Shown here piece after piece: positions 1 through 51,705 of a stretch of 51,705 nucleotides of DNA. Position 1 is the first letter of the stretch. Every line of letters begins with the position of its first letter. A model generated the notes under the pieces. That model was given only the letters and a program-made list of their open reading frames with translations, was not told the origin of the DNA and made no database searches. The DNA comes from Acidobacteria bacterium 13_1_20CM_3_53_8 (GTDB taxonomy: Bacteria; Acidobacteriota; Blastocatellia; Pyrinomonadales; Pyrinomonadaceae). The stretch spans positions 1 to 51,705 of the forward strand of contig MNJR01000078.1 of assembly GCA_001920415.1 (NCBI GenBank), written 5' to 3'. The translations under genes and the position numbers were made by a program.

Positions 1-346
1 TTCGGCCTGGCTCACATCGTGCCCAAGCTTTTCCAGAAGCGCGCGAAGCTCTTTCAAAGACTCTTCGTCCTCTTCCGCAAACTCGAAAAGCACGCTCGCG
101 TCCGACACCGCAGATTCAAAACTCTCCTGTCGCTCGATGCTGCGTTCCAGTCGGCTTCGCTCCTGCAAAAGCTTCTGGGCCGATTCCTGATCGTTCCAGA
201 AATCTTGTGCTGATGCCTGCTGCTCTATGCGCTTCAACTCTTCGCGCTTCGCAGCGACATCAAAGAAACCTCCCGAGTTGTTCTACGCGAGTGCGCAGGT
301 CTTCGTAAGTGTTCCGTAAATCCTGTAATGAATGTGTCTCGATCAT
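1..346 (-). CDS. prfB: Peptide chain release factor 2 (RF2), 5' part, cut by window edge
   Basis: RF2 ends translation at UGA and UAA on the ribosome. The ATG at 346 is preceded by GGAG. The zero frame gives 28 codons and then an in-frame TGA (262-260). A +1 shift at CTT-TGA opens about 87 more residues that match the RF2 N-terminal helical domain, including the family motif QDFWND and a charged coiled-coil region. The GGQ and SPF motifs lie beyond the left edge. The gene sits directly behind lnt on the same strand (29 bases), so the two are probably co-transcribed. Identification is firm because both the N-terminal domain and the frameshift cassette are present. Confidence 0.93.
260..274 (-). 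promoter_or_regulatory. Programmed +1 ribosomal frameshift site of prfB
   Basis: On the minus strand the order is a Shine-Dalgarno-like GGGAGG (274-269), a 3-base spacer TTT, the slippery CTT (265-263) and TGA (262-260) followed by T. This is the known RF2 autoregulation cassette: when RF2 is scarce, the ribosome pauses at UGA, slips CUU to UUU and continues with GAU (Asp). The internal SD and its 3-base spacing match the classic arrangement. Confidence 0.92.
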
Positions 347-357
347 AACTTCTCCAT

Positions 358-432
358 GAATTCAGGAGTCGGAATTCAGAAGCCAGAATGAAGGCGGTTA
401 TTCTTTATTCTGACTCCTGACTTCTGAATTCT
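358..432. repeat. Imperfect inverted repeat overlapping the lnt 3' end
   Basis: The arms carry GAATTCAGAAG and CTTCTGAATTC with nearby AGGAGTC/GACTCCT pairs, and the loop is around GGCGGTTA. The element supplies the last codons of lnt (tail after about RRIQKSG) and separates it from prfB. It could act as an intercistronic hairpin. It resembles a dispersed intergenic repeat more than a gene-specific terminator, since there is no T tract. Confidence 0.6.
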
Positions 433-2112
433 TCTCATTGAAAATATTAACAAAAGAATGCTTGCAATGGCGCAAAGGTAAACGAAGATGTCTCCATGCT
501 TCGTGTAAAAAGTTTTGTTTGCGTGTGCGCGGCTGACAGTCCATGTTTGAGCCGCAGGCTGAAATCCTTCAGTCGGTGAAATAACTCTGCCGTCTTCTGT
601 AATATATGCGGAGATGCCAGAGTTTGTGACGCGCAAGATAGGACGATTGTTCTCGACGGCTCGGAACACTGCGTTAGCAAGGTGCTGGCGCATCACTGCG
701 GTGCGACCCAGATAGCCATCGTTAGAAATATTTATGAGCACGTCCGCGCCGTCCGCTGTGAATTTTCGGGCGACTGAAGGGAACGCAGATTCAAAACAGA
801 TAAAGACGCCAGCGCGCGCCGCGCCCAGAGGCATCAGCGTGTATTGCGCGCCCGGCGTGAAATCTCCGACCATTGTTGGAATCAGGCTAGCCCCAGGCAA
901 CCAACGAGGCAGCGGGACGTATTCCCCAAACGGCAACAGGCGAATCTTATCATATTGTGCAACGAGTCTGCCCTCTTCATTTACCATCACAGCGGAATTG
1001 TAGCTTCCTCCGGCTGGCGCAGGCTCCTGTGAATTGAAGAGCACGGACGCGTGATTTCTTTTTGCGAAGTCGGCTACGAACTCCTGAAACGCTATCTCGC
1101 GCGCGTAAGAGAAGTTCATGGGAGATTCCGGCCAGATAATGATGCTTGGTAGGTTCGCGCGCGGCTCTTCTGGAGAGCGAAGCGCGCCATCTTCGGTTTG
1201 CCCCTGCCTCCACTTGTTCAGAGCATTTTCACTCAAGGCCACATGACGCTTCACAAGTTCCTGCGTCTCTTCGGTTGAGCTAACAGGCTCCATAGGCACG
1301 TTCGGCTGCACAGCTATGACAACTGCCGCTTTACTTCCGTGCTCAATTTGATATGAAGACTCTTTATTCGCAATGACTAAACTTATACAAATTGAGAGCG
1401 CTATAAGAACAAATGTGGCCGCAGTGAATTTCAGAGCTTGTTTTGTCTTTACCACTACAGCATAGGCCAGAGCCGAATTCGCAAGCACTATGAAAAATCC
1501 CACCATGTAAACTCCGCCCCATCGCGCCGTTTGAATCAAGGCGGGAGCATATGCTTGCGAGTAACCTATTGCGTTCCAGAGTTGCCCCGTCGTCATCAAC
1601 CGCGTCCATTCAAGCGCAGCCCAGATTAGCGGAGCAAAGAAGATTGCGCGCGCGCCCCAACGCGCGGTGAATCGAAAAATCAATAGGCAAAAGAGTGCTG
1701 GGAAAAAACCTACTGCGACGGTTGCTGGCAGAAGCAGCGGGTATGCAATCCAGGCTGGAATTCCTCCATAGCGAATCATAGCGTACGTGATCCAGTAGCA
1801 TGAGCCGTAGAAAAAGATTGTGCCGGCGAGCCAGCCCGTGATGAGTGCGCGCCACTGGTTGCGGCTGCGCGCGACGGCGACCATGAGAGGTACAAGTCCG
1901 ACCCACGCTAGCGGCCAGAGGTTGAAATCTGGAAAGGCAAGGACAAGTAGCGCGGCTGAAAGAACGGAGAACAAAACTTCAGCGCGCGTAGGCGCTAAAC
2001 AAAGCGCCTTCGTCTTCAAGCTTCTGAAGAGGAACGCCTCGGCGTTCGCATCGAATGAGACTGCGTCGTCCATGCACGGAAAGTTTAGCAAGAAAACGCT
2101 TGATGAAGCCAT
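376..2112 (-). CDS. lnt: Apolipoprotein N-acyltransferase
   Basis: Lnt transfers a third acyl chain to the N-terminal cysteine of lipoproteins in the inner membrane. An N-terminal block of about six membrane segments (motif FPDFNLWPLAWVGLVPL) is followed by a periplasmic nitrilase domain and a last membrane helix. The catalytic triad is visible: Glu in WPESP (about residue 329), Lys in YDKIRLLPFGEYVP (389) and Cys in FICFESAFP (439). ATG at 2112 is chosen because the longer reading frame (to 2157) starts with TTG and its first residues come from a tandem repeat; ATG at 2073 is also possible. The C-terminal tail is encoded by an inverted repeat. prfB follows. Confidence 0.92.
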   Translation of the reverse strand: MASSSVFLLNFPCMDDAVSFDANAEAFLFRSLKTKALCLAPTRAEVLFSVLSAALLVLAFPDFNLWPLAWVGLVPLMVAVARSRNQWRALITGWLAGTIFFYGSCYWITYAMIRYGGIPAWIAYPLLLPATVAVGFFPALFCLLIFRFTARWGARAIFFAPLIWAALEWTRLMTTGQLWNAIGYSQAYAPALIQTARWGGVYMVGFFIVLANSALAYAVVVKTKQALKFTAATFVLIALSICISLVIANKESSYQIEHGSKAAVVIAVQPNVPMEPVSSTEETQELVKRHVALSENALNKWRQGQTEDGALRSPEEPRANLPSIIIWPESPMNFSYAREIAFQEFVADFAKRNHASVLFNSQEPAPAGGSYNSAVMVNEEGRLVAQYDKIRLLPFGEYVPLPRWLPGASLIPTMVGDFTPGAQYTLMPLGAARAGVFICFESAFPSVARKFTADGADVLINISNDGYLGRTAVMRQHLANAVFRAVENNRPILRVTNSGISAYITEDGRVISPTEGFQPAAQTWTVSRAHANKTFYTKHGDIFVYLCAIASILLLIFSMRRIQKSGVRIKNNRLHSGF

Positions 2113-2120
2113 GAAAAGCA

Positions 2121-2149
2121 GGGATGAGGGATGAGGGATGAGGGATGAA
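2121..2149. repeat. Short tandem repeat, unit ATGAGGG (7 bp)
   Basis: About four direct copies of a 7-bp unit lie immediately upstream of the chosen lnt start. Because 7 is not a multiple of 3, gain or loss of a unit would change which upstream start codon is in frame. This makes the longer lnt start unlikely. Confidence 0.75.
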
Positions 2150-2386
2150 ATAATCAAAAACTTTGACTGAAAATTTTTTTGAGCTTCGCCGCACTCACCA
2201 GTTTGAAAGCGGAAATAGGTTACGAAAAATACGGAATTCGACAGAAAACGTCACAGCGAAAGTGACAAATTTCGTCGCATCGCGTGAAGGTGAAGGGAAT
2301 CGTACGGCGTTAGTCTGGAAGATGGATTGAAAAAGTAGTTGTGCGAATTAGATGGTGAAATATAGAAGATTCTGAAAAGGCGCTGT

Positions 2387-2475
2387 AAATGCGGGAGAAC
2401 CCGGCCATTTCTGACCGGGTTCGCATTTCGGAAGGAGCAACTGAAGGAACGCTCGGAAGGCAACTGGCGCAGCGG
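2387..2475. other. Candidate structured RNA element (unassigned)
   Basis: A 14-bp interrupted stem (AAATGC/GCATTT plus GAACCCGG/CCGGGTTC with a GGGA bulge) is followed by a direct repeat CGGAAGGAGCAACTG and CGGAAGG-CAACTG about 25 bases apart. The purine-rich GGAAGGAGCAA resembles loops in known bacterial RNAs (glycine riboswitch, SRP RNA), but neither consensus fits in full. The strand is uncertain. It could be a lnt leader element on the minus strand. Confidence 0.3.
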
Positions 2476-2620
2476 CAGGCGGCGCTCAGGGGAGTGATGG
2501 CGGCGGGGGCACGTTTCATTTCGTGCTGGCCGACTAGAGATAGAGCACTTCGCGTGCCACAAAAAAAATTTTTCTGGAAATCAAGAATGATTAGTCATTA
2601 TGCGGAGGAGCGCTGCGAAA

Positions 2621-2736
2621 GAAGAGACGCGGGGACACGGGGACGCGGCGACGCGGCGAGAAAGAGAGTCTAGCTGCACGAGCTTGCTTTTACTTCGCCG
2701 CGTCTCCGCGTCTCCCACTCTCCGCGTCTCTTCTTC
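2621..2736. repeat. GACGCGG-rich imperfect inverted repeat
   Basis: The left arm (2621-2660) and right arm (2694-2736) pair over about 40 bases with several mismatches. Both are built from GACGCGG/CCGCGTC units. It lies just downstream of the SPOR-domain gene and may serve as a transcription end, though no T run follows. Confidence 0.7.
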
Positions 2737-2747
2737 CCCGCGTCGTT

Positions 2748-3290
2748 TTATCTTACCGGGTCTTCGATAACGCTCGCGTTCTTAAGTCGCTGATCTTGAG
2801 AGGAGCGCATGCGCGAGGCTTCCTGCGCTGCTTCCTGATGTGTGTAATGCCCTACGAGAAGTGAGAAATTTTGATGTGTGTGTACAACGTCTGGCGGGTC
2901 TGTACGAACGTCCGTGTAACCTTTTCGGGTTAAATCTCTGATGATAGATTGAACGTTGTCAGAGCCTTTATAAGTTCCAACAAGGATGGTAAATCTCTGT
3001 TCGGTTTCGTGGGTTGCGGTCGCGCTTTCTTGCTCTGTCTCTGAATGAGGTGATGAAGTTGTTTGAATTGCACCGGCTTCTGCGTGATGCGGGTTCAAAG
3101 ATGCTCTATCTTCGACCGTAAATCTCCCGACCAGAATGCCTATGGCGAAAAAGAGAGCGCCCAGGGCTAGAAGCCCCAGCAGAATGACCGCAGGGCGTCG
3201 CTCGTCGCGGCTGAACTCTTCGAGCGCAGAATGTTTAATCTCATGCTCACGTGACGAGCCACGTTTTGTTGTCTCTATCTCATTTTCCAT
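2748..3290 (-). CDS. SPOR-domain membrane protein
   Basis: The protein is about 180 residues. A charged cytoplasmic N-terminus precedes one membrane segment (ILLGLLALGALFFAIGI, around residues 37-54), then a Ser/Thr/Glu-rich linker and a C-terminal SPOR-like fold (RFTILVGTYKGSDNV ... NFSLLVGHYT). SPOR domains bind denuded peptidoglycan at division septa, so a cell-division or wall role is inferred. ATG at 3290 is preferred over the longer frame, whose extra N-terminus would overlap the upstream NfeD-like gene and has no SD. It lies 28 bases downstream of that gene, so both are likely one transcript. Confidence 0.78.
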   Translation of the reverse strand: MENEIETTKRGSSREHEIKHSALEEFSRDERRPAVILLGLLALGALFFAIGILVGRFTVEDRASLNPHHAEAGAIQTTSSPHSETEQESATATHETEQRFTILVGTYKGSDNVQSIIRDLTRKGYTDVRTDPPDVVHTHQNFSLLVGHYTHQEAAQEASRMRSSQDQRLKNASVIEDPVR

Positions 3291-3318
3291 GCGTGGAAAA
3301 GTTTCTCGAAAACCCGAA

Positions 3319-3612
3319 TCACGCGCGATGTGTTGAATCCGGTTCGACCAAAAGCAAGTGGCCGCTCGCCCCAACGACTATGACAGGGCTGCCCGCTTCT
3401 AACGTCTCACCCGTGCGCGCTCGCGCAGGCCACATCTCGCCGCGCACTATTATGTAACCTTCCGGCGTCAAAGATTTCTCGACCGTTGCGCGTGCTCCGA
3501 TCAATTTAAGTTCACCCGTTCCGCCCTTTTTGTGGCGCGAGAGCGCGGCGATGAAGAGGGCTGCGACTAGGCTAATGCAAACTAGAAATATCAGAATGGT
3601 CGTGCCGTTCAT
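3319..3612 (-). CDS. NfeD-like C-terminal domain protein
   Basis: This 97-residue protein has one N-terminal membrane segment (ILIFLVCISLVAALFIAAL) followed by a small OB-fold-like domain: LIGARATVEKSLTPEGYI, VRGEMWPARA, and LEAGSPVIVVGASG, which is the NfeD C-terminal pattern. NfeD proteins act with stomatin/SPFH proteins in membrane organisation, but no SPFH gene is in view. It is the short form lacking the ClpP-like protease part. The SPOR-domain gene follows closely. Confidence 0.75.
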   Translation of the reverse strand: MNGTTILIFLVCISLVAALFIAALSRHKKGGTGELKLIGARATVEKSLTPEGYIIVRGEMWPARARTGETLEAGSPVIVVGASGHLLLVEPDSTHRA

Positions 3613-3708
3613 TCCAGCTTAAATGCGCCCGACGATTGAAGCCTTCGGCGCCCGCTAATCGGCCAAACGCCGGGATTTTATCATAAGAAAGTCATAACAA
3701 GAGGAAAT

Positions 3709-4052
3709 AGTAACTGATGTTACGCATCAGTAACTTTTCGAAGCCACCCGAATGAGCCTGCGTCAGCAGGCGGCCAGATTGTAGCCCCAGACGAAGCCGC
3801 AGGCGGAGTCTGGGGAAACATTTATTACAAGAAATAGAGTCTGCTTTAGCAGACGATAGATGCAAAATGGACAGATATTTGCTAAGAGCATCGAACGTCT
3901 ACCGTCTGCTAAAGCAGACTCTAACTATTTTTCTCATCCCTTACCCCAGACTACGCCTGCGGCTTCGTCTGGGGCTTTACTCTAATCGTCTGCTGACGCA
4001 GACTCGTTGAGCGCTTTCTTTCAAATATTTCAACTGCGTATCATGAGATAGT
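3709..4052. repeat. 344-bp palindromic repeat element, copy A
   Basis: This is a nested palindrome with end motifs AGTAACTGATGTTACGCA and GCGTATCATGAGATAGT, plus internal pairs AGTCTGCTTTAGCAGAC and CCCCAGAC/GTCTGGGG. Its right end is nearly identical to that of copy B (39313-39626), and its left end is the reverse complement of the right end of copy C (41889-42233). It contains no reading frame. It fits a non-autonomous, MITE-like or REP-like element. Confidence 0.85.
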
Positions 4053-4112
4053 AAAAAAGGGGAAGGACAAAATTTCTTCCTTCCCCCGATTTCGTTTACA
4101 ACTATCATCTTC

Positions 4113-5882
4113 TTACCTTGAACCCGTTTCGACCTGGCGCTGGAGCGCTATAGCCTCTTGATTATTCGGGTCAAGCTGAACTGCGCTTCGCGCGTGCGAG
4201 AGCGCCATTGCGCGGTCGCCGCGTTCCAGGTAGATGCGCCCCAAAAGTATGTGAGCGTCAATCAATTTAGAATCCCAGAAGAGAGCGGCTTTCAATGCGC
4301 TCACTGCGGCCTCCTGATCGCCGCGCCTTAGATGAATGCGGCCTATCAACAGGTAAGCCTCCGCGTTCATAGGTTCGATTGTTAGAACGCGGCGCAACTC
4401 AGGCAGCGCCTCGTCATCGCGCCCTGCCTGATAAAGCTCGCGCGCTTTAACCAGCAAGTCCTGTGTGCTGTTGTTCGTGTCGTTGTTAGCAGCAGTGTTG
4501 GAGCGAATCAAGTCAATGTAGTCGCTGCGGTTGAATGTGTCGCGCAGGCGTAAGGACAAGCCCGGTATGGTCTGCGAACGCTGCCACTCCGTCTGCCACT
4601 TGGCATAAAAGGGTTGCAGAAAGCGTCGCGCCTGATCGTCTGCGGCCTGAGCAGCCTCTGCGCGATTTATCTTCTCAAGCGCTTTGGAAAAGAGGAAGTA
4701 GGCAGCGCCGTCGCGCGGGTCTGTTGTTATAACTGCCTGTAGTTGCTGAACCGCCTCCTGATATTTTCCTGCGAGGAACAGCGCGTAGGCATAATTAAAA
4801 CGAACCATATTGTCGTCGGGCGATGAATCTGCGGCGCGCGAGAGAAATGTTATCGCCTGTTCCAGAAGACGATTGCGTTCTGCATCCCTCCTTTCGTCGC
4901 GCGCGGCCTGAACCGATAGCGCTCCCGCGTTGTTGTAAATGCCAGTGAGCGGCATGTCCGAAGTTAGCGGAACGATTGAGGCGAGCGCGTGGCTCAGATC
5001 GTTCAGACGAAAGTAGCTGAGCGAAGCATAGAACGTTGCCTCTGCGTAGTGCGGGTCGCGCTTCTGTAGTTTCGACAAATACTCTGCGGCCTGTTTCCAG
5101 TCGTGCTTCTTCAGATAAAAGAGTCCCAGTTGAAAGGCCGCCTGCGGGTAAACGGCTCCGGCGTTATCCTGAGCATAAAAGTGCAGGGCATTCTTGAAAT
5201 AGTTTGCGCGAGTATCATCCGACTCATCCGTCTGAAGTCCTTTGACGTAAGCCTCGAATGCACGCGACGGAACTTTGGTCGCCTGCTGCACAAACTGATT
5301 CTGCGAGAAGGGAAGCGCGCGGTCGCGTTGATAAAGAATCTGGTAAGCAATCTGACCCTGCATCTTTTGCAAGGTCGTTATCGCGCCGCCGAAATCATAT
5401 TCGCGCGTAGCCCAACGCCCGTCCGGCATAGTCTCGCCCATCAATCGTCCTTCGTTGACCCTTATGACGCGCGCAGAGCCTTGCAAGGTTGCGGGCGTCT
5501 GGCCTTGCTGCGGCGTGACGCTGTAAGTGCCTAGCACAATCATTGTTGCGTGAGCCTCGCGCGCAAGTTTTATGGCAGTGGCGCGCGAAGGCAGGACAGT
5601 GAGCGGAAGACGAATTCGCTGGTAAGCGAGCACGCGCTCGTCGCTCGAAACGACCACGAGGTCTGGCACCACGCTCAGAAGCTCAGCAAGCGAATCGGCG
5701 AAACTCTCGCCTACCCAGTTATACTCCGGGTGATTCGTCGTGACGTTCTCGAACGGCAGGATCATCACAACGTCGTTCGACCCCTGTCGCGCCTGCGCTA
5801 ATGTGCGAGCGGGCGCAGATGTGATGAAAGTGGTTAGCGCGAGAATCAGGGCGGCGTGAGCGGCAAAGCGACTTCTGAGCAT
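4113..5882 (-). CDS. Secreted TPR protein with FlgO/CsgG-like N-terminal domain
   Basis: About 589 residues. A signal peptide (AAHAALILALTTFITSAPA) leads a domain of about 170 residues with the pattern VMILPFENVT...WVGESFADSL...VVVSSDERVLAYQ, typical of the FlgO/CsgG-like family that adopts an anticodon-binding-like fold. Several TPR units follow (for example AAFQLGLFYLKKHDWKQAAE and AYLLIGRIHLRRGDQEAAVS), so a periplasmic scaffold is likely. ATG at 5882 has AGGA at good spacing; ATG at 5891 has its AAGG too close. It stands alone on the minus strand, and the partner is unknown. Confidence 0.75.
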   Translation of the reverse strand: MLRSRFAAHAALILALTTFITSAPARTLAQARQGSNDVVMILPFENVTTNHPEYNWVGESFADSLAELLSVVPDLVVVSSDERVLAYQRIRLPLTVLPSRATAIKLAREAHATMIVLGTYSVTPQQGQTPATLQGSARVIRVNEGRLMGETMPDGRWATREYDFGGAITTLQKMQGQIAYQILYQRDRALPFSQNQFVQQATKVPSRAFEAYVKGLQTDESDDTRANYFKNALHFYAQDNAGAVYPQAAFQLGLFYLKKHDWKQAAEYLSKLQKRDPHYAEATFYASLSYFRLNDLSHALASIVPLTSDMPLTGIYNNAGALSVQAARDERRDAERNRLLEQAITFLSRAADSSPDDNMVRFNYAYALFLAGKYQEAVQQLQAVITTDPRDGAAYFLFSKALEKINRAEAAQAADDQARRFLQPFYAKWQTEWQRSQTIPGLSLRLRDTFNRSDYIDLIRSNTAANNDTNNSTQDLLVKARELYQAGRDDEALPELRRVLTIEPMNAEAYLLIGRIHLRRGDQEAAVSALKAALFWDSKLIDAHILLGRIYLERGDRAMALSHARSAVQLDPNNQEAIALQRQVETGSR

Positions 5883-6344
5883 GAAGGACATCCTTAACTA
5901 AGCGAAACTAAAAATTGGCTGCCGCAAGCCCGTGCTGCGCGGCAGCAGCTTTGATGCGCCCGGCATCATCCCGGTTGGTCTCATCGCGTAAGCGAAGGCA
6001 CAAGGCTAAGACATAAGAGCGCAAGAGTTTAAGTCCACAGAACGTTTTATATGCTAACCTACGCGAGAGCGTAATTCAAAACACGTGTGAGACTCCGGGC
6101 GCGCCTCTTGCTGTTATTAGAAGCGATGAGCAAGGGCAACGCGCCGCCCTTGCTCATGCCTTTGCTATGAATCATCATGTTACTGTAACTCGAAATTTGA
6201 AGCGCCTTTTCGATTTCGACAGGCAACCAATGAGATGTTGGCATCAACTTAGTTGGTTTCAACAATATGCCCCTTGGGGCTAGGGTGCGGGCAAGCGAAA
6301 TCAGATAGAAAAAGTTTGAACTGGTAGATTCAGAGATTTGTTCG
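5883..6344. other. Divergent intergenic region, no gene seen
   Basis: This gap separates the divergent TPR gene and the 6345 gene, so both promoters must lie here. No convincing -35/-10 pair, repeat or RNA was recognised. A minus-strand frame (6059-6376) is open but has no family resemblance and overlaps the start of the real gene. Confidence 0.5.
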
Positions 6345-7136
6345 ATGAAGAATAAAGGGTTCACTTCGGCGATCATCGCCGCCGCGCTAATAATCGTTAC
6401 GGCAAGCTACGCGCTGGCTCAGTCCGGCGTGTTGAATAAACCGTATCAGCAATGGACGAAGGCGGACGTGATAAAGCTTCTAACGGATTCGCCCTGGGCT
6501 AGGACGCAGACCATTCGTTTACAGCGGCGCGGCCAGGTCAGAGCAATCGCCGGGCAGACCTCTACAGTTGGCGGCAGCCTGGGCGCACCCGCTGTGGGCA
6601 ACACAGGGGAACTGAGTTCAGCCGAAGACCCTGTTGATTACAAATTCACGCTGCGCCTGCGGTCTGCGTTACCTGTGCGACAGGCGATCGTGCGGCTCGT
6701 GCAGCTTGATCAGCAGTATGACCAGATGACGCTTCAGCAGAAAAGCGCGCTCGACGCACAGACCAGAGAGCTGCTCGATTGCCCTGAGTGCAGAGAGAAT
6801 TACATCATCAGCGTAGGCTTCGGTTCTTCAAATGCTGACAATATTGACCTCATTTATGAATGGTTCAGAGGCCAGTCTGTCCAGTCGCTGAAAAACTATA
6901 TCTACATTGCGAACGACAGGGGCGAAAGGCGGGAGCTTTCCCGCTTCATAGCTCCGAAAGTGCAGGGCGACGAAGCGTTCTTCTTCTTCAAGAGAATCGG
7001 CAGCAACGAGAGACCTCTGCTCACGCCAGACAGCAAGAAGCTTCTTTTCCGTATGAGCGATGTGAACGCGCGCTCGGTCACAAACTTTGATATTGATGTA
7101 ACCAAGCTAGTCGTTGATGGGCAGGTTCAGTTTTAA
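6345..7136 (+). CDS. Secreted protein of unknown function
   Basis: A signal peptide (AIIAAALIIVTASYALA) is followed by about 235 residues: QQWTKADVIKLLTDSPWART, a predicted mixed alpha/beta region, a CPECRENYIISVGFGS segment, and a beta-rich C-terminus ending FDIDVTKLVVDGQVQF. Conserved-looking tryptophans and the WTKADV..LL..SPW start recall secreted acidobacterial proteins related to GWxTD-containing ones, but the diagnostic motif itself is absent. No function can be given. It is followed by a palindromic repeat and then the protease gene. Confidence 0.75.
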   Translation: MKNKGFTSAIIAAALIIVTASYALAQSGVLNKPYQQWTKADVIKLLTDSPWARTQTIRLQRRGQVRAIAGQTSTVGGSLGAPAVGNTGELSSAEDPVDYKFTLRLRSALPVRQAIVRLVQLDQQYDQMTLQQKSALDAQTRELLDCPECRENYIISVGFGSSNADNIDLIYEWFRGQSVQSLKNYIYIANDRGERRELSRFIAPKVQGDEAFFFFKRIGSNERPLLTPDSKKLLFRMSDVNARSVTNFDIDVTKLVVDGQVQF

Positions 7137-7161
7137 TAACGCACCTTACGCGGTCAAATGT

Positions 7162-7379
7162 CTTAAGCCGTCTAAAGACGGCGACAGAGTAAAGCCCAGT
7201 GCGTTAGCGCTGGGTTAAGAGTTGGAAAATGTTAATAGAGCTATTGAAGATAGCGACAGCCGTTCCATTGCCTATAGGCTGTCGCCCGCTCACGCGGGCT
7301 TTCGTTATATTTAATGCTATCTGTTCCCGGCGCTCACGCACCGGGCTTTACTCTGTCGCCCACTGTCGTGGGCTTAAAT
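7162..7379. repeat. Nested palindromic intergenic repeat (second family)
   Basis: The outer arms pair GCGACAGAGTAAAGCCC (left) with GGGCTTTACTCTGTCGC (right). Inner hairpins are CGACAGCC...GGCTGTCG and CCCGCTCACGCGGG. The layout resembles the 344-bp family (both contain GAGTAAAGCCC), but the ends differ. It lies 25 bases after the secreted-protein gene and could also stop transcription. Confidence 0.75.
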
Positions 7380-7702
7380 CTTTCGTTGGCGTAAAGACGG
7401 GTTAGTAAGAATGTTAGCGCTCTGTTTTGTCTATCCACAATTCAATCTCGGTCTAAGCTGTGACCTGATGCACGGAGTGCAGAGTGACGAGCGTCACTGA
7501 CTTGATACGGTGCTGCGTAATACTCACGGCATTGCCCATTGAGGATGTTGCTCTGTAAGAAGTCTGTTTGAAACTATCGTTCACTGGAGTGATGATAGCG
7601 TTTGATCTGCTTTGACAATATCATTGCTTGTTCTCTCTGCCGAACGTCAGTATAGCTCAACCCTTATCTTTATTCTCTTGTGAGGTGAAGGAAATTCTTA
7701 TC
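7380..7702. other. Upstream region of the protease gene, nothing recognised
   Basis: The gap holds no gene-like frame. A longer in-frame start for the protease at 7628 exists, but its extra residues precede the signal peptide and lack a good SD. Confidence 0.5.
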
Positions 7703-9595
7703 ATGCGGTGTTCCTCGTTCCTCAAGCGCATCAATAAAAACAGTTCCACGAAGTCGCGCACTCCTCTTCTGCTACTCATACTGTTTTTAGTAGCCGTCAC
7801 CCTGCCCTTCGTCTCGCGCGCAGCGCTACAGAATCGGCGCTCTAATGTCAGTCACCAAAAACAGAAGCAACTCAATTATGTGCCGGGCGAGGTTCTGGTT
7901 CGCTTCCGCGCTGGCGCTAAAGGCGCGCAGGCCGAATCGAACGAGCAGACGCTCCTGGTCAACGGGCGAGAGATTAATGTTCAGATGGAGCGCATTGATA
8001 GCTCGAACATTGTTGAAGGCTTGCGTCTGGCGCGCGTTCCTTCCGATGAAACCATTGGCGCAATCGCCGCCCTTCAATCGCGCGCGGACGTTCTTTACGC
8101 CGAGCCGAACTACATACGACACCTGGACACGCTGCCGAACGACGCGCGCTTTGGCGAGATGTGGGGGCTGAAGAACACAGGGCAGTTGGGCGGAAAAGCG
8201 GGCGCGGACATTCACGCTGAAGAAGCATGGAGCACGACTACGGGCGACCGCAGCATCGTCGTTGGAGTTATTGATGAAGGGATGGACATCAACCATACAG
8301 ACCTGCAAGCTAACATCTGGCGCAACACGGCAGAGATAGCCGGCAACGGAATTGACGACGACGGCGACGGATTCGTTGACGACGTAAATGGATGGGACTT
8401 CTTTCATAACGATAGCACAGTCTTTGACGGGCCTTCTGCTGACAACTCAACGGACGAGCACGGCACGCACGTAGCGGGAACAATCGGCGCGGTTGGCAAC
8501 AACGGCACAGGCGTTGTCGGCGTTAACTGGCAGGTGAACCTAATGTCGCTGAAAGTCTTTGGCACTGACAGCGAACGACCTTCGAGCGTCAGCCAGTTCG
8601 TGCAGGCTTACTCTTACGCCAAAATGATGCGCGATCTGTGGGTGAGCACTAATGGTGCTAAGGGAGCGAACCTGCGCGTGCTCAATAACAGTTACGGCGG
8701 GTTCGGCCATTCGCAGGCGGAACAGGATGCTATAAGCGCGCTGGGCAATTCAGGAATTTTGTTCGTTGCGGCAGCGGGCAATGACAGTGAGAGTAACGAT
8801 ATTTATCCGCACTATCCTTCTAGCTACGACCTGCCTAACATTCTTGCAGTTGCTGCGTCCAACCGTTCAGACAATCTCGCATCATTCTCTAATTACGGCG
8901 CACGCACAGTGCATATGTTCGCGCCCGGCGCGCAGATTCTGAGCACTACGCCGGGCAATACCTATTCTGTCTTCGATGGAACTTCAATGGCGACGCCGCA
9001 CGTCACGGGCGCAGCCGCGCTCGTCTGCGCGCGCTACCCGAACATCAGCATGCAACAGCTTCGCGCAGTCTTGATGATGAACGGCGACGTGCTGGCCAAT
9101 ACCACAGGGCTGACGGAATCTGACAGGCGTCTGAACGTTGCCGCATCGCTTCAAGCTGCGGGCGAAGGTGACACTACGACGCCCGCTCTCACAGATTTTC
9201 ACGCCATAGCACAGGACGGTCGCACCGTCACGCTGGCCTGGACTGCGCCGGGCGACGATGGCGCGAGCGGTCGCGCTTCGCTCTACGAAATAAGGTTCAC
9301 GGATCAGGCGACGAACGTCTCTTATCTGCTGAAAGCGATGCAGCCCAAAGCGGCTGGCGCGCAGGAGAGTGTGATAGTCAACGTGCCTGTGAGGCACACG
9401 GCGGGAACTATCACTCTTCGCGCGATTGACAACGCGGGCAACGTAGGCTCGTCGAGCATCAACGTCACGGTCAACGCGGATGCTGCCGAGCCATACACCG
9501 TGACGGAATCCGCGCCGAGCCAGCTTTCTACGGGCGGGAACCATTTGCAGATGAGCTACGACGATAACATACGGGGCTACATTCTGCCGTTTTAA
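7703..9595 (+). CDS. Subtilisin-like serine protease, N-terminal part of a frameshifted giant protein
   Basis: S8-family secreted protease. ATG at 7703 follows GAGGTGAAGG. A signal segment ([17 protein letters not shown]) is followed by an inhibitor-like propeptide ([10 protein letters not shown]...VLYAEPNY) and the catalytic domain with Asp191 (VIDEG), His253 (EHGTHVAGT), oxyanion Asn (AAAGND) and Ser428 ([12 protein letters not shown]). An Ig/FN3-like domain follows. The frame stops at TAA 9593-9595 in the middle of a domain; the next frame continues with the expected motif, so the stop is a frameshift, not a natural end. The protease domain itself is complete. Confidence 0.9.
9590..9593 (+). 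other. One-base frameshift joining the two halves of the protease-RCC1 gene
   Basis: At a run of four T, dropping one T changes CCG-TTT-TAA to CCG-TTT-AAT and joins ...GYILPF to [12 protein letters not shown], the usual strand pattern of this domain type. No start codon or SD occurs for the second half until 9684, inside the domain. It is either a real mutation or a sequencing error. Confidence 0.8.
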
Positions 9596-12500
9596 TATTT
9601 CTACTAACGGTGCGATCTATTTTCCCCCGAACCCGCCGAACAGTGATCCGCTAAGCCTCATCAGCTTTGTCTCAGGTCAGAAGATGATAGCAGGCGAGTG
9701 GGACGACCTTGATTTGAGCACGAGCAGGCGCGCAGACGCAGACGTTTACGTAGTGCCGCCGGACGCGGCGAATCCCAATCGCATAATCTTTCGATGGCAG
9801 GGCGTAACTTTTGGCGACGGCACAAACGGCGACCCCGTTAACTTCGAGATAGAGTTGCGCTCGGATGGCACAATCATCAAACGCTACGGCGAAGGCAACA
9901 CAAACATCTTCCCGGTAGTAGGCATCAACGGCGGTGAGGCCGATCCCTACATCGTCAATTCGCACACGTCTGAGTTTGAGCCGATTGAGTTGACGAACGC
10001 GCAGACCGTCACTTACTCGCTCAAAACGCAGCCCAAAACAGCAGACCTTAATCTGACGGCGAAGAGGAGTCCTAATCCTGTGCTGTTGGGACAGAACCTT
10101 ACCTACACGCTCGCGGTTTACAACGCCGGGCCTGGGTCTTCTTCCGGCGTCGCGCTGGCGGGCAATGTGCCGTCACAAATGTCTTACGTTTCGTGCACGA
10201 CGACGCAGGGCGTGTGCAGCGGCCCTGCGACTCAGACGGGCGGAACCTTCAGCGCGCAGCTAGGCACACTGGCTGCGGGGACGACCGCCACGCTCACCGC
10301 CATAGTCAACGCCACGAATCCTACGGGAAACTTCTCGACTTACGATAACAGCAGCACGGTCACAAGCCAGACGACCGACCCAAGTCTTTATTCAAACACG
10401 GCGACGACCATCACGAACGGCGTTGTCCCGAATCCTAAGCCGCTGACGGGCGTTGCGAAGATAGCTTCCGGCTCAAGCTTTTCACTGGCGATTAAGACGG
10501 ACGGAACTGTGCTGGCGTGGGGACAGAACGATAACGGGCAGCTAGGCGACGGCACTCACACAAACAGGTCGCAGCCTGTCGTCGTGCCGAACCTGACTGG
10601 CGTCGTTGCGATTGACGGCGGCTTCGCGCATACGGTCGCCCTCAAATCGGACGGAACGGTCTGGACGTGGGGCGTGAATTTTAATGGACAGCTAGGGGAC
10701 GGAACTACGACTTCGAGAACAAATCCCGCGCAGGTGAATGGTCTTTCAAATGTTCAGGCGGTAGCGGCGGGCGCAACTCACACAGTTGCCCTCAAATCGG
10801 ATGGGACTATGTGGGCGTGGGGCGATAACACTAAAGGCGAACTAGGCGACGGCACTCTCGCTAACAGAACGGCTCCTGTTCAAGTTGCAGGACTCGGCAA
10901 TGTTGTGGCAATCGCTGCGGGCGCTCAGTTCACGCTCGCCCTAAAATCTGATGGGACAGTGTGGGCATGTGGCAGCAATTCTTTCGGTCAGTTAGGCGAT
11001 GGAACAAACATAGATCGTTCGACGCCTGTGCAGGCGAGCAGTCTTTCAAATGTGAAATCAATTGCTGCGGGTTACGGCCACGCGGTCGCGCTTAAAACAG
11101 ACGGAACCATCTGGACATTCGGCTGGAACGGCTTTGGGCAATTGGGCGACGGGAGTTACGCGAACAGGTCGCAGCCCGTTCAGTCTAGCGGTTTCTCGAA
11201 CATAGCAGCAATCGCCGCAGGCTACGGTCACACTGTCGCGCTTCGCAACGACGGGACTGTGTGGACTGTAGGCGATAATCACGTCGGGCAGTTCGCTAGC
11301 GGCGATACCACGCCGGATAGAGCCACTGCGCCCGCGCAGGCAATCTGGATAAGCGGCGTCGCAGCCATAACCGCAGGGAACGATTTCACGCTCGCCTTAA
11401 AAGGCAACGGCATGGTCTGGGCATGGGGTAGCGGCTCCTTCGGGCAGTCCGGCTCCGGCACGCCAGACGCTCGCTGGTTCCCTTACGAGGTGACTGAGCA
11501 GTCGCCCGGGCCTCCGCCTGTAGGCACGCTCTCGCTTCCAACATTCGACCCGGACGGCGGCGCCTATTCTTCAACTCAAGCAGTCAGAATCAGAAGCAGC
11601 AACGCTGAAGCTGGCATCTCGGATGTTTCGACCGGAGGTAGCCATTTTCTAGTAAGACTTTCAGACGGAAGTTTCTATGGATGGGGAAATAATTACTACG
11701 CGCAACTGGGATTCTCGCCCGGCGGTCCTTTGCCAGACCCAGCGAAGTACACCATCACTACTCCTTTGCAGGTGAGCGTTCCGAGCGGAGTTGTTGCACA
11801 TGCTGCGGGCGGAAACCATAACCTTCTGCTGAAATCGGACGGAACGGTTTGGGCATGGGGAGCTAGCTTTCAAGGTCAACTGGGAGTGGCTGTTCCCAAT
11901 GCTTCATTCCGCACGACAATAGAGCAGGTAAGTGGTCTGACAGGCGTCAAAGCCATCTACGCAGGAGGCGCCACCAGCATTGCTGTTAAGACAGATGGAA
12001 CCGTCTGGGGCTGGGGCGATATTACTCCGTCAAGTGGATTAACCAGTGCGCAACCAGTACAGTTGAGCAACCTGACGAATGCTAAATCCATCTCGCCCGG
12101 TGCCGCTCATATTCTTGTTGTTAAATCTGACGGGACAGTCTCGGCATGGGGCTACAACTCAAACGGTGAACTCGGCAACGGAACAAACAACAACTCAAGC
12201 ACGCCTGTCCCTGTGAGCGGTCTTTCAGGAGTCAGCACAGTTGCTTCGGGCGGCGATTTTTCGCTCGCGTTGAAATCAGACGGAACTGTCTGGGCTTGGG
12301 GCGCGAACGTTTACGGGCAACTCGGAATCGGAGCAGATTTTAGTGCTCACAATACGCCTGTTCAGGTTCAAGGCTTATCGAACGTAGTAGCAATTGCTGC
12401 GGGAGGGCAGCATGCTCTGGCTTTGAAATCGGACGGAACGGTCTGGGGCTGGGGAACTAACTGGAACGGCGAACTAGGCGATGGAACGGGTGCGCAACAG

Positions 12501-13619
12501 AGGACGCCTGTTCAGATTCCTGCATTCACCAATGCGAAGCAGATAGGAGCCGGATACCAGCACTCTTTCGCATTCAAGACAGACGGGTCGCTCTGGATTA
12601 CTGGAATGAATGACTACGGACAGATTGGCGACTCGACGACAGAGAAGCAGTTTAGTCCGAAACAGATGACGCGCTTAAACGGTGGCGTGACCATTCATTA
12701 CACGACCAATGGCGCAGACCCGACCGAGAGCGATCCTACAATTAACTCTGGCGGAAGCATTCAGGTTGATCGCAACCTGACACTCAAAGCAAGAGTCTGG
12801 AAGCAGGGCTGGACACAGAGCAGCATTAAGACAGCCGTCTACACAATCAATACTCCAAACCCGATAGACGATGCTAGAACATTCATACGTCAACATTACC
12901 TGGATTTCTTAGGAAGAGAGCCAGACCAATCAGGCTTGGACTACTGGACATCTCAGATAACCCAATGCGGCACAGACCAGCAGTGCATACATGATAGACG
13001 TGTAGGCGTATCGGCAGCATTCTACATAGAGTTGGAGTTTCAAGAGACAGGTTCTGTTATCTATAGAATGTATCGTGCATCATTCGGCACATTGGCGGGC
13101 ACTCCAACCAGAGCCAATATAACCTACTCACAGTTTTCTCAAGATCGTCCACAACTTGTTGCAGGACAAGCCTTGCAACAGAGCACAGTGAATTTCGCCA
13201 ATCAATTCGTTCAAAGAGCGGAGTTTAAGACTGCTTATCCCGATACGATGACGAACACAGAGTTTGTCAATAAGCTATATGACACGGCAGGTCTTACCCC
13301 ATATACGAATGAGAGACAGGCTCAAGTCACAGCAATGCAGGGAGGCAAAACCAGAGCGCAGGTTTTACTTGACGTCATAGAGATTCCAGAGTTCAAGACT
13401 ACGGAGTACAACCGAGCATTCGTCCTTATGCAATACTTTGGATATCTCAGGCGTGATGCTGATCAAGGAGGATATGATTTCTGGTTGGATGTGTTGAATC
13501 GTCTGCCTCCTCCTAATAACTTCCGCAACATGGTATGCGCATTTATTACATCAAGCGAATACCAGCTTAGATTCGGGCAGACTGTTACTCGTCATAACTC
13601 TGATTGCGCGTCGAATTAG
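9594..13619 (+). CDS. RCC1 double-propeller, DUF11 and DUF4214 portion of the same giant protein
   Basis: Read in frame from the frameshift, domains in order: the end of a beta-domain ([10 protein letters not shown]), a DUF11 repeat ([20 protein letters not shown]), seven RCC1 blades (about 10441-11500, each with [12 protein letters not shown]..xxGQLGDG), the first half of a chitobiase C-terminal-like domain ([16 protein letters not shown]), seven more RCC1 blades (11616-12680), the second half of that domain ([14 protein letters not shown]), then DUF4214 ([15 protein letters not shown], 12870 to end). With the protease half the intact product would be about 1,970 residues. It is secreted and probably cell-surface; the propellers may bind protein or sugar ligands. 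The first ATG in this half is at 9684. Confidence 0.85.
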
Positions 13620-13649
13620 ATAGTCCGCGCGTCTGCCCCGTGTCGCGCG

Positions 13650-14858
13650 TCAAGAAAGGGCAATCGTGACCAGGCTTGCGAAGAGCGCTGACATGATACC
13701 TAGCAGTCCTATGAAGATGGCGCGTATGGTCTGGTCAACTCGCTGACGGCGTCCGGCCATAGCTAGGACAATGAAGATGGGAAAGATCACCATCGTGTAG
13801 CGGCCTAGCGATTGCAGCGCAAGCGAAGAGAGCGGGATGATTATTGAAGCGAAAGTGTAGAAGGCTAGCGACCACTCGCGCCATTTCACAAGCACGAACC
13901 CACAAATAAAAGTTAGAACAGCGCAAACGAAATTCAGAAGTCTAAAATCCCACTGGTCGCTGACATTGAGCGGATCTGTGATGTAGTTCCAGAGCGGACG
14001 CATGAAGAATCCCGGGTTACGTCCCCACGCGTGCGTCACGTCTGCGAACGCGAAGGCGTTGCCGGTTATGAAGTGTAAATAGACCATAAAGGCTAGCAAG
14101 CCCGTTGGAATCAGAAGCAGGAAGAGCATCTTTAATTCAAGCTTGAAACGCTCGCCCGCTCTACAGTGCAGCAGCAACAAAGCCGGAAGCAGCAGAACGC
14201 CCGTCACGCGCGTAGCAGAAGCGAGCGCCCCAATGAAACCCGCAGCCCACCATACCTTTCGCTTCGCGGCGTAAAAACTCGCAACGGAAAGAAGCAGAAA
14301 AAGAGATTCCGAAAGCGGCGTGGAGAAAAAGTAGCTTGTCGGAAAAGCCGCAGTGTAAAAGACTACGCGGTCTGCTACTGCTTCGTCATACCCGAACGCC
14401 AGCGCTGTCTTGTGAAGAAGAATCATCGCGAAGAAAAAGAAGAGACTTGAGATTGCCATTCCAGTCAGCAGGTAACCACCTGTGATTTTAGCAGCGAGCC
14501 TCCACACAAGAGGGAAGAGCGGAAAGAACGCCCAGTTGTGTTCGTGCGTAGAATCGAAAGGCCTCTGCTCGTAACCGTTGATGGCTATGTTCAGATACCA
14601 ACCGCTATCCGCTCCAACCACTAACGGCCTCAGTTCGCGCGCGATGCTTGTCCTGTACATCCATATACGAACTTCTTCCGGGTCGCGCCTGAAAACTCTT
14701 TCGGGGAAGACTACTGTGACGTGAGTGACGAGTATGAAGATGACGAAGATGAAAATGCGCGTTAGCAGGAACGAGAAGGCGGCAGAGCGCAGGCTGCGGT
14801 CGCGCGCCACCGTTTGAAGCGCGCGCAGGCTTGCGTCCAGCCATGCAGTTCTCTTCAT
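13650..14858 (-). CDS. Membrane mannosyltransferase, PIG-V/Gpi18-like
   Basis: 402 residues, about ten membrane segments. Early motifs RWDSxW-like (here GADSGWYLNIAINGYE) and AFFPLFPL, then FPTSYFFSTPLSESLFLL, are characteristic of bacterial homologues of the GPI mannosyltransferase PIG-V (GT-C fold, dolichyl- or polyprenyl-phosphate sugar donors). The Asp in the first loop is the expected catalytic acid. It is the last gene behind crcB and the DUF190 genes, 32 bases after the tandem DUF190 gene. That linkage may be simple read-through; no functional tie to fluoride is known. Confidence 0.8.
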   Translation of the reverse strand: MKRTAWLDASLRALQTVARDRSLRSAAFSFLLTRIFIFVIFILVTHVTVVFPERVFRRDPEEVRIWMYRTSIARELRPLVVGADSGWYLNIAINGYEQRPFDSTHEHNWAFFPLFPLVWRLAAKITGGYLLTGMAISSLFFFFAMILLHKTALAFGYDEAVADRVVFYTAAFPTSYFFSTPLSESLFLLLSVASFYAAKRKVWWAAGFIGALASATRVTGVLLLPALLLLHCRAGERFKLELKMLFLLLIPTGLLAFMVYLHFITGNAFAFADVTHAWGRNPGFFMRPLWNYITDPLNVSDQWDFRLLNFVCAVLTFICGFVLVKWREWSLAFYTFASIIIPLSSLALQSLGRYTMVIFPIFIVLAMAGRRQRVDQTIRAIFIGLLGIMSALFASLVTIALS

Positions 14859-14890
14859 GCTCGTTCGTAAAAATTTATCGCTCGTTCGAT

Positions 14891-15628
14891 TTATTGCTGC
14901 ACGCCGTCATCCGTAGGGTCTACCGCATGCGAGTGAGTGTACTTGATGATTTCAACGTCGGAGAGAACGACCAATCCTTCGTCAACCATCTCATCTAGCA
15001 CAGGCAGCACGCGCCTTATCTTCTCTTCAGTATCAATCACAGAGACCATTATAGGCAGGTCTGTTGAGAGTCCAAGCCAACCGGATTTTTTATGTAAACG
15101 CTGCTGCGCTCCGTAGCCCATAAGCCCGCGATAGACAGTGGCGCCCGCAATATCCATCATTCGCAGTTTCTTTACAATTGCTTCATGCAACGGTTCATTT
15201 TCCCATCTATCATCTTCGCCTATGTATATGCGCAGCATCTTCGCTTCGCCTTCCAACTTCTCATGTTTCATGGCGTGTTCCTCTTCCCGTTGCTCTTCGT
15301 GCACGCTGTATTTGATGACTTCCGTATCCTGTACTTCAATCAATCCGCTTCCCACAATCTCATAAATCCAGGGAAGCAGCGCCGTGATCTTCTTCTCTGA
15401 ATCAATCGCTTCGATTCTCATAGGCACGTCCTCCGTCAAGCTGAAGATGCGCGCCTTGTGCATCTCGCCGCTTGCGCCGTAGCCTGCAACCGCACGCGTC
15501 ACCGTAGCACCCGCACAGCCGTGACGATGAAGGAATCTCACGACCGCTTCATAGACAGGTTCGCCGCGATACTTCTCCTGCTCGTTTACGTAAACGACCA
15601 GTTTCCTGGCCGAGCCGCGTTTTATCAT
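14891..15628 (-). CDS. Tandem DUF190 protein
   Basis: Two DUF190 domains are fused: each has a KLxVYxxE-type first strand, RGEPVYEAVVRFLHRHGCAGATV or NEPLHEAIVKKLRMMDIAGATV, then GYGA and a second beta-alpha unit (PMRIEAIDSEKKI; PIMVSVIDTEEKI). A charged linker joins them. DUF190 is a small PII-like fold often encoded beside crcB. ATG at 15628 overlaps the stop of the preceding DUF190 gene (TGATG); a GTG start at 15640 is possible. Most DUF190 proteins are single-domain, so this fusion is less common. Confidence 0.85.
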   Translation of the reverse strand: MIKRGSARKLVVYVNEQEKYRGEPVYEAVVRFLHRHGCAGATVTRAVAGYGASGEMHKARIFSLTEDVPMRIEAIDSEKKITALLPWIYEIVGSGLIEVQDTEVIKYSVHEEQREEEHAMKHEKLEGEAKMLRIYIGEDDRWENEPLHEAIVKKLRMMDIAGATVYRGLMGYGAQQRLHKKSGWLGLSTDLPIMVSVIDTEEKIRRVLPVLDEMVDEGLVVLSDVEIIKYTHSHAVDPTDDGVQQ

Positions 15629-15987
15629 CAGCTTGCGCACCCCTCTCTTATAGTCAATGCGGATTCGACGATTGCCGTGCTATGAATCTCTACCAGCCCG
15701 TGCTCGCCTAGTATTTCAGCTATGCGAGTGGCTACACTTTCAATCTTTTCGCTCTCGTCAACGGCTTCGATTATGAGCGGTAGATTCTCCATCGTTATCT
15801 CATTCAAATCGGAGTGAACACGACGGTTGAAGCCGTAACTCATAACGCCTTTCGTTACGGTTGCGCCCGCGATGCCGTTCTCACGCAGCACTGAGATTAC
15901 AGCATCGTGCAGCGAACGATGTGCTAGGCGTTCGTCGCCACCCACAAAGACGGTCAACTTCATACGTGATTTCAGATTGAGATTCAT
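15628..15987 (-). CDS. DUF190 protein
   Basis: A single DUF190 domain of about 110 residues: LTVFVGGDERLAHRSLHDAV, GIAGATVTKGVMSYGFNR, LPLIIEAVDESEKIE. An internal ATG at 15963 would remove eight residues and place the first strand near the start. It sits 12 bases after crcB and overlaps the next DUF190 gene, so translation is probably coupled. A PII-like regulatory role for the fluoride channel is inferred from genomic association only. Confidence 0.88.
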   Translation of the reverse strand: MNLNLKSRMKLTVFVGGDERLAHRSLHDAVISVLRENGIAGATVTKGVMSYGFNRRVHSDLNEITMENLPLIIEAVDESEKIESVATRIAEILGEHGLVEIHSTAIVESALTIREGCAS

Positions 15988-15999
15988 GCTTTTAAGAAT

Positions 16000-16548
16000 T
16001 TACCCTCTCGTTCGAGGTTTACTCTTCTTTGCTTCATCGTCTGTATTTGTAGAGTCGCGCATTCCTATCCCCGATAGTTTTGTATCGTCAGCGTTCGCTT
16101 GCTGCTCGAACTGGAAATGTGCGCGGCTGCTCATTAGCGGCACTCTATACATCTTTCTAGCAGCAATGATGCCTAGCCATACGGCTGCAAAGCCTACCGT
16201 GAAACTCAACACGACGTTGAGGAAGGCTCGAATCAAATCTCTATCCTCTACCAGACGGGCTGTTTCATACTCGAATGTTGAAAAAGTAGTGTATGCGCCT
16301 ACGAAACCAACTGCGATAGCAAGGCGCAAATGAGGACTAACGTTTATGCGCTCCGTTACGAGCGTAAGAAAGAAGCCGAGTATAAACGAGCCTGTGATAT
16401 TGATGACGAATGTGGCTGTAGGAAACGGAGCGGCTGTGCGTGACAGAATAGACCCGCCCAGATAGAAGCGCAGCATTGCGCCTATCGCCCCACCAACAGC
16501 AACCGCAATATACCTTGTAACTGTGTCCACATCTACTCCTTCATACAT
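16000..16548 (-). CDS. crcB: Fluoride channel CrcB/Fluc
   Basis: Fluc proteins export fluoride as dual-topology dimers. Four membrane segments are visible, with the family motifs [42 protein letters not shown] (the TTFSTF signature) and a last helix [16 protein letters not shown] at 16548 follows AGGAG; GTG at 16530 also has AAGGAG, and the longest frame begins at 16578. An unusual hydrophilic tail of about 40 residues, rich in Asp, Lys and Arg, follows helix 4. A fluoride riboswitch lies about 50 bases upstream. Confidence 0.93.
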
Positions 16549-16595
16549 GCAAAAACTCCTAATCACTCGCGCGTCCAATGGTAAACGCGATATGA

Positions 16596-16651
16596 CCAGG
16601 AGTTATCAGCCCTGTCAAAAACAGGACGGTTATGTGGCGAACTCCATCGCC
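16596..16651 (-). promoter_or_regulatory. Fluoride riboswitch (crcB motif)
   Basis: On the minus strand the aptamer reads GGCGATGGAGTTCGCC, then ACATAACC, a CCTG/CAGG hairpin, and GCTGATAACTCCTGG. It matches the known fluoride aptamer: the GGCGAUG...CGCC stem, the pseudoknot between GAGTT in the first loop and AACTC, and the conserved GCUGAUnnnnCCU. The downstream gene is crcB, which is the expected target; expression should rise with fluoride. Confidence 0.93.
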
Positions 16652-16770
16652 TATGTAGTGCAAACTATTCTACACCATTTGCCCTAATCCGAAAGATTCA
16701 ATGGCACATACTTATATAGAATCTCTTGCTCTTTTCAAGTCGGATACGACGGAAAGATTCTACTCTCTCT

Positions 16771-16886
16771 GCGAGCTTAAGTTTTTATCTTTGCGCCTTT
16801 GCGTGAACCCTCAATTCTCTTGATGCTCACGATTAATGAGAGTTGGAGTTTCACGCAAAGGCGCAAAGATAAAAACTTAAGCTCGC
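16771..16886. repeat. 37-bp perfect inverted repeat, family with TTTGCGCCTTTGCGTG, copy 1
   Basis: The left arm 16771-16807 and the right arm 16850-16886 are exact reverse complements around a 42-base loop. A second, less perfect copy lies at 47060-47175. No reading frame. It fits a dispersed non-coding palindrome. Confidence 0.9.
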
Positions 16887-17331
16887 TAAGAGCAGAATGA
16901 ACGGCTCGCTTGTTGCTTCCTCTGCACGTTAGCGTTCGTTGTGATTGGCGCTAACGTCCGCCCACCGTAATTCCACTTCGACCTAACTATATTTGTCATA
17001 CGGCGTGTGACGGTTCATGTCACTCCATTAGATTCGGGACTCTAATTTCAAGCGTCAAAGCACTAAGTGGAAATAGAAGATATTAGAAAATCCGCCCCTT
17101 TTTGCCATGATCTTACGTGCGATGGGGGAAAACAGTGTAGCCATTCGCCCTAGGCACGAAGCTTGCTAAGTGTTCTTCGGTATTTTATTCAAGGGGTAGC
17201 TTCGCAACCAACCGACCCGACATACGACAAAAAAATCCACTTAGAAACTTGGCCGGACATTCTCATAAAAAGCAGAGAGAAACCCGAAGGCCGCTTCCCA
17301 TCAAACATTCCCGTCCCAAAGGAGACCGAGA
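16887..17331. other. Upstream region of the DUF11 surface cluster, no gene seen
   Basis: About 440 bases that probably hold the promoter of the 17332 gene. No clear boxes, operators or RNA were recognised. Overlapping short frames (17163-17510) have no gene-like character. Confidence 0.5.
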
Positions 17332-17856
17332 ATGACCAGCATGAAGAAAAGATTCTCGTCAATAACTCTTGCAATCGTGTGCCTGCTTGTCCTTGGAACA
17401 GCCGCCGCGTTCGCACAAAGACATTTCATGGTCGCCGCCAGCGCGCGACCTCAGATCAAAGTACAGCTTTCCGGCGCAGTCGAACGCGACGGCGCACGCG
17501 TCCCCGTTGACGCCGCGACCTCTGTCCGACCCGGAGAGATTCTAGATTGGACTATCACTTCAGAGAACAGTGGCGGGTCGGCTGCGCACGAGTACAAAGC
17601 CGTGGGACAAATCCCGCGCGGCACGCAGCTCGTACAGGGCAGCACAACCGCAGATGGCTCTGCAACTGTCGTTTACAGCATAGACAACGGAAGAACATTC
17701 TCCGCTCAGCCCACCGTCGAAGAGAGGCAGGCTGATGGATCGGTCAAGCAAGTGGCCGCGCCCGTCTCTATGTACACGCACCTGCGCTACGAATGGTCAG
17801 ACCCGCTTGCGCAAGGAACCAAGCTCACGGCTTCCTACAAAGTGCGCGTGAGATAG
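17332..17856 (+). CDS. Secreted single DUF11-like protein
   Basis: 174 residues, ATG with AAAGGAG eight bases upstream. A signal peptide (LAIVCLLVLGTAAAFA) is followed by one DUF11-type beta-sandwich: VRPGEILDWTITSENSGG, QIPRGTQLVQGST, VVYSIDNGRTFS, then a last strand TASYKVRVR at the very end. DUF11 domains build bacterial surface and spore appendage-like proteins. It is first in a run of four same-strand DUF11 genes and may be a secreted subunit. Confidence 0.8.
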   Translation: MTSMKKRFSSITLAIVCLLVLGTAAAFAQRHFMVAASARPQIKVQLSGAVERDGARVPVDAATSVRPGEILDWTITSENSGGSAAHEYKAVGQIPRGTQLVQGSTTADGSATVVYSIDNGRTFSAQPTVEERQADGSVKQVAAPVSMYTHLRYEWSDPLAQGTKLTASYKVRVR

Positions 17857-17979
17857 GAGCATGGTTTACGGTCGAACAGCCCCGAGAGAGCACTCCTTGA
17901 TTCCCCCGTATACTTCGCCTACGTCGCTGCTGTTTCGTCTCGCCTTCCAGATTCTCTCCCCAAAAAATTGAGGAATGAT

Positions 17980-19989
17980 ATGAATAAAAAATTCTCGCCC
18001 AATATATTAAGTCGAGCCATGCGCGTCGTGGCGCTGCTCGTCATCATCTGCGCGTTCGGCATTGAGGCTCTAGCGCAAAATACAGCCGCAGGAACGCAGA
18101 TACAGAATCAGGCATCCGCTACTTATTCGGATGGCGGCGGCGGCTCTTACAGTTCCGTCTCGAACACAGTTACAGTGACGGTCGCGCAAGTCTCCGGCCT
18201 TACTATCACACCTGACGCCGGGTCTGTGCCGAACGTTGTGCCCGGACAAACGGGCGTCAACTTCTCGTTCACTGTCACCAACACCGGCAACTTCTCGGAT
18301 CAAGTTCGCTTTCTTGCAAGCGGCGCGAGCGTCAATTTGAGCGGGCCTGCTACGCTGTCAGCCGCGTGGATTGATGTCAACGGAAACGGAACGTATGAAT
18401 CCGGCACGGACGTTGATATTAAGAGCAACGGCGCGGACGTGCTTTCGTCTTCGCTTGCGCAGAACGCATCACTCACCGTCGTTGTCGTCGTTAACGTTAA
18501 CGCAGGCGCAACGGGCGGAAACACAATCAACGTGCAGTTGGGCGACACAGCAGCGGGTGGCCCTTCGTTTGATAATCAAGCTGCGGACAGTTCGGCGCAC
18601 GAAGTAAGAACCGTTGCTACGACCTCTGTTAACGGTATGCGCGAAGCTCGCGGCGACCGCACCGCAACGGTTGACACAGACGCGCAGTTGCAGCTTGCTC
18701 TAACGGCGCCAGCAGGCCCAGTGCCTCTAGGCTCTACGATTGCTTACGACTGGCAGCTTTGCAACACAGGAATTCGCGCCGCAAGCGCTGTGACGCTAAC
18801 GAACGCGCCCGCAGGCTCAAATAGCGGCGTCTTCATCATCGCTCCTATACCTGCCGGCACACAGTTGGACGCCACGCAGAGTTTTCCGGGCGGAGTTGGA
18901 GTGCTTTATTCAACATCGCCGCTTTCGAACAATCCTTTAACGACAGCCGTGTGGACTACTACGCTTCCGCCACTGGCTAGCGTTACGCGTGTGGCCTTCA
19001 ACGTAGGAGCAACGCTTGCGGCTGGCGCATGCAGTCCAAGCATCACACTGAACGTCAAGATCACTACCACAGATGCGACCAACTCGATTCTTGAGCAGGG
19101 CGACGCCTATGCCAAGAACACCATAGGCACTCAGATAACGGCTCAATCGCCGCAGCGCCAGACGCTCTTGCAGATGGTCGGCTCGGTTTTGAACGGCCCG
19201 CAGAATGCGCCCGGCGCAATTGGCCCAACCGACAACAACGACGACTACACGAACAAGAGCGTGAGCACGGGAATTGCCGGCATAGCTCCGGGCGGCGCAA
19301 CGACCGCTTCAGGTGTTGTGACTTTCACGAACACCTTGCAGAACTCTGGCAACGCCAACGACACATTCACTCTAGCGGTTCCAACCTTCCCGGCGGGTTC
19401 GACCGTCAAGGTGACTGTGAACGCTGTGCAGACTGTTGTTGTTAATAACGGTGTGGCTACGGGCAATGCCATTTCGCCCGTAAGCCTCGCGTTCGGCGCG
19501 TCGGCTGACTATCAAGTGGAAGTCACGCTGCCTTCGGGTAAGACGGTGCTCACAGGATACGACACTGTCATACGCGCAACTTCCGGCAACACGAACACCT
19601 CTACGAACGACACGATTGATCGCGTTTACACAGGGTTCGTGCAATTGACGAAGACTGCTACGGTGAATAACTCGACCGGCGTTGGCGGGCCAAACGATGC
19701 AGTGCCCGGTGCTGTGATTACTTTCAAAATCACCTACACGAACGTCTCAAGTTCGGGCGGCACAGGCTGCGTGACCTTGACGGCCTCTAACATAGTCATC
19801 ACAGAAGACGGCACTACGAACTTGCCTAACAACTGGGCGACCTACACGACGCATGTTGTGGGCGCTACGGACAGCTTGGGCGGGACAATCACGGGCGACG
19901 TTGCCAGTTCCAACGTGCTGACGGACACCATAGCATCGCTCGCTCCGGGTGCGTCGGGCGACTTCATCTTCAAGCGGCAGATCAAATAG
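17980..19989 (+). CDS. Secreted multi-domain DUF11 protein
   Basis: About 669 residues, ATG at 17980 with GAGGA spaced properly (an in-frame TTG at 17968 is less likely). A signal peptide is followed by the starter motif GTQIQNQASATYSDGGGGSYS, which recurs in the 20123 gene as GTVITNQAEGIYVDD, then repeated Ig-like/DUF11 units (VTNTGNFSDQVRF; TFTNTLQNSGNANDTFTL; ITFKITYTNVSSSGG). It ends exactly at a last beta-strand (DFIFKRQIK). Predicted extracellular and almost all beta. It probably works with the barrel protein encoded downstream. Confidence 0.82.
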   Translation: MNKKFSPNILSRAMRVVALLVIICAFGIEALAQNTAAGTQIQNQASATYSDGGGGSYSSVSNTVTVTVAQVSGLTITPDAGSVPNVVPGQTGVNFSFTVTNTGNFSDQVRFLASGASVNLSGPATLSAAWIDVNGNGTYESGTDVDIKSNGADVLSSSLAQNASLTVVVVVNVNAGATGGNTINVQLGDTAAGGPSFDNQAADSSAHEVRTVATTSVNGMREARGDRTATVDTDAQLQLALTAPAGPVPLGSTIAYDWQLCNTGIRAASAVTLTNAPAGSNSGVFIIAPIPAGTQLDATQSFPGGVGVLYSTSPLSNNPLTTAVWTTTLPPLASVTRVAFNVGATLAAGACSPSITLNVKITTTDATNSILEQGDAYAKNTIGTQITAQSPQRQTLLQMVGSVLNGPQNAPGAIGPTDNNDDYTNKSVSTGIAGIAPGGATTASGVVTFTNTLQNSGNANDTFTLAVPTFPAGSTVKVTVNAVQTVVVNNGVATGNAISPVSLAFGASADYQVEVTLPSGKTVLTGYDTVIRATSGNTNTSTNDTIDRVYTGFVQLTKTATVNNSTGVGGPNDAVPGAVITFKITYTNVSSSGGTGCVTLTASNIVITEDGTTNLPNNWATYTTHVVGATDSLGGTITGDVASSNVLTDTIASLAPGASGDFIFKRQIK

Positions 19990-20000
19990 CTGACTTGATA

Positions 20001-20103
20001 AGAGCAGTTTTCAGTTTTTAGTTTTCAGTTTTCAGTTGGTTAGTTATCAGCAAAGCTAGTAGCCTTTTCTGAAAACTGAAAACTAAAAACTGAAAACTGC
20101 TCT
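20001..20103. repeat. 35-bp perfect inverted repeat of TTTTCAGTTTTCAG units
   Basis: The arms 20001-20035 and 20069-20103 are exact reverse complements and are themselves built from short direct repeats (TTTTCAG). It lies between two DUF11 genes and might attenuate or stabilise the transcript; it looks like a dispersed repeat. Confidence 0.9.
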
Positions 20104-20122
20104 TTCTTCGGTCTCACATCAA

Positions 20123-21358
20123 ATGTTAACAGGTAAACTCAACAGGAATGCTCTGCCCCTCATTCTTTTGTTGGCCGTTACGCTGGCGGCGCAGATAGTT
20201 GCGTTCGCTCGACCTGATAATACGGGGACGAGCGCGGGCACCGTAATCACCAATCAAGCCGAAGGGATATATGTTGATGATGCGGGCACGAGCTATTCCA
20301 CGGTCTCGCCAACCGTCACGCTCACTGTCTTAGCCGTCTCCACGCTCAAGACCACGCCTGACGAAACAAGCCCTTCGGCCACAGTTGGCCCAAACGAGCA
20401 CGCGACGCGAGTCTTTCAAGTCTGCAACACAGGGAACACTCCAGACCTTTACACAATCACACGCGCAGAAGTTAGCGATCCGGCAGCGCTCGCCGGACTC
20501 TACTACGATGTGGACGCGAGCGGAACGCTTACGAACACAGATCAGCCCATCACAGTCGGCGTGTCGCTTTCGCCGCGAGTTGCGCCTGCGTCGTGCATAG
20601 GCGTCCTCGCAGTGATTGATACAAAAGACTATCCTGCGAACAGCAATCTCACCATACACATTACTGCAACCTCGAACGTCGTTAACTCTGCAACAAGTCG
20701 CGCGGAAGACGACGGCACAATCATTAACTCGGTTGGCGCTGGCGCTAAACTTACAGACCCGAACAACACTAGCCTCCCTCCCGTCAAATTGGTAAACGGC
20801 AACGCTCAGGCTGTAGTAAGCCCCGGCGCGCCCTTCACCTATTCGATAGCTTTCCGCAATAGCGGCGATACCCCTGCGCACGGCGTAGTCATCTCGGACG
20901 ATCTTCCCGCTCAACTAAACTACGTCGGCGGCACGCTTCGTCTTGATGATAGAACTCTCTCGGACGCTACGGACGCGGACGAAGGTTACGTGCAGGGCAA
21001 TCGCGTCGTAGTGCAATTAACAGAGGTCGCGCCGGGTCAGGTTGTAAGAATAAATTTTAAAGCGACTCTCAACGCTAATACACCATCGGGCGAGGGCGTG
21101 ACGAACGTTGCGAATCTTTCGGCGCAGAACGCGCCGCCCGCGAAAAGTTCTATGGCGGTTGTAGTCGTTGATCCGTTCGGGACTGTCTTCGCAGGGCGCG
21201 GCGGAAGCGCATCGCCTATTCCGGGCGCGCGAGTTGAAATTCTTCAAGACCAGAACGGCTCTCTATTAAAAATTCCAGAGGGCACGGGCTTCGACCCGAA
21301 CACTTCAAATGCGAACCCTTACGCGACAGACGGGCTGGGACTATTTCATGCGCGTTAG
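20123..21358 (+). CDS. DUF11 surface protein, N-terminal part of a frameshifted gene
   Basis: A signal peptide (LPLILLLAVTLAAQIVAFA) is followed by the shared starter motif GTVITNQAEGIYVDD, an Ig-like domain with a Cys pair (VFQVCNTGNTPDLY ... APASCIGVL), and a DUF11 domain (SPGAPFTYSIAFRNSGDTPA). The frame stops at 21356-21358 just inside a carboxypeptidase-regulatory-like domain (NPYATDGLG). The next frame overlaps by 50 bases and continues that domain, so this is one gene split by a single-base frameshift between about 21330 and 21355. Confidence 0.8.
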   Translation: MLTGKLNRNALPLILLLAVTLAAQIVAFARPDNTGTSAGTVITNQAEGIYVDDAGTSYSTVSPTVTLTVLAVSTLKTTPDETSPSATVGPNEHATRVFQVCNTGNTPDLYTITRAEVSDPAALAGLYYDVDASGTLTNTDQPITVGVSLSPRVAPASCIGVLAVIDTKDYPANSNLTIHITATSNVVNSATSRAEDDGTIINSVGAGAKLTDPNNTSLPPVKLVNGNAQAVVSPGAPFTYSIAFRNSGDTPAHGVVISDDLPAQLNYVGGTLRLDDRTLSDATDADEGYVQGNRVVVQLTEVAPGQVVRINFKATLNANTPSGEGVTNVANLSAQNAPPAKSSMAVVVVDPFGTVFAGRGGSASPIPGARVEILQDQNGSLLKIPEGTGFDPNTSNANPYATDGLGLFHAR

Positions 21359-24300
21359 CGCAGACGGTTACGCGACGAGAATGTTAGAACTGAGCGCGCA
21401 TTCGACTCAGGCGGGATTGTTCGCGCTCTCTGTTCACGCTCTTGACGGGCAGGCGCTAGCGCGCGCTGGCGGATTCGATCTGGTTCACGAGGATGTGAAC
21501 ATAAACGACATGGCTGCCGTTGCGCTCAACATACCAATGTTCGAGCAGCATGGTCTTGAGATTACGAAGATTGCTGACCAGCAGCGTGTACAGATTGGCG
21601 ACGCTGTGAGTTATCGCATAGAAATTCACAACCCGACGGCTGCCGCTGTCAACGACGTTGTGCTGCATGACACGTTGCCCGTCTCGTTCAACTACGTCGC
21701 GGGCACAGCGCGCCTCACAGTAAACAGTTTGCCAGAGCAGGCGATTGAGCCTGAAACGTCCGGCAGCGATATGATCTTTCGCATAGGCACAATCGCTCCG
21801 GGCACAAGCGCGCGTCTAGTCTATCGCGTGCGTGTCGGAGCGAACGCGCGCGAAGGCAATCAGGAGAACCTGGCCGTTGCTTCTGGAACATTCTCTACGG
21901 GCGAGCGCACGCAGACCGCGCCAGCGCGTGCGACAGTTTCGGTCGGCGCAGGCGTCTTCTCTAATCGTCAGCTTATTATTGGTCGCGTCTTCGTTGACAT
22001 GAACGGCAATAATAAGTTTGATGATGGCGATAAAGCTATGCCGAACGTCAGGCTTTATTTAAGCTCCGGGCAATCTGTAGTGACAGATTCGCAGGGGCTT
22101 TACAGTTTCCCTGCGATTAACGAAGGGGCGCAGGTGCTCTCGCTAGACCCTGTAACTCTGCCGGAGCGTTACTCGCTTGCTGACGACGGAACGCTTGCGA
22201 GCCGCAGTTGGACTAGAATGCTTCGCACGCCGCTCGGAGGCGGAGCGATGCTACGCCAGAATTTCGTGCTCGTTGCAAGCAGCGGGACAGACCACACATC
22301 AGCAGCTACATCGCTCACAGGCGAGCAGCCTAACGTTAACCAGCAGAGCGCGCGACCTGCGCAGCAGCCAGCCGTTTCGACTGCGGCGCGCAATAGCGAG
22401 AACGCACAACCGACAGCTTCTGGAACTTACGAGTTCGTTTCCACAGAGCGAGTAACGCCTGTAGAGCCGGGCGAAGTGCAGATCGTTTCGCCCGAAGTCA
22501 ACTCGGTCGTGATGACTCCGGCGATGCAGTTGGACGCGCGCGTTGCGATTCACTGGACGGTGAAACTCGAAGTCAACGGTAAACCGATCTCTTCGTCAAG
22601 CATAGGCACAACCAGACAGGACGCAGCCAATCAGATAACGACTTACACTTTCGTCGGCATTAATCTCAGGCCAGGCCCTAACACAGTTCGAGTCACGCCC
22701 GTTGATCCTAATGGTGGAGAATGGCACGCAAGAGAGATTACAGTAATGGGACGCGGGCCAGCGCGCCGCATAGAGATTGTTCCTGAGAGAAGGGAAGTGC
22801 AGGCGGGCGGACATGACGCGATTACTTTCCGCGTGCGTGCGTTCGATCAGTGGAACAATCCTGCTGCTGATGACCAGATTGCGATTGATACTTCTGCGGG
22901 AAATCTACTTAGAGTCAACACAGACGGAACGACCGCAAACACGGCTTCTGACAACTCGCTCGCCGAGAGCGTAAACACTTCAGCCGCGCCTCAGACTTCT
23001 ACGTCACCAATGGCGCAAATGAACCAACAAACCTCTCAAATGGTAGTTCAAACCAGAGGCGGCGAGGCTCTGTTGAAATTAGTTGGGCCGGGCGCGCCGG
23101 GTGAAGCGAAACTGCACGCGCTCTCTGGAAGATTGGAAGCGCAGACGGAAGTTCGCATTGTACCGGAGATGAGAAAGCCTATACTCGTAGGTTTGGCAGA
23201 AGTGAGCGTTGGACAATCCCTGCCGCAGGCCGCGCTACAGAATGATGACAGGCATACTGAAAGCCGTTTGAGCTTCTATTTCAGCGGGCGCATCTGGCAT
23301 GACACCGTGCTGACGCTCGCCTATGATTCAAATCGTCCAATCAACAGGACTGCCGGGCGCAATCGTCTCTTCCAACAAGACCCGCTTAATCGCGCTTACC
23401 CACTATTCGGTGATTCGTCCACCAGATTCGATGCAGCGCCGTCGAACTCCAAGCTCTACGCACGCCTGGATCACAATCGCTCTTACGCTTTGTTCGGCGA
23501 CTTTGAGACGGACATGAACGATCTGGCGCTAGTGGGCTACACGCGCAAGCTGACGGGTGTGAAAGTTCATGTGGAAAACTCTCAGGGCGATTTCGTGACC
23601 GTGACGGGCGCTCGTCCAGACACTGCGTTCGCGCGCGATGTTTTCCCTGCGGGCGGACTGAGTCTGCTAAGACTTTCGCACGGAGAGATTCTGGAAGGCT
23701 CGGAGACCGTATCGCTTGAGGTGCGCGACCGTCGCAATCCTGAAACGATTCTCTCGCGCGAAACTCTGATGCGCTCGATTGATTACAACCTGGACCCGTT
23801 CACGGGGGAAATCTTCTTCCTTCGCTACATCTCTGCGTTCGATTACGATTTGAATCTAGCGCAAATAGTCGTCACCTATGAACACAACGCAGACTCGCTC
23901 TCATCTGCTGTTTACACTACGCGCGTGAGAAAGACGTTCGCAGGGCTTGGGCTTCAAATTGGATTCGCGGGCGTCATGCAGCGACAGGAAGAGTCAGGCT
24001 CTTTCTACGTTGGAGGGTTCGACGCAGAGCAGCGCTTGCCGCACAACGGCAGACTTCGGCTGGCTTACGCGCGAAGCCAGGGGGAGATAGCGGGCGGCGG
24101 AAACTTCTTCGACAACGGATTGGCCGAGCACAATGGCAGCGCATACATGATTGAGTTGCAGCAGCCGCTCCCGACTTACGAAGCTATCATACGCGCGCGA
24201 TACTCGTCAGCATCGGAAGGCTTCTTCAATCCGTTCGGCGCTACAGTCACGCCCGGCTCGCGTCGCGGTGAGCTTTCGGTTGAGATGAAGCCGCGAAGTC

Positions 24301-25715
24301 GTTCGACATTGAAGTTCGGATTGATGGACGAGCGCAACCGGACTGCGAACGTCAACAACTCGCGTCTTACACTCTCTGCTTCTTGGGAAGAGGTTGTAAC
24401 GGAGCGCTTGCGTCTTCGTCTTGGCTACGACCATCGCCACCTGAGCGATGAATTGTCAGACCGCACTACGGATTCAAATCTAGTAACTGCTTCGGCTGAG
24501 ATGCGCGTGACCGACAACCTGCAAGTTTCCGTTAGACGCGAGCAGAATCTTGGAGAGGCTGATCCGACCTATCCGAACCAGACGACGCTTGCGGCCACGT
24601 ATCAGGTGAACAAGTGGGCCAAGCTTTTTGTGACTCAGCGGCTGGCTTCTGCCGCAATCATGCCGATTGCAGATTTCTCGCAAGGCGGATTCGCTTCGAC
24701 ATCTGCGCGCCACGAGACTGCTATTGGAGTTGAGACGCGACTTGGGCGTTACACTTCGCTAGTGAGCCGCTACCAGCTTGAGAACGGTATAAACGGGACG
24801 GACAGCTTCGCAATCATTGGCTTGCAGAACCGTTTGCCCATCACGAAACAGCTTCAGCTTGAGCTTGGCTTCGAGCACAGCTTCCATCTGGCAGGCGACG
24901 GCGACGGCTACGATAGCGTGACCATCGGATTCGGCTGGCAGCCCAATCAAGATTTCAGGGCGAGCGGCAGATATGAGTTCCGAGACCGCGCAGGCATTGG
25001 GCAACTCGTAAGCCTCGGCGCGGCTGGAAGATTAAGAGAAGGCATCACGGCGCTCTCGCGCTTCCAGTGGGCGCGAACCAATTTTGAGGGACGCGCTGGC
25101 GAGACGTTGGATGGAACTGTGGCGCTGGCGATTCGCCCTATAACTTCGGATCGCATGGGCTTGCTTTTGAGCTACACGCACCGCTCGCTCTTCCAGGATG
25201 GCCTCAGTGGTCAGGACGCAACGCGCGAGCGTATTGACTCGCTCTCCACGGATGGTTATTTTCAGGCGACAGACGACCTGGAGCTTTACGGTCGTCTCGC
25301 TTTGCGATACAGCGTTGACGGGCAGAACGATCTTACGCTCGTACAGACCCTTACATACTTAACGCAGGCGCGCGCGCAATATCGTCTGACGCGCCGTATG
25401 GATTGGGCTGGAGAGTTGAGATTCCTGATTCAGCCATCATCCAATACTGCGCGTTCGAGCTATGGAACGGAGCTTGGTTTCTGGGTCATTCCAGATTTGC
25501 GCGTAGGGCTAGGTTATAATTTCAATCAGGCGAGCGAGCCTCGCGGCGCGTCCGCGCTCCTTTCAAGACGCGGATTCTACTTCACGCTCTCTTCAAAAAT
25601 CTCGCGCCTCTTCGATCTCTTCGGGTCGCAGAGTCGCGGGTTGTCAGGCCAGGCGAGCGGTGCGCAGGAGAATACAGACAGCAGCAGCGGCCAGAACGAA
25701 TCTAATAGACATTAA
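21309..25715 (+). CDS. DUF11/SdrD-B/outer-membrane beta-barrel protein, C-terminal part
   Basis: The ATG at 21309 is probably not used; the true reading joins from the upstream frame. Domains in order: end of a regulatory-like sandwich (RVSADGYATRML), DUF11 (RVQIGDAVSYRIEIHNPTA), SdrD-B-like (GRVFVDMNGNNKFDDGDKA), Ig-like segments, then from about 23230 to 25620 a long array of alternating amphipathic strands (LSFYFSGRIWHDTVLTLAYD ... RRGFYFTLSSKISRLF) typical of an outer-membrane beta-barrel. A low-complexity Ser/Gln tail ends it. The full product would be about 1,860 residues. It is probably the membrane anchor or exporter of this surface cluster. Confidence 0.78.
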   Translation: MRTLTRQTGWDYFMRVSADGYATRMLELSAHSTQAGLFALSVHALDGQALARAGGFDLVHEDVNINDMAAVALNIPMFEQHGLEITKIADQQRVQIGDAVSYRIEIHNPTAAAVNDVVLHDTLPVSFNYVAGTARLTVNSLPEQAIEPETSGSDMIFRIGTIAPGTSARLVYRVRVGANAREGNQENLAVASGTFSTGERTQTAPARATVSVGAGVFSNRQLIIGRVFVDMNGNNKFDDGDKAMPNVRLYLSSGQSVVTDSQGLYSFPAINEGAQVLSLDPVTLPERYSLADDGTLASRSWTRMLRTPLGGGAMLRQNFVLVASSGTDHTSAATSLTGEQPNVNQQSARPAQQPAVSTAARNSENAQPTASGTYEFVSTERVTPVEPGEVQIVSPEVNSVVMTPAMQLDARVAIHWTVKLEVNGKPISSSSIGTTRQDAANQITTYTFVGINLRPGPNTVRVTPVDPNGGEWHAREITVMGRGPARRIEIVPERREVQAGGHDAITFRVRAFDQWNNPAADDQIAIDTSAGNLLRVNTDGTTANTASDNSLAESVNTSAAPQTSTSPMAQMNQQTSQMVVQTRGGEALLKLVGPGAPGEAKLHALSGRLEAQTEVRIVPEMRKPILVGLAEVSVGQSLPQAALQNDDRHTESRLSFYFSGRIWHDTVLTLAYDSNRPINRTAGRNRLFQQDPLNRAYPLFGDSSTRFDAAPSNSKLYARLDHNRSYALFGDFETDMNDLALVGYTRKLTGVKVHVENSQGDFVTVTGARPDTAFARDVFPAGGLSLLRLSHGEILEGSETVSLEVRDRRNPETILSRETLMRSIDYNLDPFTGEIFFLRYISAFDYDLNLAQIVVTYEHNADSLSSAVYTTRVRKTFAGLGLQIGFAGVMQRQEESGSFYVGGFDAEQRLPHNGRLRLAYARSQGEIAGGGNFFDNGLAEHNGSAYMIELQQPLPTYEAIIRARYSSASEGFFNPFGATVTPGSRRGELSVEMKPRSRSTLKFGLMDERNRTANVNNSRLTLSASWEEVVTERLRLRLGYDHRHLSDELSDRTTDSNLVTASAEMRVTDNLQVSVRREQNLGEADPTYPNQTTLAATYQVNKWAKLFVTQRLASAAIMPIADFSQGGFASTSARHETAIGVETRLGRYTSLVSRYQLENGINGTDSFAIIGLQNRLPITKQLQLELGFEHSFHLAGDGDGYDSVTIGFGWQPNQDFRASGRYEFRDRAGIGQLVSLGAAGRLREGITALSRFQWARTNFEGRAGETLDGTVALAIRPITSDRMGLLLSYTHRSLFQDGLSGQDATRERIDSLSTDGYFQATDDLELYGRLALRYSVDGQNDLTLVQTLTYLTQARAQYRLTRRMDWAGELRFLIQPSSNTARSSYGTELGFWVIPDLRVGLGYNFNQASEPRGASALLSRRGFYFTLSSKISRLFDLFGSQSRGLSGQASGAQENTDSSSGQNESNRH

Positions 25716-25735
25716 CCGCTCGACGTAGACTGAAG

Positions 25736-27055
25736 ATGCTAAGACAGAGAGCCATAAAATTTGTGCGCTTCAACACTAGAGCCATGCTGGTGAAAGCAGG
25801 CTTGCTTGCGTTCGTCTTCATTGTATGGGGAGTCAGTAACGCATACGCGGGCATAACTGTTACGCCTGTAACCTGGAACGTAGTGGGTCTTGACAGCAAC
25901 AACACCAGCGTAGGGCCTGACGCTTTTCAGGTAGGCGTGCGCGTGCATAACACGGGCGCAGCGGCCATCACCAACGTCATGGGAAATTTTGTCTGGGATA
26001 GCGCGAACGTCAATATCAACTTGAGCGGCGCAAGCACTGTCAACGCGGGCACTCTAGCAGCAGGTGCATCCTTTGACATCTATTTCCCTATAGTAGTCAC
26101 TAGAACCTCTGCGGCCTATAATACAACGCGCCGCTACCACATCACTGTAAGCGCCGATAGCACTGCTGCGGTGAGCACGCCCGTGCCACGCGAGATATAT
26201 GTCGAAAAACTGATCTCACAGAACAGGAACTCTGTGATTTCAGTCACGGGTCCGACCAGTGTGTACGTCGGCCAGACTTATAGCTACACTGTGACGGCCA
26301 GCACTGCGACCGGAGGGTACGAGCAGTTAGAAGCCTTCTTAAATCTGTCGAATATAATCTTTCAAGTCCTCTCGATTTCGACAACTTATACGTCCCCTAC
26401 TGGCGGAACTAACGATAAGTTTTACGCGGACGCCTGCGGCTGGGACAACGACCCATTGAGTCCGACTTACAGGAGTTGCATAGGCCCTGCCAACTATTCA
26501 GGAGGCAAAGCGGGCGGCAACATCTCTACGACCTACACTGTCAAGGTGCTTTCGACAGGAACGACGACGGCGAGTACACTGATTCGTGATTTTTCGGGGA
26601 GCAGTTATCATTACAACAGCGATTACGGGACGACTTCTATAACTATCACAGCCGTCCCTCCGCCTGTGCCCAGTATAAACCTTCAGAAATCTGTGAGTCC
26701 GAGCCTGGCTTCGCAGATACTTCCCGGCGCAGACCTGACCTACACCATCGCAATCAGTAACGTAGGCACAGCGCCAGCGACCAGCCTTGTTGTTACAGAC
26801 CCCGTCCCGGCGAGTACAGATTTCAAAGTAGGCTCAACGACCAACAGTCTAGGCTCGACAGGGCTTACAGCTAGCGTCTCCTATTCCTCTAACGGAGGCG
26901 CGACGTGGACATACACGCCCGCGAGCGGCGCAGGCGGAGCGCCCGCTGGCTACGACCGCAACGTTACAAACGTCAGGTGGGTATTCAGCGGCAATCTGAG
27001 CCAGACATCTCCAAACAACGCGGGCAGCGTCAGCTTCATAGTTCGCATTCGTTGA
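25736..27055 (+). CDS. Secreted DUF11 protein
   Basis: 439 residues, starting 20 bases after the barrel gene, so probably co-transcribed. A signal peptide (GLLAFVFIVWGVSNAYA) is followed by two Ig-like domains (one with a Cys pair in ADACGWDNDPL...RSCIGP) and a C-terminal DUF11 domain (KSVSPSLASQILPGADLTYTI). It ends at a last strand SFIVRIR, as do its cluster neighbours. A surface or appendage subunit is inferred. Confidence 0.82.
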   Translation: MLRQRAIKFVRFNTRAMLVKAGLLAFVFIVWGVSNAYAGITVTPVTWNVVGLDSNNTSVGPDAFQVGVRVHNTGAAAITNVMGNFVWDSANVNINLSGASTVNAGTLAAGASFDIYFPIVVTRTSAAYNTTRRYHITVSADSTAAVSTPVPREIYVEKLISQNRNSVISVTGPTSVYVGQTYSYTVTASTATGGYEQLEAFLNLSNIIFQVLSISTTYTSPTGGTNDKFYADACGWDNDPLSPTYRSCIGPANYSGGKAGGNISTTYTVKVLSTGTTTASTLIRDFSGSSYHYNSDYGTTSITITAVPPPVPSINLQKSVSPSLASQILPGADLTYTIAISNVGTAPATSLVVTDPVPASTDFKVGSTTNSLGSTGLTASVSYSSNGGATWTYTPASGAGGAPAGYDRNVTNVRWVFSGNLSQTSPNNAGSVSFIVRIR

Positions 27056-27789
27056 GCGCTCGATTCCTTATCCGCAAGGCGGACTCAATTCAATTCACAC
27101 ACATCTGATCTAACGTGAGTTCGATATAAGACGAAGTGCGAGCAAGTGAATTATTCACGAAACAACACTAAACTACACTAAACGCATTCTTCTCTTCGTG
27201 TAGTTTCGTGTGATGCGCGTGTATAGTTCTCTCCCTTTCTCTCTTACATCGAACTCACGTTGATCTGGATTCTTGTGCATGCTCGATTCTGTTTGTAGCG
27301 ATCATGCTTAGAGCGTTGACGTGTTCTCACGCTGCGTTCGATCTGAGTGCTCTCGCGATAATCTACTGAAAATCTCAAAACACGACGTAGCTCATCTGAT
27401 TTTCAAATAGCCCTACAAGTCCACTTCTGAATATGGATTCAGGCATCTACTCGTGTGTCGTCGCCGATTGCTTGACTAAAATAGGTGACGCGCATAAGAT
27501 ACGTGCCACTTTCTAGATTCTGCTATGGCCTCTTAACGCAGGCAGTTCTTGGCTATTAGCATTTGGCCCGGATTAGATTAATTCTCAGGCTTACCTCGTA
27601 TGGAGAGAGACTTCCGTTTGAGCTTGAGCACAGCGGTTTCTCTTAAAATCAGTTATGAGATAGTCAAATAACAACCGCTCATCACAGCCCCTACGCCTTT
27701 CATGTATTGATCTAGGTGCAGAGAGAGGCGAACGTGACCTTAGTGTCACAGAATCTGAGCGGCGCACAACCAATGAAAGGAAGAGTTAT
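27056..27789. other. 730-bp gap, no gene seen
   Basis: A small imperfect inverted repeat built on CACTAAACTACAC / GTGTAGTTTCGTG lies at about 27160-27215. No gene-like frame, RNA or promoter was recognised in the rest, which lies before the 27790 gene. Confidence 0.5.
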
Positions 27790-29565
27790 ATGTTTACCCC
27801 CAACATGGCCCCCCGGCTCTTAGTCCTTCGCACAGTCAAATCCTTTGCCCGTCGCGCGCGTCTATACTTGCTCGCATGTGCGCTTACGGCCATAGCGATC
27901 GCAGTCCTTTGCTTTACGCCGTCTTCCGGCGCAGTGTTTGGTTCACTGGTCATCAGCCAGTTCTACAGTCACGGTAACACTGGCAGCTCTACCTTCAATA
28001 CCGATTACGTAGAGCTTGCTAATTTAAGCAAGACAGCGATTGACGTCAGCAATTTTTCAGTCCAATACATAGATTCGTCCGGCAACGTGCGCGTAATCAC
28101 CTTCAACTCGGGCACAACCATCCAGCCGGGCACGTTTTACCTGATACAGGTCGGCCAAGCAGGAGGTAACGGGGGGCCAATAATTGCGCCTGGCTCTCCT
28201 GTCGGGCAGCAGGGGCCGGATCAGGTCTTCGACATTGGACAGGCCACAGAGGATTTAGCCAATCCTACGGGAGTGACCGGCAACAAGGGCTTAATCGCGC
28301 TCTTCGGCAGCACTACGCCACGCGACCTGATCAACTGCGACTTGAGCGGTGCGGTAGATTACGTCGGCTACGGGAGCGCGCAGACATGTTTTGAAGGGAT
28401 TGGGGCGGCTCCAGAAGGTGATAAGAATCATTCATCGTCCAGGGTGCTTGCGCCTAACGGCCCCATAGATACTGACTACAATTTTGCGGATTTTACCGCT
28501 ACAATCACCCCTTCCACCCCGCCCACTCCGCACAACAGCAACTCGTCGGGGTTCACCCCGACCATAGCGAGCGGCGTCATCTCAGGAACAATCCTGACAG
28601 GCGACGGGACGCCTGTGGCCGGAGCGAGCGTGCGGCTGAGTGGGTCTGCTTCGGCGCTGACAGTCACGGACAGCCTTGGACGCTACAGCTTCGAGGGCGT
28701 GAATCCAAGCGGCTTCTACCTAGTCATGCCGTCAAAGGCTAATTACAATTTCAACCCTGCGAACAGAGCCTTCTCGCAACTGGGTAGCATCACCGAAGCC
28801 GCGTTCACAGGCGAGGCGCAGCCGGAGACAGCCAACCCGCTAGATACACCCGAATACTTCGTACGCCAGCAGTATCTGGATTTCTTAGGTCGTGAGCCAG
28901 ATGCAGGAGGCTTAGCCTACTGGACTGCTCAGTTTGAGGCTTGCGGAACTAATGGAGGCTGCATACGACAACGCAGATTGGATGTATCTGCTGCATTCTT
29001 CCAGAGTGATGAATTCCAACAGACAGGCTCATTCCTATATAGACTATACAAAGCAAGTTACAGTGTGATGCCCACCCAGGAGCAGTTCACACAGGATCGC
29101 AGCCGCGTTGTTGATGGAGATAATCTGGAATCTCGTAAAGCAGCATTCGTAGAGGAGTGGGTCAAGAGAGACTCATTCAAACAATCTTATCCAGATTCTC
29201 TGAGTGCGGAAGAGTTCGTCTCAAGACTAATGAATGCAGCAGGATACCCACCACGAACAGGAGAGTGGGAAGCATATATCTTGATGCTCAATCATGGAGG
29301 GACGAGAGCGCAGGTGCTCACAAGTTTGATTAATGATGCTGGGTTTAGAGAAAGAGAGTACAACTCCAGTTTCGTGTTGATGCAATACTTCGGATACTTA
29401 AGACGTGATGCTGACTCAGGAGGGTATCAATTCTGGCTGGATGTATTGAATAACCGTGTGATGGGTAATTACAGAAGCATGGTTTGCGCTTTTCTGACAT
29501 CCACTGAGTATCAAAGACGTTTCAGTTCCGTTGTCCCTCATTCCAACTCGGAGTGTGGGCAGTGA
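27790..29565 (+). CDS. Secreted lamin-tail-domain protein with DUF4214
   Basis: 591 residues, ATG with GGAAG upstream. A signal segment (LLACALTAIAIAVLCFTP) is followed by an LTD domain (LVISQFYSHGN...DYVELANLS, IDVSNFSVQYIDSSG), a carboxypeptidase-regulatory-like domain (GTILTGDGTPVAGASVRLSG, DSLGRYSFEGV), and a C-terminal DUF4214 domain ([15 protein letters not shown] ... [17 protein letters not shown]) that also ends the giant protease-RCC1 protein. From about 28850 the DNA switches to AGA-rich, A/T-richer codons. Extracellular; function unknown. Confidence 0.83.
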   Translation: MFTPNMAPRLLVLRTVKSFARRARLYLLACALTAIAIAVLCFTPSSGAVFGSLVISQFYSHGNTGSSTFNTDYVELANLSKTAIDVSNFSVQYIDSSGNVRVITFNSGTTIQPGTFYLIQVGQAGGNGGPIIAPGSPVGQQGPDQVFDIGQATEDLANPTGVTGNKGLIALFGSTTPRDLINCDLSGAVDYVGYGSAQTCFEGIGAAPEGDKNHSSSRVLAPNGPIDTDYNFADFTATITPSTPPTPHNSNSSGFTPTIASGVISGTILTGDGTPVAGASVRLSGSASALTVTDSLGRYSFEGVNPSGFYLVMPSKANYNFNPANRAFSQLGSITEAAFTGEAQPETANPLDTPEYFVRQQYLDFLGREPDAGGLAYWTAQFEACGTNGGCIRQRRLDVSAAFFQSDEFQQTGSFLYRLYKASYSVMPTQEQFTQDRSRVVDGDNLESRKAAFVEEWVKRDSFKQSYPDSLSAEEFVSRLMNAAGYPPRTGEWEAYILMLNHGGTRAQVLTSLINDAGFREREYNSSFVLMQYFGYLRRDADSGGYQFWLDVLNNRVMGNYRSMVCAFLTSTEYQRRFSSVVPHSNSECGQ

Positions 29566-29740
29566 AGAGCGGTTGTTTCTAAATACAGGTTGCGCATCTA
29601 GATTGCGCGACGCTTAAAGGCGGGTGCTGAATACATTCGACAAGCTGCCGGGCGGAATGTTCGGCACTGTTCTCCTTAATTGTGAGAGAGGAAAAGCGGC
29701 GTGGCTTCCAAAAGCTTCGCCGCTTTCTTTATTCCAGCCT

Positions 29741-29971
29741 TTGGAGTTGCAAGTCTGAGGCTTGGACTTGTAATTCCGTGACGTGCAGTTACAACTCCCT
29801 AGCGCAAAGTTACAACTCCACGTCACGGAGTTACAAGTCCCTGACACGGAGTTACAACTCCAAGCCTCAGACTTGCAACTCCAAGCCACGGAGTTGTAAT
29901 TCCAGGCTTCGGAGTTACAAGTCCGCGCCACGGAGTTGCAACTCCACGTCATGGAGTTGCAACTTCGTGCT
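29741..29971. repeat. Eleven tandem 21-bp units, each carrying the palindrome GGAGTTGCAACTCC
   Basis: Eleven back-to-back 21-bp units. Each has a 14-bp perfect or near-perfect palindrome (GGAGTTRYAACTCC) and a 7-bp spacer such as ACGCCAC. Because 21 is a multiple of three and the core is symmetrical, frames stay open on both strands, giving false heptad proteins (SCNSxxx). The units have drifted from one another, so the array is not newly formed. The flanks (29566-29740, 29972-30226) hold no gene. Confidence 0.9.
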
Positions 29972-30226
29972 TGAAAATAGGGCTTTTTAGTGGCAGAATC
30001 GCGCCGTTTTACCCTTAATCCTCGAACGCGAAAGCCAAAACTCACGATTTCCTGAACAAAATCGCGTCTTTCACCTTTCGCGGATTCGCGTGTGTCTGCG
30101 AGAGGCAGCCATGACCGCCTTGGCGGACGCCGCTTCTCAAGTCACACGTAACTCAAGCGTGTCTCAACAACCACGCCCAACCCAAACCCACCGTGCGCTG
30201 TGCGCGCCGGGGAAAGGCAAATCGTT

Positions 30227-30595
30227 ATGGCAGCAACACCTAAAGACAATCTACTCAGAATCCAACGCATCTTAACGGGCTGGCAGGCGCTCGCCCCCAA
30301 TAAATCATTCGGCGGCATGACGCTCGCGCAGTTTCAAGCCTCAGTCCAACCATCACTGGACGCTCGCCAGCAGATTGACACTCTCGAAGAAGAGCTTAGA
30401 CAGGCACAGGCCAACCGCGACACTGCTGACGAACTCTCTTTAACGAAGGTGCAGCAGGTCGTCAACGGTGTCCTGGCAGACCCTACGGAAGGGCCAGACA
30501 GCGCACTCTACGAATCCTTCGGCTACACAACTAGACGTGACCGCAAGAGCGGACTAACACGCAAAGGCAAGAAGACAGAGACACCAACCAAGTAA
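30227..30595 (+). CDS. Small protein of unknown function
   Basis: About 122 residues; ATG at 30227 has GAAAGG upstream. The first half is helical (LLRIQRILTGWQALAP, FGGMTLAQFQASV), followed by a coiled coil (RQQIDTLEEELRQAQANRD) and a very basic tail (YTTRRDRKSGLTRKGKK). The basic tail suggests nucleic-acid contact; no family is recognised. Its last about 30 codons plus the terminator recur at 31443-31606 behind the HNH module. Confidence 0.65.
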   Translation: MAATPKDNLLRIQRILTGWQALAPNKSFGGMTLAQFQASVQPSLDARQQIDTLEEELRQAQANRDTADELSLTKVQQVVNGVLADPTEGPDSALYESFGYTTRRDRKSGLTRKGKKTETPTK

Positions 30596-30608
30596 CACCT
30601 TAATCACT

Positions 30609-30652
30609 GGCGCGTTTGTCCACCCTGCTCACGCAAGATGGGCAAACGCGTC
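30609..30652 (+). terminator. Stem-loop terminator behind the 30227 gene
   Basis: GGCGCGTTTGTCCA pairs with TGGGCAAACGCG around a 16-base loop; the T-rich tail is weak (TCGTACTTT). A closely related, stronger copy lies at 31550-31606. Confidence 0.65.
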
Positions 30653-30679
30653 GTACTTTATCTGACAGGGTATTAAAAG

Positions 30680-31087
30680 TTAGCTTCGATTCATTAATCC
30701 GAGTAGAAGCCACTGCTTTCTAGCTTCTACTTGGGCCTTGCTGTTGATGCGCAGACATGAAATGGTTACCCGCCCGCTCGCGCTCAATCCTTTAATCTCT
30801 CCGGTCTCTTCGATAATTGAAAAGTGTTCGTGCCATTTGTTACGACGCGGATTGAAAAGCTCTGTTTCCTGCTGCGTTAATTCATCTACAGCCGAAACAT
30901 AATCCGATTTGTAGAGATTGCATGACCGACAGGACAGGGCCAGATTGTTTTCCGTTGTCTCTCCGCCGCGCGATTGCGGCGTGATATGCTCAACTTCAAA
31001 GGGCAGGTTGAAGACAATTTCAGGAGCGCGGCAGTATTCGCATGCGTGGCGGGCGCGTGCGGAAACAAGCGGGTAGTGAGGGTTCAT
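30680..31087 (-). CDS. HNH endonuclease
   Basis: 135 residues. A complete HNH core: ACEYC, then FEVEHITPQSRGG, NNLALSCRSCNLYK. The two CxxC pairs should bind zinc and the His/Asn residues a catalytic metal. The C-terminal half is unassigned. The start (31087) overlaps the stop of the 31084 gene by four bases (ATGA), so the pair is translationally coupled. Stand-alone HNH proteins of this size occur in mobile and defence loci; whether this one is a toxin with the upstream protein as partner is unknown. Confidence 0.85.
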   Translation of the reverse strand: MNPHYPLVSARARHACEYCRAPEIVFNLPFEVEHITPQSRGGETTENNLALSCRSCNLYKSDYVSAVDELTQQETELFNPRRNKWHEHFSIIEETGEIKGLSASGRVTISCLRINSKAQVEARKQWLLLGLMNRS

Positions 31088-31419
31088 GATTTAAGTCCAT
31101 CGGACAGGGCATTCGCTCTCTGTCGTGCGCCGTTGAGTTCGGCGTCAACTAAACTTTCTAGCTCTCTCTCTTCGTCCGCTGATAAATTCCCGGCCTTGCG
31201 AAGTTGCATCAATTCGGTGAGACGCTCCTGCTGTATGGCGTTGAAGAATTGATCGGCTTTGCGATTCTGCACAATGACAAGCGTTCCGCTCTCTTCCTCG
31301 TCAAGTTGTGACGTGAGTGCGTCAAGAGCCTCGCCCGCCGTGCGTCCCGTTGATTCTTTGTCTCCAGCGACGGCGCGATAGCTGTCTATCTTTTCGGGCA
31401 GAATGGTGATGGTTGTCAT
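31084..31419 (-). CDS. Small acidic protein paired with the HNH nuclease
   Basis: 111 residues. A short beta start (TTITILPEKIDSYRAV) is followed by helices rich in Glu/Leu (GEALDALTSQLDEEESG; RLTELMQLRKAGNLSADEERELESLV). It has the size, acidity and overlap typical of an antitoxin or partner protein, but no known family was recognised. It is encoded directly upstream of the HNH gene. Together the two form a module on the strand opposite to the gene whose 3' end flanks them on both sides. Confidence 0.65.
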   Translation of the reverse strand: MTTITILPEKIDSYRAVAGDKESTGRTAGEALDALTSQLDEEESGTLVIVQNRKADQFFNAIQQERLTELMQLRKAGNLSADEERELESLVDAELNGARQRANALSDGLKS

Positions 31420-31442
31420 AGCGTTTGAATTATAGCACGCCT

Positions 31443-31538
31443 ATGCCAGAGCCGTTCTACGAGTCATTCGGCTACACCACAAAGCGCGAACGCAAGAGCG
31501 GATTAACACGCAAAGGCAAGAAGACAGAAACGAAGTAA
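31443..31538 (+). pseudogene. Duplicated 3' end of the 30227 gene
   Basis: Thirty-one codons give FYESFGYTTKRERKSGLTR and the same basic tail as the end of the 30227 gene, with only a few changes and a two-codon deletion near the stop. No start or body of the gene is present. It is therefore a displaced or duplicated gene end on the far side of the HNH module, and it keeps its own terminator. Confidence 0.85.
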
Positions 31539-31549
31539 CAATCTAGCGG

Positions 31550-31606
31550 CTGGCGCGTTTGTCCACTTATGTCTGAATAGAATGGATAAACGCGCCAGTT
31601 TTTATT
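31550..31606 (+). terminator. Rho-independent terminator
   Basis: CTGGCGCGTTTGTCC pairs with GGATAAACGCGCCAG around an 18-base loop, followed by TTTTTATT. It is a second copy of the terminator at 30609-30652. Confidence 0.8.
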
Positions 31607-31684
31607 AACAGCAAGTAAAAGTTAGTGTTTATTGAAAAGTCTTGAAAGGTAATTACTTCTGTTCTTTGAGCGGCGGGAATAAAG

Positions 31685-32089
31685 TTACCAGACAATCGAA
31701 ACATTAGATAGCCTGCTGATTTTTGTGTCGCAAGTAACTAAAGGAAGGTTTAGCGCAAGCGCTGTCGCTGCTATGGTGCGGTCTGGCATATCCGGGACAG
31801 TTGAGCGGGAGATTTGTGCGCAAGTGTCTGCCGTTGTTAAATCCAGCGCAGCAGTTGTTAAGACAGTCGTTGAGTCTTTAATCTCTCTGAGAATATTTTG
31901 ATAATCAGTTTCGGTGATTGTTCCTTTTTCGACAAGATAGCCCAATTCAATGATTACAATGGAGGGAATGTAAATGTGCTCGCCCGCTTGTTCAGTCGAA
32001 GCTAATGCGGCGCTTGCGTTCGCAGACAGGCGCGGTGAATTATTCAAGTACCAGACCAGCGTATGCGTATCAACGACAATCGCGCTCAT
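31685..32089 (-). CDS. PIN-domain toxin (VapC family)
   Basis: 134 residues. PIN nuclease fold with acidic residues: Asp in VVDTHTLVWYL, Glu in IVIIELGYLVEKG, and Asp residues in DMPDRTIAATALALN and LVTCDTKI. VapC enzymes are Mg-dependent RNases, often cutting tRNA or rRNA. The start overlaps the antitoxin stop by four bases (ATGA). Confidence 0.87.
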   Translation of the reverse strand: MSAIVVDTHTLVWYLNNSPRLSANASAALASTEQAGEHIYIPSIVIIELGYLVEKGTITETDYQNILREIKDSTTVLTTAALDLTTADTCAQISRSTVPDMPDRTIAATALALNLPLVTCDTKISRLSNVSIVW

Positions 32090-32313
32090 TTCGGCTCTTC
32101 ACGCGGAAAATTGCGCCACATCTCTTGACGAACTTCCTTAAGGTCTGCGTCAAGATTTTTTAAGTGCATTCGCAGAGCACCACGCACGCTGCGAAATTGA
32201 TCTTTCTTTTCACCATTCTCGGCCAGCGATTCAATAAAAGCGAGAGCTTCGCGTTGCTGTTCAGGAGGCAACTTTGCAGCCTTTTCTGCAATAGTTTCGA
32301 TTAACTTTGACAT
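32086..32313 (-). CDS. Antitoxin of the PIN module (DUF2281-like)
   Basis: 75 residues. The N-terminal pattern KAAKLPPEQQREALAFIESL is typical of DUF2281 antitoxins. It is helical and is encoded before its PIN toxin with a 4-base overlap. It probably neutralises the toxin and represses its own promoter; no operator was identified. Confidence 0.78.
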   Translation of the reverse strand: MSKLIETIAEKAAKLPPEQQREALAFIESLAENGEKKDQFRSVRGALRMHLKNLDADLKEVRQEMWRNFPREEPK

Positions 32314-32510
32314 AACGGCCTAGCCTTTCAGCCCGACAGTGCAACGCTATCATAGCACATCGGCGCGCTCGCTTGTCTTATGCGAGCTTAATGAGCAAAT
32401 GCGCCAGTCTATCTTTTGATATAGTAGAACTATGCACCGGCATCTTACTGCTGTTATATTGCGCTCGAAGTATTGAAATTAAACTTGCTGTGAGTACGGG
32501 AATACCTCAC

Positions 32511-35500
32511 ATGATGGAGCATAACTTTACAACTGCCTTTGAGAGAGAGTCGCGTCTCGTCGCGGATTTTCAGCAGCACGAGAAAGATTATCTCGCCTCC
32601 TCTTATTCAGAACAGGACGTGCGCAAGGATTTTATAGACAAGTTCTGGATGGCGCTCGGTTGGGATGTGAACCATGAGGAGCAGAAGAATCCAAACGAGC
32701 AAGAGGTAAAGGTTGAGCGCAACGTCGGCGTCGAAGGAAGAATTAAGAAAGCTGATTACGCTTTCCTCACGCCAAACTTCCGCGACGTGCGTTTCTTCGT
32801 CGAAGCCAAGAAGCCTGCGCGCAATATTGATAACGCAGACGATTATTTCCAGACCATACGCTACGGCTGGAACGCGCAAACGCCCGTCTCCATCCTCACG
32901 GACTTTGAGCAGTTCCGCGTGCTCGATTGCCGGCTCAAGCCGGATGTGAAGACCGCGCTCAATCGCGCTATCCCGAAGCTCAAATTTCATTACACGGATT
33001 ATGCAGACCCTGAGAAGTTCGCGGAGATTTATTATCTCTTCTCGCGCGAGGCGGCGCACGCCGGAAAGCTGGAACAGTTTGCCGCCGCGATGCCGAAGCC
33101 GACGGGCAGGGCTGCGAACCGCAAGCTCTTTGCGGAGGCTTACAGACCCGTTGACGAAGATTTCTTGCAGCAATTGGATGAGATGCGTAAGGAGTTGGCG
33201 CAGTCGTTCAAGCTACGCAATCAGCAGTTGAACGGCGAAGAGTTGACCGAAGCCACGCAGCGCACGCTTGATCGGCTTGTCTTCATGCGCTTTCTTGAAG
33301 ACAAGTTGATTGAGCCGGAGCCGATGGTTGAGAAGTTGGGCGACGGCGGTTCGGCATGGGGCGATTTCGTCGCGCAGTCCGAAAGGCTGAATCGAATCTA
33401 CAACGGCATCATCTTCAAGCCACACTTTATAGACGCGAATGATTTCGTCGTTGATGAAAAGGTTTTCGCGCCGGTGCGTGAGCGTCTGGCGCACACGAAC
33501 ACTGTCTATAACTTCAACTACATCCCGATTCACGTTCTAGGCAGCATCTACGAGCGTTTCTTAGGCAAGGTCATCGTCACGACCGCCTTGCGTGCGCGCG
33601 TCGAAGAGAAGCCGGAGGTGCGAAAGGCTGGCGGCGTCTATTACACGCCGGAATACATCGTGCGCTACATCGTCGCAGAGACTATAGGCAAACTCATAGA
33701 GGGCAAGAAGCCCGCAGAGATTGCGTTGATGCGTTTCGCAGACATCGCGTGCGGCTCAGGCTCTTTCCTGCTAGGCGTCTTTGACGAGTTGCTGCGCTAT
33801 CACACGGCTTATTACAACCGCAACAAGACGAATCGCGCCGAAGGCGTGCGCGCCGGATGCGTCGAGAACGCGGACAAGACATTGCGCCTTTCGCTCAGGC
33901 AGAAGAAAGCGATTCTGACCGCGAACATTTACGGCGTTGACTTGGACGCGCAGGCGGTCGAGGTCGCGCAGCTTTCGCTGTTCCTCAGATTGTTGGAAGA
34001 CGAGACGACGGCGAGCGCGCGAGGGCATCAACTGGAATTCCGCGAGACGATGCTGCCGGACTTACGCAACAACATCAAGCACGGCAATTCGCTCATCGGT
34101 CGGGACATCGGTTTCGGGTTGTTCGGTGACGAGGAGGAACGCAAGCTGTCTCCGGTGGACTTCAAAGACGCATTTCCCGAAGTGATGCGGCGCGGCGGCT
34201 TCGATGCGATTGTCGGCAACCCGCCTTACATCCGTATTCAGACTTTGCAAGAGACGACACCGCTTTCAGTTGAATACTTCAAACAGAAATATGCGGCGGC
34301 GAGCAAAGGCAACTATGACATCTACGTTGTTTTCATCGAACGAGCATTGCAGCTATTGAACGCAAGCGGGCGACTCGGCTACATCGTGCCGCACAAGTTT
34401 TTCAATTCACAATACGGCGCATCAATTCGCAAGGTGTTATCCGAAGGACAGCACTTATCTCATGTCGTCCATTTCGGAGACGCGCAAGTTTTCGAGGGCG
34501 CGACGACTTACACCGCGCTGGTCTTCGCAGATAAACCCGCACGCGATGAGATGCGATTCGTGCGCGTGAAAGCTTTGAGCATATGGCGCGACACGCAAGA
34601 AGGCGATGAGGGTAAGATCAATGCATCACAGATCACATCCAACGAATGGAATTTTAGTATTGGCAAGGCTGCCGTACTATTTGAGAAGTTGAGTGCCATG
34701 CCGACGAGGTTAGGCGATATAGCTCATTTATTCGTTGGGCTGCAAACTGATGCCGATGATGTTTTCATTGTCAATGAAGTAAAAAGAGCAGGCTCGTCAA
34801 TAATTTGTTTCTCGAAATACACGGGGCGTGAACACGAATTTGAAGACGAACACCTAAAGCCGTTTTTGAAAGGCTCGTTGAACATCCGCAGATATGAATT
34901 GTCTGACGTGAATAAGCGCTTGATATTTCCTTATCGTACCGAGAACGGTCGCTCCGTTCTTATTCCGGTTCACGAATATAAAAAACAATTCCCCTTAACA
35001 TGGGCATACCTTGAAGAATGCAGACCAAGACTGAGCAAGAGGAATAAAGGAAGAATGAATAATGAATGGTATGGGTATGTTTATAAGAAGAACCACACGA
35101 AATTTAATATCCCTAAAATCCTTGTCCCCTCGCTTGCAACGGGAAGCTGTTTTGCAATTGATTCAGAGGGACAATACTACTTTGTCGGAAGCGGCGGAGG
35201 AGGTGGAGGCGGTTATGGAATCGAATTGAAGGCTGACGTAGAAATATCATTTGAATACCTACTAGGCTTGCTTAATTCAAAAGTAGCAAGCAGCTTTCTC
35301 AAAGCCATTAGCAGCCAATTTCGCGGCGGCTATATTGCCTTAAATCGCCAATACATTGAACAACTCCCAATCCGCACCATCAACTTCTCCGACAAAGCCG
35401 ACCGCGCCCGCCACGACCGCATGGTGTCGCTCGTCGAAGCGATGCTCCACGCCAAGCGGCAACTCCAAACGACGCGCTCCGACCGCGACCGCGACCACTA

Positions 35501-35606
35501 CGAAGCGAAGTGTGCCGCGCTCGACCGACAGATTGACGAGTTGGTTTATGAGTTATACGAGTTGACGGCAGATGAGATTGCTATTGTTGAAGGAAAAGAA
35601 AATTGA
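32511..35606 (+). CDS. Type IIG restriction-modification enzyme (Eco57I-like)
   Basis: About 1,031 residues. The N-terminal nuclease domain has a PD-(D/E)xK pattern (KADYAFL ... FFVEAKK). A helical linker follows, then an N6-adenine methylase with GGVYYTPEYIVRYIV, motif I DIACGSGSFLLG (about residue 411) and motif IV NPPY (570). The target-recognition region contains a run of seven glycines, and the C-terminus ends in QIDELVYELYELTADEIAIVE. One chain therefore cuts and methylates DNA. ATG at 32511 (or 32514) is chosen because the longer N-terminus has no domain. Its last 70-137 bases are copied five times downstream. Confidence 0.9.
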   Translation: MMEHNFTTAFERESRLVADFQQHEKDYLASSYSEQDVRKDFIDKFWMALGWDVNHEEQKNPNEQEVKVERNVGVEGRIKKADYAFLTPNFRDVRFFVEAKKPARNIDNADDYFQTIRYGWNAQTPVSILTDFEQFRVLDCRLKPDVKTALNRAIPKLKFHYTDYADPEKFAEIYYLFSREAAHAGKLEQFAAAMPKPTGRAANRKLFAEAYRPVDEDFLQQLDEMRKELAQSFKLRNQQLNGEELTEATQRTLDRLVFMRFLEDKLIEPEPMVEKLGDGGSAWGDFVAQSERLNRIYNGIIFKPHFIDANDFVVDEKVFAPVRERLAHTNTVYNFNYIPIHVLGSIYERFLGKVIVTTALRARVEEKPEVRKAGGVYYTPEYIVRYIVAETIGKLIEGKKPAEIALMRFADIACGSGSFLLGVFDELLRYHTAYYNRNKTNRAEGVRAGCVENADKTLRLSLRQKKAILTANIYGVDLDAQAVEVAQLSLFLRLLEDETTASARGHQLEFRETMLPDLRNNIKHGNSLIGRDIGFGLFGDEEERKLSPVDFKDAFPEVMRRGGFDAIVGNPPYIRIQTLQETTPLSVEYFKQKYAAASKGNYDIYVVFIERALQLLNASGRLGYIVPHKFFNSQYGASIRKVLSEGQHLSHVVHFGDAQVFEGATTYTALVFADKPARDEMRFVRVKALSIWRDTQEGDEGKINASQITSNEWNFSIGKAAVLFEKLSAMPTRLGDIAHLFVGLQTDADDVFIVNEVKRAGSSIICFSKYTGREHEFEDEHLKPFLKGSLNIRRYELSDVNKRLIFPYRTENGRSVLIPVHEYKKQFPLTWAYLEECRPRLSKRNKGRMNNEWYGYVYKKNHTKFNIPKILVPSLATGSCFAIDSEGQYYFVGSGGGGGGGYGIELKADVEISFEYLLGLLNSKVASSFLKAISSQFRGGYIALNRQYIEQLPIRTINFSDKADRARHDRMVSLVEAMLHAKRQLQTTRSDRDRDHYEAKCAALDRQIDELVYELYELTADEIAIVEGKEN

Positions 35607-35941
35607 AACTGCCGAACGCACATCTCGCTGTAGTTGAGCGAGAGAAGATTACAGGATACTTGCTCAACACAGAGCACCTTTACGGCGCGAGCAAGGCGCG
35701 GTTCTTTAGCCAGTTTGGATTCCGTTCGACAGACTGGGAGACGATGGTGCAGGCGCTCCGCGAACACGGTCAGCATTATGAGGTGAGCAGAACCAGAGAG
35801 ACTTTTTTCGGGCCGCGATTTGAAGTGGATGGAGAGTTGAACACACCGGACGGACGCGCGCCTCGCGTTCGTACAGTTTGGCAACTGGATCACGGAGAGG
35901 TTGCGCCGCGTCTCATCACAGCTTATCCTTATAGAGGCTAG
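35603..35941 (+). CDS. DUF6883-family protein (cassette 1, first gene)
   Basis: 112 residues starting with TTG that overlaps the stop of the restriction-modification gene (TTGA). The N-terminal MKLPNAHLAVVEREKITGYLL and ASKARFFSQFGF fit DUF6883, usually found next to a DUF4926 protein as here. The pair is often in TA-like or mobile contexts, but no activity is established. The start at the very end of the preceding gene marks the insertion point of the cassette. Confidence 0.8.
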   Translation: MKLPNAHLAVVEREKITGYLLNTEHLYGASKARFFSQFGFRSTDWETMVQALREHGQHYEVSRTRETFFGPRFEVDGELNTPDGRAPRVRTVWQLDHGEVAPRLITAYPYRG

Positions 35942-35943
35942 AA

Positions 35944-36174
35944 ATGATTAAAGAACACGATTGCATTGTCTTAACAGAAGACCTATCCGAAGAAGGACTC
36001 AAGGCGGGCGACATCGGCACGGTCGTGCATATTCACCAGAATGGTGCAGGATATGAAGTCGAGTTCATGACGCTTACCGGAGAAACCATCTCGGTCGTAA
36101 CTCTAATGGCCTCTCAAGTCCGCCCGCTCGCACGGCGCGACATAGCCCATGTGCGCGAACTGCAAACTGTTTGA
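35944..36174 (+). CDS. DUF4926 protein (cassette 1, second gene)
   Basis: 76 residues with the DUF4926 pattern: HDCIVLTEDL, LKAGDIGTVVHIH, GYEVEFMTLTGETI, VVTL. It is an SH3-like small beta barrel. It starts two bases after the DUF6883 stop. One base after its own stop the first copy of the restriction-modification gene's 3' end begins. Confidence 0.85.
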   Translation: MIKEHDCIVLTEDLSEEGLKAGDIGTVVHIHQNGAGYEVEFMTLTGETISVVTLMASQVRPLARRDIAHVRELQTV

Positions 36175-36175
36175 C

Positions 36176-36313
36176 CTCCAAACGGCGCGCTCCGACCGCG
36201 ACCGCGACCACTACGAGAGCAAATGCGCCGCACTCGACCGCCAGATTGACGAGTTGGTTTATGAACTTTATGAGTTGACGGATGATGAGATTGCTATTGT
36301 CGAAAATGCCTAA
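36176..36313 (+). repeat. Copy 1 of the restriction-modification gene 3' end
   Basis: 138 bases matching the last codons of the gene ending at 35606 over its full length, from LQTARSDRDRDHYESKC through DELVYELYELTDDEIAIVE, ending at its own stop (VENA). It is the longest and best preserved of the five copies and has no start codon. Confidence 0.9.
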
Positions 36314-36348
36314 CAGGATGCTACAATCTAAACTGCGGAGAGCAAACC

Positions 36349-36570
36349 ATGTCACACCAAAACGTTACTCCTAATCAACCGGCAGAATTTCCCGTGCGCC
36401 GCACAGAGATTAAAACGTGGCTCACAGAAGAGACTATGTCGCCGCTTGGCAGAGAATTGATGAAGATTGCGCGCGAGGTTGAAGCCTCGGACGAACCCGC
36501 TCTCGATGAGGAAGATATTGAAAAGGAATTGAAGAAACGTAGAGGCGGCTACGCAGACGATGGCGAATAA
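36349..36570 (+). CDS. Antitoxin of PIN module (cassette 2)
   Basis: 73 residues, acidic and helical, with SPLGRELMKIAREVEAS and DEEDIEKELKKRRGG. GGAGAG precedes the ATG. It overlaps the PIN gene by 11 bases. It fits a VapB-like antitoxin by size, charge and position; the exact family was not recognised. Confidence 0.75.
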   Translation: MSHQNVTPNQPAEFPVRRTEIKTWLTEETMSPLGRELMKIAREVEASDEPALDEEDIEKELKKRRGGYADDGE

Positions 36571-36973
36571 GATTCTCACCTATGTTGACGCTTCCATTCT
36601 GATTTACGCTGCCACCAAACCGAGTGCTGCAACCTTCGCCAGACGCCTTCGTGCTTTGCAGGTTCTCAGTGACCCTGACCGCGAATTCGTCGCCAGTGCG
36701 TATCTACGGCTCGAAGTCTTACCCATCCCCAACTATTTCAATAAGCGGCGCGAGACTACTTTCTACGAAAAGTTCTTCAGCAATGTTACGCAATGGGCTG
36801 ACACTTCTGCGCTAATTGCGCCTGCCTACTCAATCGCCTGTCAATACGGATTAGGCGCGTTGGACGCGCTCCACGTCGCAGCCGCCGATAGTTTCAAGGC
36901 GGAATTCGTTTCAGCCGAAAGACCGACGAAGCCAATCTATCGCGCTTATTCCAATATCACCTCAATTTATTAG
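36560..36973 (+). CDS. PIN-domain toxin (cassette 2)
   Basis: 137 residues. PIN acids: Asp in TYVDASILIYA, Glu in SAYLRLEVLPIP, and Asp in LGALDALHVAAAD. It looks like a VapC-type RNase. The second 3'-end copy starts about four bases after its stop. Confidence 0.85.
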   Translation: MANKILTYVDASILIYAATKPSAATFARRLRALQVLSDPDREFVASAYLRLEVLPIPNYFNKRRETTFYEKFFSNVTQWADTSALIAPAYSIACQYGLGALDALHVAAADSFKAEFVSAERPTKPIYRAYSNITSIY

Positions 36974-36976
36974 CTT

Positions 36977-37054
36977 CGCCGCCAGATTGACGAGTTGGTT
37001 TACGAGTTATACGAGTTGACGGCAGATGAGATTGCTATTGTCGAGGACAATTGA
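36977..37054 (+). repeat. Copy 2 of the restriction-modification gene 3' end
   Basis: 78 bases encoding RQIDELVYELYELTADEIA and ending at a stop (VEDN). It matches the terminal part of the gene at 35606 almost base for base. The upstream part seen in copy 1 is absent. Its end (TTGAGG) may also serve as the SD of the next gene. Confidence 0.9.
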
Positions 37055-37067
37055 GGTACTGCCGACC

Positions 37068-37316
37068 ATGACTTATCGCATCGAATTCAAGCCCCGCGCC
37101 GTCAAAGACCTCGACGCACTTGACAATTCGACAGCACGGCGTGTCTTGGAGAAGATTCGCGGGCTGGAAAACAATCTGGCGGGCGATGTGAAACGCTTGA
37201 CCAACTTCACGCCCGAATATCGTTTGCGCGTTGGAGATTACCGTGTGCTGTTTGAAATTGAAGGCGATCGCGTTATTATCTATCGCATTAAGCACCGCAG
37301 TCGTGCGTATTCATGA
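37068..37316 (+). CDS. RelE/ParE-family toxin (cassette 3)
   Basis: 82 residues: YRIEFKPRAVKDLDALD, RRVLEKIRGLENN, RLRVGDYRVLFEIEGDRVII, YRIKHRSRAY. This is the RelE fold with the usual C-terminal basic residues for mRNA cutting in the ribosome. The toxin is encoded before the antitoxin, the reverse of classical relBE. Confidence 0.9.
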   Translation: MTYRIEFKPRAVKDLDALDNSTARRVLEKIRGLENNLAGDVKRLTNFTPEYRLRVGDYRVLFEIEGDRVIIYRIKHRSRAYS

Positions 37317-37323
37317 GAGACTT

Positions 37324-37533
37324 ATGAGCAGACCTGATTTGCATCCCGAAATCCTGACCAAGAACGGCAGAAAAGAGTTTGCCGTCCTGCCCTACGAAGA
37401 GTTCATCGCGCTCCAGGAATGGCTCGCTGACATTGAAGATTTACTCGACCTGCGCGCTGCCAAAGACGCGGAGTACGATGCGCCAACCATCTCAATCAAT
37501 GAAATTGAGAGCCGACCGGACAAGTCTAACTGA
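37324..37533 (+). CDS. Phd/RelB-like antitoxin (cassette 3)
   Basis: 69 residues: HPEILTKNGRKEFAVLPYEEFIALQEWLADIEDLLDL resembles Phd/YefM-type antitoxins (KNGRKEFAVLPYEEF is the DNA-binding N-terminal part). ATG at 37324 lies seven bases after the toxin stop. The acidic C-terminus should wrap the toxin. Confidence 0.83.
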   Translation: MSRPDLHPEILTKNGRKEFAVLPYEEFIALQEWLADIEDLLDLRAAKDAEYDAPTISINEIESRPDKSN

Positions 37534-37542
37534 AACCCGCGC

Positions 37543-37618
37543 CCGCCAGATTGATAATCTCATTTACGAACTTTACGAGTTGACGGCGGATGAGATTGCC
37601 ATTGTCGAAAATGCTTGA
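37543..37618 (+). repeat. Copy 3 of the restriction-modification gene 3' end
   Basis: 76 bases encoding RQIDNLIYELYELTADEIA and ending at a stop (VENA), about nine bases after the antitoxin stop. A TATAAT box follows at 37635-37640, with TTGACA at 37615-37620 (spacing 14, short). Confidence 0.9.
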
Positions 37619-37677
37619 CATACCTTTTGTTTGTTATAATCAGGCAGTGCCAGAACGACTAGCGAAAGGAAAGCGTG

Positions 37678-37929
37678 ATGAGCCAAACTTTACAGTTAGA
37701 AATTTCGGATGAAACCTATCGCGCATTAACGGAGCGTGCCCGTCGCGAAGGCAAAACACCTGCTGAATTGAGCGCCGAGATAGTCAATCGTAGCCTTGAA
37801 AACTTGCAGGATGATCCGCTTGAAAAATTCATCGGCAAGATTGAAGGAGATATTCCTGTCTGGGCAGACCGTCACGATGAACTTCTGGGCGAGCAACTCG
37901 CACGCGAAATAAGAGGCGGGACAGAGTAA
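37678..37929 (+). CDS. Antitoxin of PIN module (cassette 4)
   Basis: 83 residues. A ribbon-helix-helix-like start (TLQLEISDETYRALTERARREGKTPAELSAEIV) typical of VapB-like or CopG-like antitoxins is followed by an acidic tail with FIGKIEGDIPVWADRHDELLG. GAAAGG precedes the ATG. The PIN gene starts four bases after its stop. Confidence 0.85.
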   Translation: MSQTLQLEISDETYRALTERARREGKTPAELSAEIVNRSLENLQDDPLEKFIGKIEGDIPVWADRHDELLGEQLAREIRGGTE

Positions 37930-37933
37930 CTTT

Positions 37934-38350
37934 GTGCGCTACTTTTTCGCAGACACCTCCGGTTGGGGCAACTTGATAAATGCGCGTGAACCTTTCCACG
38001 CGCGGGCGGCTCAACTTTACCGCGAACGCCGCGCGCAAGGTTATACAGTTCTCACCAGCAGTTACATTCTCTCCGAACTCATCTCGTTGATGACTAGCCC
38101 TCTTCGCATTCCTCGCGCGACAACAATCAATTTCATAGACAGCTTGAAGACTTCCGCTTATGTCGAAGTCGTGCACGTTGACGAAACGCTTGATATGGCT
38201 GCATGGCAACTATTAAAACAACGCCCGGACAAGCTGTGGAGTTTAGTTGACTGCGTGAGTTTTGTGTTAATGCAGCAGCGCGGCATAGATGAAGCGCTCA
38301 CGACCGACCACAACTTCGAGCAAGCCGGATTCACTCGCCTGCTCAAATAA
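37934..38350 (+). CDS. PIN-domain toxin (cassette 4)
   Basis: 138 residues from a GTG start. PIN residues: Asp in YFFADTSGWGNLI, Glu in SSYILSELISLM, Asp in WSLVDCVSFVLMQ, and Asp in EALTTDHNFEQAGF. It is closely related in plan to the broken PIN gene at 50137-50540 (WSLVDCISFVVMQ, EALTFDGDFTQAGF). The fourth 3'-end copy follows after 23 bases. Confidence 0.88.
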   Translation: MRYFFADTSGWGNLINAREPFHARAAQLYRERRAQGYTVLTSSYILSELISLMTSPLRIPRATTINFIDSLKTSAYVEVVHVDETLDMAAWQLLKQRPDKLWSLVDCVSFVLMQQRGIDEALTTDHNFEQAGFTRLLK

Positions 38351-38373
38351 ATTTATCGGCTATTTTGATACCT

Positions 38374-38453
38374 TCGACCGCCAGATTGATAATCTTGTCT
38401 ATGAACTTTACGAGTTGACGACCGCTGAGATTGCTATTGTTGAAAACTCCTGA
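38374..38453 (+). repeat. Copy 4 of the restriction-modification gene 3' end
   Basis: 80 bases encoding DRQIDNLVYELYELTTAEIA and a stop (VENS). The bases after the stop resemble those after copy 1 (23 of 32 identical by eye), including TAAAATC where copy 1 has TACAATC, so each unit may also carry a promoter. Confidence 0.9.
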
Positions 38454-38498
38454 CGCGATGTTAAAATCCGAACAGAGATCGGAAAGGAGAACCAAGCG

Positions 38499-38708
38499 AT
38501 GACCAGACGAGTTATTTTATATCCCGGCGAAGATGGTTACGTGGTCGCCGAAGTTCCGAGTCTGCCCGGTTGTGTCAGTCAGGGGAAGACACGTGATGAA
38601 GCGTTGGCGAACATACAGGAAGCCATCGCGCTACACATCGAAGTCCTGCAAGAGCGCGGCGAACCTTTGCCGGACGATCAAGTAGAGATGGTCGAGGTCG
38701 CCGCTTGA
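38499..38708 (+). CDS. hicB: HicB-family antitoxin (cassette 5)
   Basis: 69 residues, with AAAGGAG before the ATG. HicB fold: VILYPGEDGYVVAEVPSLPGCVSQGKTRDEALANI. It is the short form without a C-terminal DNA-binding domain. It is encoded before hicA, overlapping it by four bases. Confidence 0.92.
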   Translation: MTRRVILYPGEDGYVVAEVPSLPGCVSQGKTRDEALANIQEAIALHIEVLQERGEPLPDDQVEMVEVAA

Positions 38709-38926
38709 GCAAGCTCCCCGTCGTCTCAGGCGCGCAGTGCGTGAAGGCGCTAGAGAAAGCGGGCTTCGTCGTTTACAGGCAACGAGGTAGTCACATCACG
38801 TTGGTACGCGCTGACCCGAAGGCGCAAACAACCGTTCCCAATCACAAAGAACTTGATCGCGGCACACTCCGCGCGATCATCCGGCAAGCTGGCATGAGCG
38901 TGGATGAGTTCGTCGCCCTCCTATAA
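38705..38926 (+). CDS. hicA: HicA-family mRNA interferase toxin (cassette 5)
   Basis: 73 residues from TTG overlapping the hicB stop (TTGA). HicA signature: ALEKAGFVVYRQRGSHITLVR with the catalytic His in RGSH, then PNHKELDRGTLRAIIRQAGM. It is a dsRBD-like fold that cuts mRNA. The last 3'-end copy follows. Confidence 0.92.
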   Translation: MSKLPVVSGAQCVKALEKAGFVVYRQRGSHITLVRADPKAQTTVPNHKELDRGTLRAIIRQAGMSVDEFVALL

Positions 38927-38950
38927 CTTTAGAGCACGCACTAGGCGCAG

Positions 38951-39054
38951 CCAACATTTCTACGAAATCAAATGTGCTGCACTCTTTCTGCCAGATTGAC
39001 GAGTTGGTTTATGAGTTGTACGAGTTGACGGATGATGAGATTGCGATTATCTGA
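38951..39054 (+). repeat. Copy 5 (most diverged) of the restriction-modification gene 3' end
   Basis: 104 bases. The upstream part is recognisable but decayed (HFYEIKCAAL against DHYEAKCAAL), the frame is broken before QIDELV, and it ends early (DEIAII, stop). It is the farthest from the parent gene and the most eroded, as expected if it is the oldest. Confidence 0.82.
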
Positions 39055-39160
39055 GAGGTTTGAAACATCAAAAGGACACTACATTTTTCACTACATAGCC
39101 TTGACGTTACCGCGCCGAAAGCCCTCAATGCAGCACCCGCCGCAAGTGCTTGAAAAGAAG

Positions 39161-39236
39161 TGGCGTCCCGTACGGGATTCGAACCCGTGTTGCCGCCGTG
39201 AAAGGGCGGTGTCCTAGGCCCCTAGACGAACGGGAC
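39161..39236 (-). tRNA. tRNA-Glu (anticodon TTC)
   Basis: The 76-base cloverleaf includes an encoded CCA. Acceptor GTCCCGT/ACGGGAC, discriminator G, D-arm with TCGTCTAGGGGCC, anticodon stem CCGCC/GGCGG around CTTTCAC with TTC, and T-arm GGGTTCGAATCCC. It bounds the TA island on the right; tRNA genes are frequent island edges, but no tRNA fragment or integrase was seen on the other side. Confidence 0.96.
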
Positions 39237-39312
39237 GCAAAAATTATTAATCCAGAGGCGGAATTTCAAATTACAGTACGGTTGCTTGGGTGTCAACCGC
39301 GCGCGAAGGATG

Positions 39313-39626
39313 AAAAAAGATTGGAGTCTGCGGTAGCAGACGAAGAGAGTAAAGCCCCTGACGCGCGCCCGAAGGGCGTAGTCTGGGGATATGACGGGAA
39401 AACAGGTTGAGTCTGCGTGAGCAGACGGCAGACGTTTACGTTCCACACAAATGTTTGTCATCCGTTGCCTCTGCCGTGCGGCTAACGCAGACTCATTTAA
39501 TATTCTCATCCTATACCCCAGACTACGCTCGCGCTTCGTCAGGGGCTTTACTCTAATTGTCTGCTCGCGCAGACTCGTTGAGCGCTTTCTTTCAAATATT
39601 TCAACTGCGTAACATGAGTTAGTTAG
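39313..39626. repeat. 344-bp palindromic repeat family, copy B (left end truncated)
   Basis: The right end (CGTTGAGCGCTTTCTTTCAA ... GCGTAACATGAGTTAGT) is nearly identical to copy A. The internal AGTCTGCG-GCAGAC hairpins and GTAAAGCCCCTGACG blocks are shared with copy C. The outer left end motif is missing. Confidence 0.85.
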
Positions 39627-39681
39627 TGTGAAGCACTTAGACAACTCTTTTTCTGTCGAGAATGAACAGAGCTTGGAATCT

Positions 39682-40923
39682 TCAAGCGTTCTGTAATTCT
39701 TTCTTCACGTGCACGGGGCGGAAACCGAAGGCCATGATGCGCGCAGGGATGTTGCGTAGGAAAGGAATCTTCAAAAGTAGTCGCGCTAGAAAGGGAAGTC
39801 GCAGCGTTTGATTAGAGCGTAGTGCGGCGGCTATAACTTGCTCCTGAGCAAGCGCCTGGATTTTCTGAATAATCCGTGTAGGCCATTCGCGCTCGCGCTG
39901 CACTCTCTTAAGATCAGAAAGCTCTACACGGTGTTGCTTGAGAGGCTCGCTCAAGATATTTGCCGCTGCCACAGCGTCTTGAATTGCGTAGTTAATGCCT
40001 ACGCCGCCGATGGGCGACATGACGTGTGCGGCGTCGCCTATTAGAAGCAGGCCGGGCAAGTACCATTGTTTGACGCGGCTGGATTCGACCGAAAGCACGC
40101 TCACTTGCTTCCAATCCTGCAAAGCGTCAAGACGCAGCGCCATTTCGGGAATCATCTCCGCAATTGAGCGGCGCAACTCGCCCAATCCTGCTGCATGAAT
40201 CTGCTGATAAGTACCTTTGAGAATGACGTAAGCGATCTGCCATTGGTCAAGCCTGTCAAGCATGACCAGGGCGTGGCCGCGACCGAAGCGCGCCAGTACG
40301 CCTTCAGGATCATAGGCTTTGCGCTCTATGCGAAACCACAGAACGTCCATAGGCGGCGAAGTCTTGACGAGTTCAAATCCTGCAAGACGACGCACGCGAG
40401 ACGAGCGACCGTCAGCGCCAACCGTTAAAGTAGCGCGCACCTCGTGCCAGCCGTCGTGTGCGCGATAGCGTACGCCGCGAATCATCCCGTCCTCTTTAAT
40501 CAACTCCTGCACGCTTGCGCCCATCACAAGCCTGAAATTTTCGTATCGTTTAGCTTCCTCTGTGATGAACTCAAGAAACTCGGCCTGCGGGAGCATCATT
40601 ATGTAAGGGAAGCGCGTCTTCAGTCGCCTGAAATCGGCGACAGTGATAGGCCCTGTGGGAGTCATGAAAGTCGCCGTGTGAATCTTGCTGTGACGAAGAC
40701 TATGCAGGCGCTCGGCTAAGCCAAGCTCGTACATGATTTCAAGCACGGAAGGATGTATTGTGTCGCCGCGAAAGTCCCGGTCGAAATCCTCATGCGCTTC
40801 CAGAAGAGTGACAGGGATTTTTGCGCGCGCAAGAAGAAGGGAGAGGATTGCCCCGGCTGGGCCTCCGCCCACAACGCAGCAACCTGTTTCCTGTACATCA
40901 ATGACGACTTGATTGGCCGCCAA
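39682..40923 (-). CDS. FAD-dependent monooxygenase (PHBH-type)
   Basis: 413 residues. The N-terminal dinucleotide-binding motif CVVGGGPAGAILSLLLAR, the second FAD motif TLTVGADGRSSRVRR (DG motif), and LLLIGDAAHVMSPIGGVGIN (GD motif) place it in the class A flavin monooxygenase/geranylgeranyl reductase-like group. The substrate cannot be told. The gene is preceded on the same strand by the 40961 gene, 37 bases away, so the two may form an operon. Confidence 0.88.
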   Translation of the reverse strand: MAANQVVIDVQETGCCVVGGGPAGAILSLLLARAKIPVTLLEAHEDFDRDFRGDTIHPSVLEIMYELGLAERLHSLRHSKIHTATFMTPTGPITVADFRRLKTRFPYIMMLPQAEFLEFITEEAKRYENFRLVMGASVQELIKEDGMIRGVRYRAHDGWHEVRATLTVGADGRSSRVRRLAGFELVKTSPPMDVLWFRIERKAYDPEGVLARFGRGHALVMLDRLDQWQIAYVILKGTYQQIHAAGLGELRRSIAEMIPEMALRLDALQDWKQVSVLSVESSRVKQWYLPGLLLIGDAAHVMSPIGGVGINYAIQDAVAAANILSEPLKQHRVELSDLKRVQREREWPTRIIQKIQALAQEQVIAAALRSNQTLRLPFLARLLLKIPFLRNIPARIMAFGFRPVHVKKELQNA

Positions 40924-40960
40924 CTCTCTTTCTTTTCGTCCGGGCTAATCGCAGCTTCGA

Positions 40961-41773
40961 TTAGTGGAAGAATCTAGGGTCAAGGTCTACGTTGTGCTGA
41001 TACTCTGTGATTGTGCCTGTGATCGTGCCGACCGTGCTCTGTTGCAGTATGGGATAGGTCACGACCTGTTTGAACTTGAATGGCAGTTTGACGCCTTCAA
41101 CGTCCCTGAAATCCCACGTCTCGAAATAGAAATCAATGATGTTGTCATCCTCGCCATGCGGTACGATTTCGTTTGTGAAAGCGCCCTGCGGCTTTGTTAT
41201 CTCCAGCCGACCGTAATCTGTGCGCAGCCACATGAAATTCTGCGTGTCGAAGTAGAGCTTCATCACGGGGCCGGACTTACGTTTGACTTCCACAATGTAA
41301 GCCGGGCGATCATTAACTTTCTTCGTTCCCTTGGCTGTGAACTTAGCGTCCTCTGGAGGGTTCAGAAGCAGACTGTAGAGCGAAATGCTATTGAACATAA
41401 GCCCAGAGGCCAGCATGTCGCCGTATTTGCTTTGCACCAGATTGACCCCGCGCGGAAAGTTCGGACGCATGAAATAGTCCGATCCGTTATAGCCAAAATT
41501 CCAGGAGTAACGTTGAAAAGCATAGACGGCTCCGACCCGTTTTGAATCCGATGCTATGGCAAAATTGGCTTCCAACTCTGCCTCCTTCTTCACTGTGCCG
41601 AGAGCCACGCGCGACTTGAAGCTCATAAGCTTTTGCTTGCCGCCTGCTGCTTCGAAATGCTTATTGAGAATCTCTTCGGCAGTGAGCTGCGGAGCTTGAT
41701 CTGACGCAGACGCGTTGAGGGAGAAGGAAACGATAGCGAGCGTGAAAAAAATAGCGATCAGATATTTTTTCAT
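40961..41773 (-). CDS. Periplasmic outer-membrane lipoprotein-sorting-like protein
   Basis: 270 residues with a signal peptide (IAIFFTLAIVSFSLNASA). Mature N-terminus LTAEEILNKHFEAAGGKQKL and repeated beta strands (PAYIVEVKRKSGPVMKLYFD; VKLPFKFKQVVTYP) match the LolA/LolB-like barrel type common in acidobacterial secreted proteins. It probably binds a lipid or lipoprotein in the periplasm; the partner is not known. Confidence 0.75.
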   Translation of the reverse strand: MKKYLIAIFFTLAIVSFSLNASASDQAPQLTAEEILNKHFEAAGGKQKLMSFKSRVALGTVKKEAELEANFAIASDSKRVGAVYAFQRYSWNFGYNGSDYFMRPNFPRGVNLVQSKYGDMLASGLMFNSISLYSLLLNPPEDAKFTAKGTKKVNDRPAYIVEVKRKSGPVMKLYFDTQNFMWLRTDYGRLEITKPQGAFTNEIVPHGEDDNIIDFYFETWDFRDVEGVKLPFKFKQVVTYPILQQSTVGTITGTITEYQHNVDLDPRFFH

Positions 41774-41825
41774 ATGTCACCTCCGGCTCAAGAGTGTAAT
41801 CGAAACTGATGCTGGTCGGCAACAG

Positions 41826-42298
41826 TGAGAAGGCAAAAGGTAAAAGTAAAAAGGCAAAAGGAAGGCCGCAGACCGCTTTTACAGATTTAGTAACTCATGT
41901 CACGCAGTTGAAATGTTTGAAAGAAAGCGAGAATGAGTCTGCGTTAGCAGACGAAGAGAGTAAAGCCCCTGACGAAGCGCGAGCGGAGTCTGGGGTATAG
42001 ATTGAGAAAATTAGTTAGAGTCTGCGTAAGCAGACGGCAGATGTTTGAGTTCTCTGCAAATATCTTTCATCACGCTCTTCTGCCGTCTGCTTACGCAGAC
42101 TCTATTGCTTGTGATGAACGTTTCCCCAGACTACGCCCTACGGGCTTCGTCAGGGGCTACAATCTGGCCGCCTGCTTGCGCAGGCTCATTCGGGCGACTT
42201 CGACAAAGTTACTGCTGCGTAACATCAGTTAGTAAGTATTAATAGAGATGCTTTTCGCTTTATCCCTTTTGCCTTTTACCTTTTTACTTTTGCCTTTC
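41826..42298. repeat. AAAGGCAAAAGG-type hairpin split by an inserted element
   Basis: The left arm (41826-41866) and right arm (42252-42298) are reverse-complementary runs of AAAGGCAAAAGGTAAAAG units. An intact hairpin of the same kind lies at 44960-45060 with a short loop. Here the loop is replaced by the 345-bp element copy C, so the element probably landed inside an existing hairpin. Confidence 0.75.
41889..42233. repeat. 344-bp palindromic repeat family, copy C (inverted relative to A)
   Basis: The left end AGTAACTCATGTCACGCAGT matches the reverse complement of the right ends of copies A and B, and the right end (ACTGCTGCGTAACATCAGTT) is the reverse complement of copy A's left end. Internal hairpins AGTCTGCGTAAGCAGAC and blocks GTAAAGCCCCTGACGAAG / CTTCGTCAGGGGC are shared. 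No protein is encoded. Confidence 0.87.
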
Positions 42299-42484
42299 AT
42301 TGTGGTGTACGTGAAATTTTTCTGCAAGCTTTTCGACGAAGAGGCGTTCTAGCTTCGGAGTCGAAACACCGAAGCTACACCGAGACTCCGCACCGAAAAC
42401 TTTACCCTCGCAAGAAATGGAACGCGCAGGAAGAGTTTCAAGTCCGCGCGCGTGCAATCGAATTCTGTCTAGCGGAGGAGATTT

Positions 42485-44956
42485 ATGAATAGCAAGCCCT
42501 TTAACAAATTTGCATTCACGATAGCCATTGCGTTGGCCGCAATCGCAATTTATGCAGCTTCACTTAAGACCATTACGGTCGTGCGGGCTGAAACCAATCA
42601 GGTGACGCAAGGCGCGCTACAGGCTGTTGACCCGCAAGGGCGTTCGCGCGGCGTGTGCCCTCTGAAACACACAGACGTGAAAGCTGAGATAAGCGGTTTT
42701 CTCTCTCGCGTCACGGTCACACAGGAGTTTGAAAACCCTTTCAACGAAAAGATAGAAGCAGTTTACGTTTTTCCGCTCCCTCAATCGGCAGCCGTGGACG
42801 ATATGACAATGCACGTGGGCACGCGCACCGTTAAGGGAAAGATAATGCGGCGCGAAGAGGCGCAGGCCGTTTACGAAGCAGCGCGAGCGGGCGGCCATGT
42901 TGCGAGCCTGCTGGATCAGGAGCGCCCCAATATCTTCACTCAATCCGTAGCCAACATAATGCCGGGCGAGAAGGTGACTATCGAAATAAGCTATGTCGAG
43001 ACACTGAAGTATGAAGATGGAACTTACCAGTTCTCGTTTCCAATGGTAGTTGGGCCACGTTATATTCCGGGCGCGGCTACGGGAAGACAATCTAATGGAT
43101 TCTCGCCAGACACTACACAAGTGCCGGACGCATCGCGTATCACGCCGCGCCCGGCACCGGCAGGAATGCGAGCCGGACATGACATCTCCATAGAAATAAC
43201 GCTGGACGCAGGCGTGCCGGTTGAGAACGTCTCGTCAAGCAATCACGAGATTGATGTCCAGAGGACGAATGATTCGAGCGCAATCGTCAAGCTTAAGAAT
43301 CAGGATGAGATTCCCAACAGAGATTTCGTATTGAAATACGATGTGGCGGGGCGACGAATAGAAGATGCTCTGCTCACACATCACGATGCGCAGGGCGGTT
43401 TCTTCACATTTATACTTCAGCCGCCAGAGCGCGTGACTGTTGAAGATGTAACACCGAAAGAGCTTGTATTTGTGCTGGACACATCCGGCTCTATGGAAGG
43501 CTTTCCTATAGAGAAAGCTAAAGAGACTATGAAGTTGGCGCTTCAAGGGCTTTATCCCCGCGACACTTTCAACCTGATAACATTCGCTGGCGACACGCAC
43601 GTTCTCTTCCCGCAGCCTGTTCCTGCAACAGAGGAGAATTTAAGAAAGGCGCAGGAATTTCTTGAAGGACAACGCGGAGGCGGTGGAACAGAGATGATGC
43701 AGGCAATCAAGACTGCGCTTGATCCATCGGACGCGCAGGATCACGTTCGCATAGTCTGCTTCATGACGGACGGCTACGTTGGCAACGACATGGAGATTAT
43801 CTCTGAAGTTCAGAAGCACCCGAACGCTCGCGTCTTTTCCTTTGGAATTGGTAGCTCTGTGAACCATTTCTTGCTAGACAACATGGCCGAGTACGGACGT
43901 GGCGAAGTTGAATATGTGGGACTCAACGATGACGGCTCAGCCGCCGCACGCCGTTTCCACGAGCGTGTGCGTAACCCTCTTCTAACGGACATCTCGGTTG
44001 ATTGGAGCGGCCTGAAAGTTTCAGACGTTTACCCGCAAAGAATCCCTGATCTATTTAGCGCGAAACCCGTCGTCCTGACGGGAAGGTACACTGCTGGCGG
44101 TCACGGCGTAATTCGATTGAAGGGGAAGATGGGCGGCAGAGATTTCGTAAGGGAAATTCCCGTTGACCTGCCGGAATCGGAACCGCAGCATGATGTGATA
44201 GCAACGCTATGGGCGCGCACGCGCATTGATGATCTGATGGGGCAGGATATGAGCGGCATTCAACAGGGGCATGCGCGCGCAGACGTTCAGCAGACTATCA
44301 CTCAGCTTGGTCTGAAATATCGTTTGATGACGCAGTTCACTTCGTTCGTCGCGGTCGAAGAGATGACGGTGACAGACGGTGGCGTGCCTCGCCGCGTTGA
44401 TGTTCCCATTGAAATACCTGCGGGCGTCAGCCGCTCAGGCATCTTCGGTGAAAATGCAGCAGATGCTGCCTCGACGGAATCCACAGGCGCAGGACTTGGC
44501 GGGACAGCAAACATGCGCTCGCGCCGCACTGCTGGTAGAGTGACGAACGCGCCTATGTCCAGCCCTACGGCGACTGCTCAGATAGCCGCGCGTGCCAATG
44601 AGGAAGATGGAAGAGTTGATAGAGCAGAGACGCGTAGGTTGTCGCGCACAGAGCGTGAGCGACTTCAGCTTCAGACTAAGATGCACCCGGCAATCTCAGC
44701 GCTCGTCGAGCGATTGAGGCGCAGAGTGTCGCATGCGGGAGCGGACGAAGCTAACTTTGTACACGGCGGCAAAGCTAATGTGCAGGTCTGGCTCAATACG
44801 AAATCGCCAGAAATTATCGCGCAGCTTAAACGGTTGGGATTTGAAGTCGTGCTAGACCCGCAAACTTCCAACCTTGTCATAGGGCGCATAGCAATCGAAA
44901 AACTCGACGCGCTCGTGCGGCTCAACGTCGTGCGCTACGTTGCCCCGCAAATGTAG
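42485..44956 (+). CDS. VIT and von Willebrand A domain surface protein
   Basis: 823 residues, with GGAGGAG before the ATG. A signal/anchor segment (FAFTIAIALAAIAIYAA) is followed by a VIT domain (VTVTQEFENPFNEKIEAVYVF, KIMRREEAQAVYEAAR), then a vWA domain with an intact MIDAS (VLDTSGSM from Asp332; GGGTEM; MTDGYVGND). The family usually acts as an extracellular adhesion or inter-alpha-trypsin-inhibitor-like protein and is sometimes sortase-linked; no sortase or LPXTG motif is seen. A disordered Ala/Thr/Arg region and a C-terminal alpha/beta domain (ANVQVWLNTKSPEIIAQL) end it. Confidence 0.88.
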   Translation: MNSKPFNKFAFTIAIALAAIAIYAASLKTITVVRAETNQVTQGALQAVDPQGRSRGVCPLKHTDVKAEISGFLSRVTVTQEFENPFNEKIEAVYVFPLPQSAAVDDMTMHVGTRTVKGKIMRREEAQAVYEAARAGGHVASLLDQERPNIFTQSVANIMPGEKVTIEISYVETLKYEDGTYQFSFPMVVGPRYIPGAATGRQSNGFSPDTTQVPDASRITPRPAPAGMRAGHDISIEITLDAGVPVENVSSSNHEIDVQRTNDSSAIVKLKNQDEIPNRDFVLKYDVAGRRIEDALLTHHDAQGGFFTFILQPPERVTVEDVTPKELVFVLDTSGSMEGFPIEKAKETMKLALQGLYPRDTFNLITFAGDTHVLFPQPVPATEENLRKAQEFLEGQRGGGGTEMMQAIKTALDPSDAQDHVRIVCFMTDGYVGNDMEIISEVQKHPNARVFSFGIGSSVNHFLLDNMAEYGRGEVEYVGLNDDGSAAARRFHERVRNPLLTDISVDWSGLKVSDVYPQRIPDLFSAKPVVLTGRYTAGGHGVIRLKGKMGGRDFVREIPVDLPESEPQHDVIATLWARTRIDDLMGQDMSGIQQGHARADVQQTITQLGLKYRLMTQFTSFVAVEEMTVTDGGVPRRVDVPIEIPAGVSRSGIFGENAADAASTESTGAGLGGTANMRSRRTAGRVTNAPMSSPTATAQIAARANEEDGRVDRAETRRLSRTERERLQLQTKMHPAISALVERLRRRVSHAGADEANFVHGGKANVQVWLNTKSPEIIAQLKRLGFEVVLDPQTSNLVIGRIAIEKLDALVRLNVVRYVAPQM

Positions 44957-44959
44957 GAA

Positions 44960-45060
44960 AGTCAAAAGGAAAAAGGTAAAAGGCAAAAGTGAGGGGAAGC
45001 CAGTTTTTAATTAAAATGGCTTCCGCCTTCCTTTTGCCTTTTTACTTTTTCCTTTTGACT
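44960..45060. repeat. Intact AAAGGCAAAAGG-type hairpin
   Basis: The arms (GTCAAAAGGAAAAAGGTAAA and its complement at the right end) enclose a smaller inner stem GGAAGCCA/TGGCTTCC. It lies between two convergent genes and may end transcription from both sides, as the T-rich arm acts in either direction. Confidence 0.85.
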
Positions 45061-45064
45061 TATT

Positions 45065-45409
45065 TTACGCGGCGCGTGCGTGTTGGCGTTGCGGGTCGTA
45101 CTCGAAAGAAAGATACCAGCGCGCAATATGTTTGAGCACGGCAGAGACGTGCTTGCACTCGTAACCGGGTTCTGCGTTCCCGCGAAAAACAAAGTCTGCG
45201 CAGGTGCAGGCCAGATGCTTCGTCTCTGGATCACGAAACAAGTGATACTTATATTCAGGCTCGGCTTCGGAGCGAGCCATCCAGCCGTAAGGCTCTGCTT
45301 CTGCTACGGCGATGCGTTCGGAGCGCGCGGCGCGCTGCTCGTTGGGAGTAAATTCTTCAACTCTTTTAGTCTGCTTCTTCTTCGCTATCATCTTAAAATT
45401 CTCCCTCAT
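45065..45409 (-). CDS. SWIM zinc-finger protein
   Basis: 114 residues. The SWIM signature CxCx(n)CxH is seen in LACTCADFVFRG...YECKHVSAVL near residues 80-101, preceded by a strand (YKYHLFRDPETKHL). SWIM fingers bind DNA or proteins. The N-terminus is basic (IAKKKQTKRVEEFTP). The start may be ATG 45409 or ATG 45391, which has GGGAG upstream. It is divergent from the permease gene. Confidence 0.8.
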   Translation of the reverse strand: MRENFKMIAKKKQTKRVEEFTPNEQRAARSERIAVAEAEPYGWMARSEAEPEYKYHLFRDPETKHLACTCADFVFRGNAEPGYECKHVSAVLKHIARWYLSFEYDPQRQHARAA

Positions 45410-45535
45410 GTTTTTGTTGATCCGAAACTCTAAAAAGGGCTAAAAACGGCGCAAAATCGCCGAATCTTTGATGCTGTATGTGCGCCCGAAGTTCGATCAC
45501 GGCGGGAGAAAATCGTTGACAGCAACCCTGCGTAT

Positions 45536-46999
45536 TTGGTAAACCCGCGCTTCACTTCGGGCAAGGTAAATCTCTCTTTGGAACAAAACATCAGCGAGAC
45601 TGAAAACTTCAATGATACTACGACGCGCGAGGTTCATCTTCCGCGCTCGCGTCGTCTGAATCTCTTAGCTCTAACGAGCGTCATCTTCTTCACCGTTTCG
45701 GGCGGCGCTTACGGGCTTGAGCCTCTGGTCGGCGCGGTCGGCGCAGGTTGGGCTGTTGCGCTCGTCCTTGTGACTCCCTTGCTATGGAGTCTGCCGATTG
45801 CTCTGATGGTATCGGAACTTTCGAGCATGATGCCGGAAGAGGGTGGTTACTACGTTTGGGTGCGCGAGGGGCTTGGGGATTTCTGGGGTGTACAGGAGGG
45901 TTGGTGGACTATCTGCTACACGGCTGTTGATATGGCTATCTATCCGGTGCTGTTCATAGACTACCTTGGCTACTTCTTCCCGAAAATTTCTGTGGATGAA
46001 GCGCAAGCGATGTCTTGGAGCATATGGCTCACGCGCTGGTTGATAGCAGTCCTGTTGATAGCGGTAGCCTGCGCGATCAACTGGCGCGGCGCTCGCGCCG
46101 TTGGAACGAACGCTGCATTCAATGTTCTTGTTGTTCTAGCCCCTTTCGTTCTGCTCGTCCTCTTCGGATTTCTAAAATCAGGAGCGGCGCACACAGCAGC
46201 GTCCGTTGTCGTTGATGACTTAAAACATCGCCCGGATAATAAGCTGCTCACGCTTGGGCTGGCGATTGTGCTGTGGAACTACTGCGGGTGGGATAATGTC
46301 TCAACGTTTGCGGCTGAGGTAAACGACGCGCGCAAAAATTATCCACGCGCGATGATGGCCGCGCTGCCGCTGACAGTCGCAGCGTACCTGCTGCCGCTTC
46401 TGGCGGGGATAGCTGTGACGACCGACGCGAACGTTTGGAGCGAGGATGCTGGCTGGCCTGTCATAGGAGAGATGATAGGAGGTAGTTGGCTTGGGATTAT
46501 TATCACAGCAGCAGCGCTCGTCTCCGCATGGTCGCTCTTCAACAGCCAACTGCTCTACGTCTCGCGCTTGCCTTACGCAATGGCGCGCGACCGCTGGCTT
46601 CCCCTACTTCTCGCGCGTGTCTCGAAAAGGACTGCTGTTCCGACCGTTGCCCTACTGGCATCGTGCTTCGTCTCCGCGCTCTTCGCCACGCTTTCATTCG
46701 GCAAGCTGGTCATCTTAGACATAATGCTCTACGCCGCAGCGCTATCACTGGAATTCTTCGCCCTTCTGGCGCTGCGGCGTAGCAGGCCGGAGATGTCTCG
46801 TCCGTTCCGAGTTCCCGGCGGTTGGCCTGTTCTTTTTCTCATCACGATTGCGCCAACCTGCTTCGCCATCTTAGTCTTCATAGCGAGCTTTCAAGACAAG
46901 AGCGCAGACCCCAGACAGATGCTGATAGTCTGCGTAGTTATTTTGAGCGGCGTGGTCATCTACTTCACAAGGAGGCGCAAAGCGCTGAAGAACAAATGA
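45536..46999 (+). CDS. APC-family amino acid or polyamine permease
   Basis: 487 residues, about twelve membrane segments. The start FFTVSGGAYGLEPLVGAVGAG is the APC substrate-binding helix. EEGGYYVWVREGLGDFW and YTAVDMAIYPVLFIDYL resemble the plant/protist polyamine transporter (PUT) branch of the LAT group. The substrate is not certain. The TTG at 45536 is the longest start; TTG at 45578 is an alternative. The N-terminal about 35 residues are hydrophilic. Confidence 0.88.
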   Translation: MVNPRFTSGKVNLSLEQNISETENFNDTTTREVHLPRSRRLNLLALTSVIFFTVSGGAYGLEPLVGAVGAGWAVALVLVTPLLWSLPIALMVSELSSMMPEEGGYYVWVREGLGDFWGVQEGWWTICYTAVDMAIYPVLFIDYLGYFFPKISVDEAQAMSWSIWLTRWLIAVLLIAVACAINWRGARAVGTNAAFNVLVVLAPFVLLVLFGFLKSGAAHTAASVVVDDLKHRPDNKLLTLGLAIVLWNYCGWDNVSTFAAEVNDARKNYPRAMMAALPLTVAAYLLPLLAGIAVTTDANVWSEDAGWPVIGEMIGGSWLGIIITAAALVSAWSLFNSQLLYVSRLPYAMARDRWLPLLLARVSKRTAVPTVALLASCFVSALFATLSFGKLVILDIMLYAAALSLEFFALLALRRSRPEMSRPFRVPGGWPVLFLITIAPTCFAILVFIASFQDKSADPRQMLIVCVVILSGVVIYFTRRRKALKNK

Positions 47000-47059
47000 G
47001 AAGAGTTTCAAATTCAACTGGCAGTTACTTCAAAGCTATAAACAATCACTCAACTCTTT

Positions 47060-47175
47060 GCGAGCTTAAGATTTTCCCTTTGCGCCTTTGCGCGAACCCT
47101 CAAGTTAGACGAAAGTCCTGCTTATCGAAAATTGAAAGTTTCACGCAAAGGCACAAAGAAAAGAGCAAAGCTCGC
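47060..47175. repeat. TTTGCGCCTTTGCG inverted repeat, copy 2
   Basis: The arms 47060-47096 and 47140-47175 pair with a few mismatches and match the perfect copy at 16771-16886 (GCGAGCTTAAG outer end; CTTTGCGCCTTTGCG core). It fills the space between the permease and the beta-lactamase-like gene and ends just before the latter's start. Confidence 0.85.
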
Positions 47176-47184
47176 AAGGGTGTT

Positions 47185-48108
47185 TTGAAATCCACTTTTG
47201 CACTTTGCTGCTCTCTCCTTCTACTTTGCAGCTTCACCGTTCACACGCAGACTGTTTCAAACAACGCAGCCTCTCAAACTAACGCAGTGCTGGACGCGCG
47301 CGTGCGTGCAGAGATTTCATCGTTCAAAGGCCACGTCCACTTGTTCGCAAAGAATCTGGATTCGGGCGAGACATACGAATTGAACGCAGACGATGTTGTA
47401 CCGACGGCGAGCACCATCAAGGTCGCAATCATGGTTGAAGCCTTCGCACGCGTATCCGAAGGCCGCTCGAAGTGGATGGACGAAATCCTGCTTACGCCAC
47501 AGGCGAAGAAGGTTTACGGCTCAGGAGTTCTCCAAAACCTTTCAGACAATCTTCACCTAACGCTGCGCGACGTTGTGACGCTGATGATTATCGTGAGCGA
47601 CAACGCCGCAGCGAACCTTGTGCTGGATGTCGTGACGCCGGACGCTGTGAACGCGCGCATGGATTCGTTGGGACTTAAACAGACTCGCGTGCTCAGAAAG
47701 ATTGGCGCAGGCAACACGCCAAGCTCATTCGGTAAAAGCCACCCTGATTTCATCACACGCTACGGCACAGGCATGACCACGCCGCGCGAGATGCTTGAGC
47801 TTCTGGAGATGATAGAGCGCGGCCAGATCATCAACGCGGCAGCCTCGCGCGAGATGATTGACATAATGAAACGCCAGCAGCTTCACTACGGCATCGGGCG
47901 CAATCTTCAAGGCATAGAGATAGCCAGCAAGAGTGGCGCGCTAGACCATCTCAGAAGCGACGTTGGCATCATCTACACACGACGCGGACGCATAGCGATG
48001 GCCGTCACCTGCAACGACATCCCCTCGGTTGATTATTCCTACGACAACCCCGGCGACCTTCTCATCGCGCGCCTTTCGCAGATTTTGATTGACGGGTTGG
48101 GGAAGTGA
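47185..48108 (+). CDS. Class A beta-lactamase-fold serine hydrolase
   Basis: 307 residues from TTG at 47185, chosen because AAGGG precedes it and it is followed at once by a signal peptide (FALCCSLLLLCSFTVHT); the open frame extends upstream only through a repeat. Motifs: SxxK as ASTIK (Ser76), SDN as IVSDNAAAN, and KSG as ASKSGALDH. No Glu equivalent to the class A omega-loop Glu166 is visible between SDN and TTPREM, so a true beta-lactamase activity is doubtful; it may be an esterase- or peptidase-like member. Secreted or lipid-anchored. Confidence 0.85.
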   Translation: MKSTFALCCSLLLLCSFTVHTQTVSNNAASQTNAVLDARVRAEISSFKGHVHLFAKNLDSGETYELNADDVVPTASTIKVAIMVEAFARVSEGRSKWMDEILLTPQAKKVYGSGVLQNLSDNLHLTLRDVVTLMIIVSDNAAANLVLDVVTPDAVNARMDSLGLKQTRVLRKIGAGNTPSSFGKSHPDFITRYGTGMTTPREMLELLEMIERGQIINAAASREMIDIMKRQQLHYGIGRNLQGIEIASKSGALDHLRSDVGIIYTRRGRIAMAVTCNDIPSVDYSYDNPGDLLIARLSQILIDGLGK

Positions 48109-48211
48109 AAGCGGCGCGAGCAAGCAGGGCGTATAATCTGCGCCTGTAGTGAGCGGTCTAATTCCTGCGGATGAGCGATTTTATTAAGAATTTCGCTGCC
48201 ACGCCGCTGTT

Positions 48212-48286
48212 ATGAATCTAAAGAGACGTGATATAACACGGCTTTTAGTACGCCTAATTGTAGTTATGCTGCTGCTTCTTCAGTAA
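48212..48286 (+). CDS. Possible 24-residue hydrophobic peptide
   Basis: The frame runs from ATG 48212 to TAA 48284-48286: a basic start (MNLKRRDITR) followed by a hydrophobic stretch (LIVVMLLLL). It begins directly after GTTATGA, which could be an R'-like integron boundary. No SD is evident. It may be chance. Confidence 0.25.
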   Translation: MNLKRRDITRLLVRLIVVMLLLLQ

Positions 48287-48298
48287 TGGGAAAGAATT

Positions 48299-48937
48299 AT
48301 GAGTATACAAGAGTGGCAAATTTACATTTCGATAATTAAAGACATAATTACTGCCATCGTAGCTTTAATAGCTGGCGTAGTCGCAATCTATGGTGTTATT
48401 GCATGGAAGAAGCAGCTTAAAGGTAAAACAGAATATGAGCTGGCGCGCAGGGTTCTTCGTGCTATTTACAAAGTAAGAGATTCGATAAGAATTGTTAGAA
48501 GCCCTATCCAAACTGGCGGAGAGATAGAAGAAGCTGTGAAGGCATCTGGAATATCTTATGATCCAGATGATAAAAGCACTCATGCCAAAACGCAGGCGGC
48601 AATTTATGAGTCAAGATGGAAGCAATTAAATGAAGCAAGGTCTAATTTGCAACTTGAACTGCTAGAAGCTGAAGTGTCATGGGGAGAAGGGATAAAAGAT
48701 AAACTTAAACCGCTCAATGAATGCATCGGAAAATTGTATGCTACGGTCTACTTATACATAGCTGAACTTGAGCGGCCATCGCGGAGGACGGATGAAGTCG
48801 CTGAGAAGAACAGAGAAGAATCTTTACGCATTCTCTACTGGGTGAGTGACAACCCTGAGGAAGATTCCTTCAGTGGGAAGGTTAAAGGCGCAGTAGAGCA
48901 AATCGAAACGTTTTTGAAGCCACACTTGAAACTGTAA
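48299..48937 (+). CDS. Membrane-anchored coiled-coil protein (first integron cassette gene)
   Basis: 212 residues, with GGGAAAG before the ATG. One N-terminal membrane segment (IITAIVALIAGVVAIYGVIAW) and then helical, charged cytoplasmic sequence (ESRWKQLNEARSNLQLELLEAEV; LYATVYLYIAELERPS). No family recognised. The DNA is A/T-richer than the neighbouring chromosomal genes. It ends 11 bases before attC1. Confidence 0.75.
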   Translation: MSIQEWQIYISIIKDIITAIVALIAGVVAIYGVIAWKKQLKGKTEYELARRVLRAIYKVRDSIRIVRSPIQTGGEIEEAVKASGISYDPDDKSTHAKTQAAIYESRWKQLNEARSNLQLELLEAEVSWGEGIKDKLKPLNECIGKLYATVYLYIAELERPSRRTDEVAEKNREESLRILYWVSDNPEEDSFSGKVKGAVEQIETFLKPHLKL

Positions 48938-48948
48938 CTCAATGCGCA

Positions 48949-49057
48949 GAATAACAACTCATTCAACCCGACGCCTCGATAGCATTCCTTTCATCGTTGT
49001 GCTTTGCCATAATGTTGAAGGATGCTCGCGCGGGGCGGGTGAATTCCAGCGTTAGGC
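48949..49057 (+). other. Integron attC site 1
   Basis: R''-like GAATAAC (48949-48955), L'' ATTCAACCCG, L' CGGGTGAAT with one unpaired A on the L'' side, and R' GTTAGGC (49051-49057). The middle folds into a long imperfect stem (AGCATTCCTTTCA / TGAAGGATGCT). It matches the aadA-type attC style AACAACTCATTCAA ... TTCCAGCGTTAGGC. R'' is weaker than in attC2. Confidence 0.85.
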
Positions 49058-49172
49058 GGCTTCGCCTTATGCAGCAAATCCTTTTAACGTCAACAGGCTG
49101 TCCTTCCTGATGATAAAGTATCTTCAGAGATGATAGTATCTTCTTCAAAGAGATTTCAGCTAAAGGATTCGC

Positions 49173-49493
49173 TTGGTGGATATTGAAACTATTCAGAAAC
49201 GTGTTCAAGACGGCAATTATCTGGTCAAGAGTCATGCTATTATACATGCGCTCAAGGAAGGATTTGAGCGGCAGCACATTATAGAAGCTGTACTTAATGG
49301 GAAAATTATTGAGGAATATCCAGACTCGGAGCGGGTTCTTATATGTGGCAATGCTATCTTAGCAAAAGATGTGGATATTTATCTGCATGTTGTCTGTGAG
49401 TATGCTGATCCAGTGTATATTGAGTTCGTGACTGCTTATATTCCAGACGAAATTGAATGGGAGAAGCCGCCTTTTAAGCGTCGTAAGAGGTGA
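49173..49493 (+). CDS. DUF4258 protein, MqsR-like toxin candidate
   Basis: 106 residues from TTG 49173 (or GTG 49176). The DUF4258 pattern is seen: YLVKSHAIIHALKEGF, EAVLNGKIIEEYPDSERVLICG, LHVVCEYADPVYIEFVTAY. Such proteins are RelE/MqsR-related and sit next to YgiT/MqsA-type zinc proteins, as here. The module is carried by one integron cassette. Confidence 0.87.
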   Translation: MVDIETIQKRVQDGNYLVKSHAIIHALKEGFERQHIIEAVLNGKIIEEYPDSERVLICGNAILAKDVDIYLHVVCEYADPVYIEFVTAYIPDEIEWEKPPFKRRKR

Positions 49494-49499
49494 AAGATA

Positions 49500-49769
49500 A
49501 TGACAAGTAAACCTACATGTGGCGAGCATCAGACGTTGAAAGAATGGCGACCGACAACCTTCGAGTATCGAGAGGAAGGGATTTCGGTTCGCGTGCCGAA
49601 TGTTTACGCTTGGGTGTGTCCAGAAGATGGAGAAGCATCGTTTACACCGGAAATAGTTGATGAAATTATAGTCACCGTACGGGAGTTGCTTGAATCGGCT
49701 AAGCGAGCGCGAGCGCGTCGGTCGGTGCTCACAGAATATATTGTGTCTGTAGGCGAACACGCCGCCTAA
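49500..49769 (+). CDS. YgiT/MqsA-type zinc-finger antitoxin candidate
   Basis: 89 residues, six bases after the DUF4258 gene. A Cys in KPTCGEH and a Cys in AWVCPEDGEASFTPEIVDEI fit the MqsA N-terminal zinc region, though only single Cys residues are left where pairs are usual. The C-terminal HTH of long MqsA is absent. The stop codon lies within the R'' box of attC2 (GCCTAAC), a common integron feature. Confidence 0.75.
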   Translation: MTSKPTCGEHQTLKEWRPTTFEYREEGISVRVPNVYAWVCPEDGEASFTPEIVDEIIVTVRELLESAKRARARRSVLTEYIVSVGEHAA

Positions 49770-49865
49770 CAACTCATTCAACCGGAGCGCGAATTAGCAT
49801 GTCTTTCATCGTCAACTTGAATGCTTGATACAATGCTTCCTGCCCGGTTAATTCCAGCGTTAGGC
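49764..49865 (+). other. Integron attC site 2
   Basis: R'' GCCTAAC (49764-49770), L'' TCATTCAACCGG, L' CCCGGTTAATTC, R' GTTAGGC (49859-49865). There is an imperfect inner stem (GCATGTCTTTCATC / CTTGAATGC). This is the cleanest attC in the window. Confidence 0.92.
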
Positions 49866-49928
49866 ATCTAACAACTTGTATCCTACCAAATCAAAAAGTA
49901 TATTCTGATCTGAAAGGAGTTTGATTTT

Positions 49929-50147
49929 GTGGTTACTAGAGAAGAGGTCATCGCTGAAATTCAGAAGATGCCGGAAAAACATCTGGATGAGTTGTACCGA
50001 ATCATCAAAAATTATGAGATGCTAGGTGGAGAGGATGAATCGAATCAAAGTGTGATGGCGAAGTTGCGCCAGATAAAGATTTCAGCCTCACCTGATTTCT
50101 CGATCAAGGCAAACTTGTATGATTTAGAGGAACAGAATGCCAAATAG
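49929..50147 (+). CDS. Antitoxin of a PIN module in an integron cassette
   Basis: 72 residues from GTG, with AAAGGAG upstream. Helical: VTREEVIAEIQKMPEKHLDELYRIIKNYE, with a C-terminal segment ANLYDLEEQNAK. The length, overlap with the PIN gene (11 bases) and composition fit a VapB-like antitoxin. It is intact while its toxin is broken. Confidence 0.75.
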   Translation: MVTREEVIAEIQKMPEKHLDELYRIIKNYEMLGGEDESNQSVMAKLRQIKISASPDFSIKANLYDLEEQNAK

Positions 50148-50540
50148 GATTTTCGTGGACACCTCGTTTGTCCTTGCCTTGATAAACGAGCGGGATCAGT
50201 ATCACGGCCAAGCTGAAAATCTCTCCCATAAGTTTGAGAATTCATCCCTCGTAACCACCGATGCAGTTCTCTTATAAATTGGTAATGCTATGGCTAAAGA
50301 TTTCAGGGAAGAAGCAGTTGCAATTATCAAAGTGCTCCGTAGTTCTAAAAGGTCGAGGTGATAGAGACGGGAGGGAGGCTATTTGAAAAGGGTTTAGAAT
50401 TCTATGAAAAGCACAGTGATAAAACATGGAGCTTGGTAGATTGCATCTCATTTGTGGTAATGCAGGAGAACGGGATAACAGAAGCCTTAACATTTGACGG
50501 AGATTTCACGCAAGCAGGGTTTATTGTCGTAAGCGGCTAA
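50137..50540 (+). pseudogene. Broken PIN-domain toxin (VapC family)
   Basis: The start is intact (FVDTSFVLALINERD). A nonsense codon TAA at 50275-50277 stands where homologues have Glu (TDAVLL-stop-IGNA), and a one-base deletion in an A run near 50348 shifts the frame. The last part continues in the other frame (VEVIETGGRLFEKG, WSLVDCISFVVMQENG, EALTFDGDFTQAGF). Two independent lesions make a real pseudogene more likely than a sequencing error. Confidence 0.87.
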
Positions 50541-50549
50541 ATCGGCGAC

Positions 50550-50804
50550 GCCTAACAACTCATTCAACTATAGCGGTTCTCACTTGAATGCGACTCATGT
50601 CAGTACCGCCTGCGGTAGCGGGCGGGTCGTAGCCGCACCGATACCCGCCCGCTACCGCAGGCGGTACTGACCTGCATGCCTTGATCAGAGTGGTCGCACC
50701 CAAGTGAGAACCGCTATAGAGTGCGGATTGAATCTTTTTCATCATTCTTCCTTGTGGTTAGGTTGAATGCTATTCGCCGCGCCCGATTAACTCAACCGTT
50801 ATGT
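50550..50804 (+). other. Integron attC site 3, enlarged by an insertion
   Basis: R'' GCCTAAC (50550-50556) and AACTCATTCAAC are followed by a 152-bp palindromic insert, then the rest of the attC (GGATTGAATC ... GCCCGATTAACTCAACC) and R' GTTATGT (50798-50804). Without the insert it would be about 103 bp, as the others are. Confidence 0.75.
50568..50719. mobile_element. 152-bp palindromic MITE-like insert inside attC3
   Basis: Perfect 19-bp terminal inverted repeats CTATAGCGGTTCTCACTTG (50568-50586) and CAAGTGAGAACCGCTATAG (50701-50719). Inside is a second perfect pair of 29 bp starting GTCAGTACCGCCTGCGG. No coding capacity. Any target duplication is at most the two bases TA and is not certain. 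Confidence 0.85.
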
Positions 50805-50853
50805 TGCTTGCGCTATCTTGACTGGAAAACCGCCACGTAATTACAATGTAGCC

Positions 50854-51108
50854 ATGAAAACTCGAATCGTAAAAATAGGTAATTCGCAAGGCGTCCGTAT
50901 CCCCAAGTTGCTTTTGGAACGTAGCAATCTTGCAGAGGAAGTTGAGCTAGAGGCAGAAGATAATCGAATCATTATCCGCTCGACGAAACAGCCTCGACAG
51001 GATTGGGAGAGTGCGTTTCGTGCAATGGCAGAGCGCGGCGATGATGCCTTGCTCGATAAGAATTTGCTGACTCAAACTCAATGGGACGAGGATGAGTGGC
51101 AATGGTAA
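50854..51108 (+). CDS. MazE/AbrB-family antitoxin
   Basis: 84 residues from ATG 50854. N-terminal swapped-hairpin DNA-binding motif MKTRIVKIGNSQGVRIPKLLLE, then acidic tail QTQWDEDEWQW that should bind the toxin. The longer frame from 50818 adds residues that lie next to the attC R' and lack a domain. It overlaps the toxin gene. Confidence 0.92.
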   Translation: MKTRIVKIGNSQGVRIPKLLLERSNLAEEVELEAEDNRIIIRSTKQPRQDWESAFRAMAERGDDALLDKNLLTQTQWDEDEWQW

Positions 51109-51425
51109 TCAAACGCTTTGATGTTTATCTTATTAATCTTGATCCGACAATCGGCAGCGAAATTGAGAAGACTCGACCGTGCCTTGTGATCTCGCCGGAT
51201 GAGATGAATCGTTTTATAAGAACCGTGGTTGTTGCACCGATGACTACAAAGGGCACATCTTATCCAACGAGAATGGCTTGCAAATTTCAAGGGAAACGTG
51301 GGCAAATTGTGCTTGACCAGATTCGCACCGTAGATAAGGCACGCTTGATTAGGCGGCTTGGTAAAATTGATAAGCAAACACAAACAGAGGTCTTATCCGT
51401 TCTAGGAGAAATGTTTGCTCCATAG
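51102..51425 (+). CDS. MazF/PemK-family mRNA interferase
   Basis: About 107 residues from ATG 51102 (GTG 51096 possible). MazF pattern: KRFDVYLINLDPTIGSEIEKTRPCLVISPDEMN, TVVVAPMTTKG, GQIVLDQIRTVDKARLI with the conserved Arg and Thr/Ser active residues. Ribosome-independent RNase. It ends six bases before attC4. Confidence 0.92.
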   Translation: MVIKRFDVYLINLDPTIGSEIEKTRPCLVISPDEMNRFIRTVVVAPMTTKGTSYPTRMACKFQGKRGQIVLDQIRTVDKARLIRRLGKIDKQTQTEVLSVLGEMFAP

Positions 51426-51430
51426 GCGCA

Positions 51431-51540
51431 ACATAACAACTCATTCAAGCGCGACGCCTCGATAGCATTTCTTTCATGCTTGTACGCTCCGGCTTGATTG
51501 AAGGCTACTCGCTCGCGGCGGGTTAATTCAAGCGTTAGGC
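51431..51540 (+). other. Integron attC site 4
   Basis: R''-like ACATAAC (51431-51437), L'' TCATTCAAGC, L' GCGGGTTAATTC, R' GTTAGGC (51534-51540). Inner stem GCATTTCTTTCATGC with TTGATTGAAGGCTAC. Very similar to attC1 (both contain GACGCCTCGATAGCATT). Confidence 0.88.
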
Positions 51541-51649
51541 TATGCTGTGTTAACACGGGTCTATACTTGTCGTTGACTAGACGGGTGACGTATCGGTATG
51601 TGAAGCTGTGAATGCTATTCATCTGACCGCTTATCACTTTTGAGGAGCA

Positions 51650-51705
51650 GTGAGCCACTTGAACAATCTTAGATGTGGCGGTGGCAAGTGTTCACGGACA
51701 AAACG
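51650..51705 (+). CDS. Possible start of the next cassette gene, cut by window edge
   Basis: GTG at 51650 follows GAGGAGCA and opens an 18-codon frame to the right edge (MSHLNNLRCGGGKCS). It lies where the next integron cassette gene is expected, about 110 bases after the attC4 boundary. Too short to identify. Confidence 0.3.
   Translation, partial: MSHLNNLRCGGGKCSRTK

Follow-up and report, generated by a model that had tools for sequence, protein, structure and literature searches.

A seven-blade RCC1-like propeller predicted to lie nested within a CHB_HEX_C_1 sandwich in a probably secreted subtilase of Pyrinomonadaceae

The stretch of DNA analysed here (hereafter the window) comprises the 51,705 nucleotides of contig MNJR01000078.1 from Acidobacteria bacterium 13_1_20CM_3_53_8, a member of the Pyrinomonadaceae, and all the features discussed below lie on its + strand. 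The ORF of interest (9684-13619, 1311 aa) encodes a DUF11 domain, fourteen RCC1_2 stretches, a CHB_HEX_C_1 domain and DUF4214, as identified by Pfam. It is preceded by an ORF at 7628-9595 with a Peptidase_S8 domain (PF00082, 4e-52), a fervidolysin-type prodomain (PF22148, 1.4e-5; both Pfam) and an N terminus judged by eye to be signal-like; it ends in the start of what we label a nidogen-like region. In relatives, this upstream ORF is the N-terminal part of the same gene. The frame is unbroken in four related loci (L032, L033, L034 and L035), and in the genomes G109, G043, G106 and G107 a single frame begins with an N terminus that looks signal-like by eye and continues through the prodomain, Peptidase_S8, nidogen-like, DUF11 and RCC1 regions to DUF4214, the peptidase sharing with the rest of the protein a frame from which it is separated in the window. 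The protein with the nested architecture is the C-terminal part of a subtilase, which is probably secreted in view of the signal-like N terminus. By-eye comparison with these four genomes places the frame break at 9580-9625; near 9595, inside the nidogen-like region, the window falls about 12 residues short of these unbroken genes and the frame shifts. The split may be a real break or an assembly fault, the sequence fitting either, and because the break lies upstream of it the window copy may not make a secreted protein.

Several other coding regions of the window were noted. The region 20123-29565 contains three adjoining DUF11 ORFs, one of them of 1468 aa, followed by an ORF with a lamin-tail domain and DUF4214 (27790-29565). 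Further downstream lie an Eco57I-type restriction-modification methylase with a TaqI-like specificity domain (32373-35606) and a protein with a VIT and a von Willebrand A domain (42485-44956). No tandem repeats were found at the DNA level at the score used.

Within the 1311-residue protein, DUF11 (10044-10409, residues 121-242; PF01345, 1.5e-16) is followed by a first RCC1 propeller of seven blades, P1 (10443-11501), which was recognised by Pfam and a blade motif and is not nested. The first part of a CHB_HEX_C_1 sandwich comes next (11532-11612, residues 617-643), then a second seven-blade propeller, P2 (11613-12680, residues 644-999), the second part of the sandwich (12681-12848, residues 1000-1055) and a C-terminal region with DUF4214 (12849-13616; PF13946, 1.4e-21, in three stretches). 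A sequence-only reading of this DNA had proposed seven blades between two sandwich halves and another seven-blade set before them, which is what was found: Pfam identifies 14 RCC1_2 stretches in the whole protein and seven in a segment of 460 aa (11499-12878), while the motif counts 7 + 7 in both the window protein and its G109 relative. That reading had the blades and the second half right within a few codons, the figures above being the corrected ones. As for the first half, which it had started at 11530, the domain part does begin close to there, at about 11532, but the peptide beginning FDPDGG that it had placed at 11530 begins at 11544.

The CHB_HEX_C_1 profile (PF13290) is interrupted at about position 19 in this protein. 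When the whole protein is searched with Pfam, the only contiguous match covers profile positions 14-67 directly after the fourteenth blade, with 31.1 bits against a curated cut-off of 22, and the missing start of the sandwich lies between blades 7 and 8, some 356 residues before this match. Automatic annotation would therefore show the host domain as a truncated match, which calls for caution. Once the halves are joined, the match begins at profile position 1 in each of the three carriers known to us, with a gain of 12 to 18 bits over the second half alone: 49.7 bits over 1-67 in the window (second half alone, 37.2), 48.6 over 1-63 in G109 (30.7) and 41.0 over 1-65 in G043 (28.6). Joining a shuffled first half instead (one shuffle was tried) gave 39.0 bits, a gain of 1.8. 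The first half was also recognised on its own by a local HMM built from 28 uninterrupted domains that had been picked by a motif requiring the first half, none of them from a carrier protein. It scored 12.7 bits in the window (E 6e-4, model positions 3-31), 17.9 bits in G109 (E 1.5e-5) and 14.2 bits in G043 (E 2e-4), with E-values calculated for the 111 RCC1 ORFs scanned, while the second half scored about 60-70 bits in the carriers (70.5 in the window) starting at model position 21-23.

These observations bear on the possibility that the two pieces share no domain and are unrelated linkers flanking a second head-to-tail propeller. Such an explanation could draw on the fact that the second half alone passes the Pfam cut-off with its 37.2 bits, and on the existence elsewhere in the class of PF13290 matches that start late in the profile. 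Outside the carriers, 16 matches in the class begin at profile position 17 or later, of which 11 were fetched and nine could be read by the local HMM (at least 15 bits); none of these nine has RCC1 blades in the 70 residues before the match, and eight of them resemble hexosaminidases by eye. Of the other two fetched, L166 had no local-HMM match of at least 15 bits, and the one match that could be read in L170 was a second one with an earlier start. Two matches that cover just the beginning of the profile (G109:C54, G108:C21) occur in other kinds of protein. Nor did the scan of the 111 RCC1 ORFs (from L032-L047, L058-L149 and the window, the short stretches L001-L031 and L048-L057 being left out), which returned 95 domain matches, reveal further cases: besides the carriers it gave two late starts, one in L059, where the sequence before the match is another CHB-like sequence rather than RCC1, and one in L042 at chance level (1.9 bits). 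With the first half independently recognised in each carrier, and contradicted in addition by the ablation described below, the notion of unrelated linkers is very improbable. PF13290 itself is ordinary in the class, being present in 72 of 162 genomes, although in the window genome the split domain is its single match (E <= 0.001).

The segment 11499-12857 was modelled with AlphaFold2 from an alignment of 41 rows. An earlier alignment containing whole CHB rows had been dropped because MAFFT did not align the CHB first halves with that of the window and put them partly against the end of the propeller, and the halves were then entered as separate rows. Only the window and L073 rows contained both halves, so the alignment could have taught the joining by two sequences at most. 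The full model has a pLDDT of 93.1 and a pTM of 0.90, and the strands of the first half (15-17, 21-23 and 27-32) and of the second half (398-402, 420-423, 427-434 and 444-450) all lie in blocks of pLDDT 86-98. When the second half was deleted, the first half was left without any strand (pLDDT 58/63/68), while the propeller kept its strands, its blocks mostly at pLDDT 88-98 with a few loop blocks at 76-79. The first half, which has strands in the full model only, is therefore predicted to fold only with the second, and the two halves are predicted, by modelling and ablation, to fold as one domain. A pTM of 0.90 would hardly be reached by a lone propeller of 361 out of 453 residues, which suggests a firm position of the sandwich relative to the propeller. 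The modelled P2 superimposes on UVR8 over 350 residues (model residues 36-396) with a Z of 52.0 and an rmsd of 1.7; on this model, P2 is a whole, closed seven-blade RCC1-like ring. In a structure search aimed at the sandwich fold, the match lists were filled by the propeller. A single-sequence search of solved structures with the joined domain reached only E about 0.06, every match being to the same unrelated type of enzyme, while a profile of 13 uninterrupted domains matched 6q63 (E 1.3e-5) and 8ayr (2.7e-4), with a weak third match at 0.063.

The joined-halves Pfam match, the independent HMM and the AlphaFold2 ablation thus agree with the original proposal that a complete RCC1 propeller is nested in a chitobiase-type domain. 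That proposal would have fallen with a predicted structure in which the halves failed to pack as one sandwich, and prediction gave no such result, as judged by ablation rather than by measured contacts. It had also held that other proteins join the two halves directly, as the 28 uninterrupted domains do, and likewise the G106 and G107 proteins at the matching place. Split host parts flank the insert, and homologues of the host without the insert exist, as in intradomain insertions elsewhere. We consider the nested architecture to be highly probable.

Apart from the window, the nested insert was found in two further genera of the same family, represented by G109 and G043. The segment match to the window query is 51% over 3-450 in G109 and 48% over 2-460 in G043, and the aligned identity of the other two carriers to the window segment is 50% and 48%. 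The G109 protein (G109:C13) is identical over the 460 residues compared to that of QHXQ01000024.1 (Acidobacteria bacterium isolate gp4 AA16, locus L073), which is the only one of at least 77 loci from the contig search to contain the whole insert. In other loci, among them L091, L132 and L137, the joined match reaches the second half, but the CHB domains are uninterrupted. The blade motif caught nine blades in G043, yet the insert of this genome aligns over its full length with those of the other two carriers. Some match to the nested segment is present in 15 of 119 genomes of the family and 20 of 162 of the class, the whole segment being confined in each case to three. In a phylum-wide sample of 396 genomes, with scoring limited to four candidate places per genome and the best matches listed, 68 genomes had some match and only G000 and G043 had the whole segment; no further carriers appeared among the matches listed. 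Four matches in this sample (two in G182, one in G276 and one in G325) run from RCC1 into the second half, and none of the ORFs that contain them showed a late start after RCC1 in the local-HMM scan. Two other loci, L066 (G477:C174) and L068 (G438:C116), carry multiple CHB_HEX_C_1-like domains in one ORF (seven and four by motif) beside RCC1-like repeats.

The frame break upstream raises the question of whether the arrangement is an artefact of the window genome, where the copy may be in decay, or wrongly assembled around the break. The nested part itself, however, has an open reading frame, and G043 and G109 have this arrangement in one unbroken frame, which leaves an assembly or gene-decay artefact with scarcely any likelihood at all.

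The insert appears to have a single origin. The same insertion point, a PDPAK loop in blade 1 of P2 (11733-11747 in the window) that is invariant in the three carriers, the shortened third blade of P2 in all of them and the grouping of the P2 propellers point to this. In a quick tree of 40 rows, the three P2 propellers form one group (SH-aLRT 100) and the three P1 propellers another (SH-aLRT 97). PDPAK occurs in four of the 111 RCC1 ORFs, those of the window, L032, L033 and L073, the last being on the same contig as L032. The proteins of G106 and G107 resemble an empty site, with the same protease, DUF11 and a seven-blade RCC1 set, followed by an uninterrupted PF13290 domain (1-67), PD40 repeats and DUF4214. 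In a rooted protease tree, the window groups with G106 and G107 (support 90/89) and not with the other carriers, although a single clade of the three carriers is not rejected (AU p 0.096). G106 and G107 as a strict ancestral 'empty site' were thus a candidate that this tree does not support; from the sequences, there may have been gain in the carriers, loss in G106 and G107, or replacement of the C-terminal part of the latter.

A different route would lead to the same final architecture. The ancestor could have been a tandem of propeller, CHB, propeller and CHB, in which one deletion removed the second half of the first sandwich together with the first half of the second, so that the present halves would derive from different sandwiches, each supplying what the other lacks. 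In other classes of the phylum, RCC1 sets do alternate with CHB_HEX_C_1 along a single chain (for example L058 and L059), there is no linker where P2 meets the second half, which fits the loss of the first half of a CHB domain that followed it, and P1 and P2, as cut by eye, start and stop at equivalent repeat points. Against this, a non-exhaustive reading of family loci showed no such tandem attached to this protease, and the relation of P1 to P2, which are 44-47% identical within one protein, is not settled by the 40-row tree. We regard a deletion of this kind as possible but doubtful.

Whichever way the nested sandwich arose, its geometry may offer a reason why so large an insert would be tolerated. 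By prediction, the propeller occupies the loop that connects the final strand of the sandwich's N-terminal part to the strand after it. A propeller that closes on itself has its two ends side by side and could therefore replace a short hairpin turn, the sandwich not being pulled apart because these ends adjoin. Nested architecture and this explanation, taken together, seem to us likely. What the insert does is a more speculative matter. The sandwich would hold P2 by two passes of the chain rather than one, making it a fixed side arm next to P1, and the likeliest, though tentative, role for such an arm would be as a binding surface of the secreted protease, be it for substrate, cell envelope or a partner, by analogy with other propellers. 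The PDPAK loop is a candidate contact site. The fuller picture of a doubly tethered binding module, in which the sandwich would act as a clamp orienting P2 against P1, so that both rings form a rigid unit on a secreted subtilase with PDPAK as a lineage-specific contact loop, is at present a long shot. If true, it would provide a case from nature in which a very small host domain carries a very large insert.

The propellers of RCC1, UVR8, the HERC2 RLDs and BLIP-II are known as stand-alone or head-to-tail domains, whereas here a whole ring lies inside a loop of another domain. UVR8 of Arabidopsis has the same seven-blade RCC1 fold as P2, with 28% identity over 350 residues, and BLIP-II is 39% identical to P2 over 240 aligned residues. 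The same two families are also found in one chain, RCC1 then CHB, in Acidobacteriota (G106, G107, L058 and L059), but there they are arranged head to tail and PF13290 is uninterrupted. No paper describing an RCC1 propeller within a CHB_HEX domain appeared among the open-licence PMC papers listed. BLIP-II is reported as a secreted bacterial RCC1-like member and an instance of an RCC1-type ring serving as a binder (PMC9218822). UBR5 is reported to resemble the present case in combining an RCC1-like propeller with domain insertion but in the reverse direction, UBA and dSBB being inserted into propeller blades (PMC10830417). Nesting of a propeller and a β-domain is also known from the Vibrio cholerae sialidase, an Asp-box propeller of type 2, in which a lectin-like domain is reported to interrupt the propeller, while here the propeller interrupts the sandwich (PMC2716378). 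Intradomain insertions as such are widespread: the ProDomino study lists 174,872 sequences with 202 insert and 168 parent superfamilies, in which N- and C-terminal parts of a domain A are split by a domain B just as they are here (PMC12328240). The claim that the architecture is unusual therefore does not extend to nesting itself, but it stands for the ratio of sizes, the medians given there being about 120 aa for inserts and about 160 aa for parents (PMC12328240), as against about 356 aa for P2 and about 83 aa for its host. According to the same study, proximate termini generally favour insertion and larger inserts are less well tolerated (PMC12328240). Three divergent carriers, together with uninterrupted relatives in the same gene family, allow one to study the tolerance of a very large insert by a small sandwich, and also how propellers with side-by-side ends might be moved as loops. 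The protein described here is a genuine example of an already known type of domain nesting, and an uncommon one: the insert is more than four times the size of its host and closely follows another RCC1 ring.
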